Positions 1 through 64,000 of a stretch of 64,000 bases of DNA are shown one piece after another. Source of the stretch: Verrucomicrobiota bacterium (GTDB taxonomy: Bacteria > Verrucomicrobiota > Verrucomicrobiia > Chthoniobacterales > Terrimicrobiaceae); NCBI GenBank assembly GCA_026398275.1, contig JAPLTF010000060.1:62001-126000 (forward strand), written 5' to 3'. The notes below the pieces were generated by a model. That model did no database searches. It was not told the DNA's origin and saw nothing but the letters and a program-made list of their open reading frames with translations. The translations under genes and the position numbers were made by a program. Positions within the stretch are counted from its first letter, which is position 1, and each line of letters opens with the position of its first letter.

Positions 1-2
1 AT

Positions 3-449
3 AAAAAGAAAAAGTTCAACGGGCTCTCGCTGCGCTCGATCCAGGCGATCAAGGCGAGTCTGGATTCCGGCCTCACCCATGAGGTGCACCGCATGAACAG
101 CGGGCTGATCTACCTGACGATCAGCATCGCGGGCGGCCCGTATGTCGGGCTGCTCGGAACCGTCATGGGCGTCATGATCACGTTTGCGGTCATCGCCAAG
201 AGCGGAAACGTCGAGGTCAACTCGATCGCCCCCGGCATCGCCAGCGCCCTTCTCGCCACCGTCGCCGGCCTCCTCGTCGCCATCCCGGCGCTCTTCCTTT
301 ACAGCTACATCAACTCCCGGATCAAGGACGCCATCTCCGACATGAACCTCTTCATCGACGAGTTCATCACCAAGATGGCGGAGTTCTATCCCCCGAGCAA
401 CGAGGGCGGGGTCCCGGTGCGAAGGATGGAGGTCAGAGAGGACGCATGA
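3..449 (+). CDS. exbB: ExbB/TolQ/MotA-family proton channel subunit (5' end outside window)
   Basis: The reading frame is open to the left window edge, so only the C-terminal part is present, about 148 codons. The visible part holds two long hydrophobic segments with small residues (around the GLLGTVMGVMITF stretch and the LLATVAGLLVAIPALF stretch), which is the pore-forming TM2/TM3 signature of the MotA/TolQ/ExbB family. A short cytoplasmic tail follows. With ExbD it would form the inner-membrane proton-driven motor that energises TonB. The stop codon overlaps the exbD start by four bases (ATGA), which suggests translational coupling. An internal GTG at 84 could serve as a start but would remove the conserved upstream part, so I treat the gene as entering from the left. 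Confidence 0.9.
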   Translation, partial: KKKKFNGLSLRSIQAIKASLDSGLTHEVHRMNSGLIYLTISIAGGPYVGLLGTVMGVMITFAVIAKSGNVEVNSIAPGIASALLATVAGLLVAIPALFLYSYINSRIKDAISDMNLFIDEFITKMAEFYPPSNEGGVPVRRMEVREDA

Positions 450-847
450 CAGCCGGCGACGACAACAAGGGTTTCGACGACATCAACGTCACGCCGATGG
501 TGGACCTCTACCTCGTGCTCCTGCTGATCTTCATCATCATGACCACGGCTGGCGTGCAGGGGACGAAAGTCGATCTTCCCAAAGGCAGCAAGGCCCCGGC
601 CATCGGCGGCCCGAAGAGCAAGGCGGTCACGATCAACAACGAGGGCAAGGTCTTTCTCGATACCGTCCCGGTCTCGCTTCCGGAGCTGGAGGCCAAGCTG
701 AACGAATACAAGGCCAAGAACCCGGACTTTCCTGTGGTTGTGCGCGGCGACCGCGCCACCCAATACCAGATGGTCATGGACGCGCTCGATGTCATCGGCC
801 GCGTCGGCATCACACAGATCGGCCTCGCAACCCAGGGGCCGAAATAG
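446..847 (+). CDS. exbD: ExbD/TolR-family biopolymer transport protein
   Basis: A 133-residue protein with the family layout: a short cytoplasmic N-terminus, one membrane segment at about residues 18-38, and a periplasmic domain. Asp20, at the start of the membrane segment in the motif TPMVDLYLVLLLIF, is the conserved proton-carrying aspartate of ExbD/TolR. The periplasmic part (KVDLPKGSKAP, then a VVVRGDRATQYQMVMDALD region) matches the ExbD fold in which a C-terminal helix reports on registered time points of TonB action. The gene overlaps exbB by four bases and is followed three bases later by the TonB gene, so the three form one transcription unit. Confidence 0.93.
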   Translation: MTAGDDNKGFDDINVTPMVDLYLVLLLIFIIMTTAGVQGTKVDLPKGSKAPAIGGPKSKAVTINNEGKVFLDTVPVSLPELEAKLNEYKAKNPDFPVVVRGDRATQYQMVMDALDVIGRVGITQIGLATQGPK

Positions 848-850
848 ACC

Positions 851-1543
851 ATGGTTCTCGACGACGAAGAAGAGGAGGGGCTCACATTCCTCCAGAAGCA
901 CAGGATCAAGCTGATCGTGGCCGCTGTCGTCGTCGCTGGAGCCGGGGCATTTTTTGTGATGTCTCCCAAGGAGGCGGGGAAGAAGAAACCCACGATGACG
1001 ATGGTGAACATCATGCCTCCGCTTCCTCCGCCCCCGCCCCCCCCGCCGCCGCCGCCCAAGGAGCAGCCGCCGGAGCCGGAAACGGTGAAGGAAGAAAAGT
1101 TTGTGCCCGAGACTCCTCCCGAGCCCGTGGCGGCGGATCCCGAGCCCGCACCCATGGGGACCAATGTCCAGGGGGACGGCCCGGATGCGTTTGGCCTCGC
1201 CAAAGGGGGAGGGGGCGGAATGATCGGCGGCAGGGGCACGGGCAAGGGCGGCGGAGGCGGTTCCAAATACGGGCTCTACGCCGGACAGGTTCAGTCGCGC
1301 GTCGTCGATGCGCTGCGCAACCACAAGAAAACCCGCGCCGCGGCGCTCAATGTCAAAGTCCGCATCTGGCTCGACGCCACCGGGCGCGTCACCCGCGCCA
1401 CGATCTCCGGAACGTCTGGAAAGCCGGACGTCGACGCCGCGATCCGTGACGAAATTTTAACCGGACTGCAGTTGCAGAATCCCCCGCCGGAAGGCATGCC
1501 GATGCCAATCGTCATGCGACTTTCAGCGACACGGCCCAACTAA
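851..1543 (+). CDS. tonB: TonB-family energy transducer
   Basis: A 230-residue protein with an acidic N-terminus, one membrane anchor at about residues 19-37, a run of at least ten prolines followed by a Pro/Glu-rich linker (about 55-105), a glycine-rich segment (about 118-140), and a C-terminal TonB-like domain from about residue 145. The latter includes the VKVRIWLDATGRVTRATI strand pair and a C-terminal helix and strand. The proline-rich linker is the periplasm-spanning part expected of TonB. It directly follows exbB and exbD. The next gene is a porin, so the motor could energise an outer-membrane channel or a TonB-dependent receptor elsewhere. No such receptor is visible in this window. 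Confidence 0.88.
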   Translation: MVLDDEEEEGLTFLQKHRIKLIVAAVVVAGAGAFFVMSPKEAGKKKPTMTMVNIMPPLPPPPPPPPPPPKEQPPEPETVKEEKFVPETPPEPVAADPEPAPMGTNVQGDGPDAFGLAKGGGGGMIGGRGTGKGGGGGSKYGLYAGQVQSRVVDALRNHKKTRAAALNVKVRIWLDATGRVTRATISGTSGKPDVDAAIRDEILTGLQLQNPPPEGMPMPIVMRLSATRPN

Positions 1544-1547
1544 CTTC

Positions 1548-3956
1548 ATGAATTTCGCACATCTCACCCACCGCCGCGCCCCGCTCGCCGGACGACGACA
1601 GCTTCGCGCCGTTCTCATCCTTCTGACTTCATCCTTCATCCTTCAGGCTGCGGCATCCGGGGCCGATTACACGATCGCGCAGGTTGGCAAAAAGAACCGG
1701 ATCATTTTTGATTATCCCGCACCGACGCCGAGCCCGGCCGGGAAGCCCGAGAGCGGAACTCAGAAACCGGAAACCGCAGCTCCGACTCCGACGCCGATGC
1801 CCGCAACCCCTTCGCCGGCTCCCGATTCTCCGCGCCAAATCCAAGCGCCGGAACTAAAGCCGGCCGCCCTCGTTTCTCCGCAGCCTGCCGCGACGCCGGA
1901 GCCCGCGTCTTCGGCTTCCCAACTGCCGCCGCAGCCGACGCCACAGCCCATCCTTACCCCAGCCACGACCCCCGAGCCCACCCCGCTGGCTGTGGCCACG
2001 CCGGCTAAAGAAAAGGTTCTGCCACCTGCATCCGCGACCCCATCACCCGCCCAAGCGCCGGTGGCCGTCGCAACGCCATCTCCCGCGCCAGCGCCCGTCA
2101 CAAAGGCGCAGCCGACACCTCAACCACCGGCCCCGGTCGTCGAGAAGAGCCCCCCGATCGAAGGCCCGTTGCCGGTGGCATCCGGCCCTGCGGACGACGT
2201 CCTTTCCACGACGCCAAACCTGGCCCCATCGCCATCGGAGCCTGCCTCGCCATCGCAGAGCGTGACCATCAACCTCATCAACAAGCTCGTGCAGCGTGGA
2301 ATCCTGACCAAGGACGATGCGAAAGAAATGATTGTGCAGGCTCAGGCGGAGGCCGAAACCGCCCGCGCGCAAGCTCAGGCCGACATGTTTGCCGTTGCCC
2401 AGGTGGCGGCCGTCCAGGCGGCCTCCGACCAGTTTGCCGTGGCCCAGGCCCAGAGCGCCCCGGCCTCGCCGGACGACGTGCATGTCACCTACATTCCGGA
2501 GCCGGTCAAAATGCAGATCAAGGAGGAGATCAAGCTGGAGCTGGCCACCGAGCACGCCTCCACCAAGCTGTCCGGCAACATCCTGCTCCCCAAATGGGTG
2601 GACAAGGTCAATCCGTTCTTCGACTTCCGCATGAGGTATGAGGGCGACTCCTTCCCGAACGGCAACGATGCCACGGGGGCGTTCCCGAATTTCAACGCGA
2701 TCAATACCGGAGCGCCTTTCGATACGACCGGCAACCAGTTTGCTCCCCAGCTGAATGCCGACCAGAATCGCAACCAGTTCCGCCTCCGTGCCCGCTTCGG
2801 GGCGGACATCAACATGGGCGAGAACTTCACCTCGGGGTTCCGCGTGGCCACCGGCCAGAACAACTCGCCGGTCTCCACCAACCAGAGCATGGGGTATGCA
2901 AACGGGCAGGGCGGAAACTTCAGCAAGTATGCCATCTGGCTCGACCGGGCGTTCCTGCGTTACGATCTTCCGCTCAACGACAAGCCGTTTTTCACCGCGT
3001 GGGCGGGACGGTTTGACAACCCGTTCTTCTCGACCCGCCTGATCTGGGACGAGGATCTGGGCTTCGACGGCGGCGCCATGAAGCTCCAGTATGAGGTGCT
3101 GCCCGGCCTGACGCCGTTCGTCACCGGAGGGGCCTTCGTGGTTTACAACACCGACTTCAACTTCTCGTCGAACCAGCCGGCCAAGTTCAAGAGCTACGAC
3201 AAATACCTCTACGCCATCCAGGGCGGGCTCGAGTGGAAGCCGACCGAGGACTGGAAACTGAAGGTCGCCGCCTCGTATTACTATTTCAAAAACATCGAGG
3301 GAAAACTCTCGACTCCGTATGCGCCGCAGACCGTCAACGATGCCAGCGACACCGACAACAGCCGGCCTTCGTTTGCCCAGAAGGGCAATACCTACATGGC
3401 CATCCGCAACATCATCCCGGATGCCAGCAACGACTACGGCGCGATCAACCAGTGGCAATACTACGGGCTCGCCACAAAATTCGAGGAGCTCGCCGTCACC
3501 GCGCGAATCGATTACAACGGCTTCGAGCCGGTCCAGATCTCGCTCATCGGGGAGTTTGTTCAGAACATCGCCTACAACAAAAGCGCCATCAATCTCATCG
3601 CGGTTAACAACCGCGGCCCGATCGACTCCACCGAACTCTACGCCGTCGGGCCCTACGACGGCGACCCGACCGCCTGGTCGGTCGAGCTGAAGTTCGGCAC
3701 GCCCTCGCTCTCCAAGCGCTGGGATTGGTCGGTGGATGTCGGCTACCGCTGGATCGGCTCGGATGCGGTCGTCGACGGGTTCAACGACTCCGACTTCGGC
3801 CTTGGCGGCACGAACATGAAGGGCTTCACCGTCGGCGGCTACCTCGCCCTCTCGCAAAACGTTTACGTCTCCCTGCGCTGGATGGGCGCGGACAGCATCG
3901 CGGGACCGGCCTACAAGACCAACATCATCCAATTCGACATCAACTCGAAGTTCTGA
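1548..3956 (+). CDS. Putative outer-membrane porin with proline-rich N-terminal extension
   Basis: An 802-residue protein. A signal peptide is visible around residues 20-38 (LRAVLILLTSSFILQAAASG). Residues about 55-220 are an unusual Pro/Thr/Ala-rich low-complexity stretch with repeated PTP/TPAP motifs. Next is a predicted helical segment (about 240-300, with INKLVQRGILTKDDAKEMI) and then a long barrel-like domain of alternating aromatic/polar strands to the C-terminal phenylalanine, a typical BAM recognition end. The helical motif before the barrel is common in the Porin_5-type putative porins of Verrucomicrobiota and relatives. I infer that the proline-rich part spans the periplasm or binds cell wall. 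It lies four bases behind tonB and is probably co-transcribed with it. The substrate is unknown. Confidence 0.8.
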   Translation: MNFAHLTHRRAPLAGRRQLRAVLILLTSSFILQAAASGADYTIAQVGKKNRIIFDYPAPTPSPAGKPESGTQKPETAAPTPTPMPATPSPAPDSPRQIQAPELKPAALVSPQPAATPEPASSASQLPPQPTPQPILTPATTPEPTPLAVATPAKEKVLPPASATPSPAQAPVAVATPSPAPAPVTKAQPTPQPPAPVVEKSPPIEGPLPVASGPADDVLSTTPNLAPSPSEPASPSQSVTINLINKLVQRGILTKDDAKEMIVQAQAEAETARAQAQADMFAVAQVAAVQAASDQFAVAQAQSAPASPDDVHVTYIPEPVKMQIKEEIKLELATEHASTKLSGNILLPKWVDKVNPFFDFRMRYEGDSFPNGNDATGAFPNFNAINTGAPFDTTGNQFAPQLNADQNRNQFRLRARFGADINMGENFTSGFRVATGQNNSPVSTNQSMGYANGQGGNFSKYAIWLDRAFLRYDLPLNDKPFFTAWAGRFDNPFFSTRLIWDEDLGFDGGAMKLQYEVLPGLTPFVTGGAFVVYNTDFNFSSNQPAKFKSYDKYLYAIQGGLEWKPTEDWKLKVAASYYYFKNIEGKLSTPYAPQTVNDASDTDNSRPSFAQKGNTYMAIRNIIPDASNDYGAINQWQYYGLATKFEELAVTARIDYNGFEPVQISLIGEFVQNIAYNKSAINLIAVNNRGPIDSTELYAVGPYDGDPTAWSVELKFGTPSLSKRWDWSVDVGYRWIGSDAVVDGFNDSDFGLGGTNMKGFTVGGYLALSQNVYVSLRWMGADSIAGPAYKTNIIQFDINSKF

Positions 3957-3958
3957 AC

Positions 3959-4753
3959 ATGAAAACGACCCAAGATATCGGGACAGGTGCCGTGGAGCAG
4001 GCGTCCCGCCTGCTGTCTCTCCAGCAACCAGGCAGCCGGGACGGCCGCCCCACGTCCAAACACAAAAGGAACTTTGCGTCCTTCGGGTCCGCAGGAAACA
4101 TTCTGCGGCGAGCCGTCGTTCTCGCGATTGCGCTGGCCGCCCCGCTCCACGCCGCCGAAGAGAACACGGTCGAAACCAAACTCCGCGAAGCGCTCCGCGA
4201 CACGATGCTCAAACTCCGCGACGCCCAAGGCCAGATCGCAACCGCCCAGGCCGCCCAGATCGCCGCCGAGGAGAAAATCAAGGAGCTCACCGCCAAGAAC
4301 GAATCGCTGAACAAGGACCTGATCGCGGAGCGCAACACGTCCACGAACATGATCTCCGAGCTCAACACCAAATTGGAGGAAAGGGGCACCGTGATCACAA
4401 GCCTTCAGGCCAAGGTCGAAAAATGGAAGAAGTCGTATTCCGAAATCACCGCGTTCGCCGCGCACAAGGAAGCCGAGCGCGCGAAGTATCAGGACAAATC
4501 GATAAAGCTCGAACGGCAGGTCGCGAACCAGCAGGTGAAAAATCTGGAAATGTATAAGGCCGGGATGGACACTCTCAACCGCTATGAGAAATTCGGTCTC
4601 GGCGATGCGATCCTTGCCAGGGAGCCGTTCGTGGGGACCACAAAGGTCAAATTTGAAAACCTGATCCAGGATCAGGCGGACAAACTCACCGACGCCCGCA
4701 TCCAGCCGGAAAAAACCGAAACCAAACCGCAAGCCGCCGGCCCCCAGGGCTGA
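3959..4753 (+). CDS. Periplasmic coiled-coil protein with repeat-derived N-terminus
   Basis: A 264-residue protein starting two bases after the porin stop. Its hydrophobic signal-like segment (RRAVVLAIALAAPLHAA) lies unusually deep, at about residues 50-66. The preceding 48 codons are translated from what looks like a dispersed palindromic repeat (bases 3990-4060, containing GCAGGCGTCCCGCCTGC). The mature part is almost entirely charged heptad-like helix (about 70-205), typical of a periplasmic coiled coil, and ends in a short region without hydrophobicity. The function is unknown. Placement between a porin and a SurA/PpiC-like protein suggests a role in outer-membrane protein handling. The true start may lie downstream, but I see no convincing in-frame ATG before the signal sequence. 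Confidence 0.65.
   Translation: MKTTQDIGTGAVEQASRLLSLQQPGSRDGRPTSKHKRNFASFGSAGNILRRAVVLAIALAAPLHAAEENTVETKLREALRDTMLKLRDAQGQIATAQAAQIAAEEKIKELTAKNESLNKDLIAERNTSTNMISELNTKLEERGTVITSLQAKVEKWKKSYSEITAFAAHKEAERAKYQDKSIKLERQVANQQVKNLEMYKAGMDTLNRYEKFGLGDAILAREPFVGTTKVKFENLIQDQADKLTDARIQPEKTETKPQAAGPQG
3990..4060 (+). repeat. Dispersed palindromic repeat inside a reading frame
   Basis: The stretch holds a perfect inverted repeat AGCAGGCGTCCCGCCTGCT followed by a second GC-rich arm pair (GGCAGCCGGGACGGCCGCC). The style is that of short extragenic repeats with alternating GCAGGC/GCCTGC arms seen between genes in Verrucomicrobiota and Planctomycetes (recollection, not a search). It lies within the first codons of the coiled-coil gene and adds no stop codon in that frame. 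Confidence 0.55.
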
Positions 4754-4761
4754 AAATATTT

Positions 4762-5664
4762 ATGTCGTATCCCACCATCCTCCGCCGTCTCCTCCACACA
4801 TTCCTCGCCCCGCTGATCCTGGCTGCCCCGCTGGCCCGCGCCGCCGATGATGTCATCGCGCGGGTTGGCGACCAGGAGATCAAGGCCACCCAAGTCACCC
4901 CATATCTGGACAACCTCACCGAATCGGATCGCGCGGCCCTCTTGAAGAATCCCGCCGCGTTGAGCCAGGCGGTTCGCACGCTCATCCTCCAACAGATCCT
5001 GCTGAAGGAGGCGATCGCAACAGGATGGGATAAAACCCCCGAGGTCGCGGAGCAGCTCGAACGTCTCCGGCAGGGGGCGATCGCCGAGACCTACCTCCAA
5101 TCGATCGCCAAAGTTCCGGAGGGATACCCTTCGGAGGAAGAAATTAAAACGGTTTACGAGGCCCGGAAATCCGACCTCCAGGTCCCGACGCAAATCCGAC
5201 TCGCCCAGATTTTTATCGCGGCTCCAAAAGATGCTCCCAAAGACGCTCAGGACAAGGCGAAGACGCGGATCGAGGACGTCGCGAAGGCCGTGAAGGCCGG
5301 GGACTTTGCCGCTGTCGCCAGGGACAAAAGCGAGGAGCGCGAGACCGCCTCCCGCGGGGGTGAGGTCGGATGGCTGGCCGAAACCCAGATCCAGCCGGAG
5401 ATCCGCTCCAAGGTCACATCGCTGTCGAAAGGATCTGTCACCGAGCCGATCCGCCTTGCGGACGGATGGTATGTCGTCAAGGTGCTTGAGGTCAAAGAGG
5501 CCCACACGGCCACCCTCGACGAGGTGAAGGACCAACTCGTCAAGCTCCTCCGCACCGAGCGTGCCCGCGCAAACCGTGAGGCCTACCTCGCCAAGCTCCA
5601 GCAGCAAAGCCCGATCGCCCTCGACGAACTCGGCCTCTCCAAACTTCTGGGGAATAAAAAGTAG
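4762..5664 (+). CDS. SurA/PpiC-type peptidyl-prolyl cis-trans isomerase
   Basis: A 300-residue secreted protein. A signal peptide covers about residues 1-26 (hydrophobic core LAPLILAAPLARA). A SurA-like N-terminal helical chaperone region follows (about 30-135, opening with the family motif VIARVGDQEIKA), then one parvulin domain (about 140-240) with the QIRLAQIFI strand, the GGEVGWLAETQI loop and the DGWYVVKVLE strand, and a C-terminal helix. It likely assists folding of outer-membrane proteins such as the porin three genes upstream. It follows the coiled-coil gene by eight bases and seems to be the last gene of the exbB operon. Confidence 0.88.
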   Translation: MSYPTILRRLLHTFLAPLILAAPLARAADDVIARVGDQEIKATQVTPYLDNLTESDRAALLKNPAALSQAVRTLILQQILLKEAIATGWDKTPEVAEQLERLRQGAIAETYLQSIAKVPEGYPSEEEIKTVYEARKSDLQVPTQIRLAQIFIAAPKDAPKDAQDKAKTRIEDVAKAVKAGDFAAVARDKSEERETASRGGEVGWLAETQIQPEIRSKVTSLSKGSVTEPIRLADGWYVVKVLEVKEAHTATLDEVKDQLVKLLRTERARANREAYLAKLQQQSPIALDELGLSKLLGNKK

Positions 5665-5729
5665 TCCGAGCCCTTCCTGCGGGAGGGCGACAGCGTTCTT
5701 CCGTGCCCTGCGATTTATATTTAGAATAA

Positions 5730-5743
5730 GTCTTGATAAAGAC
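5730..5743 (+). promoter_or_regulatory. Inverted repeat at the fur-suf promoter (candidate operator)
   Basis: A perfect 5-bp inverted repeat GTCTT-GATA-AAGAC lies 25 bases before the Fur-type gene, directly downstream of an AT-rich stretch (TTTATATTTAGAAT, 5714-5727) that could hold the -10 element. Position and symmetry suit an autoregulatory site for the first gene of the operon. Assignment to that regulator is an inference. Confidence 0.4.
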
Positions 5744-5768
5744 AATTTGGGCGGTAGGTTCCCCCATC

Positions 5769-6200
5769 ATGACGAAGCAACCGCCGGCCATTCCCGGGTA
5801 TGAGGAGAGGATCAGCCACAGCGGGCACCGCCTCACCCCGCAGAGGCGCGAGGTTTATGACGTGCTGCTGGCGGAGCGGGACCATCCGACGGCGACGGAG
5901 GTCTTTTTGCGGGCGAAGAAGAAGATCCCCGGCATCTCGCTGGCGACGGTCTACAACTGCCTGGAGACGCTGGTGGATTGCGGGCTGGCGAAGCAGGTCA
6001 ATGTGGACCGCGATGCCACGCGGTATTGCCCGAACCTGAACGAGCACGGGCATTTCATCTGCGAGCGCTGCGGCAAGGTCCATGATGTCCCGGTCGCCAA
6101 GGGCGCGAGGTCGGGGCAGCTCTGGCAGCTCCCGAAGAATTTTTCCATCATCCAGACGGAATTCACCGTGCGCGGTCTCTGTCCGGATTGCCAAGCCTGA
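5769..6200 (+). CDS. Fur-family metalloregulator, first gene of the suf operon
   Basis: A 143-residue protein with the Fur layout: an N-terminal winged-helix domain (about 12-85, with the [12 protein letters not shown] helix and the [15 protein letters not shown] recognition helix) and a C-terminal dimerisation domain with the histidine-rich metal strand [11 protein letters not shown]. Two CxxC pairs (Cys98/Cys101 and Cys138/Cys141) would bind a structural zinc. I chose the ATG at 5769. An in-frame TTG at 5733 would add 12 residues but would overlap the putative operator. Its position directly before sufC suggests that it controls Fe-S cluster assembly in response to iron or peroxide. It could be of the Fur or PerR subtype, which cannot be settled from sequence alone. 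Confidence 0.88.
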
Positions 6201-6211
6201 AACCCAATCAC

Positions 6212-6970
6212 ATGTCACTCAACATACAAAACCTGCACGCCAACATCGGCGACCGCGAAATCCTGCGCGGTCTCAACCTCGAAGTCCCGAAGGGGGAAGT
6301 CCACGCCATCATGGGAAAGAACGGCTCTGGCAAAAGCACTCTCGCCAAGGTGATGGCGGGGCATCCGGATTACGATGTCACCGCTGGCGCGGTGATGCTC
6401 GACGACGTGGCGCTTTTTGACATGGCGGAGCCCGATGAGCGCGCGAGGGCAGGGCTCTTCGTCGCGTTCCAATATCCGATGGAGGTGCCGGGCGTTTCGA
6501 TCGCGAACTTCATCCGCGCCGCCCGGCAGGCGGCGCTTCCCGCTGGCGGGGAGCTGGACGCTGTCGAATACTACGAGGAGCTTTACGCCAAGATGGATTC
6601 GCTGAAGATCCCGCGCAACTTCACCTCCCGCGCGGTCAATGAGGGGTTCTCTGGCGGGGAAAAGAAGCGCTGCGAAATTTTGCAGCTGGCGATGCTGGCT
6701 CCGAAATATGCCGTGCTCGACGAGACCGACAGCGGGCTCGACATCGACGCGCTGAAAATCGTGTCCGATGGGGTCAACGCCCTGCGATCGCCGGATCGCG
6801 GATTTCTGGTGATCACCCACTACCAGCGGCTTTTGGACTATATCGTTCCGGATGTCGTCCACGTGATGGTCGAGGGCCGGATCGTCCTCAGCGGGGACAA
6901 GGACCTCGCGCTCAAGCTTGAGGCCGAGGGATACGACTGGGTCGAAAAAGAGATTCTCGCAAACGCCTGA
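6212..6970 (+). CDS. sufC: SufC, Fe-S cluster assembly ATPase
   Basis: A 252-residue ABC-type ATPase. Walker A is GKNGSGKST (about 35-43), the Q-loop region is [11 protein letters not shown], the ABC signature is the SufC-specific [13 protein letters not shown], and Walker B is [12 protein letters not shown]. The EKKR signature and the PMEVPGV Q-loop are diagnostic of SufC rather than of transporter ATPases. It forms the SufBC2D scaffold with the next two genes. The ATG at 6212 begins the conserved [14 protein letters not shown] at 6188 overlapping fur is less likely. One base separates its stop from the sufB ATG. Confidence 0.96.
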
Positions 6971-6971
6971 C

Positions 6972-8384
6972 ATGAATACCGAAACCAAACCTGATTTGAA
7001 CATCGACCGCTCGGTCGGCGACTTCAGCTACGACGTCGACTACGAGTTCGATGCCGGGCTCGGGCTGACCGAGAGGACGATCGACTACATCAGCGATGTC
7101 AAAAAGGACCCGGATTGGATTCGTGAATTCCGGAAGGACGCGCTGCGGAAGTTTGAATCCATGCCGATGCCGACCCACTGGGCGAGCCACGACCTGGACA
7201 ACATCATCTTCGAGAACATCCGCTACTACCTGTCCCAGGGAACCGCGCCGAAGCGCTCGTGGGATGACGTCCCGGCCGATGTGAAGCGCACGTTCGAGCG
7301 GCTCGGAATCCCGGAGCAGGAAAGGAAATTCCTCGCCGGGGTGGAGGCCCAGTTCGACAGCGAGGCGGCGTATTCCAACATCAAGGCCGCGGTCGGCGCT
7401 CAGGGCGTGATCTTTGTGGGATCGACCGATGGGCTGCAGAAGCACCCGGAGATTTTTCGCAAGTGGTTCGGCAAGGTCATCCCGACCGGGGACAACAAGT
7501 TCAGCGCGCTGAACAGCGCGGTCTTTTCGGGCGGCTCATTCATCTACATCCCGCCGGGCGTGAAGGTGAAGCATCCGCTTCAGGCCTACTTCCGGATCAA
7601 CGCCGAGAACTTCGGGCAGTTCGAGCGGACGCTGATCATCGCGGATGAGGGCAGCGAGGTCATGTATATGGAGGGCTGCACCGCGCCGAAATTCGAGACC
7701 TCGACGCTGCACAGCGCGGTCGTCGAACTCGTCGCGCTCAAGGGTGCCAAGATCCAGTATATCACCGTCCAGAACTGGTCGGCGAATGTCTTCAACCTTG
7801 TCACCAAGCGAGGGCTCGCCCACGAGGACGCCGAAATCAAGTGGATCGACTGCAACATCGGCTCGCGACTCACGATGAAATATCCGGGCGTGATCATGAA
7901 GGGCCGCAGGGCCCGCGGCGAGGTGATCTCGATCGCGCTCGCCGGCGACGGGCAGCACCAGGACACCGGCGCGAAGATGGTGCATGCCGCCGACGACACC
8001 ACGAGCAACATCGTTTCGAAGAGCATCAGCCTCGGCAAGGGCCGCTCCACCTACCGCGGACTGGTGCAGATCGGACGCCACCTCAAGGGCTGCAGGAACA
8101 ACACCGAGTGCGACGCGCTTCTCATCAACACCGAGAGCCGCACGGATACCTACCCGGCGATTACGATCCGTGGCAAAGAAAACGCCAGCCAGCACGAGGC
8201 GTCGGTCAGCAAGATCAACGCGGAGCAGATCTTCTACATGCAGCAACGCGGGATCCCGAAGGCCGCCGCGATGAGTCTCGCGGTCAACGGGTTTGTCAAC
8301 GATCTGGTGCAGCAGTTCCCGATGGAATACTCGGTCGAGCTGAAGCGGCTGATCGATCTGGAAATGGAAGGTTCGGTCGGTTGA
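6972..8384 (+). CDS. sufB: SufB, Fe-S cluster scaffold protein
   Basis: A 470-residue protein that matches the length and motifs of Suf[15 protein letters not shown] and MPTHWAS near the N-terminus, [20 protein letters not shown] in the middle, the MYMEGCTAP cysteine motif, and the C-terminal beta-helix with [26 protein letters not shown] and FYMQQRGIP. It builds nascent Fe-S clusters in the SufBC2D complex. The start at 6972 directly follows sufC. Confidence 0.97.
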
Positions 8385-8408
8385 CCCCGGCCGGGAAAAT
8401 TTGCGATC

Positions 8409-9677
8409 ATGAGCACGACAATTATGGAAAACGAGTTGGAGACCCCGGCCTGGCCGGAATGGTTTGACCAGGGGGCCGCCATCCAGGAATACGAGTCCAC
8501 CCCGCAGCCGACGCGCAAGGATGAGTCCTGGCGGTTTGCAAACATCGCGGCCTTGAGCCTCGATGGCTTTGTGCCGGCTCCGGCGGTCTCGAATGAAGGC
8601 CGCCTCATCGTGGCATCGGCCGGCATGGGCAAATCCGCCGCGAAGATGATTTTTGCAAACAACGCGCTCATCCATGAGGACGCATCCCGGCTTCCGGACG
8701 GTGTGGTCTTCGTCCCGCTCGAGGTGGCCGCCCGCGATCATGCGGCGCTCTTCAAAAAATACTTCATGGCCCAGCCGGTCGAGCTGGGCTCGCACAAATA
8801 CGCGGCGCTGCACAAGGGCCGGGTCACGAGCGGGGCATTTCTTTATGTCCCGCCCGATACCGAGGTGGCGTTGCCGGTGGAGATTTTCCACTGGGTCGAG
8901 GGCGCATGCTCGTCGGTTTTTCCTCACACCCTGATCATCTGCGGGCAGAACAGCCAGGTGACGGTTGTGGACCGCTTTCAAAGCGCCGACGGGCTCAAAG
9001 CCTTTGCCTGCGGGGTCAACGACCTGCACCTCGCGCCCGGAGCGCGCCTGACCTACGTCGCCGTGCAGGAATGGTCGCGCGACTCGCTCGCGTTTCACCT
9101 GAACTCGACGATCGTGGACCGCGATGCCGTCTGCACATCCCTGACCGCAAATCTTGGAGGCGGCACCGTGCGCGGAGAGAGTCTCAGCCGGCTCGTCGGC
9201 GAGCGGGCGCGCAGCGAAATGTATTCGATCAATCCCGTGGATGGAACCCGCGAGATCGACCAGCGGACGCTGCAGGACCATGTGGCCCCGAATGCCACGA
9301 GCGATCTCCTTTACCTCAATGCCCTCGACGACAAGGCCCGGACGATCTTTGCAGGCCTGATCAAAGTTCAGCCGGGCGCGAACGGGACGGATGCCTACCA
9401 GAAGGTCCGCAATCTCATTCTTAGCGACGAGGCGGATCCGAACTCGATGCCCGGTCTGGAAATCCTCAGCGATGACGTCCGATGTTCCCACGGGGCCACC
9501 AACGGACCGGTAAGCGAGGATGAACTCTTCTACCTGCAGGCCAGGGGAATCCCCCGCGAGGCCGCCAGCCGCCTCATCGTGAACGGATTCTTCAATGCCC
9601 TGCTGGAAAAAATCTCAGATGAGGAACTCCGCGAATATCTCATGGACCTCCTCGCCAGGCGCCTGGCGGTTTCCTGA
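8409..9677 (+). CDS. sufD: SufD, Fe-S cluster assembly protein
   Basis: A 422-residue SufD-type protein. The N-terminal TRKDESWRFANIAAL motif and the C-terminal beta-helix (with CSHGATNGPVSEDELFYLQARGIP, which contains the functional histidine region, and NGFFNALLEKI) are typical. It is the non-catalytic partner of SufB. No sufS, sufE or sufU follows in the window, so the cysteine desulfurase must be encoded elsewhere. The hairpin cluster just downstream may end or protect the transcript. Confidence 0.95.
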   Translation: MSTTIMENELETPAWPEWFDQGAAIQEYESTPQPTRKDESWRFANIAALSLDGFVPAPAVSNEGRLIVASAGMGKSAAKMIFANNALIHEDASRLPDGVVFVPLEVAARDHAALFKKYFMAQPVELGSHKYAALHKGRVTSGAFLYVPPDTEVALPVEIFHWVEGACSSVFPHTLIICGQNSQVTVVDRFQSADGLKAFACGVNDLHLAPGARLTYVAVQEWSRDSLAFHLNSTIVDRDAVCTSLTANLGGGTVRGESLSRLVGERARSEMYSINPVDGTREIDQRTLQDHVAPNATSDLLYLNALDDKARTIFAGLIKVQPGANGTDAYQKVRNLILSDEADPNSMPGLEILSDDVRCSHGATNGPVSEDELFYLQARGIPREAASRLIVNGFFNALLEKISDEELREYLMDLLARRLAVS

Positions 9678-9693
9678 GCACTCGTCCGGGGAG

Positions 9694-9792
9694 CATACGC
9701 GCCCTCGCGTGTGGTGTCCGGCGCCCCCGCCGGACAATTCGTAATGAGCCGCCCCCTTGGCGGCGCATAACCATCCGGCGATATGCCCGGAT
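9694..9792. repeat. Run of four hairpins after sufD
   Basis: Four separate inverted repeats stand in about 100 bases: 9694-9713 (CATACGCG/CGCGTGTG with one wobble pair), 9716-9735 (perfect GTCCGGCG/CGCCGGAC around a CCCC loop), 9748-9764 (GCCGCC/GGCGGC) and 9773-9792 (ATCCGG/CCGGAT). No U-tract follows any of them, so they are not simple intrinsic terminators. They may be a transcript-end stabiliser or a cluster of mobile palindromes. This accounts for most of the 196-base gap before the next gene. Confidence 0.6.
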
Positions 9793-9873
9793 CAGCTTCT
9801 GCGCTTGCCTGTGCGCGGCAAAAATCCACCGGTCGATCTTGACGATGGCCCGGTCGCCTCATATCGCAGAGGA

Positions 9874-10548
9874 ATGTCCAAACGACGAAATTCCAAGCGG
9901 CGCAATCGCCTTGGTTCGAGCGGGGGGCAGGAGCCCGCCGTAGTGCAGCTGATGAGCTTCGAGATCACTTGGGATGTCATGCCGGATCCTCAGACGGACG
10001 CCCTGCCTGGTACGACTCGCGACCGTATGCAAAAACTGTTTGATCTCGTTCACGAGAAGCCGAAAAAGGCGATTCCAGAACTGCGTGAACTGGCGGCCCG
10101 GCACCCCGAAGTGCTCAGCTTGCGGAACTGGCTCGTCAGCGCCCTTCGACGGGGTTCCTCCTCCGACCGGGACGAAGCTTTTGCGATCTGCGAGCAGCTG
10201 TTTCGCGAGAAGCCGGGCTATTTTTTTGCCCGCACCACTCTCGCGGACCTGTTGCTCGACCAAGGGCGCGTGGAAGATGCTGCCGAACTCCTGTTCGGCC
10301 CGGAAGCGATGCTCCCGCGCCTCTACCCGGGGCGCAAGGTTTACCACATTTCGGAAATCCGCCATTGGGCCTACTTGTGCGGCAGGACTAAAATCCTTCA
10401 AGGTGAGCCTGAGAGCGCTCGCAGCTACCGCAACATGCTGGAGGAACTGGAGCCCGGCTCGCCACCCGTCCAGCACCTGGACGGCATGCTTGAACGTGAG
10501 GCGGGCATGCTCGGCAAATTGATGGCCGTTTTCCGGAAGCTCACATAG
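9874..10548 (+). CDS. Conserved-looking hypothetical protein with TPR-like repeats
   Basis: A 224-residue soluble protein. The N-terminus is strongly basic (SKRRNSKRRNR). Residues about 60-215 form helical repeats with alternating Ala/Leu positions that look like degenerate tetratricopeptide repeats (AIPELRELAARHPEVLSLRNWL, then EAFAICEQLFREKPGYFFARTTLADLLLDQG, then a third unit). There is no signal peptide or membrane segment. TPR proteins usually mediate protein contacts, and a specific function cannot be assigned. The ATG at 9874 has a purine-rich AGAGGA only two bases upstream, which is too close for a standard ribosome site, so the start is uncertain. Longer versions would run through the hairpin cluster. 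Confidence 0.6.
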   Translation: MSKRRNSKRRNRLGSSGGQEPAVVQLMSFEITWDVMPDPQTDALPGTTRDRMQKLFDLVHEKPKKAIPELRELAARHPEVLSLRNWLVSALRRGSSSDRDEAFAICEQLFREKPGYFFARTTLADLLLDQGRVEDAAELLFGPEAMLPRLYPGRKVYHISEIRHWAYLCGRTKILQGEPESARSYRNMLEELEPGSPPVQHLDGMLEREAGMLGKLMAVFRKLT

Positions 10549-11116
10549 AAACGCGTTGAGACAGTGTGAAAAGTGTGCGTTTAAGCCTGAAAAGAGCAGA
10601 AGAGGCCCGCGAATCACGGGCATGTAGGCATTCAAGTTTTTTCTTCACATTCTTTTGATTTTTCTGCTCCGCTTGCCGTCAGGCAAGCCTGATTGAGGTT
10701 CCCCCCGAACGCCTGCCGCGGCGAGCGGTGCGGGGTTTGGGGGCGCACAGCCCCCATCAAACTGGTTGGCTTGGAGGTTCCGATTCATCGTGCAGGCACA
10801 GCATTCGGCGTTGGAGTTCGGCTATGCACCCGTTGACGTTTGCGGGCAACCCCATGTCGGCCCGCAGGTTCTTGCCCAGAACAATAATGAGTTTTTGAAG
10901 TTTGCGCTTGAGGTGCGGGCGCCGATCTGAAAGTCCGGTGATCTGGCCGGTTTGAAAATCGGATACTTCCGAGCGGGCGTTTTCTTCAAAAGCTTCCCAC
11001 AAGGCTCTTCTTCCTTGGTCTTATTCTTCGTCTTGTTAGGGGGTGGCGGGGGCGTGGATTTTCTTCGTTGAAACGGATTTTATCCTCAGGTTCGGCGGCT
11101 CAATTTGAGCCTGCCG
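10549..11116. other. Repeat-rich region with little coding evidence
   Basis: Between the TPR-like gene and the CxxC protein are a perfect 7-bp hairpin at 10671-10688 (GCTTGCC-GTCA-GGCAAGC) and a 6-bp hairpin at 10739-10755 (GGGGGC-GCACA-GCCCCC). The flanking text GGGGTTTGGGGGCGCACAGC is a common boilerplate of dispersed repeats. One doubtful minus-strand reading frame lies inside (listed separately). Nothing else is recognisable. Confidence 0.5.
10757..11002 (-). CDS. Doubtful small hypothetical protein
   Basis: An 81-codon frame, mostly charged and helical, with several Leu/Ile heptad-like positions in the middle (KLQKLIIVLGKNL). It matches no family I recognise. Its stop codon is two bases from the GGGGGC/GCCCCC hairpin, which could act as its transcript end. 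The region is otherwise repeat-like, so this may be a remnant or a chance frame. Confidence 0.25.
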   Translation of the reverse strand: MWEAFEENARSEVSDFQTGQITGLSDRRPHLKRKLQKLIIVLGKNLRADMGLPANVNGCIAELQRRMLCLHDESEPPSQPV

Positions 11117-11356
11117 ATGAAAGCGAAAACGACATTCAACTGCCTGCATTGCAGGAAAAAGCACGTCTGCGATCCGCGTAATCGCGGGCGGCAATGCTAT
11201 TGCGGGAAGCCGGAGTGTCGGCAGGCATCGAAGGCGGCGAGCCAGAGGCGGTGGGCAGGCAAGCCGGAGAACGAAAACTACTTTCGAGGGGCGGAAAATA
11301 TCGAGCGCGTCCGGGAGTGGGTCCCTCCCGGAGACATTCCTGCCTCAAAAATGTGA
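11117..11356 (+). pseudogene. Truncated CxxC/YCG...C protein of the mobile-element-associated type
   Basis: Seventy-nine codons with two CxxC-like knuckles (FNCLHCRKKHVCDP and QCYCGKPECRQASKAASQRRW). The second is the hallmark of a short protein family that is abundant near transposable elements and recombinases in Verrucomicrobiota, Planctomycetes and Proteobacteria (recollection). Family members I recall continue after the FRGxENIxRVxEW motif with a conserved HPGYW segment. Here the frame departs right after RVREW and stops 12 codons later, so the C-terminus seems lost. I infer a decayed accessory gene of a mobile element, in keeping with the repeats on both sides. Confidence 0.55.
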
Positions 11357-11685
11357 ATCGCGTTCCGTTTTTCATCGCTCTGCGCATCCCGATCTTGGCC
11401 GTCAGGGTGACATTTGCAAGCGCCGGAGCATTTCAATGCGGCCCAGCCGGCCGCTCATCCGCGGCCGCGCTTCGCGCGAGTCGGGACGAACACGGCGACA
11501 CAGCGCCGTTGCTACAACACCAACGCCTCAGACTCGCTTTGCGCCCGATGTAGCCGCCCCGCTGTGCCGGGGCGTGCTCGCGGCTTCGCCGCCACATCTT
11601 TTGCCACTCTCACAGATGCCCTCCATCCTCGATGTCCGATATTCCTGCTTTCCTCATTCGCAACAAACCGTTCTCATTGTGTTCC
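11357..11685. other. Intergenic repeat region before the Old Yellow Enzyme gene
   Basis: The stretch holds two hairpins: 11492-11509 (ACGGCG-ACACAG-CGCCGT) and 11556-11573 (GCCCCG-CTGTGC-CGGGGC). They share a GTGT/GTGC-containing loop style and look like members of a dispersed palindrome family. The in-frame extension upstream of the OYE start (from 11632) is not supported by family alignment. No other gene is visible. Confidence 0.5.
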
Positions 11686-12756
11686 ATGAGCACGCTCTTT
11701 GACCCCTTCACCGTCCGAAACGTCACATTCCGCAACCGGATCGGCATCTCCCCGATGTGCCAATACAGCTCTCAGGATGGATTCGCGAACGACTGGCATC
11801 TCGTCCACCTTGGCGCGTTCGCAACCGGTGGGGCGGGGCTGGTGATCGCGGAGGCCACGGCGGTCGAGCCCAGGGGACGCATCACGCCGTTCTGCGCGGG
11901 GCTCTGGGAGGACGCGCAGATCGGGCCGCTGCTGAGGATTACGCAATTTCTCAAACAGCACGGCGCGGTCGCCGGGATCCAGCTTGCCCATGCGGGCCGC
12001 AAGGCGGGCGCATCGCGTCCGTGGGAAGGCGACCGACTGCTCGGCGAGGAGGAAGGCGGATGGGAACCCTGGGGGCCGAGCGCGATTGCCTTCGGTGACA
12101 ATCTGCCGCGTGCGCCACACGAGATGACCGTGCAGGAAATCCATGGCGTGACCGCCCGCTTTGTGGAGGCCACCCGGCGAGCGGTCGCGGCGGGATTTGA
12201 GTTCGTCGAGCTCCATGCCGCCCATGGCTACCTCGCCCACAGTTTTCTCTCTCCGCTCTCGAACCACCGCGCCGACGAATACGGCGGAAGTTTTGAAAAC
12301 CGCACCCGGTTTACCCTCGAGACCTTCCGCGCGATGCGTCAGGTCTGGCCGGAAAACCTTCCCATGGCGGTGCGCCTGTCCTGCACGGACTGGGTCGAGG
12401 GCGGCTGGGCCATCGAAGATTCTGTCGAGCTCTCCAAGCGGCTGAAGGCCGAAGGAGCGGATTTCATCGACTGCAGTTCAGGTGCCATCGTGCCCGATGC
12501 AAAAATTCCCTTCGCCCCCGGATTCCAGGTTCCGTTCGCCGAGCGGATCCGCAAGGAGGCCGGGATCGCGACGATGGCGGTCGGAGGGATCACGGATCCC
12601 CGGATGGCCGCAGAAATCATCGCAGAGGGACGAGCGGACATTGTGCTCATCGCGAGGGAATCCCTCCGCGACCCGCACTGGCCGGCGCGCGCCGCGCACG
12701 AACTCCTCGGCAGCCGCTTCTCAAGCCAGCTGCCGGTTCAATACTGCATGGTTTGA
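11686..12756 (+). CDS. Old Yellow Enzyme family flavin oxidoreductase (YqjM-like)
   Basis: A 356-residue FMN-dependent TIM barrel. The N-terminal motif FRNRIGISPMCQYSSQDG carries the redox-tuning Cys25 of the YqjM (thermophilic-like) OYE branch. The FMN/substrate histidine region HAAHGYLAHSFLSPLSN follows at about 177, then the NHRADEYGGSFENRTRF motif, and VGGIT plus ADIVLIARESLRDPHWP near the C-terminus for phosphate binding. Such enzymes use NAD(P)H to reduce activated C=C bonds and have roles in stress or detoxification. The ATG at 11686 begins the conserved LFDPFTVRNVTFRNRI region. The gene converges with the lolA-like gene, with eight bases between the stops. Confidence 0.92.
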   Translation: MSTLFDPFTVRNVTFRNRIGISPMCQYSSQDGFANDWHLVHLGAFATGGAGLVIAEATAVEPRGRITPFCAGLWEDAQIGPLLRITQFLKQHGAVAGIQLAHAGRKAGASRPWEGDRLLGEEEGGWEPWGPSAIAFGDNLPRAPHEMTVQEIHGVTARFVEATRRAVAAGFEFVELHAAHGYLAHSFLSPLSNHRADEYGGSFENRTRFTLETFRAMRQVWPENLPMAVRLSCTDWVEGGWAIEDSVELSKRLKAEGADFIDCSSGAIVPDAKIPFAPGFQVPFAERIRKEAGIATMAVGGITDPRMAAEIIAEGRADIVLIARESLRDPHWPARAAHELLGSRFSSQLPVQYCMV

Positions 12757-12764
12757 CCGCCGCG

Positions 12765-13403
12765 TCAGCCGCCGAGAGGGGCGACGACGGTGGCTGTGGC
12801 GGGAGGGGTGAAGGAAAAGTCGATCGAGCCCAGCGGCAGGATCTTTTCGTTCGAATAGGTCGTGTTGATGCGGTCGCCCTCTTTGCCGACCATGATCGAG
12901 GAGCGGAGTTTGAGCGACTTGTCGAGTTCGAGGGTGATGGTCTGGAGCATCCGGCGGAGAGGGCCGGAGCGGGGGCTGAGTTCGAGGCGGTAGCCGTTGT
13001 CGAGGCCGGTCGCGGTGACCTTGAAGTTCTCGGCGAGCTTCCGGAACTGGAGGGCCTGCCCGAGCGCGGAGAACAGCTGGCCGGGGCCCCGGCTGTCGAG
13101 CGGGTATTTTTCCACCTGCTGAAAGTCCGGGTAATACATCCAGAGGAACTTCCCATCGCAGACGGTCAGGTTTTTTGTCTTCCGGAGAAATTGTTCCGGC
13201 GGCTCGAATGCGATCGTGCCCTTCTCGACGACCGGTTCGCTCCACATCGGGAGTGTTCGCTTCTCCACGAACTCCGCCTGGACCGCGTGCCCGGCGCGCG
13301 AATCCGCGATGCGGGAAATCAGCGCGGTTGTGTCGGCCTCGTTGAGCGGCTGACAGAATGCCTGGGTGGAACAAATGAGAAGTGCGGCAAGGGCGGGTTT
13401 CAT
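12765..13403 (-). CDS. LolA-like outer-membrane lipoprotein carrier
   Basis: A 212-residue periplasmic protein with a signal peptide (about 1-18, ending CQP). A LolA-type half-barrel is suggested by the QAEFVEKRTLPMWSEPVVEKGTIAFEPPEQFLRKT opening and the DGKFLWMYYPDFQQVEKYPL strand pair. Classic LolA moves lipoproteins from the LolCDE complex to the outer membrane. LolA paralogues also occur in aryl-polyene and related envelope-lipid clusters, where they are thought to shuttle a lipidic product. It is the last gene of a five-gene operon and overlaps the acyltransferase by four bases (ATGA), so the second role is the more likely one here. Confidence 0.78.
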   Translation of the reverse strand: MKPALAALLICSTQAFCQPLNEADTTALISRIADSRAGHAVQAEFVEKRTLPMWSEPVVEKGTIAFEPPEQFLRKTKNLTVCDGKFLWMYYPDFQQVEKYPLDSRGPGQLFSALGQALQFRKLAENFKVTATGLDNGYRLELSPRSGPLRRMLQTITLELDKSLKLRSSIMVGKEGDRINTTYSNEKILPLGSIDFSFTPPATATVVAPLGG

Positions 13404-14293
13404 GGTGAGAGCGGGACAAAGTGATACCACTGGAGTGGGTCCCGCTGAAAGTCGCGTATCAGAGTCTCTGCTACGCGGCGGGTGCAATCGGCCAGCGACT
13501 CGTCGCGGGGCAGGCTGCGGTCCGCAACGACCAGCGGGTTCGTGCTCACGGTATAGCGCCCGTTTGGAGTCCGGCGCACACTCGCGGCCAGAATGGGGCA
13601 GCCGACCATCCAGGAGAGGAGGGCGGGTGCCATGGAGAACGGGATTTTTCCGCCGGGAAGTTCGACCTCCATCGCGCGGCCTCCCATCGGACGGTCCACG
13701 AGCATGGCGGTGAGCCGGCCGCTCTCGATCGCGGTTGCGGCGCGGAGCGAGGAGAACGTGTCGGCCCCGAGCTCGATCGTCTCGGCTCCCCAGCGCAGGC
13801 GGTAGTCGGCGCGCCAGCGGGTCAGCTCATCGCTGGGCTCGGCGTAGGTGACGACGCTGACAGGGACGCCTTTTGTCCCGAGCACCAGAGCGCCGTATTC
13901 AAAAAATCCAAAGTGCCCGGTCGCGAGCACGGCCCCGCGCCCGGCAGGAAACTCCGGCAGCGGACCCTCGATGTCGGCGAGAGCGGCGGCCTCCTCGCGG
14001 GACTTCCCCGCCAGATAAAAATAGTCCGCCAGGGTCTTCGCAAAATTTTCAAAGACCTTCGGTGCCGACCGGCGAGGCGAGGGATGGCCGAGCAGTTCGA
14101 GGTTCCGCGCGACGACCGACACGATGCCCGGCTGCGTCGCGCAATACATCCGGGCCAGCACCGACCCGATCATCGAACTCCCGCTGCGGCCGACCGCTCC
14201 CGAGACCGAACGGAGAAAGGAAAATGCGGTGCTGGTATACCCCAGGCGGTAGGCGAGCCGCTCGGTATGGGGTGTTAAGGAATCTGGCATCAT
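13400..14293 (-). CDS. LpxL/HtrB-like lysophospholipid acyltransferase
   Basis: A 297-residue protein of the lipid A biosynthesis acyltransferase family. It has the catalytic HxxxxE motif (His127 to Glu132 in ATGHFGFFEYG), a substrate loop with VDRPMGG around the middle, and the C-terminal RDPLQWYHFVPLSP that resembles the family's PEQWxWxH end. It probably transfers an acyl chain to a glycolipid at the inner membrane. It overlaps the preceding deacetylase gene by four bases (ATGA) and lolA downstream in the same way. The acceptor is unknown. The operon includes both a PlsC-type and an LpxL-type acyltransferase, which suggests a product with two acyl positions. Confidence 0.82.
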   Translation of the reverse strand: MMPDSLTPHTERLAYRLGYTSTAFSFLRSVSGAVGRSGSSMIGSVLARMYCATQPGIVSVVARNLELLGHPSPRRSAPKVFENFAKTLADYFYLAGKSREEAAALADIEGPLPEFPAGRGAVLATGHFGFFEYGALVLGTKGVPVSVVTYAEPSDELTRWRADYRLRWGAETIELGADTFSSLRAATAIESGRLTAMLVDRPMGGRAMEVELPGGKIPFSMAPALLSWMVGCPILAASVRRTPNGRYTVSTNPLVVADRSLPRDESLADCTRRVAETLIRDFQRDPLQWYHFVPLSP

Positions 14294-15042
14294 TCCACAT
14301 CGGCCCCGGAGGGAATGACACACCGGAATCCCCTCGCCGAGATTTCGCCCAGAAGAAGCTCCAAGGTTTCGGCGCTCCGCCGCCCCGGGCCTTCATGCAT
14401 GAGGAGGATCGCTCCGGGCTCCAGGTCGCGCACGATCCGCGCAACGACGTGTTCGGGATTCGCTCCGGGAATGCCGTCCAGCCCGGCTGCGGACCATCCG
14501 GCGACGCGGAGCCAGGACCGGGCGGCTGCCGGGTGGACGCAGGAATTTGTCAGCCCGGCCGGCGAGCGGAACCACGAGGGATCCACGCCGGCGGCAACCC
14601 GGATGGCATGGCTGCAGCGCACGATTTCCGCACGGATGGCGCAGCATGGCATCGCCCAAAAAAGCCCGGATGGATGAGAATAGGAGTGGTTTTCAAGCGT
14701 GTGGCCCTCCGCAACGATCCGCCGACAGAGCGAGCGGTTCCAATCGACCTTGCTCCCGATGACAAAGAAGGAGGCTTTCGCGTCCGCAGCAGCCAGAAGC
14801 TCCAGGAGGCGGGGGGTCTGTTCCGGATCCGGTCCGTCATCGATCGTCAGCCAGACTCCCTTCTCATCCGTGCGGAACCGGTGGGCGATCGGTCCGTTGA
14901 GATCGCTATTGCGCAGGAGCGTGGGACCGAGCCTCAGGATTTCATGGATCGTCCAGGCAGCCATCCTCGCCCGTCCGCGAAGGAGCACGGTCGCCGCGAG
15001 CGCAAACTTCCGCGCGGTCAGGATCTGTTTTCGTGTGCTCAT
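14290..15042 (-). CDS. Polysaccharide deacetylase (NodB domain)
   Basis: A 250-residue protein with a NodB-type carbohydrate esterase domain. Motif 1 is LTIDDGPDPEQT (catalytic base Asp68, metal Asp69) and motif 2 is NHSYSHP (metal ligands His119 and His123). A motif-3-like WFRSPAG and a late LMHEG complete the set. The N-terminus has a weak hydrophobic stretch but no clear signal peptide. It would remove N- or O-acetyl groups from a sugar. I chose the ATG at 15042, which overlaps the upstream glycosyltransferase stop by four bases. The longer frame from 15093 lies inside that gene. Confidence 0.85.
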   Translation of the reverse strand: MSTRKQILTARKFALAATVLLRGRARMAAWTIHEILRLGPTLLRNSDLNGPIAHRFRTDEKGVWLTIDDGPDPEQTPRLLELLAAADAKASFFVIGSKVDWNRSLCRRIVAEGHTLENHSYSHPSGLFWAMPCCAIRAEIVRCSHAIRVAAGVDPSWFRSPAGLTNSCVHPAAARSWLRVAGWSAAGLDGIPGANPEHVVARIVRDLEPGAILLMHEGPGRRSAETLELLLGEISARGFRCVIPSGADVE

Positions 15043-15776
15043 TGGCGTCGGAGTGCGAGAAGCCGTGGAATATGCAGAAGCATCTGCAAACACAAGCGCA
15101 CATGGACGCGGGTGAGAAGAAGATTGTCCCGGACATATCGAAAATGCGTCACCCCGCCATCGGCCTGCGGCGGGTAGCGGACCGGCACGGGCACGTTGAT
15201 GACAGGCACGCCCGCCCAGAGGAGTCGGACCGCCAGCACCGTGTCGAAATCAAATCTCCGGCCGGACTTTGTGGATTCGAGGATGCGGATCGACGGCTTC
15301 AGCGGGTAGAGGCGGAATCCGAACAGCGAGTCCGCGGCACCGAGGCCCCAGGTCTCGAGCCCTGCAAAAAAATTACCGACGAGCCGTCCCTTGACCCGCT
15401 CGGCAGGCGCGTCGGGCCCGAAGACGGGAACCCCGGCGATCAGATGCCCCGGGTTCTCCGCGCAGAGTTCGAGAAATTGCGGGATCGCCTCCGCCGCGTG
15501 CTGGCCGTCCGCATCCATCACGATCGCATGCGAAAATCCTGCCGCGACAGCCTCCCGGAACGCCACGAGCACAGCGGCACCCTTTCCGGAATTTTTTCCC
15601 AGCGAAATCACGCGATACCCGTCGCCCGCCAGCTTGACGGCTGCATCCGCGCTGGCGTCCGTGCTGCCGTCAATGACAGCCCAGACGGGATCGCAGAACC
15701 GCCTTGCGGCCTGCATCGTTCGGGGAAGCTGGTCTCCACTGTTGTAGCTTGGGAGAATGACAAGGCAGGAACCCAT
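15039..15776 (-). CDS. Family 2 glycosyltransferase
   Basis: A 245-residue GT-A fold enzyme similar to dolichyl-phosphate-mannose synthase-like GT2 proteins. It has the nucleotide-binding start LVILPSYNSGDQL, VIDGSTDAS, the metal-binding DAD motif (Asp88, Asp90 in VMDADGQHAAEAI) and a lipid-acceptor-type C-terminus. No long membrane segment is seen, although the last 30 residues are amphipathic. I place the start at 15776, where ATG overlaps the preceding stop by one base (TGATG). In this operon it could add a sugar to an acylated lipid that the next enzyme deacetylates. Confidence 0.85.
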   Translation of the reverse strand: MGSCLVILPSYNSGDQLPRTMQAARRFCDPVWAVIDGSTDASADAAVKLAGDGYRVISLGKNSGKGAAVLVAFREAVAAGFSHAIVMDADGQHAAEAIPQFLELCAENPGHLIAGVPVFGPDAPAERVKGRLVGNFFAGLETWGLGAADSLFGFRLYPLKPSIRILESTKSGRRFDFDTVLAVRLLWAGVPVINVPVPVRYPPQADGGVTHFRYVRDNLLLTRVHVRLCLQMLLHIPRLLALRRQ

Positions 15777-16555
15777 CAGAAACGGGACTCCGGCTTTTCC
15801 AATTCCGTGCGGAACCAAGCTTCGACCCGCCTGCTGAACTCGGGAGGGGTTTCGTCCGGTTTGGGGAAGAACCGCTCGCCGGCGCGAAGAACAAAATGCA
15901 ACGGGCCTTCGGTGGGGGAAAAAAGCGACACGCCCTTGGTGAGATGAGTGCCGCGGTATTCGATCACGATCGTCTGCACGGCGGCCTGCGACCGGGTTGC
16001 CACCATGGCAAAGCCATGTTTGAAGCGGTTCAGCGGGGGGGTGATCGTCCGTGTGCCTTCGGGAAAAATGAGAACGTTTCCTCCGGTCCGGATCTTCTCG
16101 ATGCCCTGCCGGACAAACGCGGGCCCGGAGTCATTTGTGATATACCCGCCCAGCAAGGCGCTTCCGCACAGTGCGGGGTTCCTGAGCAGGTCCGCCCGCA
16201 TCACGCAAGCCGCAGGCGGGAGGCGCGACAGAAGGAGCACCGCATCCAGCAAGGCAGGATGGTTCGAGACGATCACGGTTCCCCGGATGTCCTGCAAAGC
16301 TTCCAAGCCCTGGACTTCGAGTTGGAGCATCCCGAGCGCCCTCATGCCCCGCGCAAAAATCCGGAATAGCCCGCGCACCATCTTTTGTCCGGTCCGAACC
16401 GGGATGCGGCTGCCAGCGAGGAGGTGCAAAATCCAGAACACCGGCGAGCCGATGATGCCGAGCGCAAAAAAAAGACCGGTGGCCAACATCTGCCGGATGT
16501 AGGAGCCGGGGCGGAATTTTCCGGTGCGCCTCTGGCATCCGGCCGTCTCATTCAT
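15776..16555 (-). CDS. PlsC-type 1-acyl-glycerol-3-phosphate acyltransferase
   Basis: A 259-residue acyltransferase with an N-terminal membrane segment (about 24-48), the catalytic HxxxxD motif (His99 to Asp104 in NHPALLDA) and the phosphate-binding FPEGTR motif (about 164-169). I chose the ATG at 16555 because longer frames (16582 or 16654) run towards or into the end of the 4-alpha-glucanotransferase gene. It is the first gene of the operon plsC, glycosyltransferase, deacetylase, LpxL-like, LolA-like. General phospholipid synthesis is possible, but the context points to a dedicated envelope glycolipid. Confidence 0.82.
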   Translation of the reverse strand: MNETAGCQRRTGKFRPGSYIRQMLATGLFFALGIIGSPVFWILHLLAGSRIPVRTGQKMVRGLFRIFARGMRALGMLQLEVQGLEALQDIRGTVIVSNHPALLDAVLLLSRLPPAACVMRADLLRNPALCGSALLGGYITNDSGPAFVRQGIEKIRTGGNVLIFPEGTRTITPPLNRFKHGFAMVATRSQAAVQTIVIEYRGTHLTKGVSLFSPTEGPLHFVLRAGERFFPKPDETPPEFSRRVEAWFRTELEKPESRF

Positions 16556-16601
16556 GCGGGAGCTGGCTCTCAGTGTGGCCATGGATGCGGAGGCGGGGGA
16601 G

Positions 16602-18320
16602 TTAAGCGGACTTCTTCGAGGAGCGGCCGGATTGAGCCAGCGCCTCCGTGACAAAGGTGACGTCCTTTTGATGAAGGGAGTCCCAGTCGGCGGGGAGGCC
16701 GGCTATGCGGGTTGTCCAATTCGCATCGCCCACGGCTCCCGGGATGTTGAAGCGGTCCTTGAGCCCGAAGATGTCGGTGATCTGGTGGACGGCCATCCAG
16801 GAGTTGCAGCCAAACAGGCCGCCGATCAGCGCATGGTGAATCTCCGGTGTGTATGGCTGGGGGACAGCGATCTCTCCGCGTCCGCAGAATGCGAGCAGCT
16901 CTTTCATCTCCCGCTCAGCGGCTCCCCGCTTGTCTGGATCCGAGCAATCGGCGAACAGGTCGCTCCAGAACTGACGGATTGGAGGATGGTCGTGGGTTGC
17001 AAATGTGGCGAGGCTCAGCGCCTGGTAGTCCTTGCCGGGGATCATGTCTCCGGAAGGGGTCCGCTCCCATTGCGGGATTTTGAATCCCGGAATTTCCAGC
17101 GCGGCCAGCGTGGGACGGACATAAGGTGCCACCTCGCCGAGGTCCTCCGCGATGAGGCGGTGCGGGCCTGTCTCTTCAAGAAAGATCCGGAAAAGCATGT
17201 CTCCCTGGTTGCGGTTGCGCTCGCGGTTGGCTTCCGTGCTGTCATCGTGCTCGACAAACCCCGGCAGGCGTCCGCCGGTGAGTTCCGCCGCCTCCGCGGG
17301 CGTGAGGTCCGCAAAGCGGTCATTTTCCTCCGGCCGCCACGGGAAGCCGTAGATGCGGAAGAATCCCAGCGCGTGGTCCACGCGGAGGAAATGAAAGACC
17401 TCGCAGGCGGCACCGAGGCGGCGGCGCCACCAGGAAAAATTGTCGTGCGACATCGCCTCCCAGTTGTAGAGCGGGAACCCCCAGTTCTGGCCCCACTTCT
17501 CCGTGAAGGGATCGCTTTTAAAAACCTTTTCCGGCGGGGCTCCGCTCGACCTAGCGAGGTCAAAGATCCCCGGCTGGTTCCAGACGTCGGCGCTGAAGAC
17601 GCTCACCCCGACCGGAATGTCCCCCATGAGGGCGACGCCGAGCTTGTCGCATGCGGCGCGAACGGTTTTCCACTGCATTTTCGCGATCCACTGGACGTAG
17701 GAATAGAACCGGACAAGGTCGCGGAATTGTTTTTTCTGCGGGCCCGGCAAATTTGCCTCCCATTCGTGCGCGGCCTCCGGATTTTTGTGCTCCTGCGGCC
17801 AGTTTGTTGTGACCTCGGTCCCGTTCCAGTCCGCAAGCGCCCGGAACTGGGTGTAAGGTTCCAGCCAGTCGGCCTCGTCACGTTCAAATTTTGCGCAGGT
17901 GCGCACGCGGACCGGGCCGGCCTTGCGGCTCCGAAAGACCCGGAATGCCGCCTTGAGTAGATCTCGCTTGAGCGCTTTGACCGCGGAATATGTCACATCG
18001 CCGTCGCGCAGGGACTCCACATCGTGCGCGCGGGTGATTTCGTCGAAGGTTTCCCGGGAAAGCTCCGGGAGCCACTTCGGGTTCGTGGTGATGGTGGACG
18101 GCTCGTAGGCCATCGAGCTGATGATATTGTAGGGGCTGTGATCGCTGCCGGTCTCGTTGACGGGAAGAATCTGGATCAGGCCGAAGCCCTTTTTGGCTGC
18201 CCATCCGGCAAACTCCACGAGCGCGGCCGTGTCCCCGACCCCGAGGTCGGCTTCCCCGCGCAGGGCGCTGACAGGAGTGAGGATGCCCGCGACTTTTTTA
18301 TCGGGTGAAAATTCGGTCAT
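16602..18320 (-). CDS. malQ: 4-alpha-glucanotransferase (amylomaltase, GH77)
   Basis: A 572-residue GH77 enzyme. The catalytic nucleophile motif is FLRVDHALGFFRIYGFPW, the acid/base motif is HRLIAEDLGEVAPYV, and the third carboxylate lies in FATHDHPPIRQFW. The N-terminal GDTAALVEFAGWAAKKG and QILPVNETGSDHSPYNIISS motifs are also diagnostic. It rearranges alpha-1,4-glucans during glycogen or maltodextrin metabolism in the cytoplasm. The ATG at 18320 begins MTEFSPDKKVAGILTP, which fits the family. It is read in the same direction as the acyltransferase operon, 46 bases upstream, but functional linkage is doubtful. Confidence 0.93.
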   Translation of the reverse strand: MTEFSPDKKVAGILTPVSALRGEADLGVGDTAALVEFAGWAAKKGFGLIQILPVNETGSDHSPYNIISSMAYEPSTITTNPKWLPELSRETFDEITRAHDVESLRDGDVTYSAVKALKRDLLKAAFRVFRSRKAGPVRVRTCAKFERDEADWLEPYTQFRALADWNGTEVTTNWPQEHKNPEAAHEWEANLPGPQKKQFRDLVRFYSYVQWIAKMQWKTVRAACDKLGVALMGDIPVGVSVFSADVWNQPGIFDLARSSGAPPEKVFKSDPFTEKWGQNWGFPLYNWEAMSHDNFSWWRRRLGAACEVFHFLRVDHALGFFRIYGFPWRPEENDRFADLTPAEAAELTGGRLPGFVEHDDSTEANRERNRNQGDMLFRIFLEETGPHRLIAEDLGEVAPYVRPTLAALEIPGFKIPQWERTPSGDMIPGKDYQALSLATFATHDHPPIRQFWSDLFADCSDPDKRGAAEREMKELLAFCGRGEIAVPQPYTPEIHHALIGGLFGCNSWMAVHQITDIFGLKDRFNIPGAVGDANWTTRIAGLPADWDSLHQKDVTFVTEALAQSGRSSKKSA

Positions 18321-18630
18321 ATGAGGAATGCGGGGTTGCCTTGGTCGATGCCCCAATAGCCTTTTCCGCACACGTCAGGGAGAAGGAATTCCGGCATCCG
18401 GGCATTAAATCCTCTCCGGCATTTCCATGTCGAGAAAACTCAGGCACCCCGGGAGGCATCGGTTCGGCACCTCATTCCGCACGATAGGTGACGATCGGCG
18501 GGTTCGTTCCCTCGGAGATTTGTCCGGGGGAGGATCCGTCCATTCCCGCCCGGACAATGGAATTTGAACGGGATGTTCCGGCAACGGGATTGACCTCGGC
18601 GGCTTGGCTGCTACTGTATCCCCTACGACT
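18321..18630. other. Divergent intergenic region malQ/bactofilin with a 9-bp inverted repeat
   Basis: The 310-base gap serves divergent promoters. A perfect 9-bp inverted repeat, TTGTCCGGG at 18520-18528 and CCCGGACAA at 18549-18557, flanks a 20-base loop. It could be an operator or an imperfect hairpin. A TTGACC at 18590-18595 followed 16 bases later by TACTGT is a weak promoter candidate for the bactofilin gene. No coding sequence is supported here. Confidence 0.45.
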
Positions 18631-19068
18631 ATGAATCTGAACAATTTGACTTCCTTTGCAGCAGAGCCTTCCTCCGCAAAAAACATCCTCGCGAGCGATG
18701 TGGAAATTACCGGGACGCTGAAGTTTGACAACGAGCTGATTTTTGACGGCAAGCTCGACGGGGAGATCGTTTCCGACGGCGTGCTGACGCTCGGAAAAAA
18801 CGCCCAGATCAAAGGCGAAGTGAAAACGAAGGCTGTGACCGTTCACGGCACGGTCAACGGCAACATTTCGGTCACCGAGCGCTGCGAGCTCAAGGCGAGC
18901 TCGCAATTGAACGGCGACCTGAAGGCCATGCGCATCGTGATCGAGGAGGGTGCGACGTTTATCGGAAAATCCGAGGTCACCCCGGCAAAGCCGCAGGGAA
19001 CAGGCGCACGTGCGGTCACCCCGGCGGTCGAATCCCCTCGCAGCAAGAGCACCGAGACGTCGGCTTGA
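18631..19068 (+). CDS. Bactofilin (polymer-forming cytoskeletal protein)
   Basis: A 145-residue protein with a central bactofilin beta-helix (about 20-110). Short repeating strands each place a hydrophobic residue inward, as in ILASDVEITGTLKFDNELIFDG, then KLDGEIVSDGVLTLGKNAQIKGEV and VTVHGTVNGNI. Disordered ends rich in Ser, Pro and Thr flank it. Bactofilins polymerise without nucleotide and scaffold cell-wall or envelope enzymes at the membrane. The ATG at 18631 is the first in frame before the domain. The second bactofilin gene starts seven bases after its stop, so the two are probably co-expressed. Confidence 0.92.
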   Translation: MNLNNLTSFAAEPSSAKNILASDVEITGTLKFDNELIFDGKLDGEIVSDGVLTLGKNAQIKGEVKTKAVTVHGTVNGNISVTERCELKASSQLNGDLKAMRIVIEEGATFIGKSEVTPAKPQGTGARAVTPAVESPRSKSTETSA

Positions 19069-19075
19069 TTGTCTC

Positions 19076-19852
19076 ATGCCCCGTCTTCCGCAGAAGGCGA
19101 AATTCCAGTGTCCGTGTTGCGGCTTTTCCCAGCTTGAGCCGCCTCACCTGATCTCGACATACTGTCAATCCTGCGGGGAATACTACGAGGTTCGGGCATG
19201 TGCGCCCTCGAAGTTGCCTCCACTTCCTCCCGCCCCGCCGGCTTCCGAAAAGCGCGCCGTTCTCTGCCATCGATGCGGGAACACGCACGGCGTCTCCCCG
19301 CACGCCGTCAACACCCTCTGCCCCGGCTGCAACGCAGCCATTGAATTGGGGGACATCACGATTCTTACATCGGCCTCCTGCAGGGTGGACACCCGTGGGA
19401 AGCTTACTATCGGGGCCTCTGGAAGCCTGAGCAGTTCATGGATGGTTTGCGGATCTGCCGACATCCAGGGCCGCATCGTCGGGGTGCTCAGATCCGAGGG
19501 GGAGGTTCATCTCTCCACCAGCCGGATCTGCGCCTGCCAGATTACGGCACCATCGGTTTTTATCGAAAAGAATGCGCGGGCGAGCTTTACGCTTCCCCTG
19601 GAGACCGGGCACCTCGAAGTGCGCGGACATCTCACCGGGATCGTGCACTGCCGCGGGATCGTCCACGTGCGCCGCGGCGGCCGTTTGGAAGCCGAAGTTC
19701 ATGCCCGCTCGGTCCGGGTGGAGAAGGGCGGGGCTCTTCTGGGAACGTGCCATGTGGATTGCACCCAGCCGGACGAGCCGGCAAAAGCGGCGGCCTCAAT
19801 TCGCGACGAAACTTTGTGGTCCGGACAAATGGCCGCTGCCGTTCCGGCCTGA
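19076..19852 (+). CDS. Bactofilin with two N-terminal zinc ribbons
   Basis: A 258-residue protein. Residues about 10-35 (CPCC...CQSC) and about 65-90 (CHRC...CPGC) are two CxxC...CxxC zinc ribbons with nearly the same spacing. From about residue 100 to 245 the chain shows bactofilin-like beta-helix turns (ITILTSASCRVDTRGKLTIG, then ADIQGRIVGVLRSEGEVHL, then HLEVRGHLTGIVHCRGIVHVRRGG). Zinc ribbons often bind protein, RNA or DNA, so it may tether the polymer of the preceding bactofilin to a partner. The domain assignment is from visible motifs. A role is not known to me. Confidence 0.8.
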   Translation: MPRLPQKAKFQCPCCGFSQLEPPHLISTYCQSCGEYYEVRACAPSKLPPLPPAPPASEKRAVLCHRCGNTHGVSPHAVNTLCPGCNAAIELGDITILTSASCRVDTRGKLTIGASGSLSSSWMVCGSADIQGRIVGVLRSEGEVHLSTSRICACQITAPSVFIEKNARASFTLPLETGHLEVRGHLTGIVHCRGIVHVRRGGRLEAEVHARSVRVEKGGALLGTCHVDCTQPDEPAKAAASIRDETLWSGQMAAAVPA

Positions 19853-19939
19853 CGGGCCCGCAAGTTCTTCACTCATGCGCAGATTTGCGCTTGTGTCCCA
19901 ATAATCCATGCGGCGGTCACAGACCGACGCTACAGCCGA

Positions 19940-20506
19940 TCACCAGAAGCTCTGGGGAACCTGGATTTTGTCGCCGGGTTTGAGCTTGAGGTCCTTGGAC
20001 GGATCTTTGCGGACATCTTTGATGTTGATCATGATGACCTTTCCGTCGCGCAGGAGTTTCACTTTTGACTGGTCGGCATACTCGGTGAATCCGCCTGCTG
20101 CCGTGATTGCTCCAAGGACGGTCAGGTCCGCCGTGAAGGGCACACGCTGCTGGGCCCTGACATCGCCACCCACATCCACAAACCGGGCGGAATTCGGAAC
20201 AGCCAGGGTGATCGAAGGGTTGGTGTAGATCTGCTGGGATTTGTAGGTCGACTCGATTGCGCCCTGCAACTGGGACTGCGTTGACCCGGCGGCGCGGACC
20301 TTCCCGATATGAGGCATGTTGATGAAGCCGTCGCCATCGACCGTGTAGACGCCGGTCACCTGGCTCACCTCCTCGGCGGGCACGCCACCGAGTCGGATTT
20401 CGATCTGATCCCCTTCGCGGAGCACCGCATCCTGTGCAGATGCGGGTATGGCGAAGGCAAGAGCGGCAAGGATTGAGAGGACGGAGGCTTTAGTATGCAT
20501 CTTCAT
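19940..20506 (-). CDS. Wza-like polysaccharide export protein
   Basis: A 188-residue secreted protein with a signal peptide (about 1-25, ending PASAQ). It has the Poly_export domain (about 28-105, with LREGDQIEIRLGG and YTVDGDGFINMPHIGKVRAAG) and one SLBB-like beta-grasp domain (about 112-185, with VDVGGDVRAQQRVPF, LGAITAAGGFTEYAD and DLKLKPGDKIQVPQS). It is shorter than E. coli Wza, with a single SLBB repeat and no visible lipobox or C-terminal amphipathic helix, so it may act as a periplasmic ring component. Its start overlaps the end of the kinase gene by 17 bases. It is the last gene of the exopolysaccharide operon. Confidence 0.85.
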   Translation of the reverse strand: MKMHTKASVLSILAALAFAIPASAQDAVLREGDQIEIRLGGVPAEEVSQVTGVYTVDGDGFINMPHIGKVRAAGSTQSQLQGAIESTYKSQQIYTNPSITLAVPNSARFVDVGGDVRAQQRVPFTADLTVLGAITAAGGFTEYADQSKVKLLRDGKVIMINIKDVRKDPSKDLKLKPGDKIQVPQSFW

Positions 20507-22664
20507 CTGAGTCGTTTTTCACCGGGGCTGACGAGGCGATGACCTGTTCCTTTTTCTTGCGGGCGGCGGCCTTGCGCTTGTCGCGTTTGTCGTGCTTGCC
20601 TCCCTTTTGATAGTAGCTGTAATAGCTGGTGTAATACTCGTAGTGCTGGTCGTGGCGCACGTCCACGTTGTTGAGCACAACTCCCAGAATGGTCCCGCCG
20701 ACATTCGCGACCGCCTGCTTGACCCGCTGGAGCATGGCGCGCGGGAAGCGCCTGTGCTGCACAACGATGATCGTGAGATCCATGGCGCTGGAAAGGACGG
20801 AGGCATCGCTGACCCCGAGGATCGGGGGCGAGTCGAAGAAGATGATGTCGAAGCGGCCTTTGACCTCCTCGATGAGCTCGACCATGCGCTGGGAGTTCAG
20901 GATTCCGACCGCATCGTTCGGCAGCTGACCGCTGGTCATGAGGTAGAGATTGTCCACTTTCGTGAGGTGCACGACCTCCTCCAGGTCGATTTCCGTCGTC
21001 AGGTAATCGCTCAACCCAGCCTCGTTTTCGATTCCGAAAAGGCGGTGCTGGGAGGGGCGCCGCAAGTCGGCATCCACGACGAGCGTCGTATACCCGCCTT
21101 TGGCAAACGTGTAGGCCAGGTTGATGAGGGTCGTGGATTTTCCCTCTCCGGCTCCGCCGCTGATGATCGTGATCGTGTTGGCATCCGGGGATTTGCGGTT
21201 GAATTCGATATTCGTGCGCATGATCCGGTAAGCCTCCGCATCCGGATTGTCGTCCTCGTCGTTGATGAGCAGGGTGATGTTTTTCGGGATGACCGCCAGG
21301 ACCGGCACCTGAAGAAATGTCTCCACGTCCTCCATGGTTTTCACGCTGGTGTCCAAGTATTCGATAAAAAACGCGAGGCCGACGCCGAAGACAAGTCCCA
21401 CCACCACGCCGAGGAGGATATTGAGCATCACACGCGGGCGGGAGGGGGCGCTGGCCGGCTCGGCGCGCTCCCAGATGATCGCCGGATTCTGCGGCATCTT
21501 GCGCTGCATCGTCTCCGTCGAGAGTCGCATCACGGCCGCCTCAAGAACGTTTTTTGCCTGGATGTAATTGTTCTTGGCCTCGTAGTAGCCAGCCGCGCGG
21601 GTCTTGGAGGATTGCTGGTTGTCCTTGGCCTCGGTCAGGCGGTTTTCCAGTTCCTTGAGGGAGGCTTCCGCGATGTTCAGGTTGGCTTCCAAGCTGGTCC
21701 GGAGCGATCCGATCTGCTGCTCTAGCTGCTTGGCCATCACATCTTTTTTGGCCCGGAGAGATTTGACCGTTGGGTGGTTGATTCCCAATCCGCTCTGCAA
21801 CAACTTCGCTTCCTCGGAGGACGCTTCCTGATAAAGTGGCAGCACCTGGGAGATCGTGGGATCCGCAATTTCAAGCGTGGTGATGCTGCGCATCACCTGA
21901 TCGTCGGTGAGCTTGGAGATCTGGTCGTATTTCGCGCGGAGGGAGGAAACCCTGAGGCGCTCGGTGCTGACCTGCTGTTCCACCGAGGAATAGACCTCAT
22001 TGGCAGTATCTCTTGGGTCCGCCATCGTATCGGGGCTGAAGTCGGGGATTTTGCTTTCCGTCCGGATCTTGGTTGCCTCGTTCCGCAGATCCTCAACCTT
22101 CTTCCGCTGCTTTTCCACCTCATCCTGAAGTTGGGTCAGGGACCTGGCCACCATCTGCTGCTGATCTTCGATCCGCTTCTTCTGGTATTCTTCGGCGATC
22201 CGGTTTGCGATCTCAGCCGCCTCCTGGCGGTCGGTGCTCATGACAATGATCTGGATGAGTTCGGTATTCCGGATTTCCCGGACATCGATCATGCCGCGGA
22301 GCCTGAAGTAAGCCTGCTCCTTGTTGGTGAACCCAAAGGCACCCTTCCACCGCTGCTCCAGCCCGAGCGAATCGATCACCGGATACAGCATCTCCTTCCG
22401 CTGGATGATCTCGAACTGCGTGGTCAGAAACCGGGGATCGAATCCGACGCCACTCGAGCGGTCAAAAACCTGGATCAGCGTGTCGTTCTGCTGGATCTGC
22501 ATCGTGACCGTGGATGCATATTCCTTCGGCATGAAGTAGGTGACGACGGCGGAGGTGAGCACCACAAGCAGGAAAACCAGTACGATGAGAGGGAGGCGGA
22601 CCCGGATGACCCTCCAGTAATCGAGAAAGTGAAGTTTCAGCTCACCGCTGTCGTTGTTGTTCAT
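20490..22664 (-). CDS. Wzc-like polysaccharide co-polymerase/tyrosine autokinase
   Basis: A 724-residue BY-kinase. A Wzz domain with a first membrane helix (about 22-45), a long periplasmic coiled coil (about 180-370) and a second membrane helix (about 410-430) precede the cytoplasmic kinase. There, Walker A is GGAGEGKST (about 505), Walker A' is VVDADLRRP (about 530) and Walker B is IIFFDSPP (about 608). A C-terminal tyrosine cluster (HYEYYTSYYSYY, about 680-691) is the autophosphorylation tail. It controls chain length and export of exopolysaccharide with the Wza-like protein downstream. Fusion of the Wzz and kinase parts is the proteobacterial-type arrangement. Confidence 0.93.
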   Translation of the reverse strand: MNNNDSGELKLHFLDYWRVIRVRLPLIVLVFLLVVLTSAVVTYFMPKEYASTVTMQIQQNDTLIQVFDRSSGVGFDPRFLTTQFEIIQRKEMLYPVIDSLGLEQRWKGAFGFTNKEQAYFRLRGMIDVREIRNTELIQIIVMSTDRQEAAEIANRIAEEYQKKRIEDQQQMVARSLTQLQDEVEKQRKKVEDLRNEATKIRTESKIPDFSPDTMADPRDTANEVYSSVEQQVSTERLRVSSLRAKYDQISKLTDDQVMRSITTLEIADPTISQVLPLYQEASSEEAKLLQSGLGINHPTVKSLRAKKDVMAKQLEQQIGSLRTSLEANLNIAEASLKELENRLTEAKDNQQSSKTRAAGYYEAKNNYIQAKNVLEAAVMRLSTETMQRKMPQNPAIIWERAEPASAPSRPRVMLNILLGVVVGLVFGVGLAFFIEYLDTSVKTMEDVETFLQVPVLAVIPKNITLLINDEDDNPDAEAYRIMRTNIEFNRKSPDANTITIISGGAGEGKSTTLINLAYTFAKGGYTTLVVDADLRRPSQHRLFGIENEAGLSDYLTTEIDLEEVVHLTKVDNLYLMTSGQLPNDAVGILNSQRMVELIEEVKGRFDIIFFDSPPILGVSDASVLSSAMDLTIIVVQHRRFPRAMLQRVKQAVANVGGTILGVVLNNVDVRHDQHYEYYTSYYSYYQKGGKHDKRDKRKAAARKKKEQVIASSAPVKNDSDEDAY

Positions 22665-22782
22665 GAAGTTGCGGAATGTGGTAGGAAATTCAGGCAGCGG
22701 GCAGGGTGGACCAAGCTAGCACAATGGCACAGCCATGCAAGGCCTGATGACACGCGCCAATATACCGACTGGCTGGCGACGC

Positions 22783-24084
22783 TCAGAAGGTGAGGCTGCC
22801 TCCGACGAACGGGGTATACTGGATGTATTCGTAAGTGACGTTTTGCGGGGCGATGACGTCTGTATACTGGCAGCCCGCGCTGAGCGAGATGTGCCGGTTG
22901 ATCCGGTAATTGACGGTCAGATTGACATTAAATGTGGTCTCGTTGAATGCGTTGATGACGCCGGGCTGGTCTCCGAACCACATCTCCTGAAAGTTGAAAC
23001 CAAGGTTGGCCGAGATTCTCGGGGTGAACGCATGGTTGATGGCGAGGCCGGAGCTGAATGTCGGCGTCATACCGACGCCGTTGATGCTGGGGGCTTGCGT
23101 GCCCAACTGGGCATTCCAGGTCAGCGTTGAGGCGGGACCGAACTGGTAGGAGAGACTGGTTTGGCCAGTGGGCAAAACGCGGCTGGGATTGGTGTTGACT
23201 TGGGCGCCGCCGAGGAGGGTCCATTTGAAGCGCGGGTTGAAGACCTGGGTGAAGCCCACTTGCACGCCGTTTCCGAAGTTGTTGAGTCCGGAATTCCCCA
23301 TGAAGACGGTGGGGGTTGCCAGATACTGGGCGGTGATGGTCGTTTTTGGGAGGAGGAGCCAGTTGAACGACTGTGTGATCGTGGACTGCCAGAACGACTG
23401 GTTGTTGTATCCCTGCTGATTGTTCGTTTGCTGGTCGAAAAAGTAATTCACTGTGCCGCTGTAACTGGTGACGGTGGAAAACTTTTCGGACCACTGGTAG
23501 GCCGCCTGGAGGTTGGTGTTGGTATAAAACATGCTTCCGGTGAACTGGTTGGAGAGGTTTGCGCCCCCCCCGTTCTGCTGGGGCTGGAATCCGGTTGACG
23601 TACTGCCGCTGATGGTCAATCTCGGCGTGAGAAGGTAAACCGCCGCGAGGGTGATCCGCCCGTTGAACTGGAGTTGGTCTTCTTTTACAACGCTGTAGTT
23701 GTAGGTCACTCCCCCGCCGAGGCTGGCGGTGAGCTGGAGTCTCGGGTCGCCGAACTTGTAGTCCACCTGGGCTTGAAAACTGGTAAACCAGGTCGGAGTC
23801 GGGTCGTCGTGGACCGCGTAAAAGTTGCTGTTGTAGCCTTCGTTGACGTTGAATAAATAGGTGAACGGGGTCGATTCAAAAATCCCGATCGGGTTGAGGC
23901 TCGAACCCGCATTCGTCTCATCGGTGCCGGGCCGGTTACCGAAGTCGGCTGTGGACAGGGACGGCGCTGGGGGGATAAAAAAACTGCTTGGGGTGTAGCC
24001 TTGTTGGGCTGCCAGACTTCCGATTGCGGAGAGCGATGCCAAAGTGAACACTGTGAGTGCCGGGAAAAAACAATTTGTCTTCAT
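22783..24084 (-). CDS. Outer-membrane beta-barrel protein of the exopolysaccharide cluster
   Basis: A 433-residue protein with a signal peptide (about 1-26, ending SLAAQ). About 16 amphipathic strands with alternating aromatic and polar residues end in a terminal phenylalanine (GGSLTF). The strand pattern (for example ASLGGGVTYNYSV, ISGSTSTGFQPQ and TLTWNAQLGTQ) is that of the EpsL-like or generic outer_membrane_beta_barrel families often encoded with polysaccharide export genes. It could be the export pore that partners with the short Wza-like protein. I infer this from context. The family name is uncertain. Confidence 0.7.
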   Translation of the reverse strand: MKTNCFFPALTVFTLASLSAIGSLAAQQGYTPSSFFIPPAPSLSTADFGNRPGTDETNAGSSLNPIGIFESTPFTYLFNVNEGYNSNFYAVHDDPTPTWFTSFQAQVDYKFGDPRLQLTASLGGGVTYNYSVVKEDQLQFNGRITLAAVYLLTPRLTISGSTSTGFQPQQNGGGANLSNQFTGSMFYTNTNLQAAYQWSEKFSTVTSYSGTVNYFFDQQTNNQQGYNNQSFWQSTITQSFNWLLLPKTTITAQYLATPTVFMGNSGLNNFGNGVQVGFTQVFNPRFKWTLLGGAQVNTNPSRVLPTGQTSLSYQFGPASTLTWNAQLGTQAPSINGVGMTPTFSSGLAINHAFTPRISANLGFNFQEMWFGDQPGVINAFNETTFNVNLTVNYRINRHISLSAGCQYTDVIAPQNVTYEYIQYTPFVGGSLTF

Positions 24085-24156
24085 ATACAGTAAGTTGGCG
24101 TTTTAACGCCCGTGCCGGACTTGGCAACACATTTAGAGAAAAATGTTTGTCACAAA

Positions 24157-26043
24157 TCAATGTTGTGGAGGCGATAATTTGATCCGCTGGCGGAGGGCTT
24201 GGAGCCTTTGGGAGGAAAATTTCGTTCCGGGCACGGCGAGGCTGACCTCGTAAGCGCGGACCGCTTCCTGGGTTTTCCCCGTGCTTTCCAGAAACAAAGC
24301 ATAGTATTCGTGGACGGCAGGGTTGCCGGGGTCGAGTCGGATGGCTTCGATATGCGCGGTTTCTGCGGCACGAAACTGCCTGAGGCTGCTGAGAGAAATG
24401 GCAAGCATGAGTTGATTCCACCGCTCGTCGGGATCGAGTTCAGTCGATCTGCGGAGCTGGTAGGTGGAACGGACGTAGCTTTCCCTGGGATTTTCCGATG
24501 AGGGAGCGCCCTGGATCAGAGCCTCGCCCAGCAGGCGGCGAAGGCGTGAATGCCGGGGGGCGGTAGCCAGGCCCTGATTGGCCGTCTCCTCGGCCAGGGA
24601 AAAGTCGCCCTTGATCAATGCATTTTCGGCACGCAGCGAGCACCACTCGGCACGGGAGTGATCGAGGAGCAGGACCGCGAGAAAAACCCCGCATCCGCAG
24701 GAAGCGAATCCCGTCACCCATCGGGCCATGCGCCTTTTGCCCGTGTGCCCCCACGGGGCCACTCCGGAATTGGCCAAAAAGCCGGCGCACGCCGCTGCGA
24801 GAAGGGCATTGGCGGGGATCTGCATGTTGAAATCAAAGAAGGAATGCGCGGCAAAGGCGACCAGCGCGCACAGGGCTCCGATTCCAAAGGCGGCGGAGTT
24901 GCTCTGAGGCCTGCTGGCCACCGACATCCGTTGTCTCAGCGCATCAACGAACCCAAGGTAGCCGGCCCGCCAGTTGAAGCAGAGGGCGGCCGCCACGAGG
25001 ACGAGCCCGATAAATCCGAAATCCGCCATCGTCTGCGCCCAGTCGTTGTGGGCGAACGTGTCGTCGGCGTCCTGGGAGTAATCCCGCAGCTGCCGGGAGA
25101 GCTGGGTGAACGAGCCGGCACCGGTTCCGGTGAGCGGTTCGAGCTGCGCCTGGCGCAGGGCTGCCGGCCAGAGGTTTGTCCGGTAGGAATCCTCCAGGAT
25201 TTTGCTCATCCTGGCCTGGGCGGTCATGCTCTGGGAAAAGAGGTAATATCCCCCGCCCAGGCCAACTACGAGAACGGCGAGGGTCACCAGGAGAATCACC
25301 AGCCTTCGATCCCTGGCACCGATCCCCAGGGCGACAAGGCTCAGGGCAAGAAAAACGAGCATCCCCAAACCGAGGCCGATCATGCCGCCGCGGCTGAGGG
25401 TCAGGACTGTTCCGGCGACGCATACGGCCGCGATGTAGGCCAGGACGATTTTGACCCAGACCGCGGATCTCCCAAGGCAGGCCAATCCCAGTGACAGGAA
25501 CGTCATCCCATTGAGAAACCACGCCAGATGGTTGCCGTTGAGATAAATCCCGTGTCCCCGGGCATAACCCGTGGCTTCCGGCTTGAAATACCACGCCCGG
25601 ATCTGCTCGCTGAACCACGGCAGCGGCCAGAAATAGCCGGGCTCGGAAAATTGGATCGCGGCAACGACGACCTGCCCGAGGGCGGCGAGCAGAAGCAGCG
25701 ACACAAAGACATAGCGGGACGCGGGCGAGGTCACCACGCAGGCGCAGAGGCAGTAGACGGCCACGCAGGCGGTCACGAGAAAGGTGTAAAAAACCGCGAG
25801 ATCCTGTCCGGGGGTCACCAGCGTCCTCCACGTGAGGAATCCGCCGGCCAGAAGGGTGGCGGCCACAGCTGCCGGGTTGGGCGGCACCGCACGCTTCCAA
25901 AACACCGCGCAGGCACCGAGGATCCCCGCCACCGCGACGAGTGCATAGCACGGGAGGCTGAAGGCCGTCCGCATCAGCCCGCCGTAAACAAATTGCGCCG
26001 CAACAATCGCCAGGGCGAGCAGGACGGCAACAAGGACGCGCAT
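24157..26043 (-). CDS. O-antigen ligase/polymerase-like membrane protein with C-terminal TPR
   Basis: A 628-residue protein with about 11-12 membrane segments in residues 1-470 and a long soluble loop that contains HNDWAQTMADFGFIG, which is the Wzy_C/O-antigen ligase signature (a conserved H-N-x-x-L/W-x-x-x-x-E/D-x-G-like motif). The C-terminal 150 residues are soluble and repeat-like (ALIKGDFSLAEETANQGLATAPRHSRLRRLLGEAL, then RWNQLMLAISLSSLRQFRAAETAHIEAIRLDPGN), consistent with tetratricopeptide repeats. It would polymerise or transfer lipid-linked glycan in the periplasm. The start is the MRVLVAV methionine at 26043. It heads the operon and is divergent from the helicase gene. Confidence 0.8.
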   Translation of the reverse strand: MRVLVAVLLALAIVAAQFVYGGLMRTAFSLPCYALVAVAGILGACAVFWKRAVPPNPAAVAATLLAGGFLTWRTLVTPGQDLAVFYTFLVTACVAVYCLCACVVTSPASRYVFVSLLLLAALGQVVVAAIQFSEPGYFWPLPWFSEQIRAWYFKPEATGYARGHGIYLNGNHLAWFLNGMTFLSLGLACLGRSAVWVKIVLAYIAAVCVAGTVLTLSRGGMIGLGLGMLVFLALSLVALGIGARDRRLVILLVTLAVLVVGLGGGYYLFSQSMTAQARMSKILEDSYRTNLWPAALRQAQLEPLTGTGAGSFTQLSRQLRDYSQDADDTFAHNDWAQTMADFGFIGLVLVAAALCFNWRAGYLGFVDALRQRMSVASRPQSNSAAFGIGALCALVAFAAHSFFDFNMQIPANALLAAACAGFLANSGVAPWGHTGKRRMARWVTGFASCGCGVFLAVLLLDHSRAEWCSLRAENALIKGDFSLAEETANQGLATAPRHSRLRRLLGEALIQGAPSSENPRESYVRSTYQLRRSTELDPDERWNQLMLAISLSSLRQFRAAETAHIEAIRLDPGNPAVHEYYALFLESTGKTQEAVRAYEVSLAVPGTKFSSQRLQALRQRIKLSPPQH

Positions 26044-26137
26044 ATCGAACACTACAATGCGCGACAATGCCCCGCCTGCTCAACTCCGAATATCCGCTGT
26101 CGAAAAACCGTTTTCAGGATAGAAGAGGAATTCCGAC

Positions 26138-28453
26138 ATGGAGCTGACAGAAAAATTCCTCGTTTCGATGTGTGGTTGGCCGGTCTTTAAAGAAGCCCGT
26201 GCGATCCATGCCGCCGGGCGCGTCTCCGAGGCGGCCTACGAGCCGCCGCTGCTGAAAGGGAAGGTGGAGTCCCAGGGGAAAACCTTTTTCACCGGGCTGA
26301 AGATCCGCAACGCGATTGACGTCGAGAACCTGTGCCCGTGCCGGGATTCGAGGGGGCGCGGCATCATCTGCGCGCACGCTGTGGCGGTCGGGATCGAGGT
26401 GCTGCATCCGGCGGAAAAGAAGCCGGCGGCCGTTTTGAAGCCCGTGCCTTCAAAGCAGAACTCCACGGCCGAGCTCCCCCGGATCCGCCTCTCGCTGGAG
26501 GGCTCGCTGCGGCACCTCGAAGCGGAGATTTCTTTCGAGTATTCCCAGCCTGGCGCCGCCAACCACGAGGCCGAAGCCGCCGCGCTCCGCGAACTCATCG
26601 CCTGCGGGTTTGAGGATTTTCGCGGGAAAGCGGCGCTGAAGGGCGAGGCTGCGGTCGCGAGGTTTTTTTCATCCGCGCTTCCCCGGCTCCGGGAAAAATG
26701 GACGGTCCAGGAAGGCGAGCGGTTCCGCCATGTCACACGCGACATCGTTCGCATCGAGCCGCGGTTCGCGCTGAAAGAAAAAGAAGACGGGTGGCTGGAT
26801 TTTCACATCCACTTCACGGCCGGCAGCGAGGCGGTGCTTTCGCATCAGGAAATTCAGAAGCTCCTGCAGAGCGGCTCGCCGCAACTGAGGCTCAAGGACG
26901 GACGGGTTGCCGTGCCGGATGCGGATCTGGTCAGCGATCTCGAAGAGGTTCTCCGCGACGCCGAGCCCAGGCAGGAACGCGGGGCCTACCGGGTTCCTGG
27001 TTTCCAGCGCGCCTACCTCGAAGCCTGCATCTCGGGTTGGACCGGGGCCGATGGCTCAACTTCCGGGTTCGCGCCTTTGAAGCCGGGACCATTGCACGAT
27101 GTTCTCCGCCCGTATCAAACCGAAGGGGCTGGCTGGCTCCTCTTTTTGGCGCAGAAAAATTCCGGCGGTCTGCTAGCCGACGAGATGGGGCTTGGAAAAA
27201 CCATTCAGGCGCTGGCGATGATGGAATCCCTGCCGGGACCTCATCTGGTCGTGTGTCCTTCCTCGCTTGTCTGGAACTGGTGCCGGGAGGCGGCGAAGTT
27301 TGTGCGCGGAATGAAGGTGCTTGCGATCGAGGGCGGCGGCCGGGAGGAACGATTCGACAAGATCGCATCCTCGGACATCGTCGTGACGAGCTACGCGCTG
27401 CTCCGGCGCGACATCGAGCGCTACAAGGACCGTCGGTTTTCCACGGTCGTTCTCGACGAGGCGCAGCACATCAAAAACCCGGACAGTCAGAACGCCAAAG
27501 CCGCCTGCGCTCTCAAGGCGGACGCGCGGTTCATCCTCACAGGAACCCCGCTTGAGAACTCTCTCCGCGATCTCTGGTCGCTGTTCGATTTTCTCCTCCC
27601 GGGCTACCTCGGAACCCGGAAGGATTTTCAGGACCGCTACGAGAAACCGCTCCTCGAAGGCGAGCGCGGTCCGCTCTGGGAACGCCTCAATCGCAGGGTC
27701 CGCCCGTGGATGCTCCGCCGGAAAAAATCCGACCTCCTCCCCGAACTTCCCGACAAGATCGAACAGATCGTCGAGGTTGAGCTCACGCCCGCTCAGAAGG
27801 CGGTTTACACCCAGCTCCAGATCGCGGCGCGCGCCGAGGTCGATGCCATGAAGGAATCCGGCGGGGCCGCCCGCATGCGCGTGCTCACCGCCCTGTTGCG
27901 CCTGCGCCAGGCCTGCTGCGATCTCCGGCTGCTCGGCAGCGAAGCCCCCGGCGCATCCGCAAAATTGGACGCGCTGCTCGAACTCGTCGGCGAGGCGGTG
28001 GATGGCGGGCACCGGGTGCTCGTCTTCAGCCAGTTCACCGCGATGCTCGACCTCATCGCGCCCGCGCTCGACGAGGCCGGATTCTCCTGGTGCCGGCTCG
28101 ACGGCTCGACCAAAGACCGCGCGTCCGTCGTCGAAAAATTCCAGTCCGACCCCGCGATCCCGGTTTTCCTGATTAGCCTCAAAGCCGGCGGCACCGGCCT
28201 CAACCTCACCGCTGCGGATACGGTCATCCACTTCGACCCGTGGTGGAACCCCGCCGTCGAGGCCCAGGCCACCGACCGCGCCCACCGGATCGGGCAGACG
28301 AGCGTCGTCACCTCGATCAAGCTCATCGCCCGCGACACCGTCGAGCACCGGGTCATCGCCATGCAGGAAAAAAAGCGCGCCCTCATCTCCGGCCTCCTCG
28401 ACGCGGAGACGCCCTCTCTCACCAGCCGAGACTGGGAGGAACTGCTGGCTTGA
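26138..28453 (+). CDS. SNF2-family helicase with SWIM zinc finger
   Basis: A 771-residue protein. A SWIM motif at the N-terminus (Cys66, Cys68, Cys78, His80 in LCPCRDSRGRGIICAHAV) is followed by the SNF2 ATPase. Motif I is LLADEMGLGKTIQ (about 349), motif II is DEAQHIKN (about 440), LTGTPLEN is motif III, and the helicase C-terminal domain follows (about 610-745, with LVFSQFTAMLD, LISLKAGGTGLNLTAAD and DRAHRIGQ). Such proteins move along or remodel DNA-protein complexes, possibly in transcription or repair. A purine-rich AGAAGAGGAA before the ATG is a suitable ribosome site. It converges with the MgtC-like gene with one base between the stops. Confidence 0.93.
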   Translation: MELTEKFLVSMCGWPVFKEARAIHAAGRVSEAAYEPPLLKGKVESQGKTFFTGLKIRNAIDVENLCPCRDSRGRGIICAHAVAVGIEVLHPAEKKPAAVLKPVPSKQNSTAELPRIRLSLEGSLRHLEAEISFEYSQPGAANHEAEAAALRELIACGFEDFRGKAALKGEAAVARFFSSALPRLREKWTVQEGERFRHVTRDIVRIEPRFALKEKEDGWLDFHIHFTAGSEAVLSHQEIQKLLQSGSPQLRLKDGRVAVPDADLVSDLEEVLRDAEPRQERGAYRVPGFQRAYLEACISGWTGADGSTSGFAPLKPGPLHDVLRPYQTEGAGWLLFLAQKNSGGLLADEMGLGKTIQALAMMESLPGPHLVVCPSSLVWNWCREAAKFVRGMKVLAIEGGGREERFDKIASSDIVVTSYALLRRDIERYKDRRFSTVVLDEAQHIKNPDSQNAKAACALKADARFILTGTPLENSLRDLWSLFDFLLPGYLGTRKDFQDRYEKPLLEGERGPLWERLNRRVRPWMLRRKKSDLLPELPDKIEQIVEVELTPAQKAVYTQLQIAARAEVDAMKESGGAARMRVLTALLRLRQACCDLRLLGSEAPGASAKLDALLELVGEAVDGGHRVLVFSQFTAMLDLIAPALDEAGFSWCRLDGSTKDRASVVEKFQSDPAIPVFLISLKAGGTGLNLTAADTVIHFDPWWNPAVEAQATDRAHRIGQTSVVTSIKLIARDTVEHRVIAMQEKKRALISGLLDAETPSLTSRDWEELLA

Positions 28454-28454
28454 C

Positions 28455-29717
28455 TCAAACGCCAAACCCCCGGGCAACCACTGCCGCAACGCCGATGGCC
28501 GCGGTCAGGCCGAGCACAAGAAGCGTCGTCCGGCGGAGCACGCGGTCGCCGAGCGAGGCGGCGAGCGTGGCTTTGAGGAGGGAGTTGGCGACGGCGGCCA
28601 GAATGATTCCCTGCATGGCCAGGGTGACCGGAAGATGTCCGTCACGGAGGAGGTTGGAGAGCGACAGCGCGATCGCATCCAGATCGGTCAGGCCCGAGAT
28701 GAAACTGGCGACGAGAAGCCCGGCTCCCCCGAACTTCAACGCCGCGATTTTTACGACAAACACCACCACGGCATAGAGGGCGCCAAATTGAAGCGCGACC
28801 CGCAGGCTGAGGGGGTTCCGGTAGACGGTTGCGGCCGCCGCCGAGGCGGAGCCCCGCCAGAGCCTCCACCCGGCAAAGGCGGCGCCGGGCAGGCTCATGA
28901 GCAGAAAATCCAAAAACAGCGCCTGCGCGAGCGGCGGGCTGATGGCAAGCACCAGCACCTCGACGCGCCACAGCATGATGGTGCAGGCGATGATCAAGGC
29001 CAGCGTGCAGTCCTGCGCCAGGTCCGGCCGCTCGCGGCTCATTTTGCTCATGCCGAGCGTGGTGGCCGTGCTGGACGCGAGGCCGCCGGCCAATCCGGTG
29101 AGGGCGATCCCGCGCGTGGACCCGAACCATCGCACGGCGACGTAGCCGGCGAATCCCAGGCCGGACACGATGACGACCATCAGCCAGATCGAGCGCGGGT
29201 TGAAGGCCCCCATCGGACCGAAATTCCGGTCGGGAACCAGCGGCAGGATCGCCCCGGTCACCGCAAGAAACTGCAGGGCCATGCGCGCATCTTCCGGGGT
29301 GAAATTTTTTGAGATGTTGTGCAGGGACGGCTTGCCGGCCAGCAGGAGCAGCGTGGCGACCGTAAGCACGAGCGCTGTTCTGGCCTCGCCGGCGACGACC
29401 AGCCCGCCGAGCAGGTAGGTCAGCAGGCCGGTCGCGACGGTCGTGAATCCCGCGCCCGATTTCTCACGGCTCTGAAAATAAAAATAGATCCCCAGCCAGG
29501 CGGCCATGGCCAGGAGCCCGGCTACAAAAAGTTCCGTCTGCCCATGCTTCGAGAGGTAGGCGCAGACCGCCCCCAGGATCGCCCAGAGCGAGAATGTCCG
29601 GACCCCGGCCGCCACGCGTCTTTCCGGGTGCCCGACCTGCCGCTCCCACTGCCGTTCGAGCCCGATCAGCGCGCCGAGCGAACCGCTCACCAGAAGGCTG
29701 ACGAGCAAGTCATTCAT
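28455..29717 (-). CDS. MgtC/SapB-DUF4010 membrane protein
   Basis: A 420-residue protein with about 12 hydrophobic segments. The N-terminal 140 residues show the MgtC/SapB signature (LGALIGLERQWERQVG...AGVRTFSLWAILGAV). The remainder is the DUF4010 domain (TPEDARMALQFLAVTGAILPLVPDRNFG, GLAGGLASSTATTLGMSK, and the C-terminal FISGLTDLDAIALSLSNL). The fused architecture is common in bacteria. Its role is unclear, possibly in magnesium or stress-related membrane homeostasis. Confidence 0.9.
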   Translation of the reverse strand: MNDLLVSLLVSGSLGALIGLERQWERQVGHPERRVAAGVRTFSLWAILGAVCAYLSKHGQTELFVAGLLAMAAWLGIYFYFQSREKSGAGFTTVATGLLTYLLGGLVVAGEARTALVLTVATLLLLAGKPSLHNISKNFTPEDARMALQFLAVTGAILPLVPDRNFGPMGAFNPRSIWLMVVIVSGLGFAGYVAVRWFGSTRGIALTGLAGGLASSTATTLGMSKMSRERPDLAQDCTLALIIACTIMLWRVEVLVLAISPPLAQALFLDFLLMSLPGAAFAGWRLWRGSASAAAATVYRNPLSLRVALQFGALYAVVVFVVKIAALKFGGAGLLVASFISGLTDLDAIALSLSNLLRDGHLPVTLAMQGIILAAVANSLLKATLAASLGDRVLRRTTLLVLGLTAAIGVAAVVARGFGV

Positions 29718-29777
29718 GCGGGGAAGTTCACTCTGCCCTCAGGATCGCGCGATCGGGACAGGAATGCAACGCCGATT

Positions 29778-30224
29778 CTACTCCGCGCCCTGCTCCCCGC
29801 TGATTTCCGTCTCCATCGCCTTCAAGGCCAGAAAGACATCGCGCGTGAAAAAAATCAGGGCCACCGCGAGCGAGACGATGCTCCCGCAAAAGATCACGGC
29901 AACGATCAGTCCCGCATCCACCTCGGCGGAGGTCAGGATGAACAGCGCAAGAATCAGGATCGCCGTCAGCAGGATGCAGATCGAGCAGAAGAGGATCGAG
30001 GTGCGGATCAGCCCGCAGCGGTGGATCAGGATCTGCATCTGCTGGTCGATATTTTCCCTGCGGGTGGCGGAGGCGGTCACCCGCTCGCGCGTCAGCAGCC
30101 TCGCCCGGTCGATCGCCCGTCCGAGCCGGTTGGACATGCTCAGGATAAGGAGGCCGCACGCCGAGATCAGGATGGCCGGGCTGACGGCAAGCTGGAGAAC
30201 GCTGGTGGCGTGGGAAAGTGTCAT
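29778..30224 (-). CDS. DUF2721 membrane protein
   Basis: A 148-residue protein with three hydrophobic segments (about 8-30, 72-95 and 100-125) and the DUF2721 pattern: an N-terminal LQLAVSPAILISACGLLILSMSNRLGRAIDRAR and a central QQMQILIHRCGLIRTSI. Longer frames start further upstream, but the ATG at 30224 begins the family's typical short N-terminus. The function is unknown. It is encoded in the same direction as, and downstream of, nothing obviously related. Confidence 0.82.
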   Translation of the reverse strand: MTLSHATSVLQLAVSPAILISACGLLILSMSNRLGRAIDRARLLTRERVTASATRRENIDQQMQILIHRCGLIRTSILFCSICILLTAILILALFILTSAEVDAGLIVAVIFCGSIVSLAVALIFFTRDVFLALKAMETEISGEQGAE

Positions 30225-30430
30225 TCTGCCGGGCAATCTTGTCCGGCCGGTGGGCATTTGCAAGTGCCGTGCAGGTGCCGCCAGGTGAAAATGCGCGCGC
30301 TTCGGGGCCGGAGGCCACAAACGCCGCCACGGCGCGACCGGCCGGCGTGGCGGGATTGCGGGCACCCTTTTCGGCATCCCTCCGAAAAATTCCTGTTGCC
30401 GGCGAACCGCATCGGACACAATCATTTCCC

Positions 30431-31669
30431 GTGAGTAAAAAACTGCGCAATCGGCTTCTCGCCCTGGTCTGCCTGCTGGTCTTTCTGGCTGGCGGTGTTC
30501 TTTTCTACGTGAACTGGGTTGTCCAGCGGCCGTTCGCCGTCATCCTTTTTCTTTCCGACAACCTGAGCCCGTCCGCCCTGACTGCCGCACGGATCTATGC
30601 GGGCGGAGCGGATTTCCGCCTGGAGCTGGAAAAATTTCCGCGCCTCGCGTTGCTCACCACGCAGGCGAATGATTTTGCCGTTGCCGATTCCGCCGCCGCG
30701 GCGGGGGCGTTCGCCACCGGCCAGAAGCCGAATAACCGGTCGTTGCGGCTCGAGGCCAGCCCGACCCCGCTGCCCACGCTCCTCGAACTCGCCCGCAAGA
30801 GCGGACGCGTCACCGGCATCGTGTCGAACACCTCGCTCACCGATGCCACGGCGGCCGCATTTTATGCCAGGACCCCGGATCCGCTGGACTTCCAGGCGAT
30901 CGGGCTGCAACTGGCGGAAGCCGCCGACATCAACGTCCTCCTCGGCGGCGGGGCAGGGGATTTTCTTCCCGATACCAAGGACGGCCGCCGCAAGGATGGC
31001 CGGGATCTCATTCTCGAAATGAGGAACAAGGGCTACGACATCGTCCGCAACCAGCAGGAGATGGAGAGCACGCCGCTCTGGCGGGCGCCGAAGGTCCTCG
31101 GTCTTTTCAGCATGGGCCAGCTCGCCTACGCGGACGAGGTCCAGGTCTCGGCCTCGCAGCCATCGCTTTCGGAGCTGGTCCTCCAGGCGATCCTCCTCCT
31201 CCAATACAACCCGAAAGGCTACCTGCTCGTCGTCGATGCCGGCCTCGCCGGCAAGGCCTCCTTGCTGAACGAGGGCGAGCGCACGCTCCGGGAAATTGTC
31301 GCGCTCGACCAGGCGGTCTCGGTCGCCAGAAAATACGCGGGCGAAAATGCCCTCATCGTCGTCGCCGGCAAACAAAGCTCCGGCGGCCTCCGCCTCAACG
31401 GCTATTCCTTCCGCAACGACAAGGGCGCCGGCATTCTCGGCATCAACGCGCAGGGCGTGCCCTCGCTCACATGGTCCACCGGCCCCGGATCCGGTCAAAC
31501 CACTGCGCCAGCCGGCATCGCGCACACCGAGCCCTCCGCCTTCACCACCGCATCGGCCGTCGGGACCGCTGAGGACGCCGTCGCCGTTAGCGCCGGCCCG
31601 GGCTCGGAGGAACTCACCGGATTCCGCGACAACACGGACGTCTTCCGCCTCCTTAAAAACGGCCTCTGA
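30431..31669 (+). CDS. Alkaline phosphatase superfamily protein lacking most metal ligands
   Basis: A 412-residue protein with a membrane anchor (about 8-28) and an alkaline-phosphatase fold. The nucleophile region ADSAAAAGAFATG (Ser87) and the DAT motif (Asp138, Thr140) are kept, and the tail SAGPGSEELTGFRDNTDVFRLL matches the family. Several zinc and magnesium ligand positions are altered. The usual VEGGRIDHAAH segment reads VVDAGLAGKAS, and the usual TADHETGG reads VAGKQSSGG, so the D-H pair has become Gly-Lys (313-314). His365 and Asp43 remain. The start is the GTG at 30431 because upstream codons overlap the divergent region. It is likely a pseudophosphatase. Confidence 0.78.
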   Translation: MSKKLRNRLLALVCLLVFLAGGVLFYVNWVVQRPFAVILFLSDNLSPSALTAARIYAGGADFRLELEKFPRLALLTTQANDFAVADSAAAAGAFATGQKPNNRSLRLEASPTPLPTLLELARKSGRVTGIVSNTSLTDATAAAFYARTPDPLDFQAIGLQLAEAADINVLLGGGAGDFLPDTKDGRRKDGRDLILEMRNKGYDIVRNQQEMESTPLWRAPKVLGLFSMGQLAYADEVQVSASQPSLSELVLQAILLLQYNPKGYLLVVDAGLAGKASLLNEGERTLREIVALDQAVSVARKYAGENALIVVAGKQSSGGLRLNGYSFRNDKGAGILGINAQGVPSLTWSTGPGSGQTTAPAGIAHTEPSAFTTASAVGTAEDAVAVSAGPGSEELTGFRDNTDVFRLLKNGL

Positions 31670-31873
31670 TCCCCGGCAGTTCATCGCATCCGCCGGGGAA
31701 GGTTGTTCCAAACGCCGGCCCTTCGCGCAAAGGCCCAAGGCAAGCCGGACGGAGCTCCAAGCTTCCCGAAGCGATCCCGGGCCGCCGTGAATACTCCTGC
31801 GCCGCCCCGGCCGCGAATTTCTTGCCGGAAATGCTTGCCCGCGGACTTGTGGCGGGTATTGTGTTCGGTCCGC

Positions 31874-31946
31874 GGCTGGGTAGCTCAGTTGGCAGAGCAG
31901 AGGACTGAAAATCCTCGTGTCGGGGGTTCGATTCCCTCCCCAGCCA
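31874..31946 (+). tRNA. tRNA-Phe (GAA)
   Basis: A 73-base cloverleaf. The acceptor stem is GGCTGGG/CCCAGCC, the discriminator A follows at 31946, the D-arm contains GCTCAGTTGGCAGAGC, the anticodon stem-loop is GAGGA-CTGAAAA-TCCTC with anticodon GAA, and the T-arm contains GGTTCGATTCC. No CCA is encoded. It reads alone on the plus strand, and the minus-strand carbohydrate block begins just beyond its 3' end. Confidence 0.96.
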
Positions 31947-31972
31947 TTCCCCTTTATACACAGGGAATTCCC

Positions 31973-32665
31973 TCATGGTAAGGGTATTAAATCAGGCTCT
32001 CCCGTTTGGGTCTTTCTTTTTTTCGAGTGTTTGGAAACGTCTGGAAATGTCCGGAAAGGCCGTTTTTTTGTCCAGTTTTTGTCCAGTAAATCCGGGCCTG
32101 CATGGGAGTGAAAAGAGAGGACTTGTCTCCAACCGCCGACTGCGGTGCGATTTCTTCGAGGGAGTGGTGATGAGCCGACCGAAGGGAGACAGCCAGCCAT
32201 GGGCTGCCCGAAGGGTGCGCGAAAGCGCAGCAACCGAGGCAATGAAGCCTGCAGCACCGGGCGGCCGTTTTCATACTCGAATCCCACGCTCGCGCAAAGT
32301 TCCCCGGCTTGAGGGCGCACCTCGAGAATCCACCAGGCCGATCCGTCGTGCATGGCAACGAGCGGCTGCGTCGCCCGCCAGACATGGAACTCCCAAGACG
32401 AACTTTCAAACCGGCGCGGCGTGGCGAGACCGGCCCGGAAGCGCGGATAGTATTGGCCGGTGGTGTCCTGCTGGTTGTCGCCCCAGAACACTCCAGGAAT
32501 GCACCAGAAAGGCTTGGCGGTTTCAGGAAGCGCGAGCCTGCAGGTGGCAGCGAATGTTTCGCCCGCCGCCACCGACCAGGAGGCCTCGACCCAGCCTTGG
32601 GCGTTGAGTTGGACGGTGGTTGGCGTTGTGCCGCTCCAGGTGATTTGCGTGTTGAGATTCTTCAT
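31973..32665 (-). pseudogene. Truncated carbohydrate-enzyme-associated protein next to tRNA-Phe
   Basis: The frame has 230 codons, but only about the first 150 residues look like a real protein domain: a beta-sandwich with WVEASWSVAAGETFAATC, FWCIPGVFWGDNQ and YYPRFRAGLATPRRFESSSW. Similar pieces precede catalytic domains in large glycan enzymes (recollection). The remaining codons, from about base 32215 to the stop, are rich in Arg, Lys and Pro without secondary-structure pattern and would come from noncoding sequence beside the tRNA. I infer that the gene lost its 3' part when the block joined the tRNA-flanking region. It is six bases downstream of the GH9-like gene. Confidence 0.55.
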
Positions 32666-32671
32666 AAATGC

Positions 32672-34465
32672 TCAGAGCCAGGCGATGGCGTTGATGGCGT
32701 GGGCGTAGGGGACATCCCAGTGCTCCAGCGTATTCCACTCGATGGCGAAGCTCTCCTCCAGATACGGCGTGTCGTCCGGGCGGCCGATGAATCCGGTGAC
32801 GGTCCCTTCGGGGATCTGGGTGACTCGGAAGCCGTAGGCCACCGGCTGACGGTAGCCGATGCCGTTGCAGAGGGAGCGGTTGAGCGTGTTGTGGCCGACT
32901 GTCCATTGGATCTGCCGCTCGGCGAGCGTCCGCCAAGCGGGAACTCCGAAGAGCGCGGCGGCTTTGGCCAGCACGGCGGCGTGCGCGGTCGCGCAACTGC
33001 TCGTGCCGTGGGCGATGCCCTGCCAGTTGAACGGATGCATGAAACTGCGGATACCGAGTCCCCCACCCGCATCACGGAAGGTCTGGCGATCGGCCTGCTC
33101 CGGGTTTTTGAAGACTCCATATGGCGTGAAGGCGAAGGGATTAGAGCCGGCATCGGCGGCCAAGTAGCCATTGCAGTATAGCGCCACGGCCTCGCGGCAG
33201 CGTGCGGCATCGGCATCCAACCCCGGCAGTGCAAGCTCGACCAGTCGCAGCAAGGCCCAGGCAGGATGGCCGGCGTAGGTGATGCTCCGGTAGGCGTCCG
33301 CGCGGTCCTTCTCGTGGAAGAAGCCCGTGATGCCATCGGCGCGGACTTCCTGGCGGTCGATGAGTTCGCCCACGAGTGAGCGGATGAGGTCGGTTCCAGC
33401 CAAGTCGGGCAACTCAAGAGCAGCGAGAAGTTCCTGGGCGATGAAGAGCGTGCGCCCGTCGTGACCGCGCTGGCTTCCATATTTCCAGGCCCGTTCGGCC
33501 AGGCCACGGCAGATGACACCATCGGCATCGGGCAGGACTTTGGAGCACTGCATCTGGAGTTGCACAAAGGCGAACTGGATCTGCGGATTGTAAGTCGTGC
33601 GAACCATGCGCTCGTCACTCGAGTGGAGGCGGTTGTCGGTCCAGCGATTGTCCCGGGCGTCGCCGTAGCAGCCGGGATGATTTTCAAACCACCAATGCTT
33701 TTCATAGACGCGGTTTAACTCCACTGGCGCATCGCCGCCGCCGACGTCCTCATAAACCTGCCCCTCCGCGGTAATCATCTGCTGGAAAAGCCGGTTGCCC
33801 CAGCGAATCTCGTCCCGGGCCACCTCGCGAAAACCGGGATGGCCTTTTTCTAAGATGTGAACCAGGGACTCCAGATTGCCCTGCGTGAGCGCAAGCCATT
33901 TGCGGAAATCTCCCGCGTCGTGCCAACCGCCGGTCGCTGGCCAGTAGCTGCCATCGGTGTCGAGCACACCATCATCAAGGTGGCATGCGGGATGCACGCC
34001 AGGCACTTCGCAGCCACAACGCTGAGCGTTGAGGAAGGTCAGAAAGCCACGGGTGAGGCGGTCATAGACCCAGTCTGCGATCATGAACGGCGCTGAGATC
34101 TGGTAGTCGGTCTCGATCTGGTAGCTGCCGGGTGTGGTGAAGTCGCTGAAATCCGCCTGCCAGAACGTGCCCCAACGGGACTCGACCTTCACGAGTTCAC
34201 CCTGATAGAAGAACGAGCCGGGCTCGGGGATGAGCGTGCCTTCAAGGAGATCGAACGGGCATGGGAAGCGCTTGGAAAATCCCTCCGACTCGACGCGCTC
34301 GCGCGGCATCCGAAAGCAGTTCTGACGCAGATAAAATGGAATTCGCTCCGGCAGATTCGCATGATCTGCGCCGGGACAAAGCGTGACGGTTTTCGGTGAG
34401 TCCGGCTGGTAGCCGAGGTGAGAGAGAGCGAGTTGCATTTGTGCTATTTTGGAAAATCGGTTCAA
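32672..34465 (-). CDS. GH9-type glycoside hydrolase with N-terminal Ig-like domain
   Basis: A 597-residue protein. An N-terminal Ig-like region (about 12-125, ALSHLGYQPDSPKTVTL...GSYQIETDY) is followed by an (alpha/alpha)6 domain with the GH9 base/nucleophile motif GGWHDAGDFRKW (about 180). A late NTLNRSLCNGIGYRQP corresponds to the GH9 NPLGxSyvTGfG region, and a Glu near the C-terminus (PYLEESFAIEWN) is the likely acid. The usual HHR after the glycine-rich loop is absent, so a non-cellulosic substrate such as a xyloglucan or glucosamine oligosaccharide is possible. There is no signal peptide, which suggests a cytoplasmic enzyme. Six bases separate it from the URO-D-fold gene upstream. Confidence 0.8.
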   Translation of the reverse strand: MNRFSKIAQMQLALSHLGYQPDSPKTVTLCPGADHANLPERIPFYLRQNCFRMPRERVESEGFSKRFPCPFDLLEGTLIPEPGSFFYQGELVKVESRWGTFWQADFSDFTTPGSYQIETDYQISAPFMIADWVYDRLTRGFLTFLNAQRCGCEVPGVHPACHLDDGVLDTDGSYWPATGGWHDAGDFRKWLALTQGNLESLVHILEKGHPGFREVARDEIRWGNRLFQQMITAEGQVYEDVGGGDAPVELNRVYEKHWWFENHPGCYGDARDNRWTDNRLHSSDERMVRTTYNPQIQFAFVQLQMQCSKVLPDADGVICRGLAERAWKYGSQRGHDGRTLFIAQELLAALELPDLAGTDLIRSLVGELIDRQEVRADGITGFFHEKDRADAYRSITYAGHPAWALLRLVELALPGLDADAARCREAVALYCNGYLAADAGSNPFAFTPYGVFKNPEQADRQTFRDAGGGLGIRSFMHPFNWQGIAHGTSSCATAHAAVLAKAAALFGVPAWRTLAERQIQWTVGHNTLNRSLCNGIGYRQPVAYGFRVTQIPEGTVTGFIGRPDDTPYLEESFAIEWNTLEHWDVPYAHAINAIAWL

Positions 34466-34471
34466 CAGGAT

Positions 34472-35470
34472 TCACTGATTTGTTGTTTCATTACCTTCTC
34501 CCGAGTATTGTCCTTCATCTTTCCACGCAGCAATCATGGCCCGATAATTCTCCATCGGAACTTCCTTCTGAACCGCATTGCTGGCGCCTAATGCGAATGC
34601 GCCAAACGGCTTCTGAGCTTTGAGCAGGGATACGGTCGCCTCATACACCTGATCTGGCGTGCCGAGCAACAACAGGCCGCAATCCACGTTGCCGCAGAGG
34701 CAGAGCCGTGAGCCGACGATCTGCCGCGCCAAGCTGAAATCCATCCCGGCTGTCGCGTCAATGGCCTGAAGCGCATCCATGCCGGTCTCGGCAAGCGCGT
34801 CAAGGAGCGGCGTCAACTGGCCGTCCGAGTGCATGATGGCATACAGGCCAAGGGCACGCACGCCTGCCGCCCATTTAAGGGCATACGGCAGAACAAAACG
34901 TTGCATCTGCTCGGGATTAAAAAACGGGCCGGAGTTGTCGGCGATGTCAGAGGCCGTAAAGACGGCGTCCGCACCCAAGTCCCGGTAGCGCCGGGCGTTT
35001 TCAAGACCTGCCGCCAAAGCCTCCTCAGCCATCTGATCCACCTTCTCCGGTTCGAAAAAGAGCGCCTCGCAGAAGGTCTCTCCATAATCGGCCGCGATGA
35101 CGCCACCGGATCCCCTGATGAGCATGAGGTCATCGCCAGCCATCGCTTTGAGCAGTTCAAACTGCCGGAAACGCAAGTCTCCCGGCAAGACGTTATAGGC
35201 CAACTCACCCGGCCCCGCATACCAATAGCCACCCGGGGCGGTCACGGCGGCAAAGTGCAGCTCGTGGCATACGGACACGATGATCTCGGCGTTGGTCTGC
35301 ATGGCTTTTTCCTGTTCCGAAGAGGTCAGTCGCTCCATCTCCTCACCCAGCACGACGTGCCGTCCCGAGGCTGCATCCCAGGCATGAAACTCCAATTCCC
35401 AGATCGGAACCGCCCCCGCCGGAATCCGTCGTTCCAAGGCTGCTTTCATGTCGTTGCGTGGATGATTCAT
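34472..35470 (-). CDS. URO-D-fold protein, variant without the methyltransferase zinc motif
   Basis: A 332-residue protein with the uroporphyrinogen decarboxylase-type TIM barrel, as seen in residues about 80-310 (AGPGELAYNVL..., then GVIAADYGETFCEALFFEPEKV, then SGPFFNPEQMQRFVLPYALKWAAGVRALGLYAIMHSDGQLTPLL). The position where methyltransferases have HxC reads HSDG, and the late cysteine is absent (FALGASN), so it is not a canonical MtaA/CmuA-type enzyme. True HemE is also unlikely given the context. Such variants occur in sugar-degradation loci of Verrucomicrobiota and related phyla, with unknown reactions. It is 21 bases downstream of the esterase and six bases upstream of the GH9 gene. 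Confidence 0.72.
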   Translation of the reverse strand: MNHPRNDMKAALERRIPAGAVPIWELEFHAWDAASGRHVVLGEEMERLTSSEQEKAMQTNAEIIVSVCHELHFAAVTAPGGYWYAGPGELAYNVLPGDLRFRQFELLKAMAGDDLMLIRGSGGVIAADYGETFCEALFFEPEKVDQMAEEALAAGLENARRYRDLGADAVFTASDIADNSGPFFNPEQMQRFVLPYALKWAAGVRALGLYAIMHSDGQLTPLLDALAETGMDALQAIDATAGMDFSLARQIVGSRLCLCGNVDCGLLLLGTPDQVYEATVSLLKAQKPFGAFALGASNAVQKEVPMENYRAMIAAWKDEGQYSGEGNETTNQ

Positions 35471-35491
35471 TCGTTTTTCACTCCATATTTG

Positions 35492-37369
35492 TTATTTCGG
35501 GAAATCGGTTCGGAACGGCGAGGCGGGGAGTCCCGCCTTGTTGTAGAGATTGACCTCCGGGTTGTCGGCCCATCCGTAGCGGGCGGATTCGGGTGAAGCC
35601 ACCTCCGGGTTGGAGACCAAGACGTCATCACCATCGATTTTCGCAGCGGCCCAGACGAACCGCCCGTCCTCTCCCGCGATGGCGAATCCGCTCGGCGCAT
35701 CGCCACGGCAGACCAGCCCGCCGCCGACAAAATCAAACGAGAGTCGCAGCGACGAGCCTTCGCGCTTCATGGAGCGGAAGAGAGGGCCGCAAGGCACCGC
35801 ACTGCGTTGAGCATAAGTCTGGTAGAGCGCATTCAGGGCCAGACGCAGGCCGACGTCGTGCTTGTTTTTGGGGTGAACGTCGTCCGCTTCGCCGATGTCG
35901 ATAGCGACCGCCATTCCCGTGTGGGGCAGGTCGAGCGCCATGGCCTGCGCCTCCCGCAGTTCGGCCCAAGAGCTTTCCGTCGGCTGCGGTGAGCGGGCCA
36001 TGAAGTTGGCCAGTTGCACGAAATAAAAGGGGAAGTCCCCCTGGCCCCATGCGCGCCGCCAGTCCCGGATCAGAGCCTGGAAGAGTGCGCGGTATTGTTC
36101 GGCACGATCAGCGTTCGATTCCCCCTGATACCAGATGGCTCCGCGTATTGCGAAGGGCAGAAGCGGCGAGATCATGCCGTTAAACAGGACGCTTGGCGCG
36201 TTGTGAATGGATGGGACAAGACCGTAATTTGCCTCGATGGCATACCGCCATGTCCCGCCAAGGGGAATGCCTGCATCTGCGCCGCAATCCGGACAGGACA
36301 ACTTCATCTCCTCGGATGGCCCGGTCAGGCCGCCTCCATGAATGTCGCTGTGCACCCGCACGGCGATGACATTCCGGCCCGCCTTGACGAGATTCCCGGG
36401 AACCGTGTAGTTGCGCGGAAGAGACCACGCATCCTCCCGCTCGGCCATCGTGACGCCGCCAACCCGTGTGTTGTTGAAATAGGTGATGTCGCTCTTGTCG
36501 GCTGCGCCGATGGAAAGGCGCAGATCCCGCCCCTCCCAGGCCGGCGGCAGCTCGACGGTTTTTCGGAACCAGAAAATCCCGCTGTGATTGAAACCCCTGC
36601 TTTGCCAAGTGCCCGGAAGTTCCATGTCCCCCCACTCGGCGGCCGGTTCATCGATGTCGGCCCAGCCTTCCGGGTATTTCGTGTTTTTCTTGTCGCGCGT
36701 CCTTTCAGCAAGGGCCTCAAAACCCTGCCACCAAGTCCCGCGAGGGCCCAGATCCCGCTCCCATGACTGAACGATCCCGCGGGTGACGGGATTCTCCGAA
36801 AGCGCATCCCAACTCGTCCATGCCTCCGCAACCGTTCCGCCCCAGGAGGAATTGATGAGACCGATCGGAACATTCAACCGGCTGTAAAGCTCGCGACCGA
36901 AGTAATAGGCGACGGCCGAACATTTGCCTGCCGTTTCCGGCGTGCATGCGCACCATGCCGTTCCGGTCACGCCTGACTCCGGAGCCCCGGAAGGACGCTT
37001 GGGCACGGTAAAGAGGCGGATCTGTGGAAAATGAGCGCGAAGGACTTCCTCTGCTCCGTTGTGGCTGCTTGAAAGCGGCCATTCCATATTCGACTGTCCG
37101 GAGCAGACCCACACCTCACCCACCAGCACATCTGAAAGCGAAATGCTCCCGCCATCCGTCGAAGCAACATCCAGAACAGACGGCTCGGCATTCGCGGCGA
37201 GAGGAGCCAGCCGCACCAGCCAGCGCCCATCGGCGTCGGCGCTCCCCGAGGCTTGCTGGTCCGCAAAATTCACCGTCACCGCAACCCCCGCTGCTGCCGT
37301 GCCCCACACAGGAACCGGAATCCCCTGCTGCAACACCATCCCGTCCGTGAATATCGATGCGATTTTCAT
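35492..37369 (-). CDS. Sialate O-acetylesterase-type carbohydrate esterase
   Basis: A 625-residue SGNH-fold esterase. The opening IFTDGMVLQQGIPVPVWG is followed by block I with the catalytic serine, VWVCSGQSNMEWPL (about 88-101), then LINSSWGGTVAEAW, YQGESNADRAEQY, and a late DDVHPKNKHDVGLRLA with the Asp-x-x-His pair. A central Ig-like/beta-galactosidase-type sandwich (about 230-330) is present. There is no signal peptide. It would remove O-acetyl groups from sugar residues, which suits an acetylated glycan such as xyloglucan, RG-I or RG-II. The family assignment to SASA/DUF303 is strong. The substrate is inferred. Confidence 0.9.
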   Translation of the reverse strand: MKIASIFTDGMVLQQGIPVPVWGTAAAGVAVTVNFADQQASGSADADGRWLVRLAPLAANAEPSVLDVASTDGGSISLSDVLVGEVWVCSGQSNMEWPLSSSHNGAEEVLRAHFPQIRLFTVPKRPSGAPESGVTGTAWCACTPETAGKCSAVAYYFGRELYSRLNVPIGLINSSWGGTVAEAWTSWDALSENPVTRGIVQSWERDLGPRGTWWQGFEALAERTRDKKNTKYPEGWADIDEPAAEWGDMELPGTWQSRGFNHSGIFWFRKTVELPPAWEGRDLRLSIGAADKSDITYFNNTRVGGVTMAEREDAWSLPRNYTVPGNLVKAGRNVIAVRVHSDIHGGGLTGPSEEMKLSCPDCGADAGIPLGGTWRYAIEANYGLVPSIHNAPSVLFNGMISPLLPFAIRGAIWYQGESNADRAEQYRALFQALIRDWRRAWGQGDFPFYFVQLANFMARSPQPTESSWAELREAQAMALDLPHTGMAVAIDIGEADDVHPKNKHDVGLRLALNALYQTYAQRSAVPCGPLFRSMKREGSSLRLSFDFVGGGLVCRGDAPSGFAIAGEDGRFVWAAAKIDGDDVLVSNPEVASPESARYGWADNPEVNLYNKAGLPASPFRTDFPK

Positions 37370-37398
37370 TATACCCAGACAACGCTCTTTCAGGAGAT

Positions 37399-38295
37399 CT
37401 ACGCGAGGGAATTCGATGCTTCAACGAAGCAGGAACGGGCTAGATCTCGGTAGAGGAGAGCCTGTGCGTAGCGGTCGCTCTCCTCGACGATCGCGCCAGT
37501 CGAGTCAGGGAAGAGACGCGCATAGTAATACTGTGCTGAAAGCAGCTCTGGCGCGAAGATGAGAACATCGCCAGGGCTGGCCATACACAGAAACCCGCGC
37601 ATAGCGAGCGTCCACATTTTCCGAAAATGCGACAGAACTTCCTCTCCGGCAGCCTTGGAGAAGTGAGGGGGGGCGGCGATGGGGACCTGCATGCTGCCGG
37701 GGTTGGCGATGCGTCCGTGCATAAAGCCGATCCGGGCGAAGATCGGCTCCATGAAAGCAAGCTTCATCGCCATGCCGCCATAGACCATTTCCTGCCCGCA
37801 ATAGTAGTGGCTGAAGTCGCCGTTGAAGCGCACCTCGGGAAATCTTTTTGTGATCTGCACGGTGCGCCACATGTCCTGGGTGATGGTGGCGCGGTGCGTC
37901 TCGATGAAGATCGGCAAGCGGTGTTTTTCCGAGGCGGTGAGGATGGCCTCGACCAAGCGAAAAATCTCGTCATCTTCTTCGATGCCCCAGCCGGCGTGCA
38001 CGGTCAGGCACTGGTTGCCACGGGAGACGTGCTTCGATGCGATTGCATCGGCCTCGACAGGAAGATTGATCCGATCGAGACCGCAGTGCGACAACCGAAG
38101 CCCGGAGGGAACAGGGCCGTCATCGGTAAGTTGAACGCCTTCGAATCCGTCAGCAGCAAGTTGATCGAATCGTTCCAACCCTGCGAGGGGCGAAGGAAAT
38201 ACGCTGTCTGCCGACAGTGCTTCAAGGTTGTAGAGATTCAGATAAACGCGAAGCTTGGGCGCGTCGTTTGATCCGTCGTTAAGGAGTTGGGACAT
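37399..38295 (-). CDS. Sugar phosphate isomerase/epimerase-like TIM-barrel protein
   Basis: A 298-residue protein of the AP-endonuclease-2 superfamily (xylose isomerase-like TIM barrel). It shows GFEGVQLTDDGP, the metal-ligand-type strands CLTVHAGWG and IFIETHRATITQDMWRTVQI, FNGDFSHYYCG with a likely Asp/His metal pair, and a final HGRIANPGSMQVP. Such enzymes isomerise or epimerise free or phosphorylated sugars. It lies 16 bases downstream of the P450 gene and 29 bases upstream of the esterase gene, so it is part of the same transcription unit and may process the sugar released after demethylation. Confidence 0.82.
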   Translation of the reverse strand: MSQLLNDGSNDAPKLRVYLNLYNLEALSADSVFPSPLAGLERFDQLAADGFEGVQLTDDGPVPSGLRLSHCGLDRINLPVEADAIASKHVSRGNQCLTVHAGWGIEEDDEIFRLVEAILTASEKHRLPIFIETHRATITQDMWRTVQITKRFPEVRFNGDFSHYYCGQEMVYGGMAMKLAFMEPIFARIGFMHGRIANPGSMQVPIAAPPHFSKAAGEEVLSHFRKMWTLAMRGFLCMASPGDVLIFAPELLSAQYYYARLFPDSTGAIVEESDRYAQALLYRDLARSCFVEASNSLA

Positions 38296-38311
38296 ATTTG
38301 GAGAAATCTTC

Positions 38312-39454
38312 TTAGAGAGCGGTGAGTTTTACGGTCAGAGAGTCGTAGCCGACCGTCCGTTGGTAGCGTTCCTCGTGTTCGACATGCGCCTGCTCCCCGA
38401 GGATCGTGACGTAGGCCACCCGCTCCGTGAGTTTTTTCAACAGGGAGCGCACGAGAAGTCGGGCATGCGGTGCCCCGAGACAAAAGTGCGTGCCGATGCC
38501 AAAGGCCACGTGAGGATTGGGTTTGCGATCCAGTTTCACCTCGTCGGCAGCAGGGAATGCCGCCTCATCACGATTGGCTGAAGCCCAGCACAGGGAAACA
38601 CGGTGATCGGCTTTCACTGTGACGCCCTGAATATCGGTATCGACGGGGCAAACCCGTCCAATTTGAGTGATGGGCGAAATGATTCGGAAAAACTCTTCCG
38701 AAGCCAACACAATCCGCCTCGGATCTTCACGCAGGAATTCAAGGGAACCGGGATTTTTTCCGAGATAAGCCAGAATGCATGAGACCGTGTGAATAATCGT
38801 GTCCCGACCGCCCGCAAAAGCCAGGTTGGCGAATCCCATCATTTCCTCGCGGGTGAGTTTACGCCCCTGGTAAGTCGCCATGTTCAATACGCTGAAAAAA
38901 TCCTCGCCGGGATTGGACTCAACCCGGTCGAATTGCTGTTGAAAATAGCGCTCAAGAGCCTGGCCGACATCGGGACCCGACTTGCCGACTTCGAACACCT
39001 TCACCCCCCATTTGATCCAAATCTCGGCCTCGGTTTCCGGCATGTTTAGCAGGTAAGTGAGGGCGCGTGATTGGAAGGGCAACGCAAACGCCTCCACCAC
39101 CTCAAACGAGTCTTGGGCCAAAGCCAAATCAAGCAAGCGGTCCAGAAGCCCTTCGACCTTCGCGATCATTTCGGGCTCTTTAGCCCGCTGAAAGAACGGC
39201 TCCACAATCGCCCGATATTCCGTGTGTTCTGGCGGATTCGTCTCAATCGGCAATTGCCGCATGGTCCTCACTTCCTCCTCGGAAGGGATCGGAACCCGGA
39301 ACGGGGCGTCGGAACTGAATGTCTCCCAATCTTTGGCCGTCTTTACGACATCGGCATGCCGCAGGATCATCGCGATGTTTTCTCCATGGAACGGGCATTC
39401 CAGAACACCTTCCCGGTTCCTGACTTCACGAAAGGGATCGTAATTCTGATTCAT
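38312..39454 (-). CDS. Cytochrome P450 encoded within the glycan-degradation operon
   Basis: A 380-residue soluble bacterial P450. The I-helix oxygen-activation motif is AGGRDT (214-219), the ExxR motif is EFFR (254-257), and the heme-binding loop FGIGTHFCLG has the ligand Cys325. The N-terminal LPIETNPPEHTEYRAIVEPFF is a typical B-helix region. It would need a ferredoxin and reductase, and none is encoded in this window. Its ATG at 39454 overlaps by four bases the stop of a gene with a methyltransferase zinc motif, so the two are translationally coupled. P450s in marine polysaccharide loci (Zobellia, 6-O-methyl-D-galactose) perform oxidative demethylation. I infer a similar role here on an O-methyl sugar, but other oxidations are possible. 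Confidence 0.9.
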   Translation of the reverse strand: MNQNYDPFREVRNREGVLECPFHGENIAMILRHADVVKTAKDWETFSSDAPFRVPIPSEEEVRTMRQLPIETNPPEHTEYRAIVEPFFQRAKEPEMIAKVEGLLDRLLDLALAQDSFEVVEAFALPFQSRALTYLLNMPETEAEIWIKWGVKVFEVGKSGPDVGQALERYFQQQFDRVESNPGEDFFSVLNMATYQGRKLTREEMMGFANLAFAGGRDTIIHTVSCILAYLGKNPGSLEFLREDPRRIVLASEEFFRIISPITQIGRVCPVDTDIQGVTVKADHRVSLCWASANRDEAAFPAADEVKLDRKPNPHVAFGIGTHFCLGAPHARLLVRSLLKKLTERVAYVTILGEQAHVEHEERYQRTVGYDSLTVKLTAL

Positions 39455-40458
39455 AACGTCCGGGTTACCGCTGCGTGAAAGGCGCGCATGTTGATATCGC
39501 TGGTATCCGGGGTGATTTCGCATCCGGCGCTAACAATGACGCGGCCGCCGGCCTGGGTGCGACAATCTGCGACTGAGTCAGCGATTTGTGCGGGAGTCCC
39601 ATTCTGAATGACGCTCACCGGATCGGTCTTGCCGCTGAACACCTGGCGTGGCCCGAGCAGCGGCATGAACTCCGCCATCGTCGGAACTAGGTGATCCACA
39701 TCGATGATGTCGGCGCCGGTGGCGATCATGCCGAGCAGGATGGCTGACGTGTTGCCGCAGATATGGAGCTTCGCCAGCGCGCCGAGACTGTGAATGTGAT
39801 CCACCATCTGTTTCTCCCGAGAGAAGGCGAGATCTCGATACAACTCAGGCCCGATCTGAGAACAGAACGCGTCCCCGATGCCAATGCAATGCGCTCCGGC
39901 CTGAACCTGAAGGGTGATGAACTCCAACGCGCTGGAAACAATCACGTCCATGGCCTTGCCGACGGTTTCCGGATCGTCTAGAAAATCCATGGCCGCAGGG
40001 GTTACACCCCGGATGTCGGCATACTCCGCCACCGGTCCCTCGACCCAGCCGAGGATGAAATACTTGTCGCCAACGCGCCGCTTGAACTCCGCGATCTCAT
40101 TGACCCGGTTCGTGCAGCGGGCATGATCTTGCGGCTTAAACGGATTTAAGCGTGCGACAGCATCCAGATCGGGCAGGTGTCCGCCGACATCAACCGGCAG
40201 GTTATCCTCGGGATACTCAATCTGGAGACCGAACGCCGACGCTTCGCAGTAGGGATCGGACAGCACAGTCACCCAGTCGAGGTTGAAGTCATCGGCGCTC
40301 CGGATCATCGCGTCACACTTGGCTCGATAGTCGGTGCAAAACCGGCGATACTTGACTCCTGCATGGCGCGCAGCCCAGCGCATGATGATCGGGTGAAACG
40401 GCGGACGATCTACCGGTTTACCTGCAATGAAATCAAGAGTGCATTCGAGTCTGTTCAT
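39451..40458 (-). CDS. URO-D-fold protein with corrinoid-methyltransferase zinc motif (HxC...C)
   Basis: A 335-residue TIM-barrel protein of the uroporphyrinogen decarboxylase/cobalamin-dependent methyltransferase family. His232 and Cys234 (KLHICGNT) with Cys313 (VSAGCEITPDT) form the H-x-C-x(n)-C zinc site that activates a thiol or related acceptor in MtaA, MtbA and CmuA-type enzymes. The N-terminal HemE-type substrate arginines are not conserved. It may transfer or accept a methyl group, or act on a sugar. Its start overlaps the GH95-like gene stop by four bases, and its stop overlaps the P450 start by four bases (ATGA in both cases). No corrinoid protein gene lies nearby. Confidence 0.8.
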   Translation of the reverse strand: MNRLECTLDFIAGKPVDRPPFHPIIMRWAARHAGVKYRRFCTDYRAKCDAMIRSADDFNLDWVTVLSDPYCEASAFGLQIEYPEDNLPVDVGGHLPDLDAVARLNPFKPQDHARCTNRVNEIAEFKRRVGDKYFILGWVEGPVAEYADIRGVTPAAMDFLDDPETVGKAMDVIVSSALEFITLQVQAGAHCIGIGDAFCSQIGPELYRDLAFSREKQMVDHIHSLGALAKLHICGNTSAILLGMIATGADIIDVDHLVPTMAEFMPLLGPRQVFSGKTDPVSVIQNGTPAQIADSVADCRTQAGGRVIVSAGCEITPDTSDINMRAFHAAVTRTL

Positions 40459-43400
40459 GGTGTCTTTCTCTCAAATTGCCCGGAAACCGGCGGCGGATTT
40501 TCGGGTTGGTCCGTGATTCTCAAACCTCGAATAGCGAAGGGTGGCCGGGAGGATTGGGCGGACAGGAACTCCGGACGTCCGGATTCGCCGATCAGAATTT
40601 CCGGCAGAGTTTGAAACGGCTTTGTGGGAGGATCCCATAGCTCTCTTTGCAACGTGCCGCCACTGGTCAGAATCTGGGTGCGGTAGTCGGTCCAGGAAAT
40701 CTGTACCCGGTGCCACGTGTCTTTCTGCCACTTTACAATGTGAACGAGAGGCTGATCTCTCTCGGCGGTGTGGATGTTTATCGCGATGGCCACATGGGGT
40801 GGGTTCACGTAGCAATAGACTGAGAATGAGGCTCCGGGTTGTTCCCTGATCTGAGCAGTCAGGATCGGAAAGTTGCCCTTTACGTTCTCCGGGGTCCAAT
40901 CCCAAGGCGTCATGATCTCAAAATCGATGGTTCCTGCATTGGAGATGGGGGCCTTGAGGGGGAGAATGCCATTCGAGGTTTCCGCAGGACGGTCAAGGAG
41001 CGTGACGACTTTCTGAGCGGGAGGAAAGTCGGCTATGGCTCGACGTAGTTTCACTCGGGCCGGGTTGCGACCGTCCTCGGTGATTCCAATAAGGGACGCT
41101 TTGCTTTGACGATCGAGATAGGCCTCGGCAGTATCACTGGCATTCTGGACGTCCGGCCATTGCGGCCCGGTTCGCCGCTCGAACTTAACGGGGGCTGCTG
41201 CAGGAGCATCTGCAGGGGCGAGGACAACATTTGCGCCCTTTTCAAGGGAAATTTCCAAGCGATCAGGCATAGGTTCGCCTTTGGCCGTGTTGCTGCGGGT
41301 CAGGATGATCTGGCGCGAAGTCGGCCACGGATTGACCACGGTAATTTTCACGGGTCGCGAGGCGGAAATTTCGACGCGCTCGATTTCGGATGCGGACTTG
41401 CTCGCCTCGACCGTGATGCCGCCTTCGCCTTGCAGGTGGAAGCCTGCGCTCCAACCGGTGGGGACGGCTGGGAAAATCCGGACGATGCCGCCGTATGTTT
41501 GTAGGAGCATTTCCTGCACTGTGCTAGCCAGCACTCCCGAGGAATCGAACCCCGCCTCTCCGGGCAAGATACCACCCAATTCTGGACGCATCCCAGCCGG
41601 GGTCGTGCCCAGGCCCGAAGGGAACATTTGGATATTGCGGACGTATTCTTTAAAGCAACCAAGGACGGCCCGGGAGAGCCCCAACCGCGCCGCGACCGGG
41701 CCACTCCAGTCCCAGGCGTTTCCGAAGGTCCACTCGTTATTGGGGCGTGCGCGGAAGGTTGCCTCCATCACGCGGCGGTCCTCAAGAGTGGAATCCAGTC
41801 CGTAAAGCGACCAGGGATAAACTGGCTCGGTCATGACGTTTTCGGTATTGAACGTATTGCGTCGCGCAGCGAAGGAGCGCGTTTTGGACGCCGGTTTGTA
41901 AAGCGCCTCAACGGCGGGGTATCTCGTCACCGGAAAGTCATTCAACAGAACGCCGGGTTCGAGGAGATTTCCCTGCGCATTTCGAACGAGCGGCGGCAAC
42001 CCTTGGAGGGTCTCGATCCAGTGTTTCCGGAGTTCGGGATCGACCCCGAGTTTCTCTGAAGCAGCGATAGCCTTGGGGAGGACGGCTTTGAGGGCAGAGA
42101 GATCGGTGACGGAGTTCTTCACGAATCGATAGGTCTCGCGGGCATTTGAGGGAAAGATCGAGAGCTGGCCGGAGGCGTCAGGCTCGACGAATGAGAGGTG
42201 AAACTTGAGGACTTCCTTGGTAAACGGATAGGCAACCTTTTCCAGAAAGGCGTCGTCACCGGTGAAGTCATAATATTTCAACATCTGATGGGCGACTTCG
42301 GTGCCGGTCGTGTGGTAGAGCGCAATGCCTGGGTTGCTGGCTTTATCCCCCCGGCCGTCGCGTCCTATGGTTTCCTGAACACATGCCCCGGGTGCTCCGA
42401 AGATGTCCGCTGCGGCCTTCCTTGCGGCTGGGAGATTGCGGAAATACAACTCGAAAAGAGGAGTGAAGAGCTTGGTGTGCCCGGAGGCAAGGAGAGGCCA
42501 GTACAATTCGCGGGTGTTTTGATACCAGAATTCACCTCCCCAAGCGCGCCAGTCGTTGCTCAACAAGAACGCTCCACCGTTGAATTTTGCTGGTTCGGTG
42601 CCGCGGGACATCGCTCCCATGCAAAAAAGGTGCAGGTTGTAGAGGGTTTCGACGTATTCGGCAAATCCATCAGAGGAACCGAGGCTGACGTTGCTGCGAT
42701 CCCAAAATTCGTGCCACCAAGCATTCCTTGCATTAATGAGGGAGGTCAGACCGATCTGGGCCGCCTCCTTGACAACGCGCAATGCCTCGGTCCACGCCGT
42801 TTCGACCCCGGAATCAGCCCCGGCGATGAGGGGATTGGCGATGAGGAATCCTATCGTTCCCGCCTCGGAAAATCGCACCTTGGCACTCTGGGAAAACTCG
42901 TCGGGTCCGGGGACTGCCTCCAAAGTTCCACCCAGCGGCTTGAGTGCAACGGCGGAGGTGAGCTGCTTGGACTCGGCCTGGGTCACGAGGCCGATGGCTC
43001 CACCGCCCGACATGGGAAGGTCCCGCACAGCGGGGGGATTGTTGCCGGCAGTTTCCGAGCGCAGCCAACCGCGAACCCGAACAGTCCATTCGTCCGGAAG
43101 CAAAGGGCCCTTTCCATAGACAGCTACGGCATTTATGCCCTCCGCGACGAAAATTTCGATCTGCGTCGCGGAGTCCCCTGAGCCGAACGTCCACACCACC
43201 CGGCCGCGGCCCAGCTCCAGCCGACATTCCCGGAATTCGGCCTTAAGTTTGTCGTCGAGAATCAAATCGATCTCACACGAGGAACGCTGTCCTTGATTGC
43301 CGTCGAGCGAAGTGTAGAAGGCAACGGGCGTGAGTTTGATCGTGATCCCGTGCTGGGCCGAGACCATTGCTCCGAGCATTCCGTTTCCGATGGGCAGGGC

Positions 43401-43538
43401 TTCGAAGACTTCGGTGGGAAGGGAAAGATAGACAATGTCGTTCCGGCCGCTGAGAGCAGGATTGGAATCGGCAGCTGGCGCTCCGGTGGAAAGAAACAGG
43501 GTGCAGACCAGGGTCAAAGTGGCAATTCGATAGGTCAT
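40455..43538 (-). CDS. Secreted GH95-like glycoside hydrolase with C-terminal LamG-like domain
   Basis: A 1027-residue protein with a signal peptide (about 1-22, LTLVCTLFLSTGAPA). A GH95-like N-terminal sandwich (opening with the family motif FEALPIGNGMLGAMVSAQHG) leads into an (alpha/alpha)6 barrel (about 280-650, with RNAWWHEFWDRSN, EPAKFNGGAFLLSNDWRAWG and NTRELYWPLLASG, then IGRDGRGDKASNPG) and a C-terminal sandwich. From about residue 800 to 1010 is a LamG-like concanavalin fold. GH95 enzymes cleave alpha-L-fucose or alpha-L-galactose. The sequence is divergent, so specificity is open, including towards 2-O-methyl-fucose. It is the only enzyme of this operon with an obvious signal peptide. 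Confidence 0.75.
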   Translation of the reverse strand: MTYRIATLTLVCTLFLSTGAPAADSNPALSGRNDIVYLSLPTEVFEALPIGNGMLGAMVSAQHGITIKLTPVAFYTSLDGNQGQRSSCEIDLILDDKLKAEFRECRLELGRGRVVWTFGSGDSATQIEIFVAEGINAVAVYGKGPLLPDEWTVRVRGWLRSETAGNNPPAVRDLPMSGGGAIGLVTQAESKQLTSAVALKPLGGTLEAVPGPDEFSQSAKVRFSEAGTIGFLIANPLIAGADSGVETAWTEALRVVKEAAQIGLTSLINARNAWWHEFWDRSNVSLGSSDGFAEYVETLYNLHLFCMGAMSRGTEPAKFNGGAFLLSNDWRAWGGEFWYQNTRELYWPLLASGHTKLFTPLFELYFRNLPAARKAAADIFGAPGACVQETIGRDGRGDKASNPGIALYHTTGTEVAHQMLKYYDFTGDDAFLEKVAYPFTKEVLKFHLSFVEPDASGQLSIFPSNARETYRFVKNSVTDLSALKAVLPKAIAASEKLGVDPELRKHWIETLQGLPPLVRNAQGNLLEPGVLLNDFPVTRYPAVEALYKPASKTRSFAARRNTFNTENVMTEPVYPWSLYGLDSTLEDRRVMEATFRARPNNEWTFGNAWDWSGPVAARLGLSRAVLGCFKEYVRNIQMFPSGLGTTPAGMRPELGGILPGEAGFDSSGVLASTVQEMLLQTYGGIVRIFPAVPTGWSAGFHLQGEGGITVEASKSASEIERVEISASRPVKITVVNPWPTSRQIILTRSNTAKGEPMPDRLEISLEKGANVVLAPADAPAAAPVKFERRTGPQWPDVQNASDTAEAYLDRQSKASLIGITEDGRNPARVKLRRAIADFPPAQKVVTLLDRPAETSNGILPLKAPISNAGTIDFEIMTPWDWTPENVKGNFPILTAQIREQPGASFSVYCYVNPPHVAIAINIHTAERDQPLVHIVKWQKDTWHRVQISWTDYRTQILTSGGTLQRELWDPPTKPFQTLPEILIGESGRPEFLSAQSSRPPFAIRGLRITDQPENPPPVSGQFERKTP

Positions 43539-43588
43539 GGGACGGTTGTTATCTTAGATTTGTTCATAATGTTCGTTGTGCCTTGCTC

Positions 43589-45733
43589 TCAGCAGACCCG
43601 GAAGACGGTGGCGGATTTGCGGTCGAGGTCGAGGTCAACAGAGCCGTTTTGGAGTTCCAACGTCACGCCGGAATCCAGGTTCACCAAGCTGGAGGCTTTT
43701 GTGTCAGCCAGCGTAATCCGGGCGCGGGCGGCTTCCGGAAAGTGGTTAAGCACAAACAGGACTCGATCCCTGGGGCCCTCGTGCAGCACCGCGCTGAAGA
43801 GATTGCGGGGCTGTTTGTAAACCCGGTGGCCGCCCTCCGATTTCATGCTTTTGCCGGTATTCCAATCCACCCAACTCACTTCGCCCTCGGCCTCCACGCG
43901 CACCTTGGCGGCGGGAGTCTCCTTGTCGAGCAGCGCCGTGAGCCAGGCGATTGATTCCAACGAATCCTCCTCAGGTTGGCCGGATCCGAGACCGACCGGC
44001 ATCCACCAAACGCTCCCCTTCCCTTTTGCAATGGGCTCGCCGGACTTCGCGGGAGCCCCGCCAAGGAACTCGAATGCAGAGCCTTTGTCGTTTCTCGCCG
44101 GCCAAGCTCCGGAAACGACCAGCTTTCCGCCGTCGTTGACATACTTTTCAAGCGCTTTGGCTGTGTCGCGGTGGATCACCGGCGAGCCTGGAAGAATAGC
44201 TAACGGAGTGGCCGGCGGAACCAACGATGCTGTCGAATGGAGAGTATCAATCACGGCCGCCTGGCGCCCGGTGTGCTCGACGACACGGAAGAGCCCCTCG
44301 TATTCCAGCGAGGCCTGGCCGCACTTCGCACCTTCAATGACGGGTTCGCCGACATAGAGGTCGTTATCATTGCACGGGAACGGGTCTCCCAAATAGGAGT
44401 GCTGATGGCTTGTGAGATCGTAAATGACCGCGAGATCCGTGGCGGGAACGAGGTCGTCCCAGCCCTGGATGGTCTCGCAGGCGAGCTTCTTCACGGCCTT
44501 GAGCACGGCCAGGCTTGGGCGCTCGTGGCCGTGAGAACTGACCGGCGCGTCGTTCCAGCAGTCGCGGTCATGAAACATGAACCACGAGATCGCCTTGCAC
44601 CCTTGTGCTAGTGCGCACAGGGCCATGAACCGCATGTGATCGTCGGAGACGCGCGTGGTGAGGATTTTGTTCCAGGTGCCCGCCATGAATTCCGCCGACC
44701 AGGTGTAACGCAGCGTCGCGTTCATCAGCTTCAGCACCCGGGCCATCGACTGGTAACCGGAGTAGCTCATGAACGAGCCCCGGTAGAAATCGTATCCCGC
44801 GACTCCAAGCGGCCCGGTGGCCTTCTCAAAGTCAGGCATCCGCGTGGGCACCCCTTCCGGACGATGAGGATTGAAGTTCGTCATGAAGGTCACATCTTTC
44901 ACGCCGTTTGCCTCGTGCATCTCACGGATGATTCCGATGTATTTGGCCATCGCCCATGTCTTGAACTCACACCAGTCGGCGTAATAGGCAAAGTCATCGC
45001 CCACCACATCCGGCACTTGACGCGGAGGCAACACACCCTCGATGGCAGCATATTTTGTCGGATACGGGAGCGCTGCGGCGCTGCCGTATTTTTCCGTGAG
45101 GAACTGGTGGTAGAAACCACCGCGACCGACGTTCACGGGGTTGTAATCGCTGGTCAGCATTCCATCCTGCACGATGTAGCTGACCTCGTTGTCGAGGTTC
45201 ACCATGGTGATGAACCCGCCGTTGGATTTGAGTCGCGGCTTGATAATCCTGTCCACCTCGGCGATCCACTTCCGGCACCATTCGAGGTATTCGGGATGCA
45301 GGTAGGAAGGCTGGGAGCCCTCGCGTTTGCCGATCCAGTAACCCTGCGTCGTGCGGTTCTGATAATCCCAGACCATGATGTTAGGATCGCCCATCACCAG
45401 CCACTCCGGATAGGCGCCATGGATCATCTCGTTGCAGCAGAACGGGCCGCAACGGAAGTTGAGCTCGAGCCCCATCTCCTGCACCAGCTCAAGGAAATGG
45501 TAGAGGTTGAGATTTGGATTCGTCCTGCCCTCGAAATCGAGCTCGCCCGCCGGATGCTCCGCGCTGGGCGGTCCCACGAGATGGGTTGCCCACTGGACGT
45601 AGGTGGTGACGTTCTTCAGCCCTGCTTCCTTGAATTTCTGAAGGATCGGCTTCCAGTAGCGTTTTTCGAGACGGAAGTATTGGATTTCGCCGCCGAACAC
45701 GCCGGCGCAGTTGATGGATGGTGTTGATTTCAT
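43589..45733 (-). CDS. GH35-like beta-galactosidase
   Basis: A 714-residue protein with a GH35/GH42-type TIM barrel (about 12-400). The opening GGEIQYFRLEKRYWKPILQ is the GH35 G-x-x-x-Y-x-R motif, followed by RCGPFCCNEMIHGAYPEWL (R-x-G-P-x-x-x-x-E region), the acid/base strand NLDNEVS, and a nucleophile-bearing WSAEFMAGTW. A glutamine-amidotransferase-like domain with VNDGGKLVVSGAWP and a beta-sandwich end the chain. There is no signal peptide. The ATG at 45733 is chosen because upstream codons precede the conserved region without signal features. It probably trims terminal beta-galactose from imported oligosaccharides. Confidence 0.8.
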   Translation of the reverse strand: MKSTPSINCAGVFGGEIQYFRLEKRYWKPILQKFKEAGLKNVTTYVQWATHLVGPPSAEHPAGELDFEGRTNPNLNLYHFLELVQEMGLELNFRCGPFCCNEMIHGAYPEWLVMGDPNIMVWDYQNRTTQGYWIGKREGSQPSYLHPEYLEWCRKWIAEVDRIIKPRLKSNGGFITMVNLDNEVSYIVQDGMLTSDYNPVNVGRGGFYHQFLTEKYGSAAALPYPTKYAAIEGVLPPRQVPDVVGDDFAYYADWCEFKTWAMAKYIGIIREMHEANGVKDVTFMTNFNPHRPEGVPTRMPDFEKATGPLGVAGYDFYRGSFMSYSGYQSMARVLKLMNATLRYTWSAEFMAGTWNKILTTRVSDDHMRFMALCALAQGCKAISWFMFHDRDCWNDAPVSSHGHERPSLAVLKAVKKLACETIQGWDDLVPATDLAVIYDLTSHQHSYLGDPFPCNDNDLYVGEPVIEGAKCGQASLEYEGLFRVVEHTGRQAAVIDTLHSTASLVPPATPLAILPGSPVIHRDTAKALEKYVNDGGKLVVSGAWPARNDKGSAFEFLGGAPAKSGEPIAKGKGSVWWMPVGLGSGQPEEDSLESIAWLTALLDKETPAAKVRVEAEGEVSWVDWNTGKSMKSEGGHRVYKQPRNLFSAVLHEGPRDRVLFVLNHFPEAARARITLADTKASSLVNLDSGVTLELQNGSVDLDLDRKSATVFRVC

Positions 45734-45758
45734 GGATTGGAAGACTTGACTGTTTTGT

Positions 45759-45857
45759 TTACCGATGCCGGCCGTATTCGTGTGCCGCCTCATACATGGC
45801 GACGACGTGACTGAATGCGTGCAGAACACGTTCGCGTGATGTGAGGTGCTTGGTCAT
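45759..45857 (-). pseudogene. URO-D gene remnant: fused N- and C-terminal ends
   Basis: A 32-codon frame starts with an ATG that overlaps the GH78 stop (ATGA), so it sits exactly where a coupled gene would begin. The first half (LTSRERVLHAFSH) resembles the typical N-terminus of URO-D-family proteins (LTSRERVLxALxH). The second half (AMYEAAHEYGRHR) resembles their C-terminal helix (AxYEAxxEYGRY). I infer a large internal deletion of a former third URO-D gene, leaving an in-frame scar. It lies alone in the 120-base gap between two glycoside hydrolase genes. Confidence 0.5.
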
Positions 45858-48103
45858 ATCTTTGAATGATGGGTTCCGGGTGCCAGTTCCATCGACGTGC
45901 CATCGGGACTACGCAAGGTCGCCGTGACGGCGGGCGGGAGTTCGACCTCAAGATGAACCTCTCCATCCCGCCGCTCCCATCCGCACCGGATCACGCCGTG
46001 GGGCGTTTGATGGGTGGCTCGGGCCGAGTCCAGACCGGCTACCGCATGGGGTTGGATCAGCGCATGGCGGAATCCCGGACGGTCGGGATCGGGCGCGATG
46101 CCAGCCAGATGGTGGATCATCCAGGCGCCGAGATCGCAGAACGATGGATGGTTGCGCGAGTCCTTGCCCGCCCAGTCTTCCCAAAGGGTCGTGGCGCCCT
46201 GGGCAATCCAGTGCATCCAACCGGGATACTCCGGCTGGGTGACGAGCTTGTAGGCGAGTTCCATCTGCCCGTTTTCAGCCAGCGCCCTCGTGACATACTT
46301 GATACCAAGAATACCGATTTCGGGGCGAACCCCGGTGGCCTCGACGGATTCGACCAACCGGTGGACGACCGTCTCTTTTTCAGCGGGGTCCACCAATCCC
46401 TGGTAGAGCGCACACGCTTGGGCGGTCTGCTGGCCATCGGCGTAAACTCCGTTCCCACGATAGAACGCACGATTGAATGCAACGTGAATCTCCTCGGCCA
46501 GACTCTTGTAGGCCATGGCGTCGTCGTCGCGCCCCAACAGGCCGGCGAAGCGGGCAAGAAGCACGGCATCGACATAATAATAGGCAGTGGTGGTGAGGGC
46601 GACGGGCGCCATCCGCTCCCTGTCCGGATGGTTCCAGTCGCCGAGACCGAATTCCACGATGTGCCCGCTGGCCATACGAGCGCAGTAGTCCACATAGCGC
46701 TTCATCGGTTCGTAGTGCCGCTCGATGGCCGTGCGGTCGCCCGTGTAAAGGTAGATATACCAGGGGATGAGCAGAAACGCGCTGTCCCAGGCCGGACCGC
46801 TGTATCCGTTGAATCCCCAGCCGGAAGTGGGAATGATCGCCGGAAGCTGCCCGCTCAGCCGTTGGGCATCGGCAAGGGCCAGAAGCCACTGTTGGTAGGC
46901 GGTCCCGGCGTCAAAGTGTAACAGGCCAAACTCCGCAGCCAAGTGGGTGTCCGCCGTCCACCCGTTCTTCTCGCGGTGAGGACAGTCGGTGGGAATGCCC
47001 ACGAAATTCCCCCGATAGGACCACACTGCCGCATGGTGGAGACGGTTGAGTTGCGGATCGGAACTCTCAAATGAACCGATCCGTGAAAAATCGGTCTGAA
47101 CAACGCGACCTTGCAGCATCAGGGTATCCAGCACCTCGTCCGGACCTTCGACTTGGACATATTGAAACCCGTGATAGGTGAACCTTGGCTCCCAACTTTG
47201 AGCGGACGCGCTCTCTTTCAGGATGTAGCGATCCGTCTGAGGCTCTCCCCCTTTGATATAAACGCCGATATGCTTCTGATCCACCCGACGATCTTCGGCA
47301 AGCCGCTCGCCGTAGCGCAGGGTCAGTCGGCTGCCTTCGGAACCGGTGACGGCGATGTGGGCCCATCCGGTGATGTTCTGTCCCAGGTCGAATACCCGCA
47401 CACCGGGCCCGACGCTCCATGATGACACGGGCTCGAGAGTTTCCACCACGCGGCACGGCGGCGCGATCTGGCGATCCAATACTCCACCTGGCGGCGATAC
47501 CACCACCGTTTGCTGCCACGCACTATCGTCAAAACCCGTCGCAGCCCAACCGGGCAGTTCCAGCCTGGCGTCGTAATGCTCCCCGTTGCGAAGAGCATCG
47601 AAGGTGATCGCGCTGTCGGCGAACTTCCAGGAGGAATCACTCACAACCCGGAGATTACTCCCGTCCCCAAGCGTAACGTCGAGTTGCAGCAACAGCTTGG
47701 GATAATCCCGCCACGAGGCGTAGTGAAACTCCCAGACAGTCGGCGTGTGGCAGTTATACCAACCGTTCCCCAGCATGACCCCCAGCACGTTCTCTCCGAC
47801 TTGGAGATATTCAGCCACGTCATGGTCCACATAGGCGACCCGCTGTTCATACTGGGTAACGACCGGACTGAGCACCTCGGTGCCGACTTTTTTCCCGTTG
47901 ATGTAAAGTTCATGGTATCCGAGTCCGCAGATCCGCACGCAAGCAGACGCAACCGGCGCATCCAGGCGAAATGTTTTTCGCAACAACGGGGCCGGCAACA
48001 CCTCGCTGCCCTGCCAGCCGGCATGCCAGCCGGGAACTTGCCGGCCAATCCACAAGCCGGTCCAGGACCGAACGTCATCGTAGTGTGCTATTTCATGACT
48101 CAT
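45854..48103 (-). CDS. GH78 alpha-L-rhamnosidase
   Basis: A 749-residue protein with the GH78 domain order: an N-terminal sandwich (LLRKTFRLDAPVASACVRICGLGYHELYINGKKVG, a Bac_rhamnosid_N-type motif), a second sandwich (DLGQNITGWAHIAVTG), then the (alpha/alpha)6 catalytic domain (about 330-660) with the motif GIPTDCPHREKNGWTADTHLA that carries the catalytic Glu/Asp residues, and HWIAQGATTLWEDW, and a C-terminal sandwich. There is no signal peptide. The ATG at 48103 begins MSHEIAHYDD. It hydrolyses alpha-L-rhamnosides, found in pectin (RG-I, RG-II), glycosides and algal polysaccharides. It follows the GH42 gene by 13 bases. Confidence 0.92.
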   Translation of the reverse strand: MSHEIAHYDDVRSWTGLWIGRQVPGWHAGWQGSEVLPAPLLRKTFRLDAPVASACVRICGLGYHELYINGKKVGTEVLSPVVTQYEQRVAYVDHDVAEYLQVGENVLGVMLGNGWYNCHTPTVWEFHYASWRDYPKLLLQLDVTLGDGSNLRVVSDSSWKFADSAITFDALRNGEHYDARLELPGWAATGFDDSAWQQTVVVSPPGGVLDRQIAPPCRVVETLEPVSSWSVGPGVRVFDLGQNITGWAHIAVTGSEGSRLTLRYGERLAEDRRVDQKHIGVYIKGGEPQTDRYILKESASAQSWEPRFTYHGFQYVQVEGPDEVLDTLMLQGRVVQTDFSRIGSFESSDPQLNRLHHAAVWSYRGNFVGIPTDCPHREKNGWTADTHLAAEFGLLHFDAGTAYQQWLLALADAQRLSGQLPAIIPTSGWGFNGYSGPAWDSAFLLIPWYIYLYTGDRTAIERHYEPMKRYVDYCARMASGHIVEFGLGDWNHPDRERMAPVALTTTAYYYVDAVLLARFAGLLGRDDDAMAYKSLAEEIHVAFNRAFYRGNGVYADGQQTAQACALYQGLVDPAEKETVVHRLVESVEATGVRPEIGILGIKYVTRALAENGQMELAYKLVTQPEYPGWMHWIAQGATTLWEDWAGKDSRNHPSFCDLGAWMIHHLAGIAPDPDRPGFRHALIQPHAVAGLDSARATHQTPHGVIRCGWERRDGEVHLEVELPPAVTATLRSPDGTSMELAPGTHHSKI

Positions 48104-48116
48104 AAGGTGAATGACT

Positions 48117-50228
48117 TTAATCGTCAGCCAACACCGGCATCTCACCAACCCACGTTGCACCGGCTTCCATGCGCAGATTTTGTCCATCGAGCGTAACGGC
48201 CGATGTTTCCCAAACCGCGAGAGGCTTCGATGGCAGCGGAACCGTCGCCGCCATGTCAGCATAATTCATGACAAACCAGATCTCGCCTTGGGAACCGCGA
48301 CGACGGAAGACGTTGACACGCTCTTTATGCCAAGAAGCCGGTTGCACACCCGCCGCGAGCAGCAACCGTCCGACTTGCTGGGTGGCCGGTTCGCGCCAGG
48401 TATCGCCATAGGCCAGGGAAAGATTCGTTCCGAAAGCAAAGACGCGGCCCTTGCCATAGGAGTGTTCCACCGCAGCCACGGAGCCGTCCTGCCAGTTGGC
48501 GCGCACCTTGCCCTTGGTGGTCTTCAGCGCGATCCTCCAATCACTTGCGGCAATGCTTCCCACTCCCGTGAACGTCGCTATATCCGTAGGGCTGGCGACG
48601 ACGCGATCCGCTTCCCGGCAGCCGAGCAGATCCTCCAACCCATGCGCCGGTCGGGAAGGAGTGACCCAGGTGCGTTCGTCGCGGCAGGCGAACGGGAATT
48701 CAACAACCAGCGTGCCGCCGCCTTGCACGAAGGCACGCAGCCAGTCAGCGGTTTTCGCATCGACTATCTCCATGCCTGTCACATGCAGGACCGAGACGGC
48801 GGCCAGATCATCGCCAGAAATGACCCAGTCCGGGGCTTGACCGGCGTGCAGGTAAAGCGCATGAGCGGAGCGGATGCCCCGCTTGTAAGGGTAATCCTTC
48901 CGTTCCTGCTCCGAATTAAGATTTTTAAAGTTATTGGGAATCATCTGAATGCGGCAGATCAAGTCCGACTCGTGGCTGTAAAGCATCGCAACCCGCGAAG
49001 GCACGCGCCGGGTGCCGACGAGGCGCGAACCATGCTTTTTTAGGACAGCGCCAATTCCATCGGCGACCTCGCTGCGCGGCGTCGGTGTCCCATCGATGTT
49101 TCTTAGCCCGTATCCGTTGGTTTCGTTGCCGAACCGCTCCGACTTCCATTGCCAGAAGGTGAAACCCGCCAACCCGCCCGCGATGGCCGACCAGACCAAG
49201 CGGTTTAAGGTGCGAGGCTCCGGGGGTTGGCACCATCCGGCGTTGTTCGGATAGAACTCGTGGCACCAGTAGAGCGGATCCACCCGCCGCAACCAGGACG
49301 ACTGATACTCAGCTGCCGCATGATCCGTTGGGGTTTTCGGGTGCAGGGGAATCCAGAGCGAGGTGCCGTATCGGTCGGTGTGAGCGGCATTCTGAAAGTC
49401 GTCGCTGGCAGCCCACGCGACATCCTGCGCCACCAGCGAACCGCCGGTGTGAACCATCACGAAGGCCTTCTTGTCCTCGGCGCGGATGGCCTCTGCCACA
49501 AACCGCACCTGCTCGGCCACCGCGAATCCCGCCCACTGCCGCCACAGGAACATTTCCACATGATCGCCGGCGCCTTCCGGTGCACGGACCGAATCGAGAG
49601 TTGTCCACGCCTTGCCCAGCGTATTGTTCAGGGTTTCGATCGTTCCAAACCGGTTGCCCAGCCATTTGCGGTAGGACTCTTGAGAATGACAACAGTGGCA
49701 AGCGCCCAGAGGCCGGCTGACCGGCTCATTCCATGCGTCGTAAAACCAGAGAGCCGAATGCCGGTGGTAGCGCTTGGTCATTTCCCGAATGAACCGGGAG
49801 GCGGCTTTGACGACCGCCGGGTTGTCGAAGCAAGGCCACCATCCACCGACATAATATGCGCCGTGCGAGAGGGGACTGATCGGGACGCCGCGGAATCCGA
49901 TCCGGGTGCCGTCCAGTTCGTCGAATACCCAGTCCGGCGCGGTCTCGAGCATCGGTTTGAGCACCACGCGCAGCTTGTGTTTCGCCGCCAACTCGAAGAG
50001 CCGGTCCAGGTCGCCCCACGTTGCCTTGCCGCGCACCCGCTCATGCCACCGCCATTGCGGACGGAACTGAACGTGCGTGTAACCGGCTCTCGCGATCTCT
50101 TGTAAATCCCCATCCCATTCCTCCGGGAGCGGAGTTGGTGCCCGGTGATACTGTGTGCCGTAGGGGAAAAATCCGAGCTTGTCCTCAAAATGATCCTTAG
50201 CGGTGCCATTATCTAATTTCTTTCTCAT
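48117..50228 (-). CDS. GH42 beta-galactosidase
   Basis: A 703-residue protein with the GH42 architecture. The TIM barrel (about 18-390) begins FFPYGTQYHRAPTPLPEEWDGDL and has the acid/base Glu168 in FYDAWNEPV. A zinc-binding cysteine set is suggested by Cys133 and the CHCC cluster (177-180). The nucleophile strand is LYWCHEFYPN. A trimerisation GATase-like domain (about 400-600, with WLRAFVQGGGTLVVEFPF) and a small C-terminal sandwich follow. There is no signal peptide. It probably removes beta-galactose in the cytoplasm. It overlaps the symporter gene stop by four bases (ATGA). Confidence 0.85.
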   Translation of the reverse strand: MRKKLDNGTAKDHFEDKLGFFPYGTQYHRAPTPLPEEWDGDLQEIARAGYTHVQFRPQWRWHERVRGKATWGDLDRLFELAAKHKLRVVLKPMLETAPDWVFDELDGTRIGFRGVPISPLSHGAYYVGGWWPCFDNPAVVKAASRFIREMTKRYHRHSALWFYDAWNEPVSRPLGACHCCHSQESYRKWLGNRFGTIETLNNTLGKAWTTLDSVRAPEGAGDHVEMFLWRQWAGFAVAEQVRFVAEAIRAEDKKAFVMVHTGGSLVAQDVAWAASDDFQNAAHTDRYGTSLWIPLHPKTPTDHAAAEYQSSWLRRVDPLYWCHEFYPNNAGWCQPPEPRTLNRLVWSAIAGGLAGFTFWQWKSERFGNETNGYGLRNIDGTPTPRSEVADGIGAVLKKHGSRLVGTRRVPSRVAMLYSHESDLICRIQMIPNNFKNLNSEQERKDYPYKRGIRSAHALYLHAGQAPDWVISGDDLAAVSVLHVTGMEIVDAKTADWLRAFVQGGGTLVVEFPFACRDERTWVTPSRPAHGLEDLLGCREADRVVASPTDIATFTGVGSIAASDWRIALKTTKGKVRANWQDGSVAAVEHSYGKGRVFAFGTNLSLAYGDTWREPATQQVGRLLLAAGVQPASWHKERVNVFRRRGSQGEIWFVMNYADMAATVPLPSKPLAVWETSAVTLDGQNLRMEAGATWVGEMPVLADD

Positions 50229-51541
50229 AGTATTTCTTTCTGAAGGGTGATCGGGGTCGGGATCGGAGCGGCAAGTTCCCTGCTCATCAGGCGGTGATGA
50301 ATAATGAACATGACCAAGCCGACTGTGCTCATCACCATGCCGATCGTGAACCCGACAACAAAATTGCTGCCCGCCGCAAAAATGATCCAGCCGGCCACCA
50401 GCCCCAGCAGGGCGTTGTAGGCATTTCGGAAACAGGAATTTGTCGAGGTGTAAGAGCCGATGTCTTGCCGGGGTGCGCTCTTGTAGATCATGATATCCGC
50501 CCCGGCGTAGAGCGGCATAATTGTCGTGGTGGCGAGTGAGAGGATGATGAGTCCGCTTTTGTCATGCACATTGAGGACCCAGAGGTAGCAGGCCATCTGC
50601 CCGAGCCAGAATCCGATGACCACCCGGAACCCGCCAAACCGGTCGATCACCCATCCGATGGGGTAAGCCAGCGCGATGTTAAGAAGCCCGGCCCAAGAGA
50701 GGGCTGAAAAAATCTCCCCGCGTTCAAGGCCTAATGTTTCCTTGGCCCAGAACCAGATCCAGGCATTGTTCATCGCGAGATAGCCATTGATCATGCCCAC
50801 CCCGGCCACCAGCCAGAAAAAGCGCTTGTCTTTGCCAGCCACCTTGAACGTGGACCAGGGCTTGAATTTTTCGGTGGCAGGATAACGGATCGGCGGCTCC
50901 TTGATCCAGAATGCGCACAGAGTGGTCAGGGTCATGATGCCCGCGCCTAGGACATACGGAAACCATTCGGCCACCTTGATCATGTCTCCCGCGTAGCGCA
51001 TGGCCACGAACCCGACCAACCCGCCGGCTACGGCAAGGACCGAGTTTGCCCGCGCGAGAACGTGGCTAGGCACGCAATCGATGCTCAGCAATGGAAACGT
51101 GCTGTTCTTGATGTCCATGAAAAACAAGGAGGTCACATAGAGGAGGACCAGCACCCAGAGAAGGTGGGCTTTGTCGAAAAACGGGAACAGCGCAACGGAC
51201 GCGATGATAAATGGCGCTGAGAGAAACAGGAACGGTTTGCGGCGCCCGATCCGGCTTACCGTATGGTCGCTCTTCCAGGAAAAATACATCACGAGAAATG
51301 CCAGGGCGATTCCATTGGTGGAGTTGATCGTGGCCTGGATGTTTTCCCGCAGCCCGAGTTCGAGCAGGCGAAGAGCAATCAGGGGGGTGACAATACCTGC
51401 GACCACCCCCCAGCCCACATTGCAGAGCCCGATCAGGGCAATGTTCCGCCACATCAGCGGCTTGTCGGCGTAGTAAGCCGCCAGCGCGGGGCTGTGCTCC
51501 GTCTGGGACAATTCCGGGGATGTGTCGGGTGTCATGGACAT
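50225..51541 (-). CDS. GPH/MFS-type sugar symporter
   Basis: A 438-residue protein with about 12 membrane segments. The GPH (glycoside-pentoside-hexuronide:cation) style is seen in WGVVAGIVTPLIALRLLELG, the SDHTVSRIGRRKPFLFLSAPF loop (the D-x-x-x-x-R-x-G-R-R-x-P motif) and IGWVIDRFGGFRVVIGF. The start MSMTPD at 51541 (or the second Met at 51535) is preferred to the longer frame. It is the only transporter in the operon and is the likely importer of the oligosaccharide or monosaccharide. Lack of SusC/SusD-type genes is normal for Verrucomicrobiota. Confidence 0.85.
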   Translation of the reverse strand: MSMTPDTSPELSQTEHSPALAAYYADKPLMWRNIALIGLCNVGWGVVAGIVTPLIALRLLELGLRENIQATINSTNGIALAFLVMYFSWKSDHTVSRIGRRKPFLFLSAPFIIASVALFPFFDKAHLLWVLVLLYVTSLFFMDIKNSTFPLLSIDCVPSHVLARANSVLAVAGGLVGFVAMRYAGDMIKVAEWFPYVLGAGIMTLTTLCAFWIKEPPIRYPATEKFKPWSTFKVAGKDKRFFWLVAGVGMINGYLAMNNAWIWFWAKETLGLERGEIFSALSWAGLLNIALAYPIGWVIDRFGGFRVVIGFWLGQMACYLWVLNVHDKSGLIILSLATTTIMPLYAGADIMIYKSAPRQDIGSYTSTNSCFRNAYNALLGLVAGWIIFAAGSNFVVGFTIGMVMSTVGLVMFIIHHRLMSRELAAPIPTPITLQKEIL

Positions 51542-51552
51542 GCCGCTATCTT

Positions 51553-53967
51553 TTAATCGATGCAAATATCCAACGAAGTTTTGCCTGCGGGTAAATCCCA
51601 GAGACGACACGCCGGCAGCAGGGGATTGCCGAGCGAAACGGCGGACTCACCCGAGGGGACGGCCAACGTCCAAGGACGAACGATCTCGCGCCCGGAAAAC
51701 TGGAGTTCCAACTTTGAGCCAGTCAGTTTGTGGGAGACGCTCACATCCTCGCCCGGTTCACTGACGAGTGTCTCACCAGCAGAACCGGGATAATACAGGA
51801 GCGTGATCGGTCCGTTCACAGCATCACCCGTGTGCAGGCGCTGCGGTCCCAGCGGGATAATGGCACCCGCCCGCACATAGACCGGGCACTGGTGCAGGGA
51901 ACCTTCCCAGGTGATCCACTGGCCCGGCGAGTCAATGGGCTGGCCGTCCGACAGCCCATACCACTTGCCGGCTGGCAGATAGACCCTGCGACTGTTGCCC
52001 GGCGCGAGCACCGGCGCAATAAGAAGATCCTCGCCAAAGTAGAACTGGTCATTTAGCTCGCGGACATTCAGGTCATCCTGGTTCACGAGCGCCATCGGGC
52101 GCATCATCGGCAATCCGTCCGCGCACGCCCGCCTGGCCTGCGCATAGATATACGGCAGCAGGCGGTAGCGCAGGTCGATCCAGTCGCGCACAATCCCTTC
52201 CGCTTCCTCTCCGTAATTCCACGGTTCGACGGGGAACCCGCTATGGTAGCGCATGTGGGTGTTAAAGACCCCAAACTGCGTCCAGCGAATATACAGCTCC
52301 GGCGTGGGCACCCCGGTGATGCCCGCGATGTCCGAACTCCAGAACGTGAACCCCGACATTCCGAGATTCAGCGCGGCAACAATCTGCGCTGCGAGATTTG
52401 GGAAATTGGAGGTCGCATCCCCGCCCCAGTGCAGCGGATGTCGCTGAGAACCAGCCCACGCCGAGCGCGCCCAGACGAGGCCGTCGCCAGTCGCTTCCTT
52501 GGTGTATTCAAAGACCGCCTGATTATACAGGAACGGATACATGTTGTGCATGAAGCGTCCGCTGCCGCCGGCAAACTGCCCGTCGATCGGCGCCTCTTCG
52601 CCGAAATCCGTCTTGATCACCGCCGCCCCCAGGGCGAAGAGCCGCAAGAATTCCTTGCGCATCACCTCGACCGCTTCGGGTTTGCTGTAGTCGATGACCG
52701 TCTCTGCGAAATCTGACCCCGAAGCATAAACGTTCTGCTTGGCCAGACGCGGATAGAGGCTCGACCGCTTCTCGACGTAGGGAAGCTGCCACAGGCAGAT
52801 GCGAACGCCCTGGTCGCGCAGACGGCGCATAAACGCGGCCGGATCGGGAAACCCCTCGGGGTTAAATTCCAGGTTGCAGATGTAGTTCTCCTTGTCCATC
52901 CACCCGGGATCGAGGTTCACGACATCAACGCCGATCTTATGGTCCCGGAGTTTGTTGACGACACCCTCAACCTCCTCCGCGCTGCCATAGGTGCAGCGGC
53001 TCATCCACATCCCGAACGACCAGTGCGGCGGCAGGGATGCCCGGCCGGTCAGCCCAGTGTAGCGGCGCAGGACATCGGTCATCTGCGGGCCGTGAATGAT
53101 GTAATACTCCAAGCGATCCTCATCGAAGCAGACGGTGTGCTTCATGGAGGTCTTCGATCCGACCAACGCGCGCCCGGTGCCTGCCGTGTCGAAGTAAACG
53201 CCGTAGCCTTTGGAGGAAATGAAGAACGGGATGTTTTTGTAAGTGCGCTCGGTGGTCGTGCCCAGCGCATCGCCATGCGAGAGATTGAGCTCGGTGCCGT
53301 TGTGACCAAAGGTGCGGAAGCGCTCGCCATAGCCATAAATCGCCTCGTCTTGCGCCAGATCGAACGACGTGGTGAACAGCGATCGGTCGTCCTTCCCGGA
53401 AGTGACATGGGCGAGCCCCGGATCGTCATTCTGGGAAAAGGCATTTCCCTCGGGGCCATCAACTGCGCAGACCGGCGCGCCGTCCAGCGTGTTGATCTCC
53501 AGACGATACGGGCTGAGGAAGACCCGCGCCCGGAGCTGGGCCGAGCAGCAATCCACAAACGGCGTCGGCTCCTCAACCGTTTGGAACCCGCGCTTCTTCC
53601 CCATGTCGCGCAGGCAATGCAGCGGGGCCTCGCCGGTCTGCGCGGTCACCTCGCGCAATGCCTCGGGACGCTTCAGTAAAAACGGCAACGCTTGAGTGCC
53701 CTGGTCTTCTATGCCACGCAGACTCACGCGCAGGATCGAGGGATCCACCCATTCAAGGGTCAGGCGCAGCGCCTCACGCGTGCCCTGATCGATCATCTTG
53801 CTCGAGAGCGCCCCCTTGCTGTCGGTCACGGCCGGCCGGAGCCCTCTGGCCTCGCAGGAGAATTTGAACCGGCCTTCGTTGAGCCCTTCGAATTTCACGG
53901 TTTCAACGCGATGGAAAATCGAGGCCTCATCCTCCAGTAGAAATGCTTTTGATCTTAACTTACTCAT
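51553..53967 (-). CDS. GH31 alpha-xylosidase-like enzyme
   Basis: An 804-residue GH31 enzyme. The catalytic nucleophile Asp454 lies in the motif IKTDFGEEAP, which resembles YicI-type alpha-xylosidases (KTDFGE), and the acid/base Asp517 lies in HWGGDATSNF. The N-terminal sandwich ends at DEAIYGYGERFRTFG, and the barrel contains LDPGWMDKENYICNLEFNPEGFPDP and LWQLPYVEK. The C-terminal sandwiches (YLPAGKWYGLSDG) complete the family layout. There is no signal peptide. It probably removes alpha-xylose from oligosaccharides such as xyloglucan fragments. The start at 53967 gives a normal GH31 N-terminus. Confidence 0.9.
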   Translation of the reverse strand: MSKLRSKAFLLEDEASIFHRVETVKFEGLNEGRFKFSCEARGLRPAVTDSKGALSSKMIDQGTREALRLTLEWVDPSILRVSLRGIEDQGTQALPFLLKRPEALREVTAQTGEAPLHCLRDMGKKRGFQTVEEPTPFVDCCSAQLRARVFLSPYRLEINTLDGAPVCAVDGPEGNAFSQNDDPGLAHVTSGKDDRSLFTTSFDLAQDEAIYGYGERFRTFGHNGTELNLSHGDALGTTTERTYKNIPFFISSKGYGVYFDTAGTGRALVGSKTSMKHTVCFDEDRLEYYIIHGPQMTDVLRRYTGLTGRASLPPHWSFGMWMSRCTYGSAEEVEGVVNKLRDHKIGVDVVNLDPGWMDKENYICNLEFNPEGFPDPAAFMRRLRDQGVRICLWQLPYVEKRSSLYPRLAKQNVYASGSDFAETVIDYSKPEAVEVMRKEFLRLFALGAAVIKTDFGEEAPIDGQFAGGSGRFMHNMYPFLYNQAVFEYTKEATGDGLVWARSAWAGSQRHPLHWGGDATSNFPNLAAQIVAALNLGMSGFTFWSSDIAGITGVPTPELYIRWTQFGVFNTHMRYHSGFPVEPWNYGEEAEGIVRDWIDLRYRLLPYIYAQARRACADGLPMMRPMALVNQDDLNVRELNDQFYFGEDLLIAPVLAPGNSRRVYLPAGKWYGLSDGQPIDSPGQWITWEGSLHQCPVYVRAGAIIPLGPQRLHTGDAVNGPITLLYYPGSAGETLVSEPGEDVSVSHKLTGSKLELQFSGREIVRPWTLAVPSGESAVSLGNPLLPACRLWDLPAGKTSLDICID

Positions 53968-54053
53968 GGTGTGTTAGTGTTGATTTGTTTTGGCGCGAGA
54001 GACTTCTCAAGTTCCAGAAAGCAGATGTCGTGTCCCATTCTCAAAGCCTCTCC

Positions 54054-55010
54054 TCAAACGGCGAGGCCGGGAGGTGTTCGTGGTTGAGGTAAAGGTGACT
54101 GCCATTCAATTCCTTCAAATATAAGGACCGCCAGTTCCATCGGCGCGAGGCGGCACGGCAACAGACAGCGTCCCTGGCTGTCCCATTCGGCTTCGAGCGG
54201 CGTCTCCTCGAGACGGCCTGTTTCATTGAGCCGGTGGATCCGGCCAGGCATGGCGTCGGGCGCAACCTGAACCGGCAGGGCGTCGTAGGTGTCGGTGGAC
54301 AGGTTGACAATGCCCATGACCAGGCGGTCATCCAGAGTGCGATTGAGAATGGTCCAGAGATACGGCGCTCCATGGCTCATGGTCAAAGGCAGGGGCCGAC
54401 GGGCTACCCAGGCGAATGTCTCGCGAAACTCCTCGCCCCGCATTAGGTTTTCGATCAGGTGGCGGTCACCCTGTCCCGCGAACGCCAGCACGGCGAAGCG
54501 CTCACCAGCCTGGTTTTCGGTGAGCAGCAGGGCAGGGCCGATCTCCGTCCGCCGAAAGTTGCGGATGACCGATGCGGCGCGCCCGCGTCCGGTGATATCC
54601 TTCAGCAGACGCCAGTCGCCATCCGCGACCAGCGGCCGCAGTGGAAAAAAGCGCCCGTGCAGGCGCGGGCTGATCCCTGGATCGACAAACTCCTCGAACC
54701 CGAGATCGTCCAGCGGAATGGGGTCGCCGACGCGCACGCCGATGCGTTCGGCCTGGCCGCGCAGCGCCAGCGCTTCCGCGGCCTTGGCATCCAGCACCGC
54801 TCCGCGGCGCAGTAGCGCATCGAGTTCGGCATCGTCGAGCCCGAGCACGTCGTCGCCGGAAAGGAACAGCCACGGCGACGGCCCGGAATGGGTTATGGGG
54901 GGTCCCAGACAGGGCAGCAGCCCGGCGATCGGCTTCTTGTCCAGCCACTCGCCCGGGGAATCCCCGGCGTCGGCGGACACACGATTCAGCAGCGGGTTGT
55001 TCGGCCGCAT
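54054..55010 (-). pseudogene. 5'-truncated glycan-enzyme gene (C-terminal domains only)
   Basis: A 318-codon frame that looks like the C-terminal half of a larger protein. It begins directly in a GATase-like domain (PWLFLSGDDVLGLDDAELDALLRRGAVLDAKAAEALALRG) and continues into beta-rich domains (VNLSTDTYDALPVQV, then LLPCRLAPMELAVLIFEG) seen at the ends of GH42-like and related enzymes. No catalytic barrel precedes it, and no ribosome-binding motif is seen before the ATG at 55010. It lies seven bases after the DUF5696-like gene. I infer loss of the 5' part, but a standalone accessory protein cannot be ruled out. Confidence 0.5.
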
Positions 55011-55017
55011 TTTCTGG

Positions 55018-57282
55018 TCACGCGAAGTCCTTGCCGATCATCTTGCCGAATTCGCTCGTGGCCTTGCCGGCCGTCATGACGACCCCTTCGCGCGGACGTC
55101 CGTCCGGCCACTTCGAGCCATCGGGGCAAATTGCGGGCGGGCGGTCACACAGCGCCGGATCTTCTTCGATGAAGATCTCGGCCTTGGCCGAGTCGCCGGG
55201 CTTCGCCAGGAAACTCCGCCCGGGCAGCGATCGTCCGCCGGCCTTGGCGGCCGCACGGCCATGGTTGACATACACCAGGGTGCCGTCGGAATAGCGTGTG
55301 GTCGTGACCTCGCCGGTCTGCTGGTAATCCTCCATGAACTCGAACTGCAGCCAGCCCATCTTCTCCACCAGCGTCCGGTATTCGAAGACGTGCAGGTCGT
55401 CCCATTGCGGCTGCGGCCCGCGCGGCTCCTCGCACGGCTTGCTGCCCGTGGCGACCAGTTTCAGGATGGCATCCCAGTAGTCCTTTTCCCCGAGCGCCGT
55501 GTTGTCGATGCCGTGCAGGATGATTCCGTGGAAAACGATCAACTGAAGAGGAACGGTCTCATCGGCCAGGCCGCGGGCGCACATTTCCGAACCGCGCGCC
55601 AGATGTTCGGCGGTCGGCGTGGCGTGGGCGCGAGCCATCATGTCCACTTGGTCCAGCACCGGAGCGATGACGGATTCCGCCCGCGCACTGCCGAACATCT
55701 CCTTCGCGGTGCCCAGGTATTTCCGGATGGCGTCGAGGTAGCCGCGCCGGGTGAGCGGGTGCTTCGGATGATAGCAGCGGAAGAGGATGCCGATCATGAA
55801 ATCGGTGTAGAGCCCCCCGGTGAGGCCCAGCTCCTTGAGCCTTGTCAGCGTCTTGGAAACAAAGGCCGGGCCGGCTACCGTCGGGCAGGCAGCGTAGTCG
55901 TCCCCGCCGGGGCCGGAGCTTTCGTAGAACATCGCGCCGTCGCGGTCCCGCATCACATGCTCGGCCAGAAAATCGGGCGCGGGCCGGTTGTAGGTGCGGA
56001 TGTTGACATGCACCGAACTGCGGTAGTCGAGTTCCTTGATCGTCGCCAGCAGGCGCTTGAACCCTTCCTCCCCGCCCACCTTCGGCTCCAGCGGGAAATA
56101 GGTCGGATAGTTGCCGTCGTGTCCCTCGCTGTTCGCGCCCACGATCTGCACCTGAAGCTTCTCGATACCCGCCTTTTTCCAGCGGCGCAGTTCCTCGCAC
56201 AGTTTGTCGCAGTCGATATAGACATCCAGGATTCCCTTGCCGTCGGGATTCGGGTTGTTGATGTAGTAGTAGCGCTTGAGGGCCAGCATCGGTCGCATCC
56301 ACGAGGCGCCGGTGAGATAAGCGGTGCTCTCCGAGGCTGCAGCCTTCTGGCGCAGCGTGGGAATCCCCTCGCGCTCGATCAGCAGCCCGCGATAGTGGCT
56401 GCCGAACGTGGCGTAGTTGAGACCCTTCTGATGGAAGAACGTGAAGACCATTTTGCGATCCTCCTCGACCCGCTGGTCGTGCGAATGCTCGCGGTAATGG
56501 AACCGGCCCCAGGCGCCGCAGAGCTTCTCCTTTCCGCGATTGGCCGCCGTGACCACCGCCACATCGCAGTCGCCGTGCTTGAATGGCACATGTGCCGCCC
56601 AGCCCGTGTCGCCGACAATCGTTCCCCACAGCGGGTAGCCGATCAGGTCGCGCCAGGCCCCCTGGTAGCCGTAGCACATGGCGCTGTAGATCTGCGAGGA
56701 TTCGGGGTCAGGCGCCAAGCCGCCCATCTCCTGCACATGCGCTGCGCCACCATCCCCCGCCACTGCACTCGCCATGCGCTCCGCGCGGTCTGCGCGATCG
56801 GCAAAAGAACGGATTGCTCCTCCGAAATGCGGCAGCACCAGATGTCCCTCGGCACCGCGCGGGCGGCCACCGAAGAGCGGGAAGCAATCCAGGCTGATCA
56901 CCTCGGTGCCCTTTTCACCGGCGAGGTTCCAGCCGGACTCGGGGATCGTCACGCTCAGCTCGTGGCCCTGCAACGTGAAGATCACGTCGAAGCCGAGGTT
57001 CAGCCCGGTAAACTCCACGCGGGCCGCGGCGCGCACCTCGGATTCCTTGCGAAGTTCAATGCGGCAATCGCTGGCCGGGTTGGCGCCGTATTGCGTCTTG
57101 CTCAGATCGACGCCGCGCGAGGAATACCAGCGGTAATGCTGGTTGCCGTTGTCGTAGGTCTGCAGGTCGAACCCGGCACCGGGAGTCGCCCACACCGCGC
57201 CGCTGCGCTTGTCGGTCACCTTCAGCGCCAGGCTCAGGTCATCGAGTTCAACGGTCAATTGGTCATTGGATAGTGTCGTCAT
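55018..57282 (-). CDS. Putative glycoside hydrolase, DUF5696-like
   Basis: A 754-residue protein without signal peptide. The N-terminal sandwich (about 1-230) has the galactose-mutarotase-like opening LTVELDDLSLALKVTDKRSGAVW, and a TIM-barrel-like middle (about 320-600) contains LQVQIVGANSEGHDGNYPTYFP, SVHVNIRTYNRPAPDFLAEHV and GGLYTDFMIG, with a likely catalytic Asp. The overall look is similar to DUF5696/GH101-GH129-like proteins, but I cannot settle the family. I chose the ATG at 57282 because the putative promoter lies just before it. A longer start at 57330 would have almost no leader. As the first gene after that promoter it may begin the main operon. Confidence 0.6.
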   Translation of the reverse strand: MTTLSNDQLTVELDDLSLALKVTDKRSGAVWATPGAGFDLQTYDNGNQHYRWYSSRGVDLSKTQYGANPASDCRIELRKESEVRAAARVEFTGLNLGFDVIFTLQGHELSVTIPESGWNLAGEKGTEVISLDCFPLFGGRPRGAEGHLVLPHFGGAIRSFADRADRAERMASAVAGDGGAAHVQEMGGLAPDPESSQIYSAMCYGYQGAWRDLIGYPLWGTIVGDTGWAAHVPFKHGDCDVAVVTAANRGKEKLCGAWGRFHYREHSHDQRVEEDRKMVFTFFHQKGLNYATFGSHYRGLLIEREGIPTLRQKAAASESTAYLTGASWMRPMLALKRYYYINNPNPDGKGILDVYIDCDKLCEELRRWKKAGIEKLQVQIVGANSEGHDGNYPTYFPLEPKVGGEEGFKRLLATIKELDYRSSVHVNIRTYNRPAPDFLAEHVMRDRDGAMFYESSGPGGDDYAACPTVAGPAFVSKTLTRLKELGLTGGLYTDFMIGILFRCYHPKHPLTRRGYLDAIRKYLGTAKEMFGSARAESVIAPVLDQVDMMARAHATPTAEHLARGSEMCARGLADETVPLQLIVFHGIILHGIDNTALGEKDYWDAILKLVATGSKPCEEPRGPQPQWDDLHVFEYRTLVEKMGWLQFEFMEDYQQTGEVTTTRYSDGTLVYVNHGRAAAKAGGRSLPGRSFLAKPGDSAKAEIFIEEDPALCDRPPAICPDGSKWPDGRPREGVVMTAGKATSEFGKMIGKDFA

Positions 57283-57449
57283 GGATTTTTGTGATGGATT
57301 TTGGAGAGGATCGCTTTGATCAGAGTTCATTTGTGACAGGAGATGAAATCCCGTCAATGAAGATATTCACCAACACATAACTATATTCATTAGTGAGGAG
57401 ACACTTTAAATCGTTTTTTGGAACGGGGGAGGCTCCCGGCAGCAAAGAA
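57283..57449 (-). promoter_or_regulatory. Promoter region of the main glycan operon
   Basis: On the minus strand the motif TTCATTGAC (57361-57353) gives a TTGACG -35 candidate, and ACAAAT 17 bases later is a -10 candidate, placing the start of transcription some 40 bases before the ATG at 57282. Just upstream, the heptamer ATATTCA (plus-strand reading) is repeated directly at 57363 and 57383, a 20-base spacing. The other operon's promoter (near 63185) has the same layout. Confidence 0.4.
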
Positions 57450-57523
57450 CCCCGGAGCAAGCTCCGGGGCGGCATTTAAGAATATGATTTCACGACACGA
57501 ACAAAAGCCGAAGCAAGCTTCGG
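57450..57523. repeat. Two related CAAG-loop hairpins
   Basis: Two hairpins with the same loop CAAG occur 38 bases apart: CCCCGGAG-CAAG-CTCCGGGG at 57450-57469 (8-bp stem) and CCGAAG-CAAG-CTTCGG at 57508-57523 (6-bp stem). They differ in stem sequence but keep pairing by compensatory changes and keep the loop, so they look like copies of one repeat family. They lie between the end of the secreted operon (57579) and the main operon promoter, and may end transcription. Confidence 0.55.
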
Positions 57524-57578
57524 GGTATCAGACCCAACGGCAATGAAGGGAATGAACTCATCGCGCTTCTGTTGTTAT

Positions 57579-58931
57579 TTAATCTTGTGTAACCAACTTG
57601 CCCAGAAATCCGGGATTTTGAAACAGGGAGACGGTTTTGGGGGTGCCAAGGATTGCCTCGGGGACCAGCGTGACGCGGCCGGCTTTTCCGGCTCGCGAGC
57701 TGATGACGCCGATGCCCTCGACGCTGCGGCGGAACGACGGGTTTTTTGGTGTCATCACATAGTTGAATCCCTCGGAGGAACTGCCGGTGATCTGGTTGTC
57801 GCCATCCTGTCCGGTGGCGGGCAGAGCCGAAGCCAGCGGGCTGGAAAAGAACCTGCCACGGTTCAACGTGGTCGCGCCGCCAAGCACGATAAGATTGCCT
57901 CCCGCCTTGATGAACTCGTGGATCTGCTCGCAGGCCTTCCATCCCAGAAACCGCGCTTCGACATCCAGCAAAACGAGGTGGGAAAATCCCTTCAGGGAAT
58001 CCGGGGCGAGCATCTCCCGCATCTTGACCAGAGGGGCGCCGCTCATCGGTTGGTTCACGGACATGACCTGGCAGTCAAACCGGGTCTTCAGGGCCGCGAT
58101 CGCCTCCGCGCATTCCATCGAGGCCAGCCCGCCAAGGACCAGAACCCGCGGCTTTTGGAGGCGGATCGGTTCCATTGGGACACCGGGCGCCTGGGAAGGC
58201 TCGCCATTCACCTGAATGTTTCCGATCCAGAAGGAGGCGGTTGCGCCCTGAAGGGCGGGCACATGCAGATAGACATCCGGATCGACGGCCTCTGCGGCAC
58301 CCATGAATCCCAGCTTGTCCACGTCTTTCAAAAGAGGGGCGATCTTGGCAGCGATATCCGGCGGTGCCTGCGCGATTTTTTTTCCATCCACGAGCACTTG
58401 ATAACCCTGTTTTCCGCCGAACAGGAACGTCAGGTGCCGGGGCTTGCCCGGTTCCATGGCAGGGGTTGACAAGTCGGTGCTCACGGCCACCTGGCCGGGC
58501 TGCCGGAGCGGCCTAAAACCGATCTGGATCCCGCCATTGGACTGGACCCGGCATCCCATCTGGATTTCCGCACCAAGAAATGAGAAATCCAGAACCGCCT
58601 TCCCGGAGATCTCCGGGAACATCAGATCGAAGCTCAGTTCGAGAGGCTCGCCATCCGTCTTCACGGGGACAAACCAACCCGGCCGTGCGGGGTCGGAGAA
58701 TCCCGCCCCGAAGCTCCCATAGGCGCGACTGCCCGCCCAGTAGCGGCCCTGAACCTTCTCGACATACATGGGGTTCCACCAATTGAGTTCGGGGAGTGCC
58801 TCCCACGAGACTCCGTTGGAAATGTCCCCATCGGAAAAGTCGTCCGAGAGCACGGACACCCGCTCGCTCGCCGGGCACTCGATCGAAGCAAGGGCGATCA
58901 GGATGCCAAAGAGAAAAAGGGGTCGCTTCAT
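57579..58931 (-). CDS. Secreted LamG-like plus GATase-like domain protein
   Basis: A 450-residue protein with a signal peptide (about 1-22, MKRPLFLFGILIALASIECPAS). A concanavalin-type sandwich covers about 30-235 (DDFSDGDISNGVSWEALPELNWWNP, then RGHLTFLFGGKQGY-like strands). From about 255 it has a class-I-amidotransferase-like or ThuA-like Rossmann domain (PRVLVLGGLASMECAEAIAAL, LVLLDVEARFLG, then FIKAGGNLIVLGGATTLNRG) without a recognisable nucleophile Cys. The start overlaps the upstream gene's stop by four bases. The last domain is shared with the upstream protein. I cannot assign a reaction. Confidence 0.65.
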   Translation of the reverse strand: MKRPLFLFGILIALASIECPASERVSVLSDDFSDGDISNGVSWEALPELNWWNPMYVEKVQGRYWAGSRAYGSFGAGFSDPARPGWFVPVKTDGEPLELSFDLMFPEISGKAVLDFSFLGAEIQMGCRVQSNGGIQIGFRPLRQPGQVAVSTDLSTPAMEPGKPRHLTFLFGGKQGYQVLVDGKKIAQAPPDIAAKIAPLLKDVDKLGFMGAAEAVDPDVYLHVPALQGATASFWIGNIQVNGEPSQAPGVPMEPIRLQKPRVLVLGGLASMECAEAIAALKTRFDCQVMSVNQPMSGAPLVKMREMLAPDSLKGFSHLVLLDVEARFLGWKACEQIHEFIKAGGNLIVLGGATTLNRGRFFSSPLASALPATGQDGDNQITGSSSEGFNYVMTPKNPSFRRSVEGIGVISSRAGKAGRVTLVPEAILGTPKTVSLFQNPGFLGKLVTQD

Positions 58932-60712
58932 GGCTTGGGGATCGCTTTGAGAATGGACTTCAGCACAGTATCCTGGCGGGCGGCGAGCGCGTCGGCGGGA
59001 AGCCCGGACTGGGATGCGCCCAGACCGATCACCTGTCCGGCTGCCGTTTTGGTTGTGAACGTAGAGGCCGGCGCATTTTTCGCATCAAGCCAGGTCGTCC
59101 CCAACGGGGTCATGCCGTCATCAGTTTTCCCGGGGAGGAAAACCATCCCGAATGGGACCGCCGAGGCGGGGGCTTTGGCTGCGGCAAGCGGGGACTGGCT
59201 CCAGGCCACCTGGGCGGAGGCGGTTCCTCCGAGCACAATCATTTGACCGCCTTTCTTCAGAAAAAAACCAAGGTTGAATCTCTGCGTGGGGCTGAGGATG
59301 CCGAGGTCGGCGTTATCGCAAACGATCGTCCGCTGGGCGAGCCAACCCTCGTAGGAAGAGGGAAGATTCGTGAACCCCGCCTCGGTCCCGGTGAATTGCT
59401 CGTAGGCTTCGGAGACCTGATAGCCAGCTCCGCGGAGGCCATCCGCCCAGGCCCGGTCGATGGCAAGAGGGCCATAAATCGCGAGGATCTTCCGTCCGGC
59501 ATCGGCGGCAAAATCCGCATTCTCCGGGATGTTGACCGGCACATGCTGGGCGCGGGCCGTCGCCTTCCAGAGCGGCGGATAGCCGGGAAGCGGCTCGTTT
59601 TTTGGATAGCGCCCGCCACCGAAAAACTCTTCGACGACCGCCACATCCTTCCCGCCATCCCGGACCACGCCGGAAAGGAAGAACGGGGGTTTGATCCCTG
59701 CCGGCAAAGCCGCCGAGGAGGACCCGGCGGGAAGCGGGATCTCGGTCTCGATCACTTTTTCCGTTTTGATATCCCGAAAGCGCGCGAACAAAGAGGGCTT
59801 GCCGGCGGACGCCGCAGCGGGAAGCGCCCGGTCGAACTCGACCGCCTTTTCATCGGATGAGAGGTCGGCGGAAAGCAGGAAGTCCGGCGCGGAAGCCACC
59901 ACCGCGGGCCGGGCCTTGGCAAAGTCGAGCGAGACCTTGGTTTTCCATTCCCCGCCCGGTTGGAGGGTGACGGGGTGATACATCCACTCCGAAGTCGAGG
60001 CAGGCCCCGCCTGATAGAGGGCTTGGATGAAATCGTATTCCATGGAAAAGACTCCGGCATGGCCGGTGCCAGGGTCCACCACGCCGATCCACCCATCAGT
60101 CATGTCGGAGAAGTTCTTCCAGCCCCAACCGGCAGTCTGTTCCATCATCGGAAAGCGCGTGACTCCGGCAACCGAAGGACGGGAGGCGATGTCGTCCGAC
60201 CCGGTCTCGCCCATCTGGAGGATGTTTTGAATCCAGAGCCTCATCGTCCGAATTTCCTTGGTCGGGTTTGCAACCTGATAGGCAACCTCGATGTGAGGAC
60301 GCTGCAGATCGATCCGGTAGGTTTTGGTGACGGTCACTCCCGCCATCAAGGGAAAGGAATTGCCCTTGTATTGGCCTTCGACGGTGCCCCGCAGCGAGAC
60401 CACCACGGCATCGCCCTCCACCCGGGCAGACAGAAGCTCGTAGGGCTTGCTCAGGAGTTCGCCCGGCCATTTTTGCTCGAGGGGGATGTCCTGAAAAAGA
60501 TTAGCTTCCTTCGGGCTCTTCCCTCCTCCGAACTCTTTGTCCTTGAGCGAGGCGATCCGCCCGCCTTTCTGCGGGTCGATCGTGAGTTCGAGGCTTGGCG
60601 TCTTGACCAGCAGGACATGAGCCTGCGGCGGATCGAGATGCGAAATCGTCGCGTCGGCGGCGAGCACCCGGCCCGTCGCGGCAAGCAGGCAGATCAACGG
60701 GAGAGCCTTCAT
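58928..60712 (-). CDS. Secreted beta-sandwich protein with C-terminal GATase-like domain
   Basis: A 594-residue protein with a signal peptide (about 1-18, ending VLAAD). The N-terminal 300 residues form a mutarotase-like sandwich (TPSLELTIDPQKGGRIASLKDKE, then TVTKTYRIDLQRPHIEVAYQV), which is a common carbohydrate-binding fold. The C-terminal 200 residues have a Rossmann-like domain (KILAIYGPLAIDRAWADGL, TIVCDNADLGIL, FLKKGGQMIVLGGTASAQ) homologous to that of the next protein (compare GGNLIVLGGATT). It overlaps both neighbours by ATGA. It is likely a periplasmic or surface glycan-binding or processing factor. The enzymatic role is unknown. Confidence 0.6.
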   Translation of the reverse strand: MKALPLICLLAATGRVLAADATISHLDPPQAHVLLVKTPSLELTIDPQKGGRIASLKDKEFGGGKSPKEANLFQDIPLEQKWPGELLSKPYELLSARVEGDAVVVSLRGTVEGQYKGNSFPLMAGVTVTKTYRIDLQRPHIEVAYQVANPTKEIRTMRLWIQNILQMGETGSDDIASRPSVAGVTRFPMMEQTAGWGWKNFSDMTDGWIGVVDPGTGHAGVFSMEYDFIQALYQAGPASTSEWMYHPVTLQPGGEWKTKVSLDFAKARPAVVASAPDFLLSADLSSDEKAVEFDRALPAAASAGKPSLFARFRDIKTEKVIETEIPLPAGSSSAALPAGIKPPFFLSGVVRDGGKDVAVVEEFFGGGRYPKNEPLPGYPPLWKATARAQHVPVNIPENADFAADAGRKILAIYGPLAIDRAWADGLRGAGYQVSEAYEQFTGTEAGFTNLPSSYEGWLAQRTIVCDNADLGILSPTQRFNLGFFLKKGGQMIVLGGTASAQVAWSQSPLAAAKAPASAVPFGMVFLPGKTDDGMTPLGTTWLDAKNAPASTFTTKTAAGQVIGLGASQSGLPADALAARQDTVLKSILKAIPKP

Positions 60713-63105
60713 TGTGCGAGAGCGCTGAAGGGTTTGACCTCGCACTCGATGACGAGCACTTTCCAGATCGGGATCGTGCCGGGTAGCGCGATCGTCGTCA
60801 GGCCCTGGCTGGTCTTCACCGGGATTTCGACCTTGTCGTTTTCATCCCACGGATCGAGCAAATAGGCACGCGCCGGGAACTCGTTGGGGTCGGCGTAGAA
60901 CCCGACCTTGATCTCCCCAACGGGGGGACGCAGATCGCAGCGGTTGGCGGCTCCCTTGGCGCGTTCGCTCAACGGCGGGTTGATGAGGTGGACGACATAC
61001 TGGCGCTTGGTCTCCGACGCATCCCGCCAGCCGACAAAACGCTCCCACTCCAGCGGGCTCGAACTGCTGACTGTGAAACGCGAACCGGGGGACGCAACAG
61101 GATAGATCTGCCCCTGGAGCAAACCGGAGAACCTCGCCATGAACCGCGTCAGCCGTTGCCGGAAGGGATTCGACGCGTCGAACGAACCATACGGCTTCAC
61201 CTGCGAGGCGAACATGTAAACCGCAGAATAAAGGTAGTCGTCGGCCCGCCCCCCGTAGCCGTCGATCATCAAGGAATAGCCGCCAAAGGAACGGACGATC
61301 CAGGAATACTTCGAAAGCTCCTTGGCAAACTTCTTCCATTCATTCTGGGGATGCCTCTCTCCAAGATGGGAGCGTATGGCCTCCTGCATCACGATTCCCC
61401 CGCCGGCGGCCAGCGTCGGCACCACGGTGAGGAAGGCGTTCTCCTTGTTGAACTCGTGGTTGTAGCCGAATTCCGCCTTGGGAAATGCCTTGCTCACCTG
61501 GAGCTTGTAGCGCTGGACCGCTGCCGCCCAGGCGAGTTGCGCATCGTCTTCGGTTGCCGAGATCTCGCCCCTCAGATTCCGGGCGGGACCGTCGATGTAA
61601 TTATTCGAAGGCATGACGACAAAATCCCCGTCAAACCGCACCCCGTCCCAGCCGAAGGTTTTCATCGATGCGATCGTCGCCTCGGCAGCCACGTCAGCCG
61701 CGGAGGGACGCGCACCGTCCAGAATGGCATAATACCAGCCCTTGGCGGAGGTATCCGGCTTGCCCTCCACCTTGTCTTTCAGGATCTGGTCCCAGTTCAT
61801 CAGGCTCTCCGTGTTGTAGCTGCCCAGCGGCCGACCTGTGTCCCGATGGTAGAGCACGACCTCCGGGAAGCGTTGCGCCCATTTCAATCCGTCTCGCCCG
61901 TCCACCCATGTGCCTTTGTTGTAGGTAAACATTCCGATGCCGTTCTTCTTCCCCTCCTCCACCGCGAGCTGGATATGCGACTTCTTCTGGGGAGTCATCA
62001 CATTGGACATAAAGACCTCTTCTTTCGGGTCGAGATTCGTCGTGTCGTCCGGTGCCCAGAAATCGATCTCTAGCCAGGGCAGATACGATTCCTTCAGGTT
62101 GATGAAATACTGCTTGGTCTGCGCTTCGGTGGCCAGATAGAAGCCTGTCAGATATTCGTCATGACAAGAGCCGAAAATCGCCACGCGATTGAAGGAGCTG
62201 GAGCAGATGGCCGATCGTTCCCCACGCGAAACCACTTTGTCTCCGATTACCAGATCCACATCGAACCGGTAGCCGCCTTCCTGACCCAGCGCCGGTAGGG
62301 CGATCTCCTGCGAGGATTTGGCTGTTGCAGGGAGCGTGACGTCCTTCCGCGCAATCTCCGAAACAGGTTCAAGATCCCTGGAAGCGCGGACTACAAGCGT
62401 TCCTGTTGTCTCAGCACCGGTGTTTGCGCAATCAACGGTGAGCGTGGGCACGGCACCAGGCCTGTAAACGAGCTTGTCGGTCATGACTTTCGCGACTTGC
62501 TGCGCGGCATCCAGCCTCTTGATCGTGACGCTCTCCAAGGCCAGCTTGCTCAGGCTCGCCGGAGCTTCCTTGACCGTGATTTCGTTGCCGATCTGCGTTT
62601 CGCCGACTTTCCACCCGACCGCCATGTCCAATCGGGCCGGCTTGATCACCGCCACGTCGCAGCTCAGCTCAAGAACCCCGTCCGGCCCCGCCTGGAAGGC
62701 CCGCTTCTCGTCTGTCCCGAGCCAGATCTCTTTGGCCCGCGGCGTGAGCAGAGCGTGAGGTGGACGCCACCGGGTCCATTGATTTTTTTCATCCGCGTCG
62801 CGCACCGTGAGGATGATCCGATAGCCCATGTTGTTGAGCGGTGTCGGGCGCACCCTGGCCGTCACGCGGTAAACGCCCGGCTCCTGCGGGATCGCGGATT
62901 TGAGCCCGGAAAAAAGCTCGCCCAGGATCGAGTCGTCAGGCACCGCAGCCACAAGCGTCTTTCCCTCGATTGCAGCGGGAGGGGCAAATTGAAACGCATC
63001 CGGAGCGAGCTCCGGAGCAGCGCTGGAAACGGAGGCCGCCAGCAATGAGATGGCAGGCAGCAGAGCAATGGGACGGAGGAAGAAGGAAACGGCGCGATGG
63101 TTCAT
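60709..63105 (-). CDS. Secreted putative glycoside hydrolase, first gene of a three-gene operon
   Basis: A 798-residue protein with a signal peptide (about 1-28, LLPAISLLAASVSSAAP). The N-terminal 270 residues are Ig- or CBM-like (YRVTARVRPTPLNNMGYRI; PTLTVDCANTGAETTGTLVV). A TIM-barrel-like middle (about 310-640) has the strands NRVAIFGSCHDEYLTGFYL, WLEIDFWAPDDT, NGIGMFTYNKGTWVDG, and WDGVRFDGDF with a candidate catalytic Asp. It ends in a sandwich (EIPVKTSQGLTTIALP). It is loosely similar to GH66/GH13-related secreted proteins, but the family is not settled. The ATG at 63105 sits downstream of the promoter described below. Confidence 0.6.
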   Translation of the reverse strand: MNHRAVSFFLRPIALLPAISLLAASVSSAAPELAPDAFQFAPPAAIEGKTLVAAVPDDSILGELFSGLKSAIPQEPGVYRVTARVRPTPLNNMGYRIILTVRDADEKNQWTRWRPPHALLTPRAKEIWLGTDEKRAFQAGPDGVLELSCDVAVIKPARLDMAVGWKVGETQIGNEITVKEAPASLSKLALESVTIKRLDAAQQVAKVMTDKLVYRPGAVPTLTVDCANTGAETTGTLVVRASRDLEPVSEIARKDVTLPATAKSSQEIALPALGQEGGYRFDVDLVIGDKVVSRGERSAICSSSFNRVAIFGSCHDEYLTGFYLATEAQTKQYFINLKESYLPWLEIDFWAPDDTTNLDPKEEVFMSNVMTPQKKSHIQLAVEEGKKNGIGMFTYNKGTWVDGRDGLKWAQRFPEVVLYHRDTGRPLGSYNTESLMNWDQILKDKVEGKPDTSAKGWYYAILDGARPSAADVAAEATIASMKTFGWDGVRFDGDFVVMPSNNYIDGPARNLRGEISATEDDAQLAWAAAVQRYKLQVSKAFPKAEFGYNHEFNKENAFLTVVPTLAAGGGIVMQEAIRSHLGERHPQNEWKKFAKELSKYSWIVRSFGGYSLMIDGYGGRADDYLYSAVYMFASQVKPYGSFDASNPFRQRLTRFMARFSGLLQGQIYPVASPGSRFTVSSSSPLEWERFVGWRDASETKRQYVVHLINPPLSERAKGAANRCDLRPPVGEIKVGFYADPNEFPARAYLLDPWDENDKVEIPVKTSQGLTTIALPGTIPIWKVLVIECEVKPFSALAQ

Positions 63106-63230
63106 GAGGTAGGAATGGAGGAATTGAGAGGGATGCGGTTCCGCCCCTTCACGTTTATGACAATCTCCGGAATAATGAATGCCAGTCAATGAAAAACGTC
63201 ATCAATAAAACACGTTTCTTCATCAATCCG
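63106..63230 (-). promoter_or_regulatory. Promoter region of the secreted three-gene operon
   Basis: On the minus strand TTCATTGACTGGCATTCAT (63193-63175) contains the -35 candidate TTGACT. Upstream are two direct repeats of TCATCAAT (plus-strand reading) at 63199-63206 and 63220-63227, starting 21 bases apart, which is two helical turns and typical of AraC-type activator sites. The same TTCATTGAC motif and spaced repeats precede the main operon. Confidence 0.45.
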
Positions 63231-63770
63231 GTCATTGTTCCCGCCGGAGTCTCCTTCCGCGGTCGGTCCGGAGTGTAAAGACCTGAGACATAGTGGACAG
63301 GTGTTCGAAGACATGGTGGACACATGGCATGGAGGGTTAGGAGACAAGAGCGGAGCGATTGCACCTCAACTTTGCCCTACTGCAGCTATAGCGTCACGAA
63401 CCAAACCGTTTACATCGAAACATGCACCCACCCGCACCTACCGCTCCGCACGACGATGGCCTCGACTGGCCTCGCGAAGTTCGGCGCAGACTGTTTCAGA
63501 AAACCGGCTGCAATCTCCAGAAACTACCGCCGGGTCGAAGCGGAGCATCCCGAAAAAGTGATTGACTGCGGCGAGGCGTCCCCACCACCAAAAGGCAGTG
63601 CACCAGCGTTCCGATGGCAGGGGCGCACCGCCTGGGTGCCCGACTTTTCTCACTTTCTGCCTGCTCTGAGCGAATCCGCCAACAACTTGCGAGGGGTCCG
63701 GCTTGTTGGGGCAAAACAAAGGCACCGCGGAACCCCCAAGAACCGCGGCACCTCACCCCCAACTGTATAA
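63231..63770. other. Intergenic region with an IS481-type end
   Basis: At about 63280-63333 the sequence GTAAAGACCTGAGACATAG with the repeats GTGGACAGGTGTTCG and GACATGGTGGACACATGG resembles the terminal repeats of IS481-family elements. A short frame starting ATGGCATGG at 63324 could be the remains of the transposase start (MAWR...), but it drifts immediately. The rest of the stretch, up to the PEP-CTERM gene, has no supported coding sequence. Confidence 0.45.
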
Positions 63771-64000
63771 TTAGGAATTTTGAATGTTCCGGCGACGGCG
63801 CAGGACGATGACGGTTGTCATGCTGAGGAGAAGGAGCGCCCACGTCGCGGGCTCGGGGACGGCGCTGACAGAAATGCTATCCACGAGAAAGGACTGGCCG
63901 CTTGCATTCCCTGCGTTTAGGTCCAGACGCATTGTTTCAAACGCTCCTCCTAGCGTTCCCAAACTCAACGTGAACCCGTCGTTCACTTGCCGACTGTCCG
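63771..64000 (-). CDS. PEP-CTERM sorting-signal protein (5' end outside window)
   Basis: The frame is open to the right edge, so only the last 76 or so codons are visible. The end is a textbook PEP-CTERM tripartite signal: VPEP, then a hydrophobic helix (ATWALLLLSMTTVIVL), then a basic RRRRN cluster. Upstream sequence (LDLNAGNASGQSFLVDSISVSAVPEP) fits a secreted beta-rich protein with little cysteine. Such proteins are processed by exosortase and found at the surface or in the exopolysaccharide matrix. The internal GTG at 63986 is not needed as a start. The presence of this signal supports a Verrucomicrobiota or similar origin. Confidence 0.88.
   Translation of the reverse strand, partial: DSRQVNDGFTLSLGTLGGAFETMRLDLNAGNASGQSFLVDSISVSAVPEPATWALLLLSMTTVIVLRRRRNIQNS

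Follow-up and report, generated by a model that had tools for sequence, protein, structure and literature searches.

Background

Many sugars of plants, algae and cyanobacteria carry methyl ethers, which shield them against breakdown. The sole route for sugar methyl ethers that was found in the open-access literature is an oxidative one, which depends on cytochromes P450 of marine Bacteroidota. No corrinoid route for sugar methyl ethers is known to us so far, and no description of corrinoid sugar demethylation was found in the open-access literature.

In the marine systems, the P450s found in Zobellia and Formosa work together with a ferredoxin and a ferredoxin reductase and release galactose and formaldehyde from 6-O-methyl-galactose (PMC10033563). 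On the corrinoid side, a His-Cys-Cys ligand set marks the sulfur-type methyltransferases of the URO-D superfamily, and in the O-demethylases one or both of the cysteines are replaced by carboxylates or non-ligands (PMC10418091).

Here we describe a window of 64,000 nucleotides from a Verrucomicrobiota genome, i.e. the whole stretch of DNA that was analysed, in which a P450 gene is directly joined to the gene of a URO-D superfamily protein (URO-D1). The original prediction, made from the letters of the window, held that both proteins together remove a methyl ether from a sugar, and named no earlier description of such a pairing as known. No published description of a P450/URO-D pairing was found in the open-access literature.

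Results and discussion

The operon

The genes of the operon and their overlap were assigned as follows:

32672-34465, minus strand: GH9-like glycoside hydrolase (Pfam PF00759)
34472-35470, minus strand: second URO-D superfamily protein (UROD2), ligand positions His-Asp-Asn (Pfam URO-D, E 1e-21)
35492-37369, minus strand: SASA-family carbohydrate acetylesterase (Pfam PF03629)
37399-38295, minus strand: xylose-isomerase-like TIM-barrel protein (AP_endonuc_2, 19.3 bits, below the cut-off)
38312-39454, minus strand: cytochrome P450 of the carbohydrate-active type (380 aa), putatively demethylating O-methyl sugars (Pfam p450)
39451-39454, minus strand: ATGA overlap of the URO-D1 stop codon TGA and the P450 start codon ATG (sequence read directly)
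39451-40458, minus strand: URO-D superfamily methyltransferase, MtaA/CmuA-like (URO-D1; Pfam URO-D, E 7e-47)
40455-43538, minus strand: GH95-type glycoside hydrolase, 4-nt overlap with URO-D1 (Pfam PF22124)
43589-45736, minus strand: GH35/GH42-type beta-galactosidase-like protein, start inferred (Pfam PF01301, PF02449)
45854-48112, minus strand: GH78 alpha-L-rhamnosidase-type protein, start inferred (PF17389, PF08531, PF05592, PF17390)
48117-50228, minus strand: GH42-type glycoside hydrolase (Pfam PF02449, PF08532)
50225-51550, minus strand: MFS sugar-type transporter, start inferred (Pfam MFS_1, MFS_2)
51553-53967, minus strand: GH31 glycoside hydrolase (Pfam PF01055, PF21365)

The annotation confirmed the glycan setting that had been read from the letters, namely glycosidases, an acetylesterase, an isomerase-like protein and a sugar transporter. 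Upstream of the pair, on the same strand, lie the GH95-like, GH35/42, GH78, GH42, MFS and GH31 genes; the isomerase-like, acetylesterase and GH9-like genes follow downstream. Along the run GH95, URO-D1, P450, isomerase-like, SASA, UROD2 and GH9-like the gaps measure -4 to +29 nt. The ATGA overlap of URO-D1 and P450, which had been noticed before, is real, and translational coupling of the two genes is likely from this arrangement. The P450 starts with the ATG at 39454, the longer start proposed by the ORF finder (39523) falling within the URO-D1 gene. Ferredoxin, reductase and corrinoid protein had been called missing from the operon, and none of them was seen among its annotated genes. Scans for promoters and terminators gave no more matches than in shuffles.

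For the isomerase-like protein, a relative at another locus (L079) reaches 42 bits with AP_endonuc_2, above the cut-off, and at three loci besides this one a relative is the direct neighbour of the P450. The UROD2 gene was overlooked in the first reading of this DNA, as was a second URO-D/P450 pair of the same genome.

The P450

The product of 38312-39454 matches the Pfam p450 profile with an E value of 4e-17, and the previously reported motifs were found again: AGGRDT at residues 214-219, EFFR at 254-257 and the heme ligand Cys325. The heme cysteine, the ExxR motif and the acid-alcohol motif of the I-helix are all intact, and when 15 Verrucomicrobiota sequences are aligned, AGGRDT, E254, R257 and C325 do not vary. 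The AF2 model is weak at the B-C loop and the heme loop.

Among solved structures, 6g5o/6g5q is the best relative (344.6 bits; 46.1% identity over 373 aa, above the 40% identity taken as the limit of the 6G5O family), compared with 143.5 bits for the second-best solved P450. The top Foldseek match is likewise the PDB entry 'The structure of a carbohydrate active P450'. The carbohydrate-active family of 6G5O is presumably CYP236. Since identity to 6G5O/6G5Q amounts to 46% and no other solved P450 comes close, sugar O-demethylation is the likely role; on the basis of this similarity we regard the protein as very probably a sugar O-demethylase, which agrees with the original prediction and places it with the sugar-demethylating P450s and not with terpene or steroid enzymes. 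A terpene, steroid or macrolide clade was rejected, the next-best solved relatives scoring 200 bits lower.

URO-D1 and UROD2

URO-D1 possesses the URO-D fold according to both the Pfam match and the comparison of its AF2 model (pLDDT 87.5) with 4AY8; the closest structure is of the MtaA type (4AY7/4AY8, Z 36.6), with 21% identity to MtaA. With the mtaA_cmuA model TIGR01463 it scores 122.8 bits, which is under the curated cut-off of 235.4. The haem-pathway uroporphyrinogen decarboxylase was rejected as an assignment, the score with the hemE model being 59.8 bits against a cut-off of 303. Another URO-D of the same genome reaches 385 bits with Pfam URO-D.

The intact HxC...C zinc site, which had been recognized in the first reading, is formed by H232, C234 and C313, and these align with the zinc ligands of MtaA 4AY7. 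The His-Cys-Cys set is kept in the alignment of all five P450-linked relatives of the URO-D1 subfamily, among them one that is divergently oriented, 2.6 kb from its P450 on the opposite strand (L183). As this is the sulfur-type set, it is probable that URO-D1 methylates a thiol and does not cleave the sugar ether. With moderate confidence we regard URO-D1 as a corrinoid-linked, thiol-side (MT2) methyltransferase.

The part of the original prediction in which URO-D1 itself takes the methyl group off the ether did not find support. Such a cleavage onto a corrinoid protein, beside or instead of the P450, would be in line with the UroD superfamily including the corrinoid O-demethylases OdmB and VdmB (PMC10418091), and with the linkage of corrinoid genes to the pair in relatives (see below). 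However, both zinc cysteines, of which one or both are replaced in enzymes of the OdmB/VdmB type, are present in URO-D1, and according to the same source the His-Cys-Cys set of URO-D1 and all five relatives is the sulfur type, so we consider this explanation quite unlikely.

UROD2 carries a His-Asp-Asn set, which is nearer to the oxygen type and makes an oxygen-type or a degenerate site possible. A division of labour could accordingly be imagined, in which UROD2 would be an oxygen-type MT1, URO-D1 the thiol-side MT2 and the P450 an O2-dependent alternative. Both URO-D genes do lie in one tight gene run, and a carboxylate replaces the first cysteine in UROD2. However, UROD2 covers the C-terminal part of the URO-D profile alone (131-317), no demonstrated methyltransferase turned up among its relatives, and URO-Ds of a similar kind, with other sets than His-Cys-Cys, are common in this genome, which leaves this division unlikely. 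The reading that we prefer remains the one with a P450 acting on the sugar and a URO-D1 acting on the thiol side.

Recurrence of the pairing

The sample comprised 133 distinct Verrucomicrobiota P450 loci, and a P450 counted as paired when a URO-D gene lay on its own strand at a distance of no more than 500 bp. Pairs were found at seven loci (the window, L049, L055, L059, L079, L116 and L187), compared with 0.4-0.6 expected by chance if URO-D genes occur at 3.0 and 4.7 per Mb; the corresponding Poisson value, P < 1e-5, treats the loci as independent, ignores their relatedness and is thus overstated. The search for conserved adjacency that had been proposed therefore showed that the pairing recurs, and the possibility that it is unique to this genome was rejected. 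An eighth locus is L183 with its URO-D1 relative on the opposite strand. Five of the seven same-strand neighbours belong to one subfamily. The URO-D gene comes first in the window, L055, L059 and L187, and the P450 gene comes first in L049, L079 and L116; in the URO-D beside the P450 of L059 the ligand positions read His-Cys-Asn.

The genome of the window contains two P450s and 22 URO-D matches, and in most of the latter the ligand positions read His-Cys-His or His-Asp-His. Both P450s have a URO-D neighbour. The second pair is located on another contig (L055:958-3146, contig C20) with a divergent AraC gene, and its URO-D has His-Cys-His as ligands.

On the P450 tree, the pairing changes at least seven times, suggesting that it is recurrent and was not inherited once. 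In the outgroup sequence (6g5o) of this tree two residues and the C-terminal end are missing, which affects the outgroup alone. At 126 of the 133 loci no URO-D occurs within 500 bp, from which it follows that the P450 does not need a URO-D. Across the 133 loci, other genes also recur beside the P450: a 2Fe-2S ferredoxin at 8 loci, an AraC regulator in divergent orientation at 7 and an isomerase-like gene at 4.

These observations also bear on the explanation by operon shuffling, according to which the P450 would demethylate the sugar, URO-D1 would have an unrelated role, and their adjacency would stem from the frequency of URO-D genes in glycan loci. The 22 URO-D matches of this genome, the repeated changes on the tree and the fact that the majority of the P450s stand alone speak for it. 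Seven same-strand neighbours instead of the expected 0.4-0.6, five of them from one subfamily, and the pairing of both P450s of this genome speak against it, and we hold shuffling to be highly improbable. The recurrent pairing, which in two relatives is accompanied by the other corrinoid genes, suggests that one cell treats the methyl groups of sugars in two very different ways.

The P450 family is widely distributed, with members in 15 of 213 genomes sampled from the order, in 24 of 388 from the phylum and in 48 of 384 from the class. Across the 388 genomes of the phylum its co-occurrence with the URO-D1 type is weak: the P450 is present in 24 genomes, the URO-D1 type in 41 and both in 4, where about 2.5 would be expected. 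The idea of a strict co-occurrence across the phylum is weakened by these numbers.

Two further observations were made during this survey. Most loci from L061 to L140 carry a 64-70% identical P450 alone and outside of glycan clusters, many of them in Verrucomicrobiaceae-type genomes. At L268:6089-10192 four consecutive URO-D-like genes are found, in a genome without a carbohydrate-active P450.

Corrinoid partners

The alternative that the corrinoid partners are encoded elsewhere had been left open by the original prediction, and elsewhere in the genome they were found. In detail, an MtaB-like protein and a stand-alone corrinoid protein share one contig, a reductive activator (RACo domains) and a homocysteine S-methyltransferase share another, and all of these contigs differ from that of the URO-D1/P450 operon. 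Corrinoid protein and reductive activator thus occur in the same genome, which is the combination looked for with an MtaA/CmuA-type enzyme. The MtaB-like methanol methyltransferase and the corrinoid protein are located together with AraC-like regulators at L189:5699-9887 (contig C32), where a rhamnosidase-like and a Gfo/Idh-type reading frame were identified by eye within about 8 kb.

In relatives, corrinoid genes lie beside the pair, in accordance with the assignment of URO-D1 to the corrinoid-linked kind. One contig of the L079 genome holds the isomerase, P450, URO-D1, ketohexokinase, DUF1638, activator and AraC genes as well as further corrinoid genes, namely those of a homocysteine methyltransferase, a corrinoid protein, a URO-D and MtaB. 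The L116 genome shows, consecutively, a sugar transporter, P450, URO-D1, an oxidoreductase and an isomerase-like protein, both identified by eye, then DUF1638 and the activator, the latter 3.7 kb from the P450; a corrinoid protein and MtaB are found about 12 kb further. At L339, where the P450 has no URO-D beside it, activator and DUF1638 lie at a distance of about 5 kb. Corrinoid modules linked to a P450/URO-D pair were seen at L227:4423-17959 and L228:1-18001. In L079, L116 and L339 the gene immediately ahead of the activator is DUF1638, and this position suggests that it may have a role in corrinoid activation.

Among the 133 loci, three activators are found within 8 kb of the P450, compared with 0.13 expected. 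An activator is present in 6 of 7 genomes with a pair and in 6 of 31 genomes with the P450 only (Fisher P 0.002, a value which ignores the relatedness of the genomes), and the stand-alone corrinoid protein occurs in the same 12 genomes. A tree-controlled sign test of pairing against activator pointed in the same direction and was not significant, the independent pairs being too few. Relatives of URO-D1 without a P450 stand within corrinoid clusters at 4 of 34 loci (L275, L277, L281 and L290), and at the other 30 there is no such cluster within about 8 kb.

It could also be that a single methyl-rich glycan offers the two proteins separate substrates, a methyl ether for the P450 and, for the corrinoid side, for example methanol released from methyl esters, via MtaB. 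MtaB-like methanol methyltransferase genes indeed accompany the corrinoid protein here and in relatives. Yet no MtaB was found within 8 kb of any of the 133 P450 loci, and the overlap of URO-D1 and P450 suggests a closer coupling, which makes separate substrates improbable.

Redox partner of the P450

The model for P450-linked ferredoxins has no match in this genome. The Fer2 profile has two, in reading frames of 244 and 847 aa. At L183:935-5830 the P450, reductase and ferredoxin genes overlap each other, and the AraC and URO-D1 genes are divergent.

Proposed function

We propose that the operon would import and trim an O-methylated glycan. The P450 would oxidise the methyl ether of the released sugar with O2, yielding the free sugar and formaldehyde, and the co-translated URO-D1 would take the methyl group of a methylated corrinoid protein and transfer it onto a thiol, for example homocysteine, drawing on the corrinoid module encoded elsewhere in this genome. 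P450 and URO-D1 would thereby provide methyl groups with two outlets within one catabolic operon, one oxidative and one by transfer. From their common operon we infer that the two enzymes deal with methyl groups of one and the same glycan, and any functional coupling between them, like the reactions, the substrate and the thiol acceptor, is put forward in the same sense. As a whole, this combination of sugar oxidation by the P450 and thiol-side transfer by URO-D1 in one glycan operon appears to us slightly more probable than not. If any protein of the corrinoid side takes the methyl group off the sugar, UROD2 and MtaB are candidates. RG-II, which the original prediction had brought up, and likewise any particular methyl sugar, would be a guess as the substrate.

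Should the P450 step be connected with corrinoid transfer through the paired URO-D proteins, one-carbon metabolism would receive methyl groups from methylated sugars, and one operon would combine a chemistry that requires oxygen with one that is sensitive to it. A more far-reaching version, which we regard as tentative and rather unlikely, is that the operon combines two demethylation chemistries for O-methyl sugars, an O2-dependent one of the P450 and a corrinoid-dependent one of the URO-D proteins, for oxic and anoxic glycan use by facultative Verrucomicrobiota. If true, this would include the first corrinoid route for sugar methyl ethers that is known to us.

Comparison with known systems

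The P450 resembles the 6-O-methyl-D-galactose demethylases of Zobellia and Formosa (6G5O/6G5Q) in its sequence, in the heme, ExxR and AGGRDT motifs and in its place among glycoside hydrolases and an esterase. Whereas a ferredoxin, a ferredoxin reductase and an alcohol dehydrogenase are encoded beside the P450 in the marine loci (PMC10033563), none of them is adjacent here and a URO-D gene is found instead. The three-component system of P450, ferredoxin and ferredoxin reductase is complete in L183, but no such ferredoxin was found in the operon of the window or in its genome.

With the corrinoid O-demethylases OdmB/VdmB, MtvB and MtoB, URO-D1 shares the superfamily, and the corrinoid protein and activator are of a like kind. 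These enzymes lack one or both zinc cysteines, act on aromatic methyl ethers and belong to anaerobes, and no P450 is mentioned beside their genes in the sources consulted; URO-D1, in contrast, keeps His-Cys-Cys.

With MtaA, the soluble coenzyme M methyltransferases and the MtaA-like proteins (Mlps), URO-D1 agrees in fold and ligands and in having a corrinoid protein and an activator elsewhere in the genome. However, its identity to MtaA is 21%, its mtaA_cmuA score is below the cut-off and, unlike MtaA and the Mlps, it is found not in sulfur or methanogenesis clusters but in glycan loci together with a P450.
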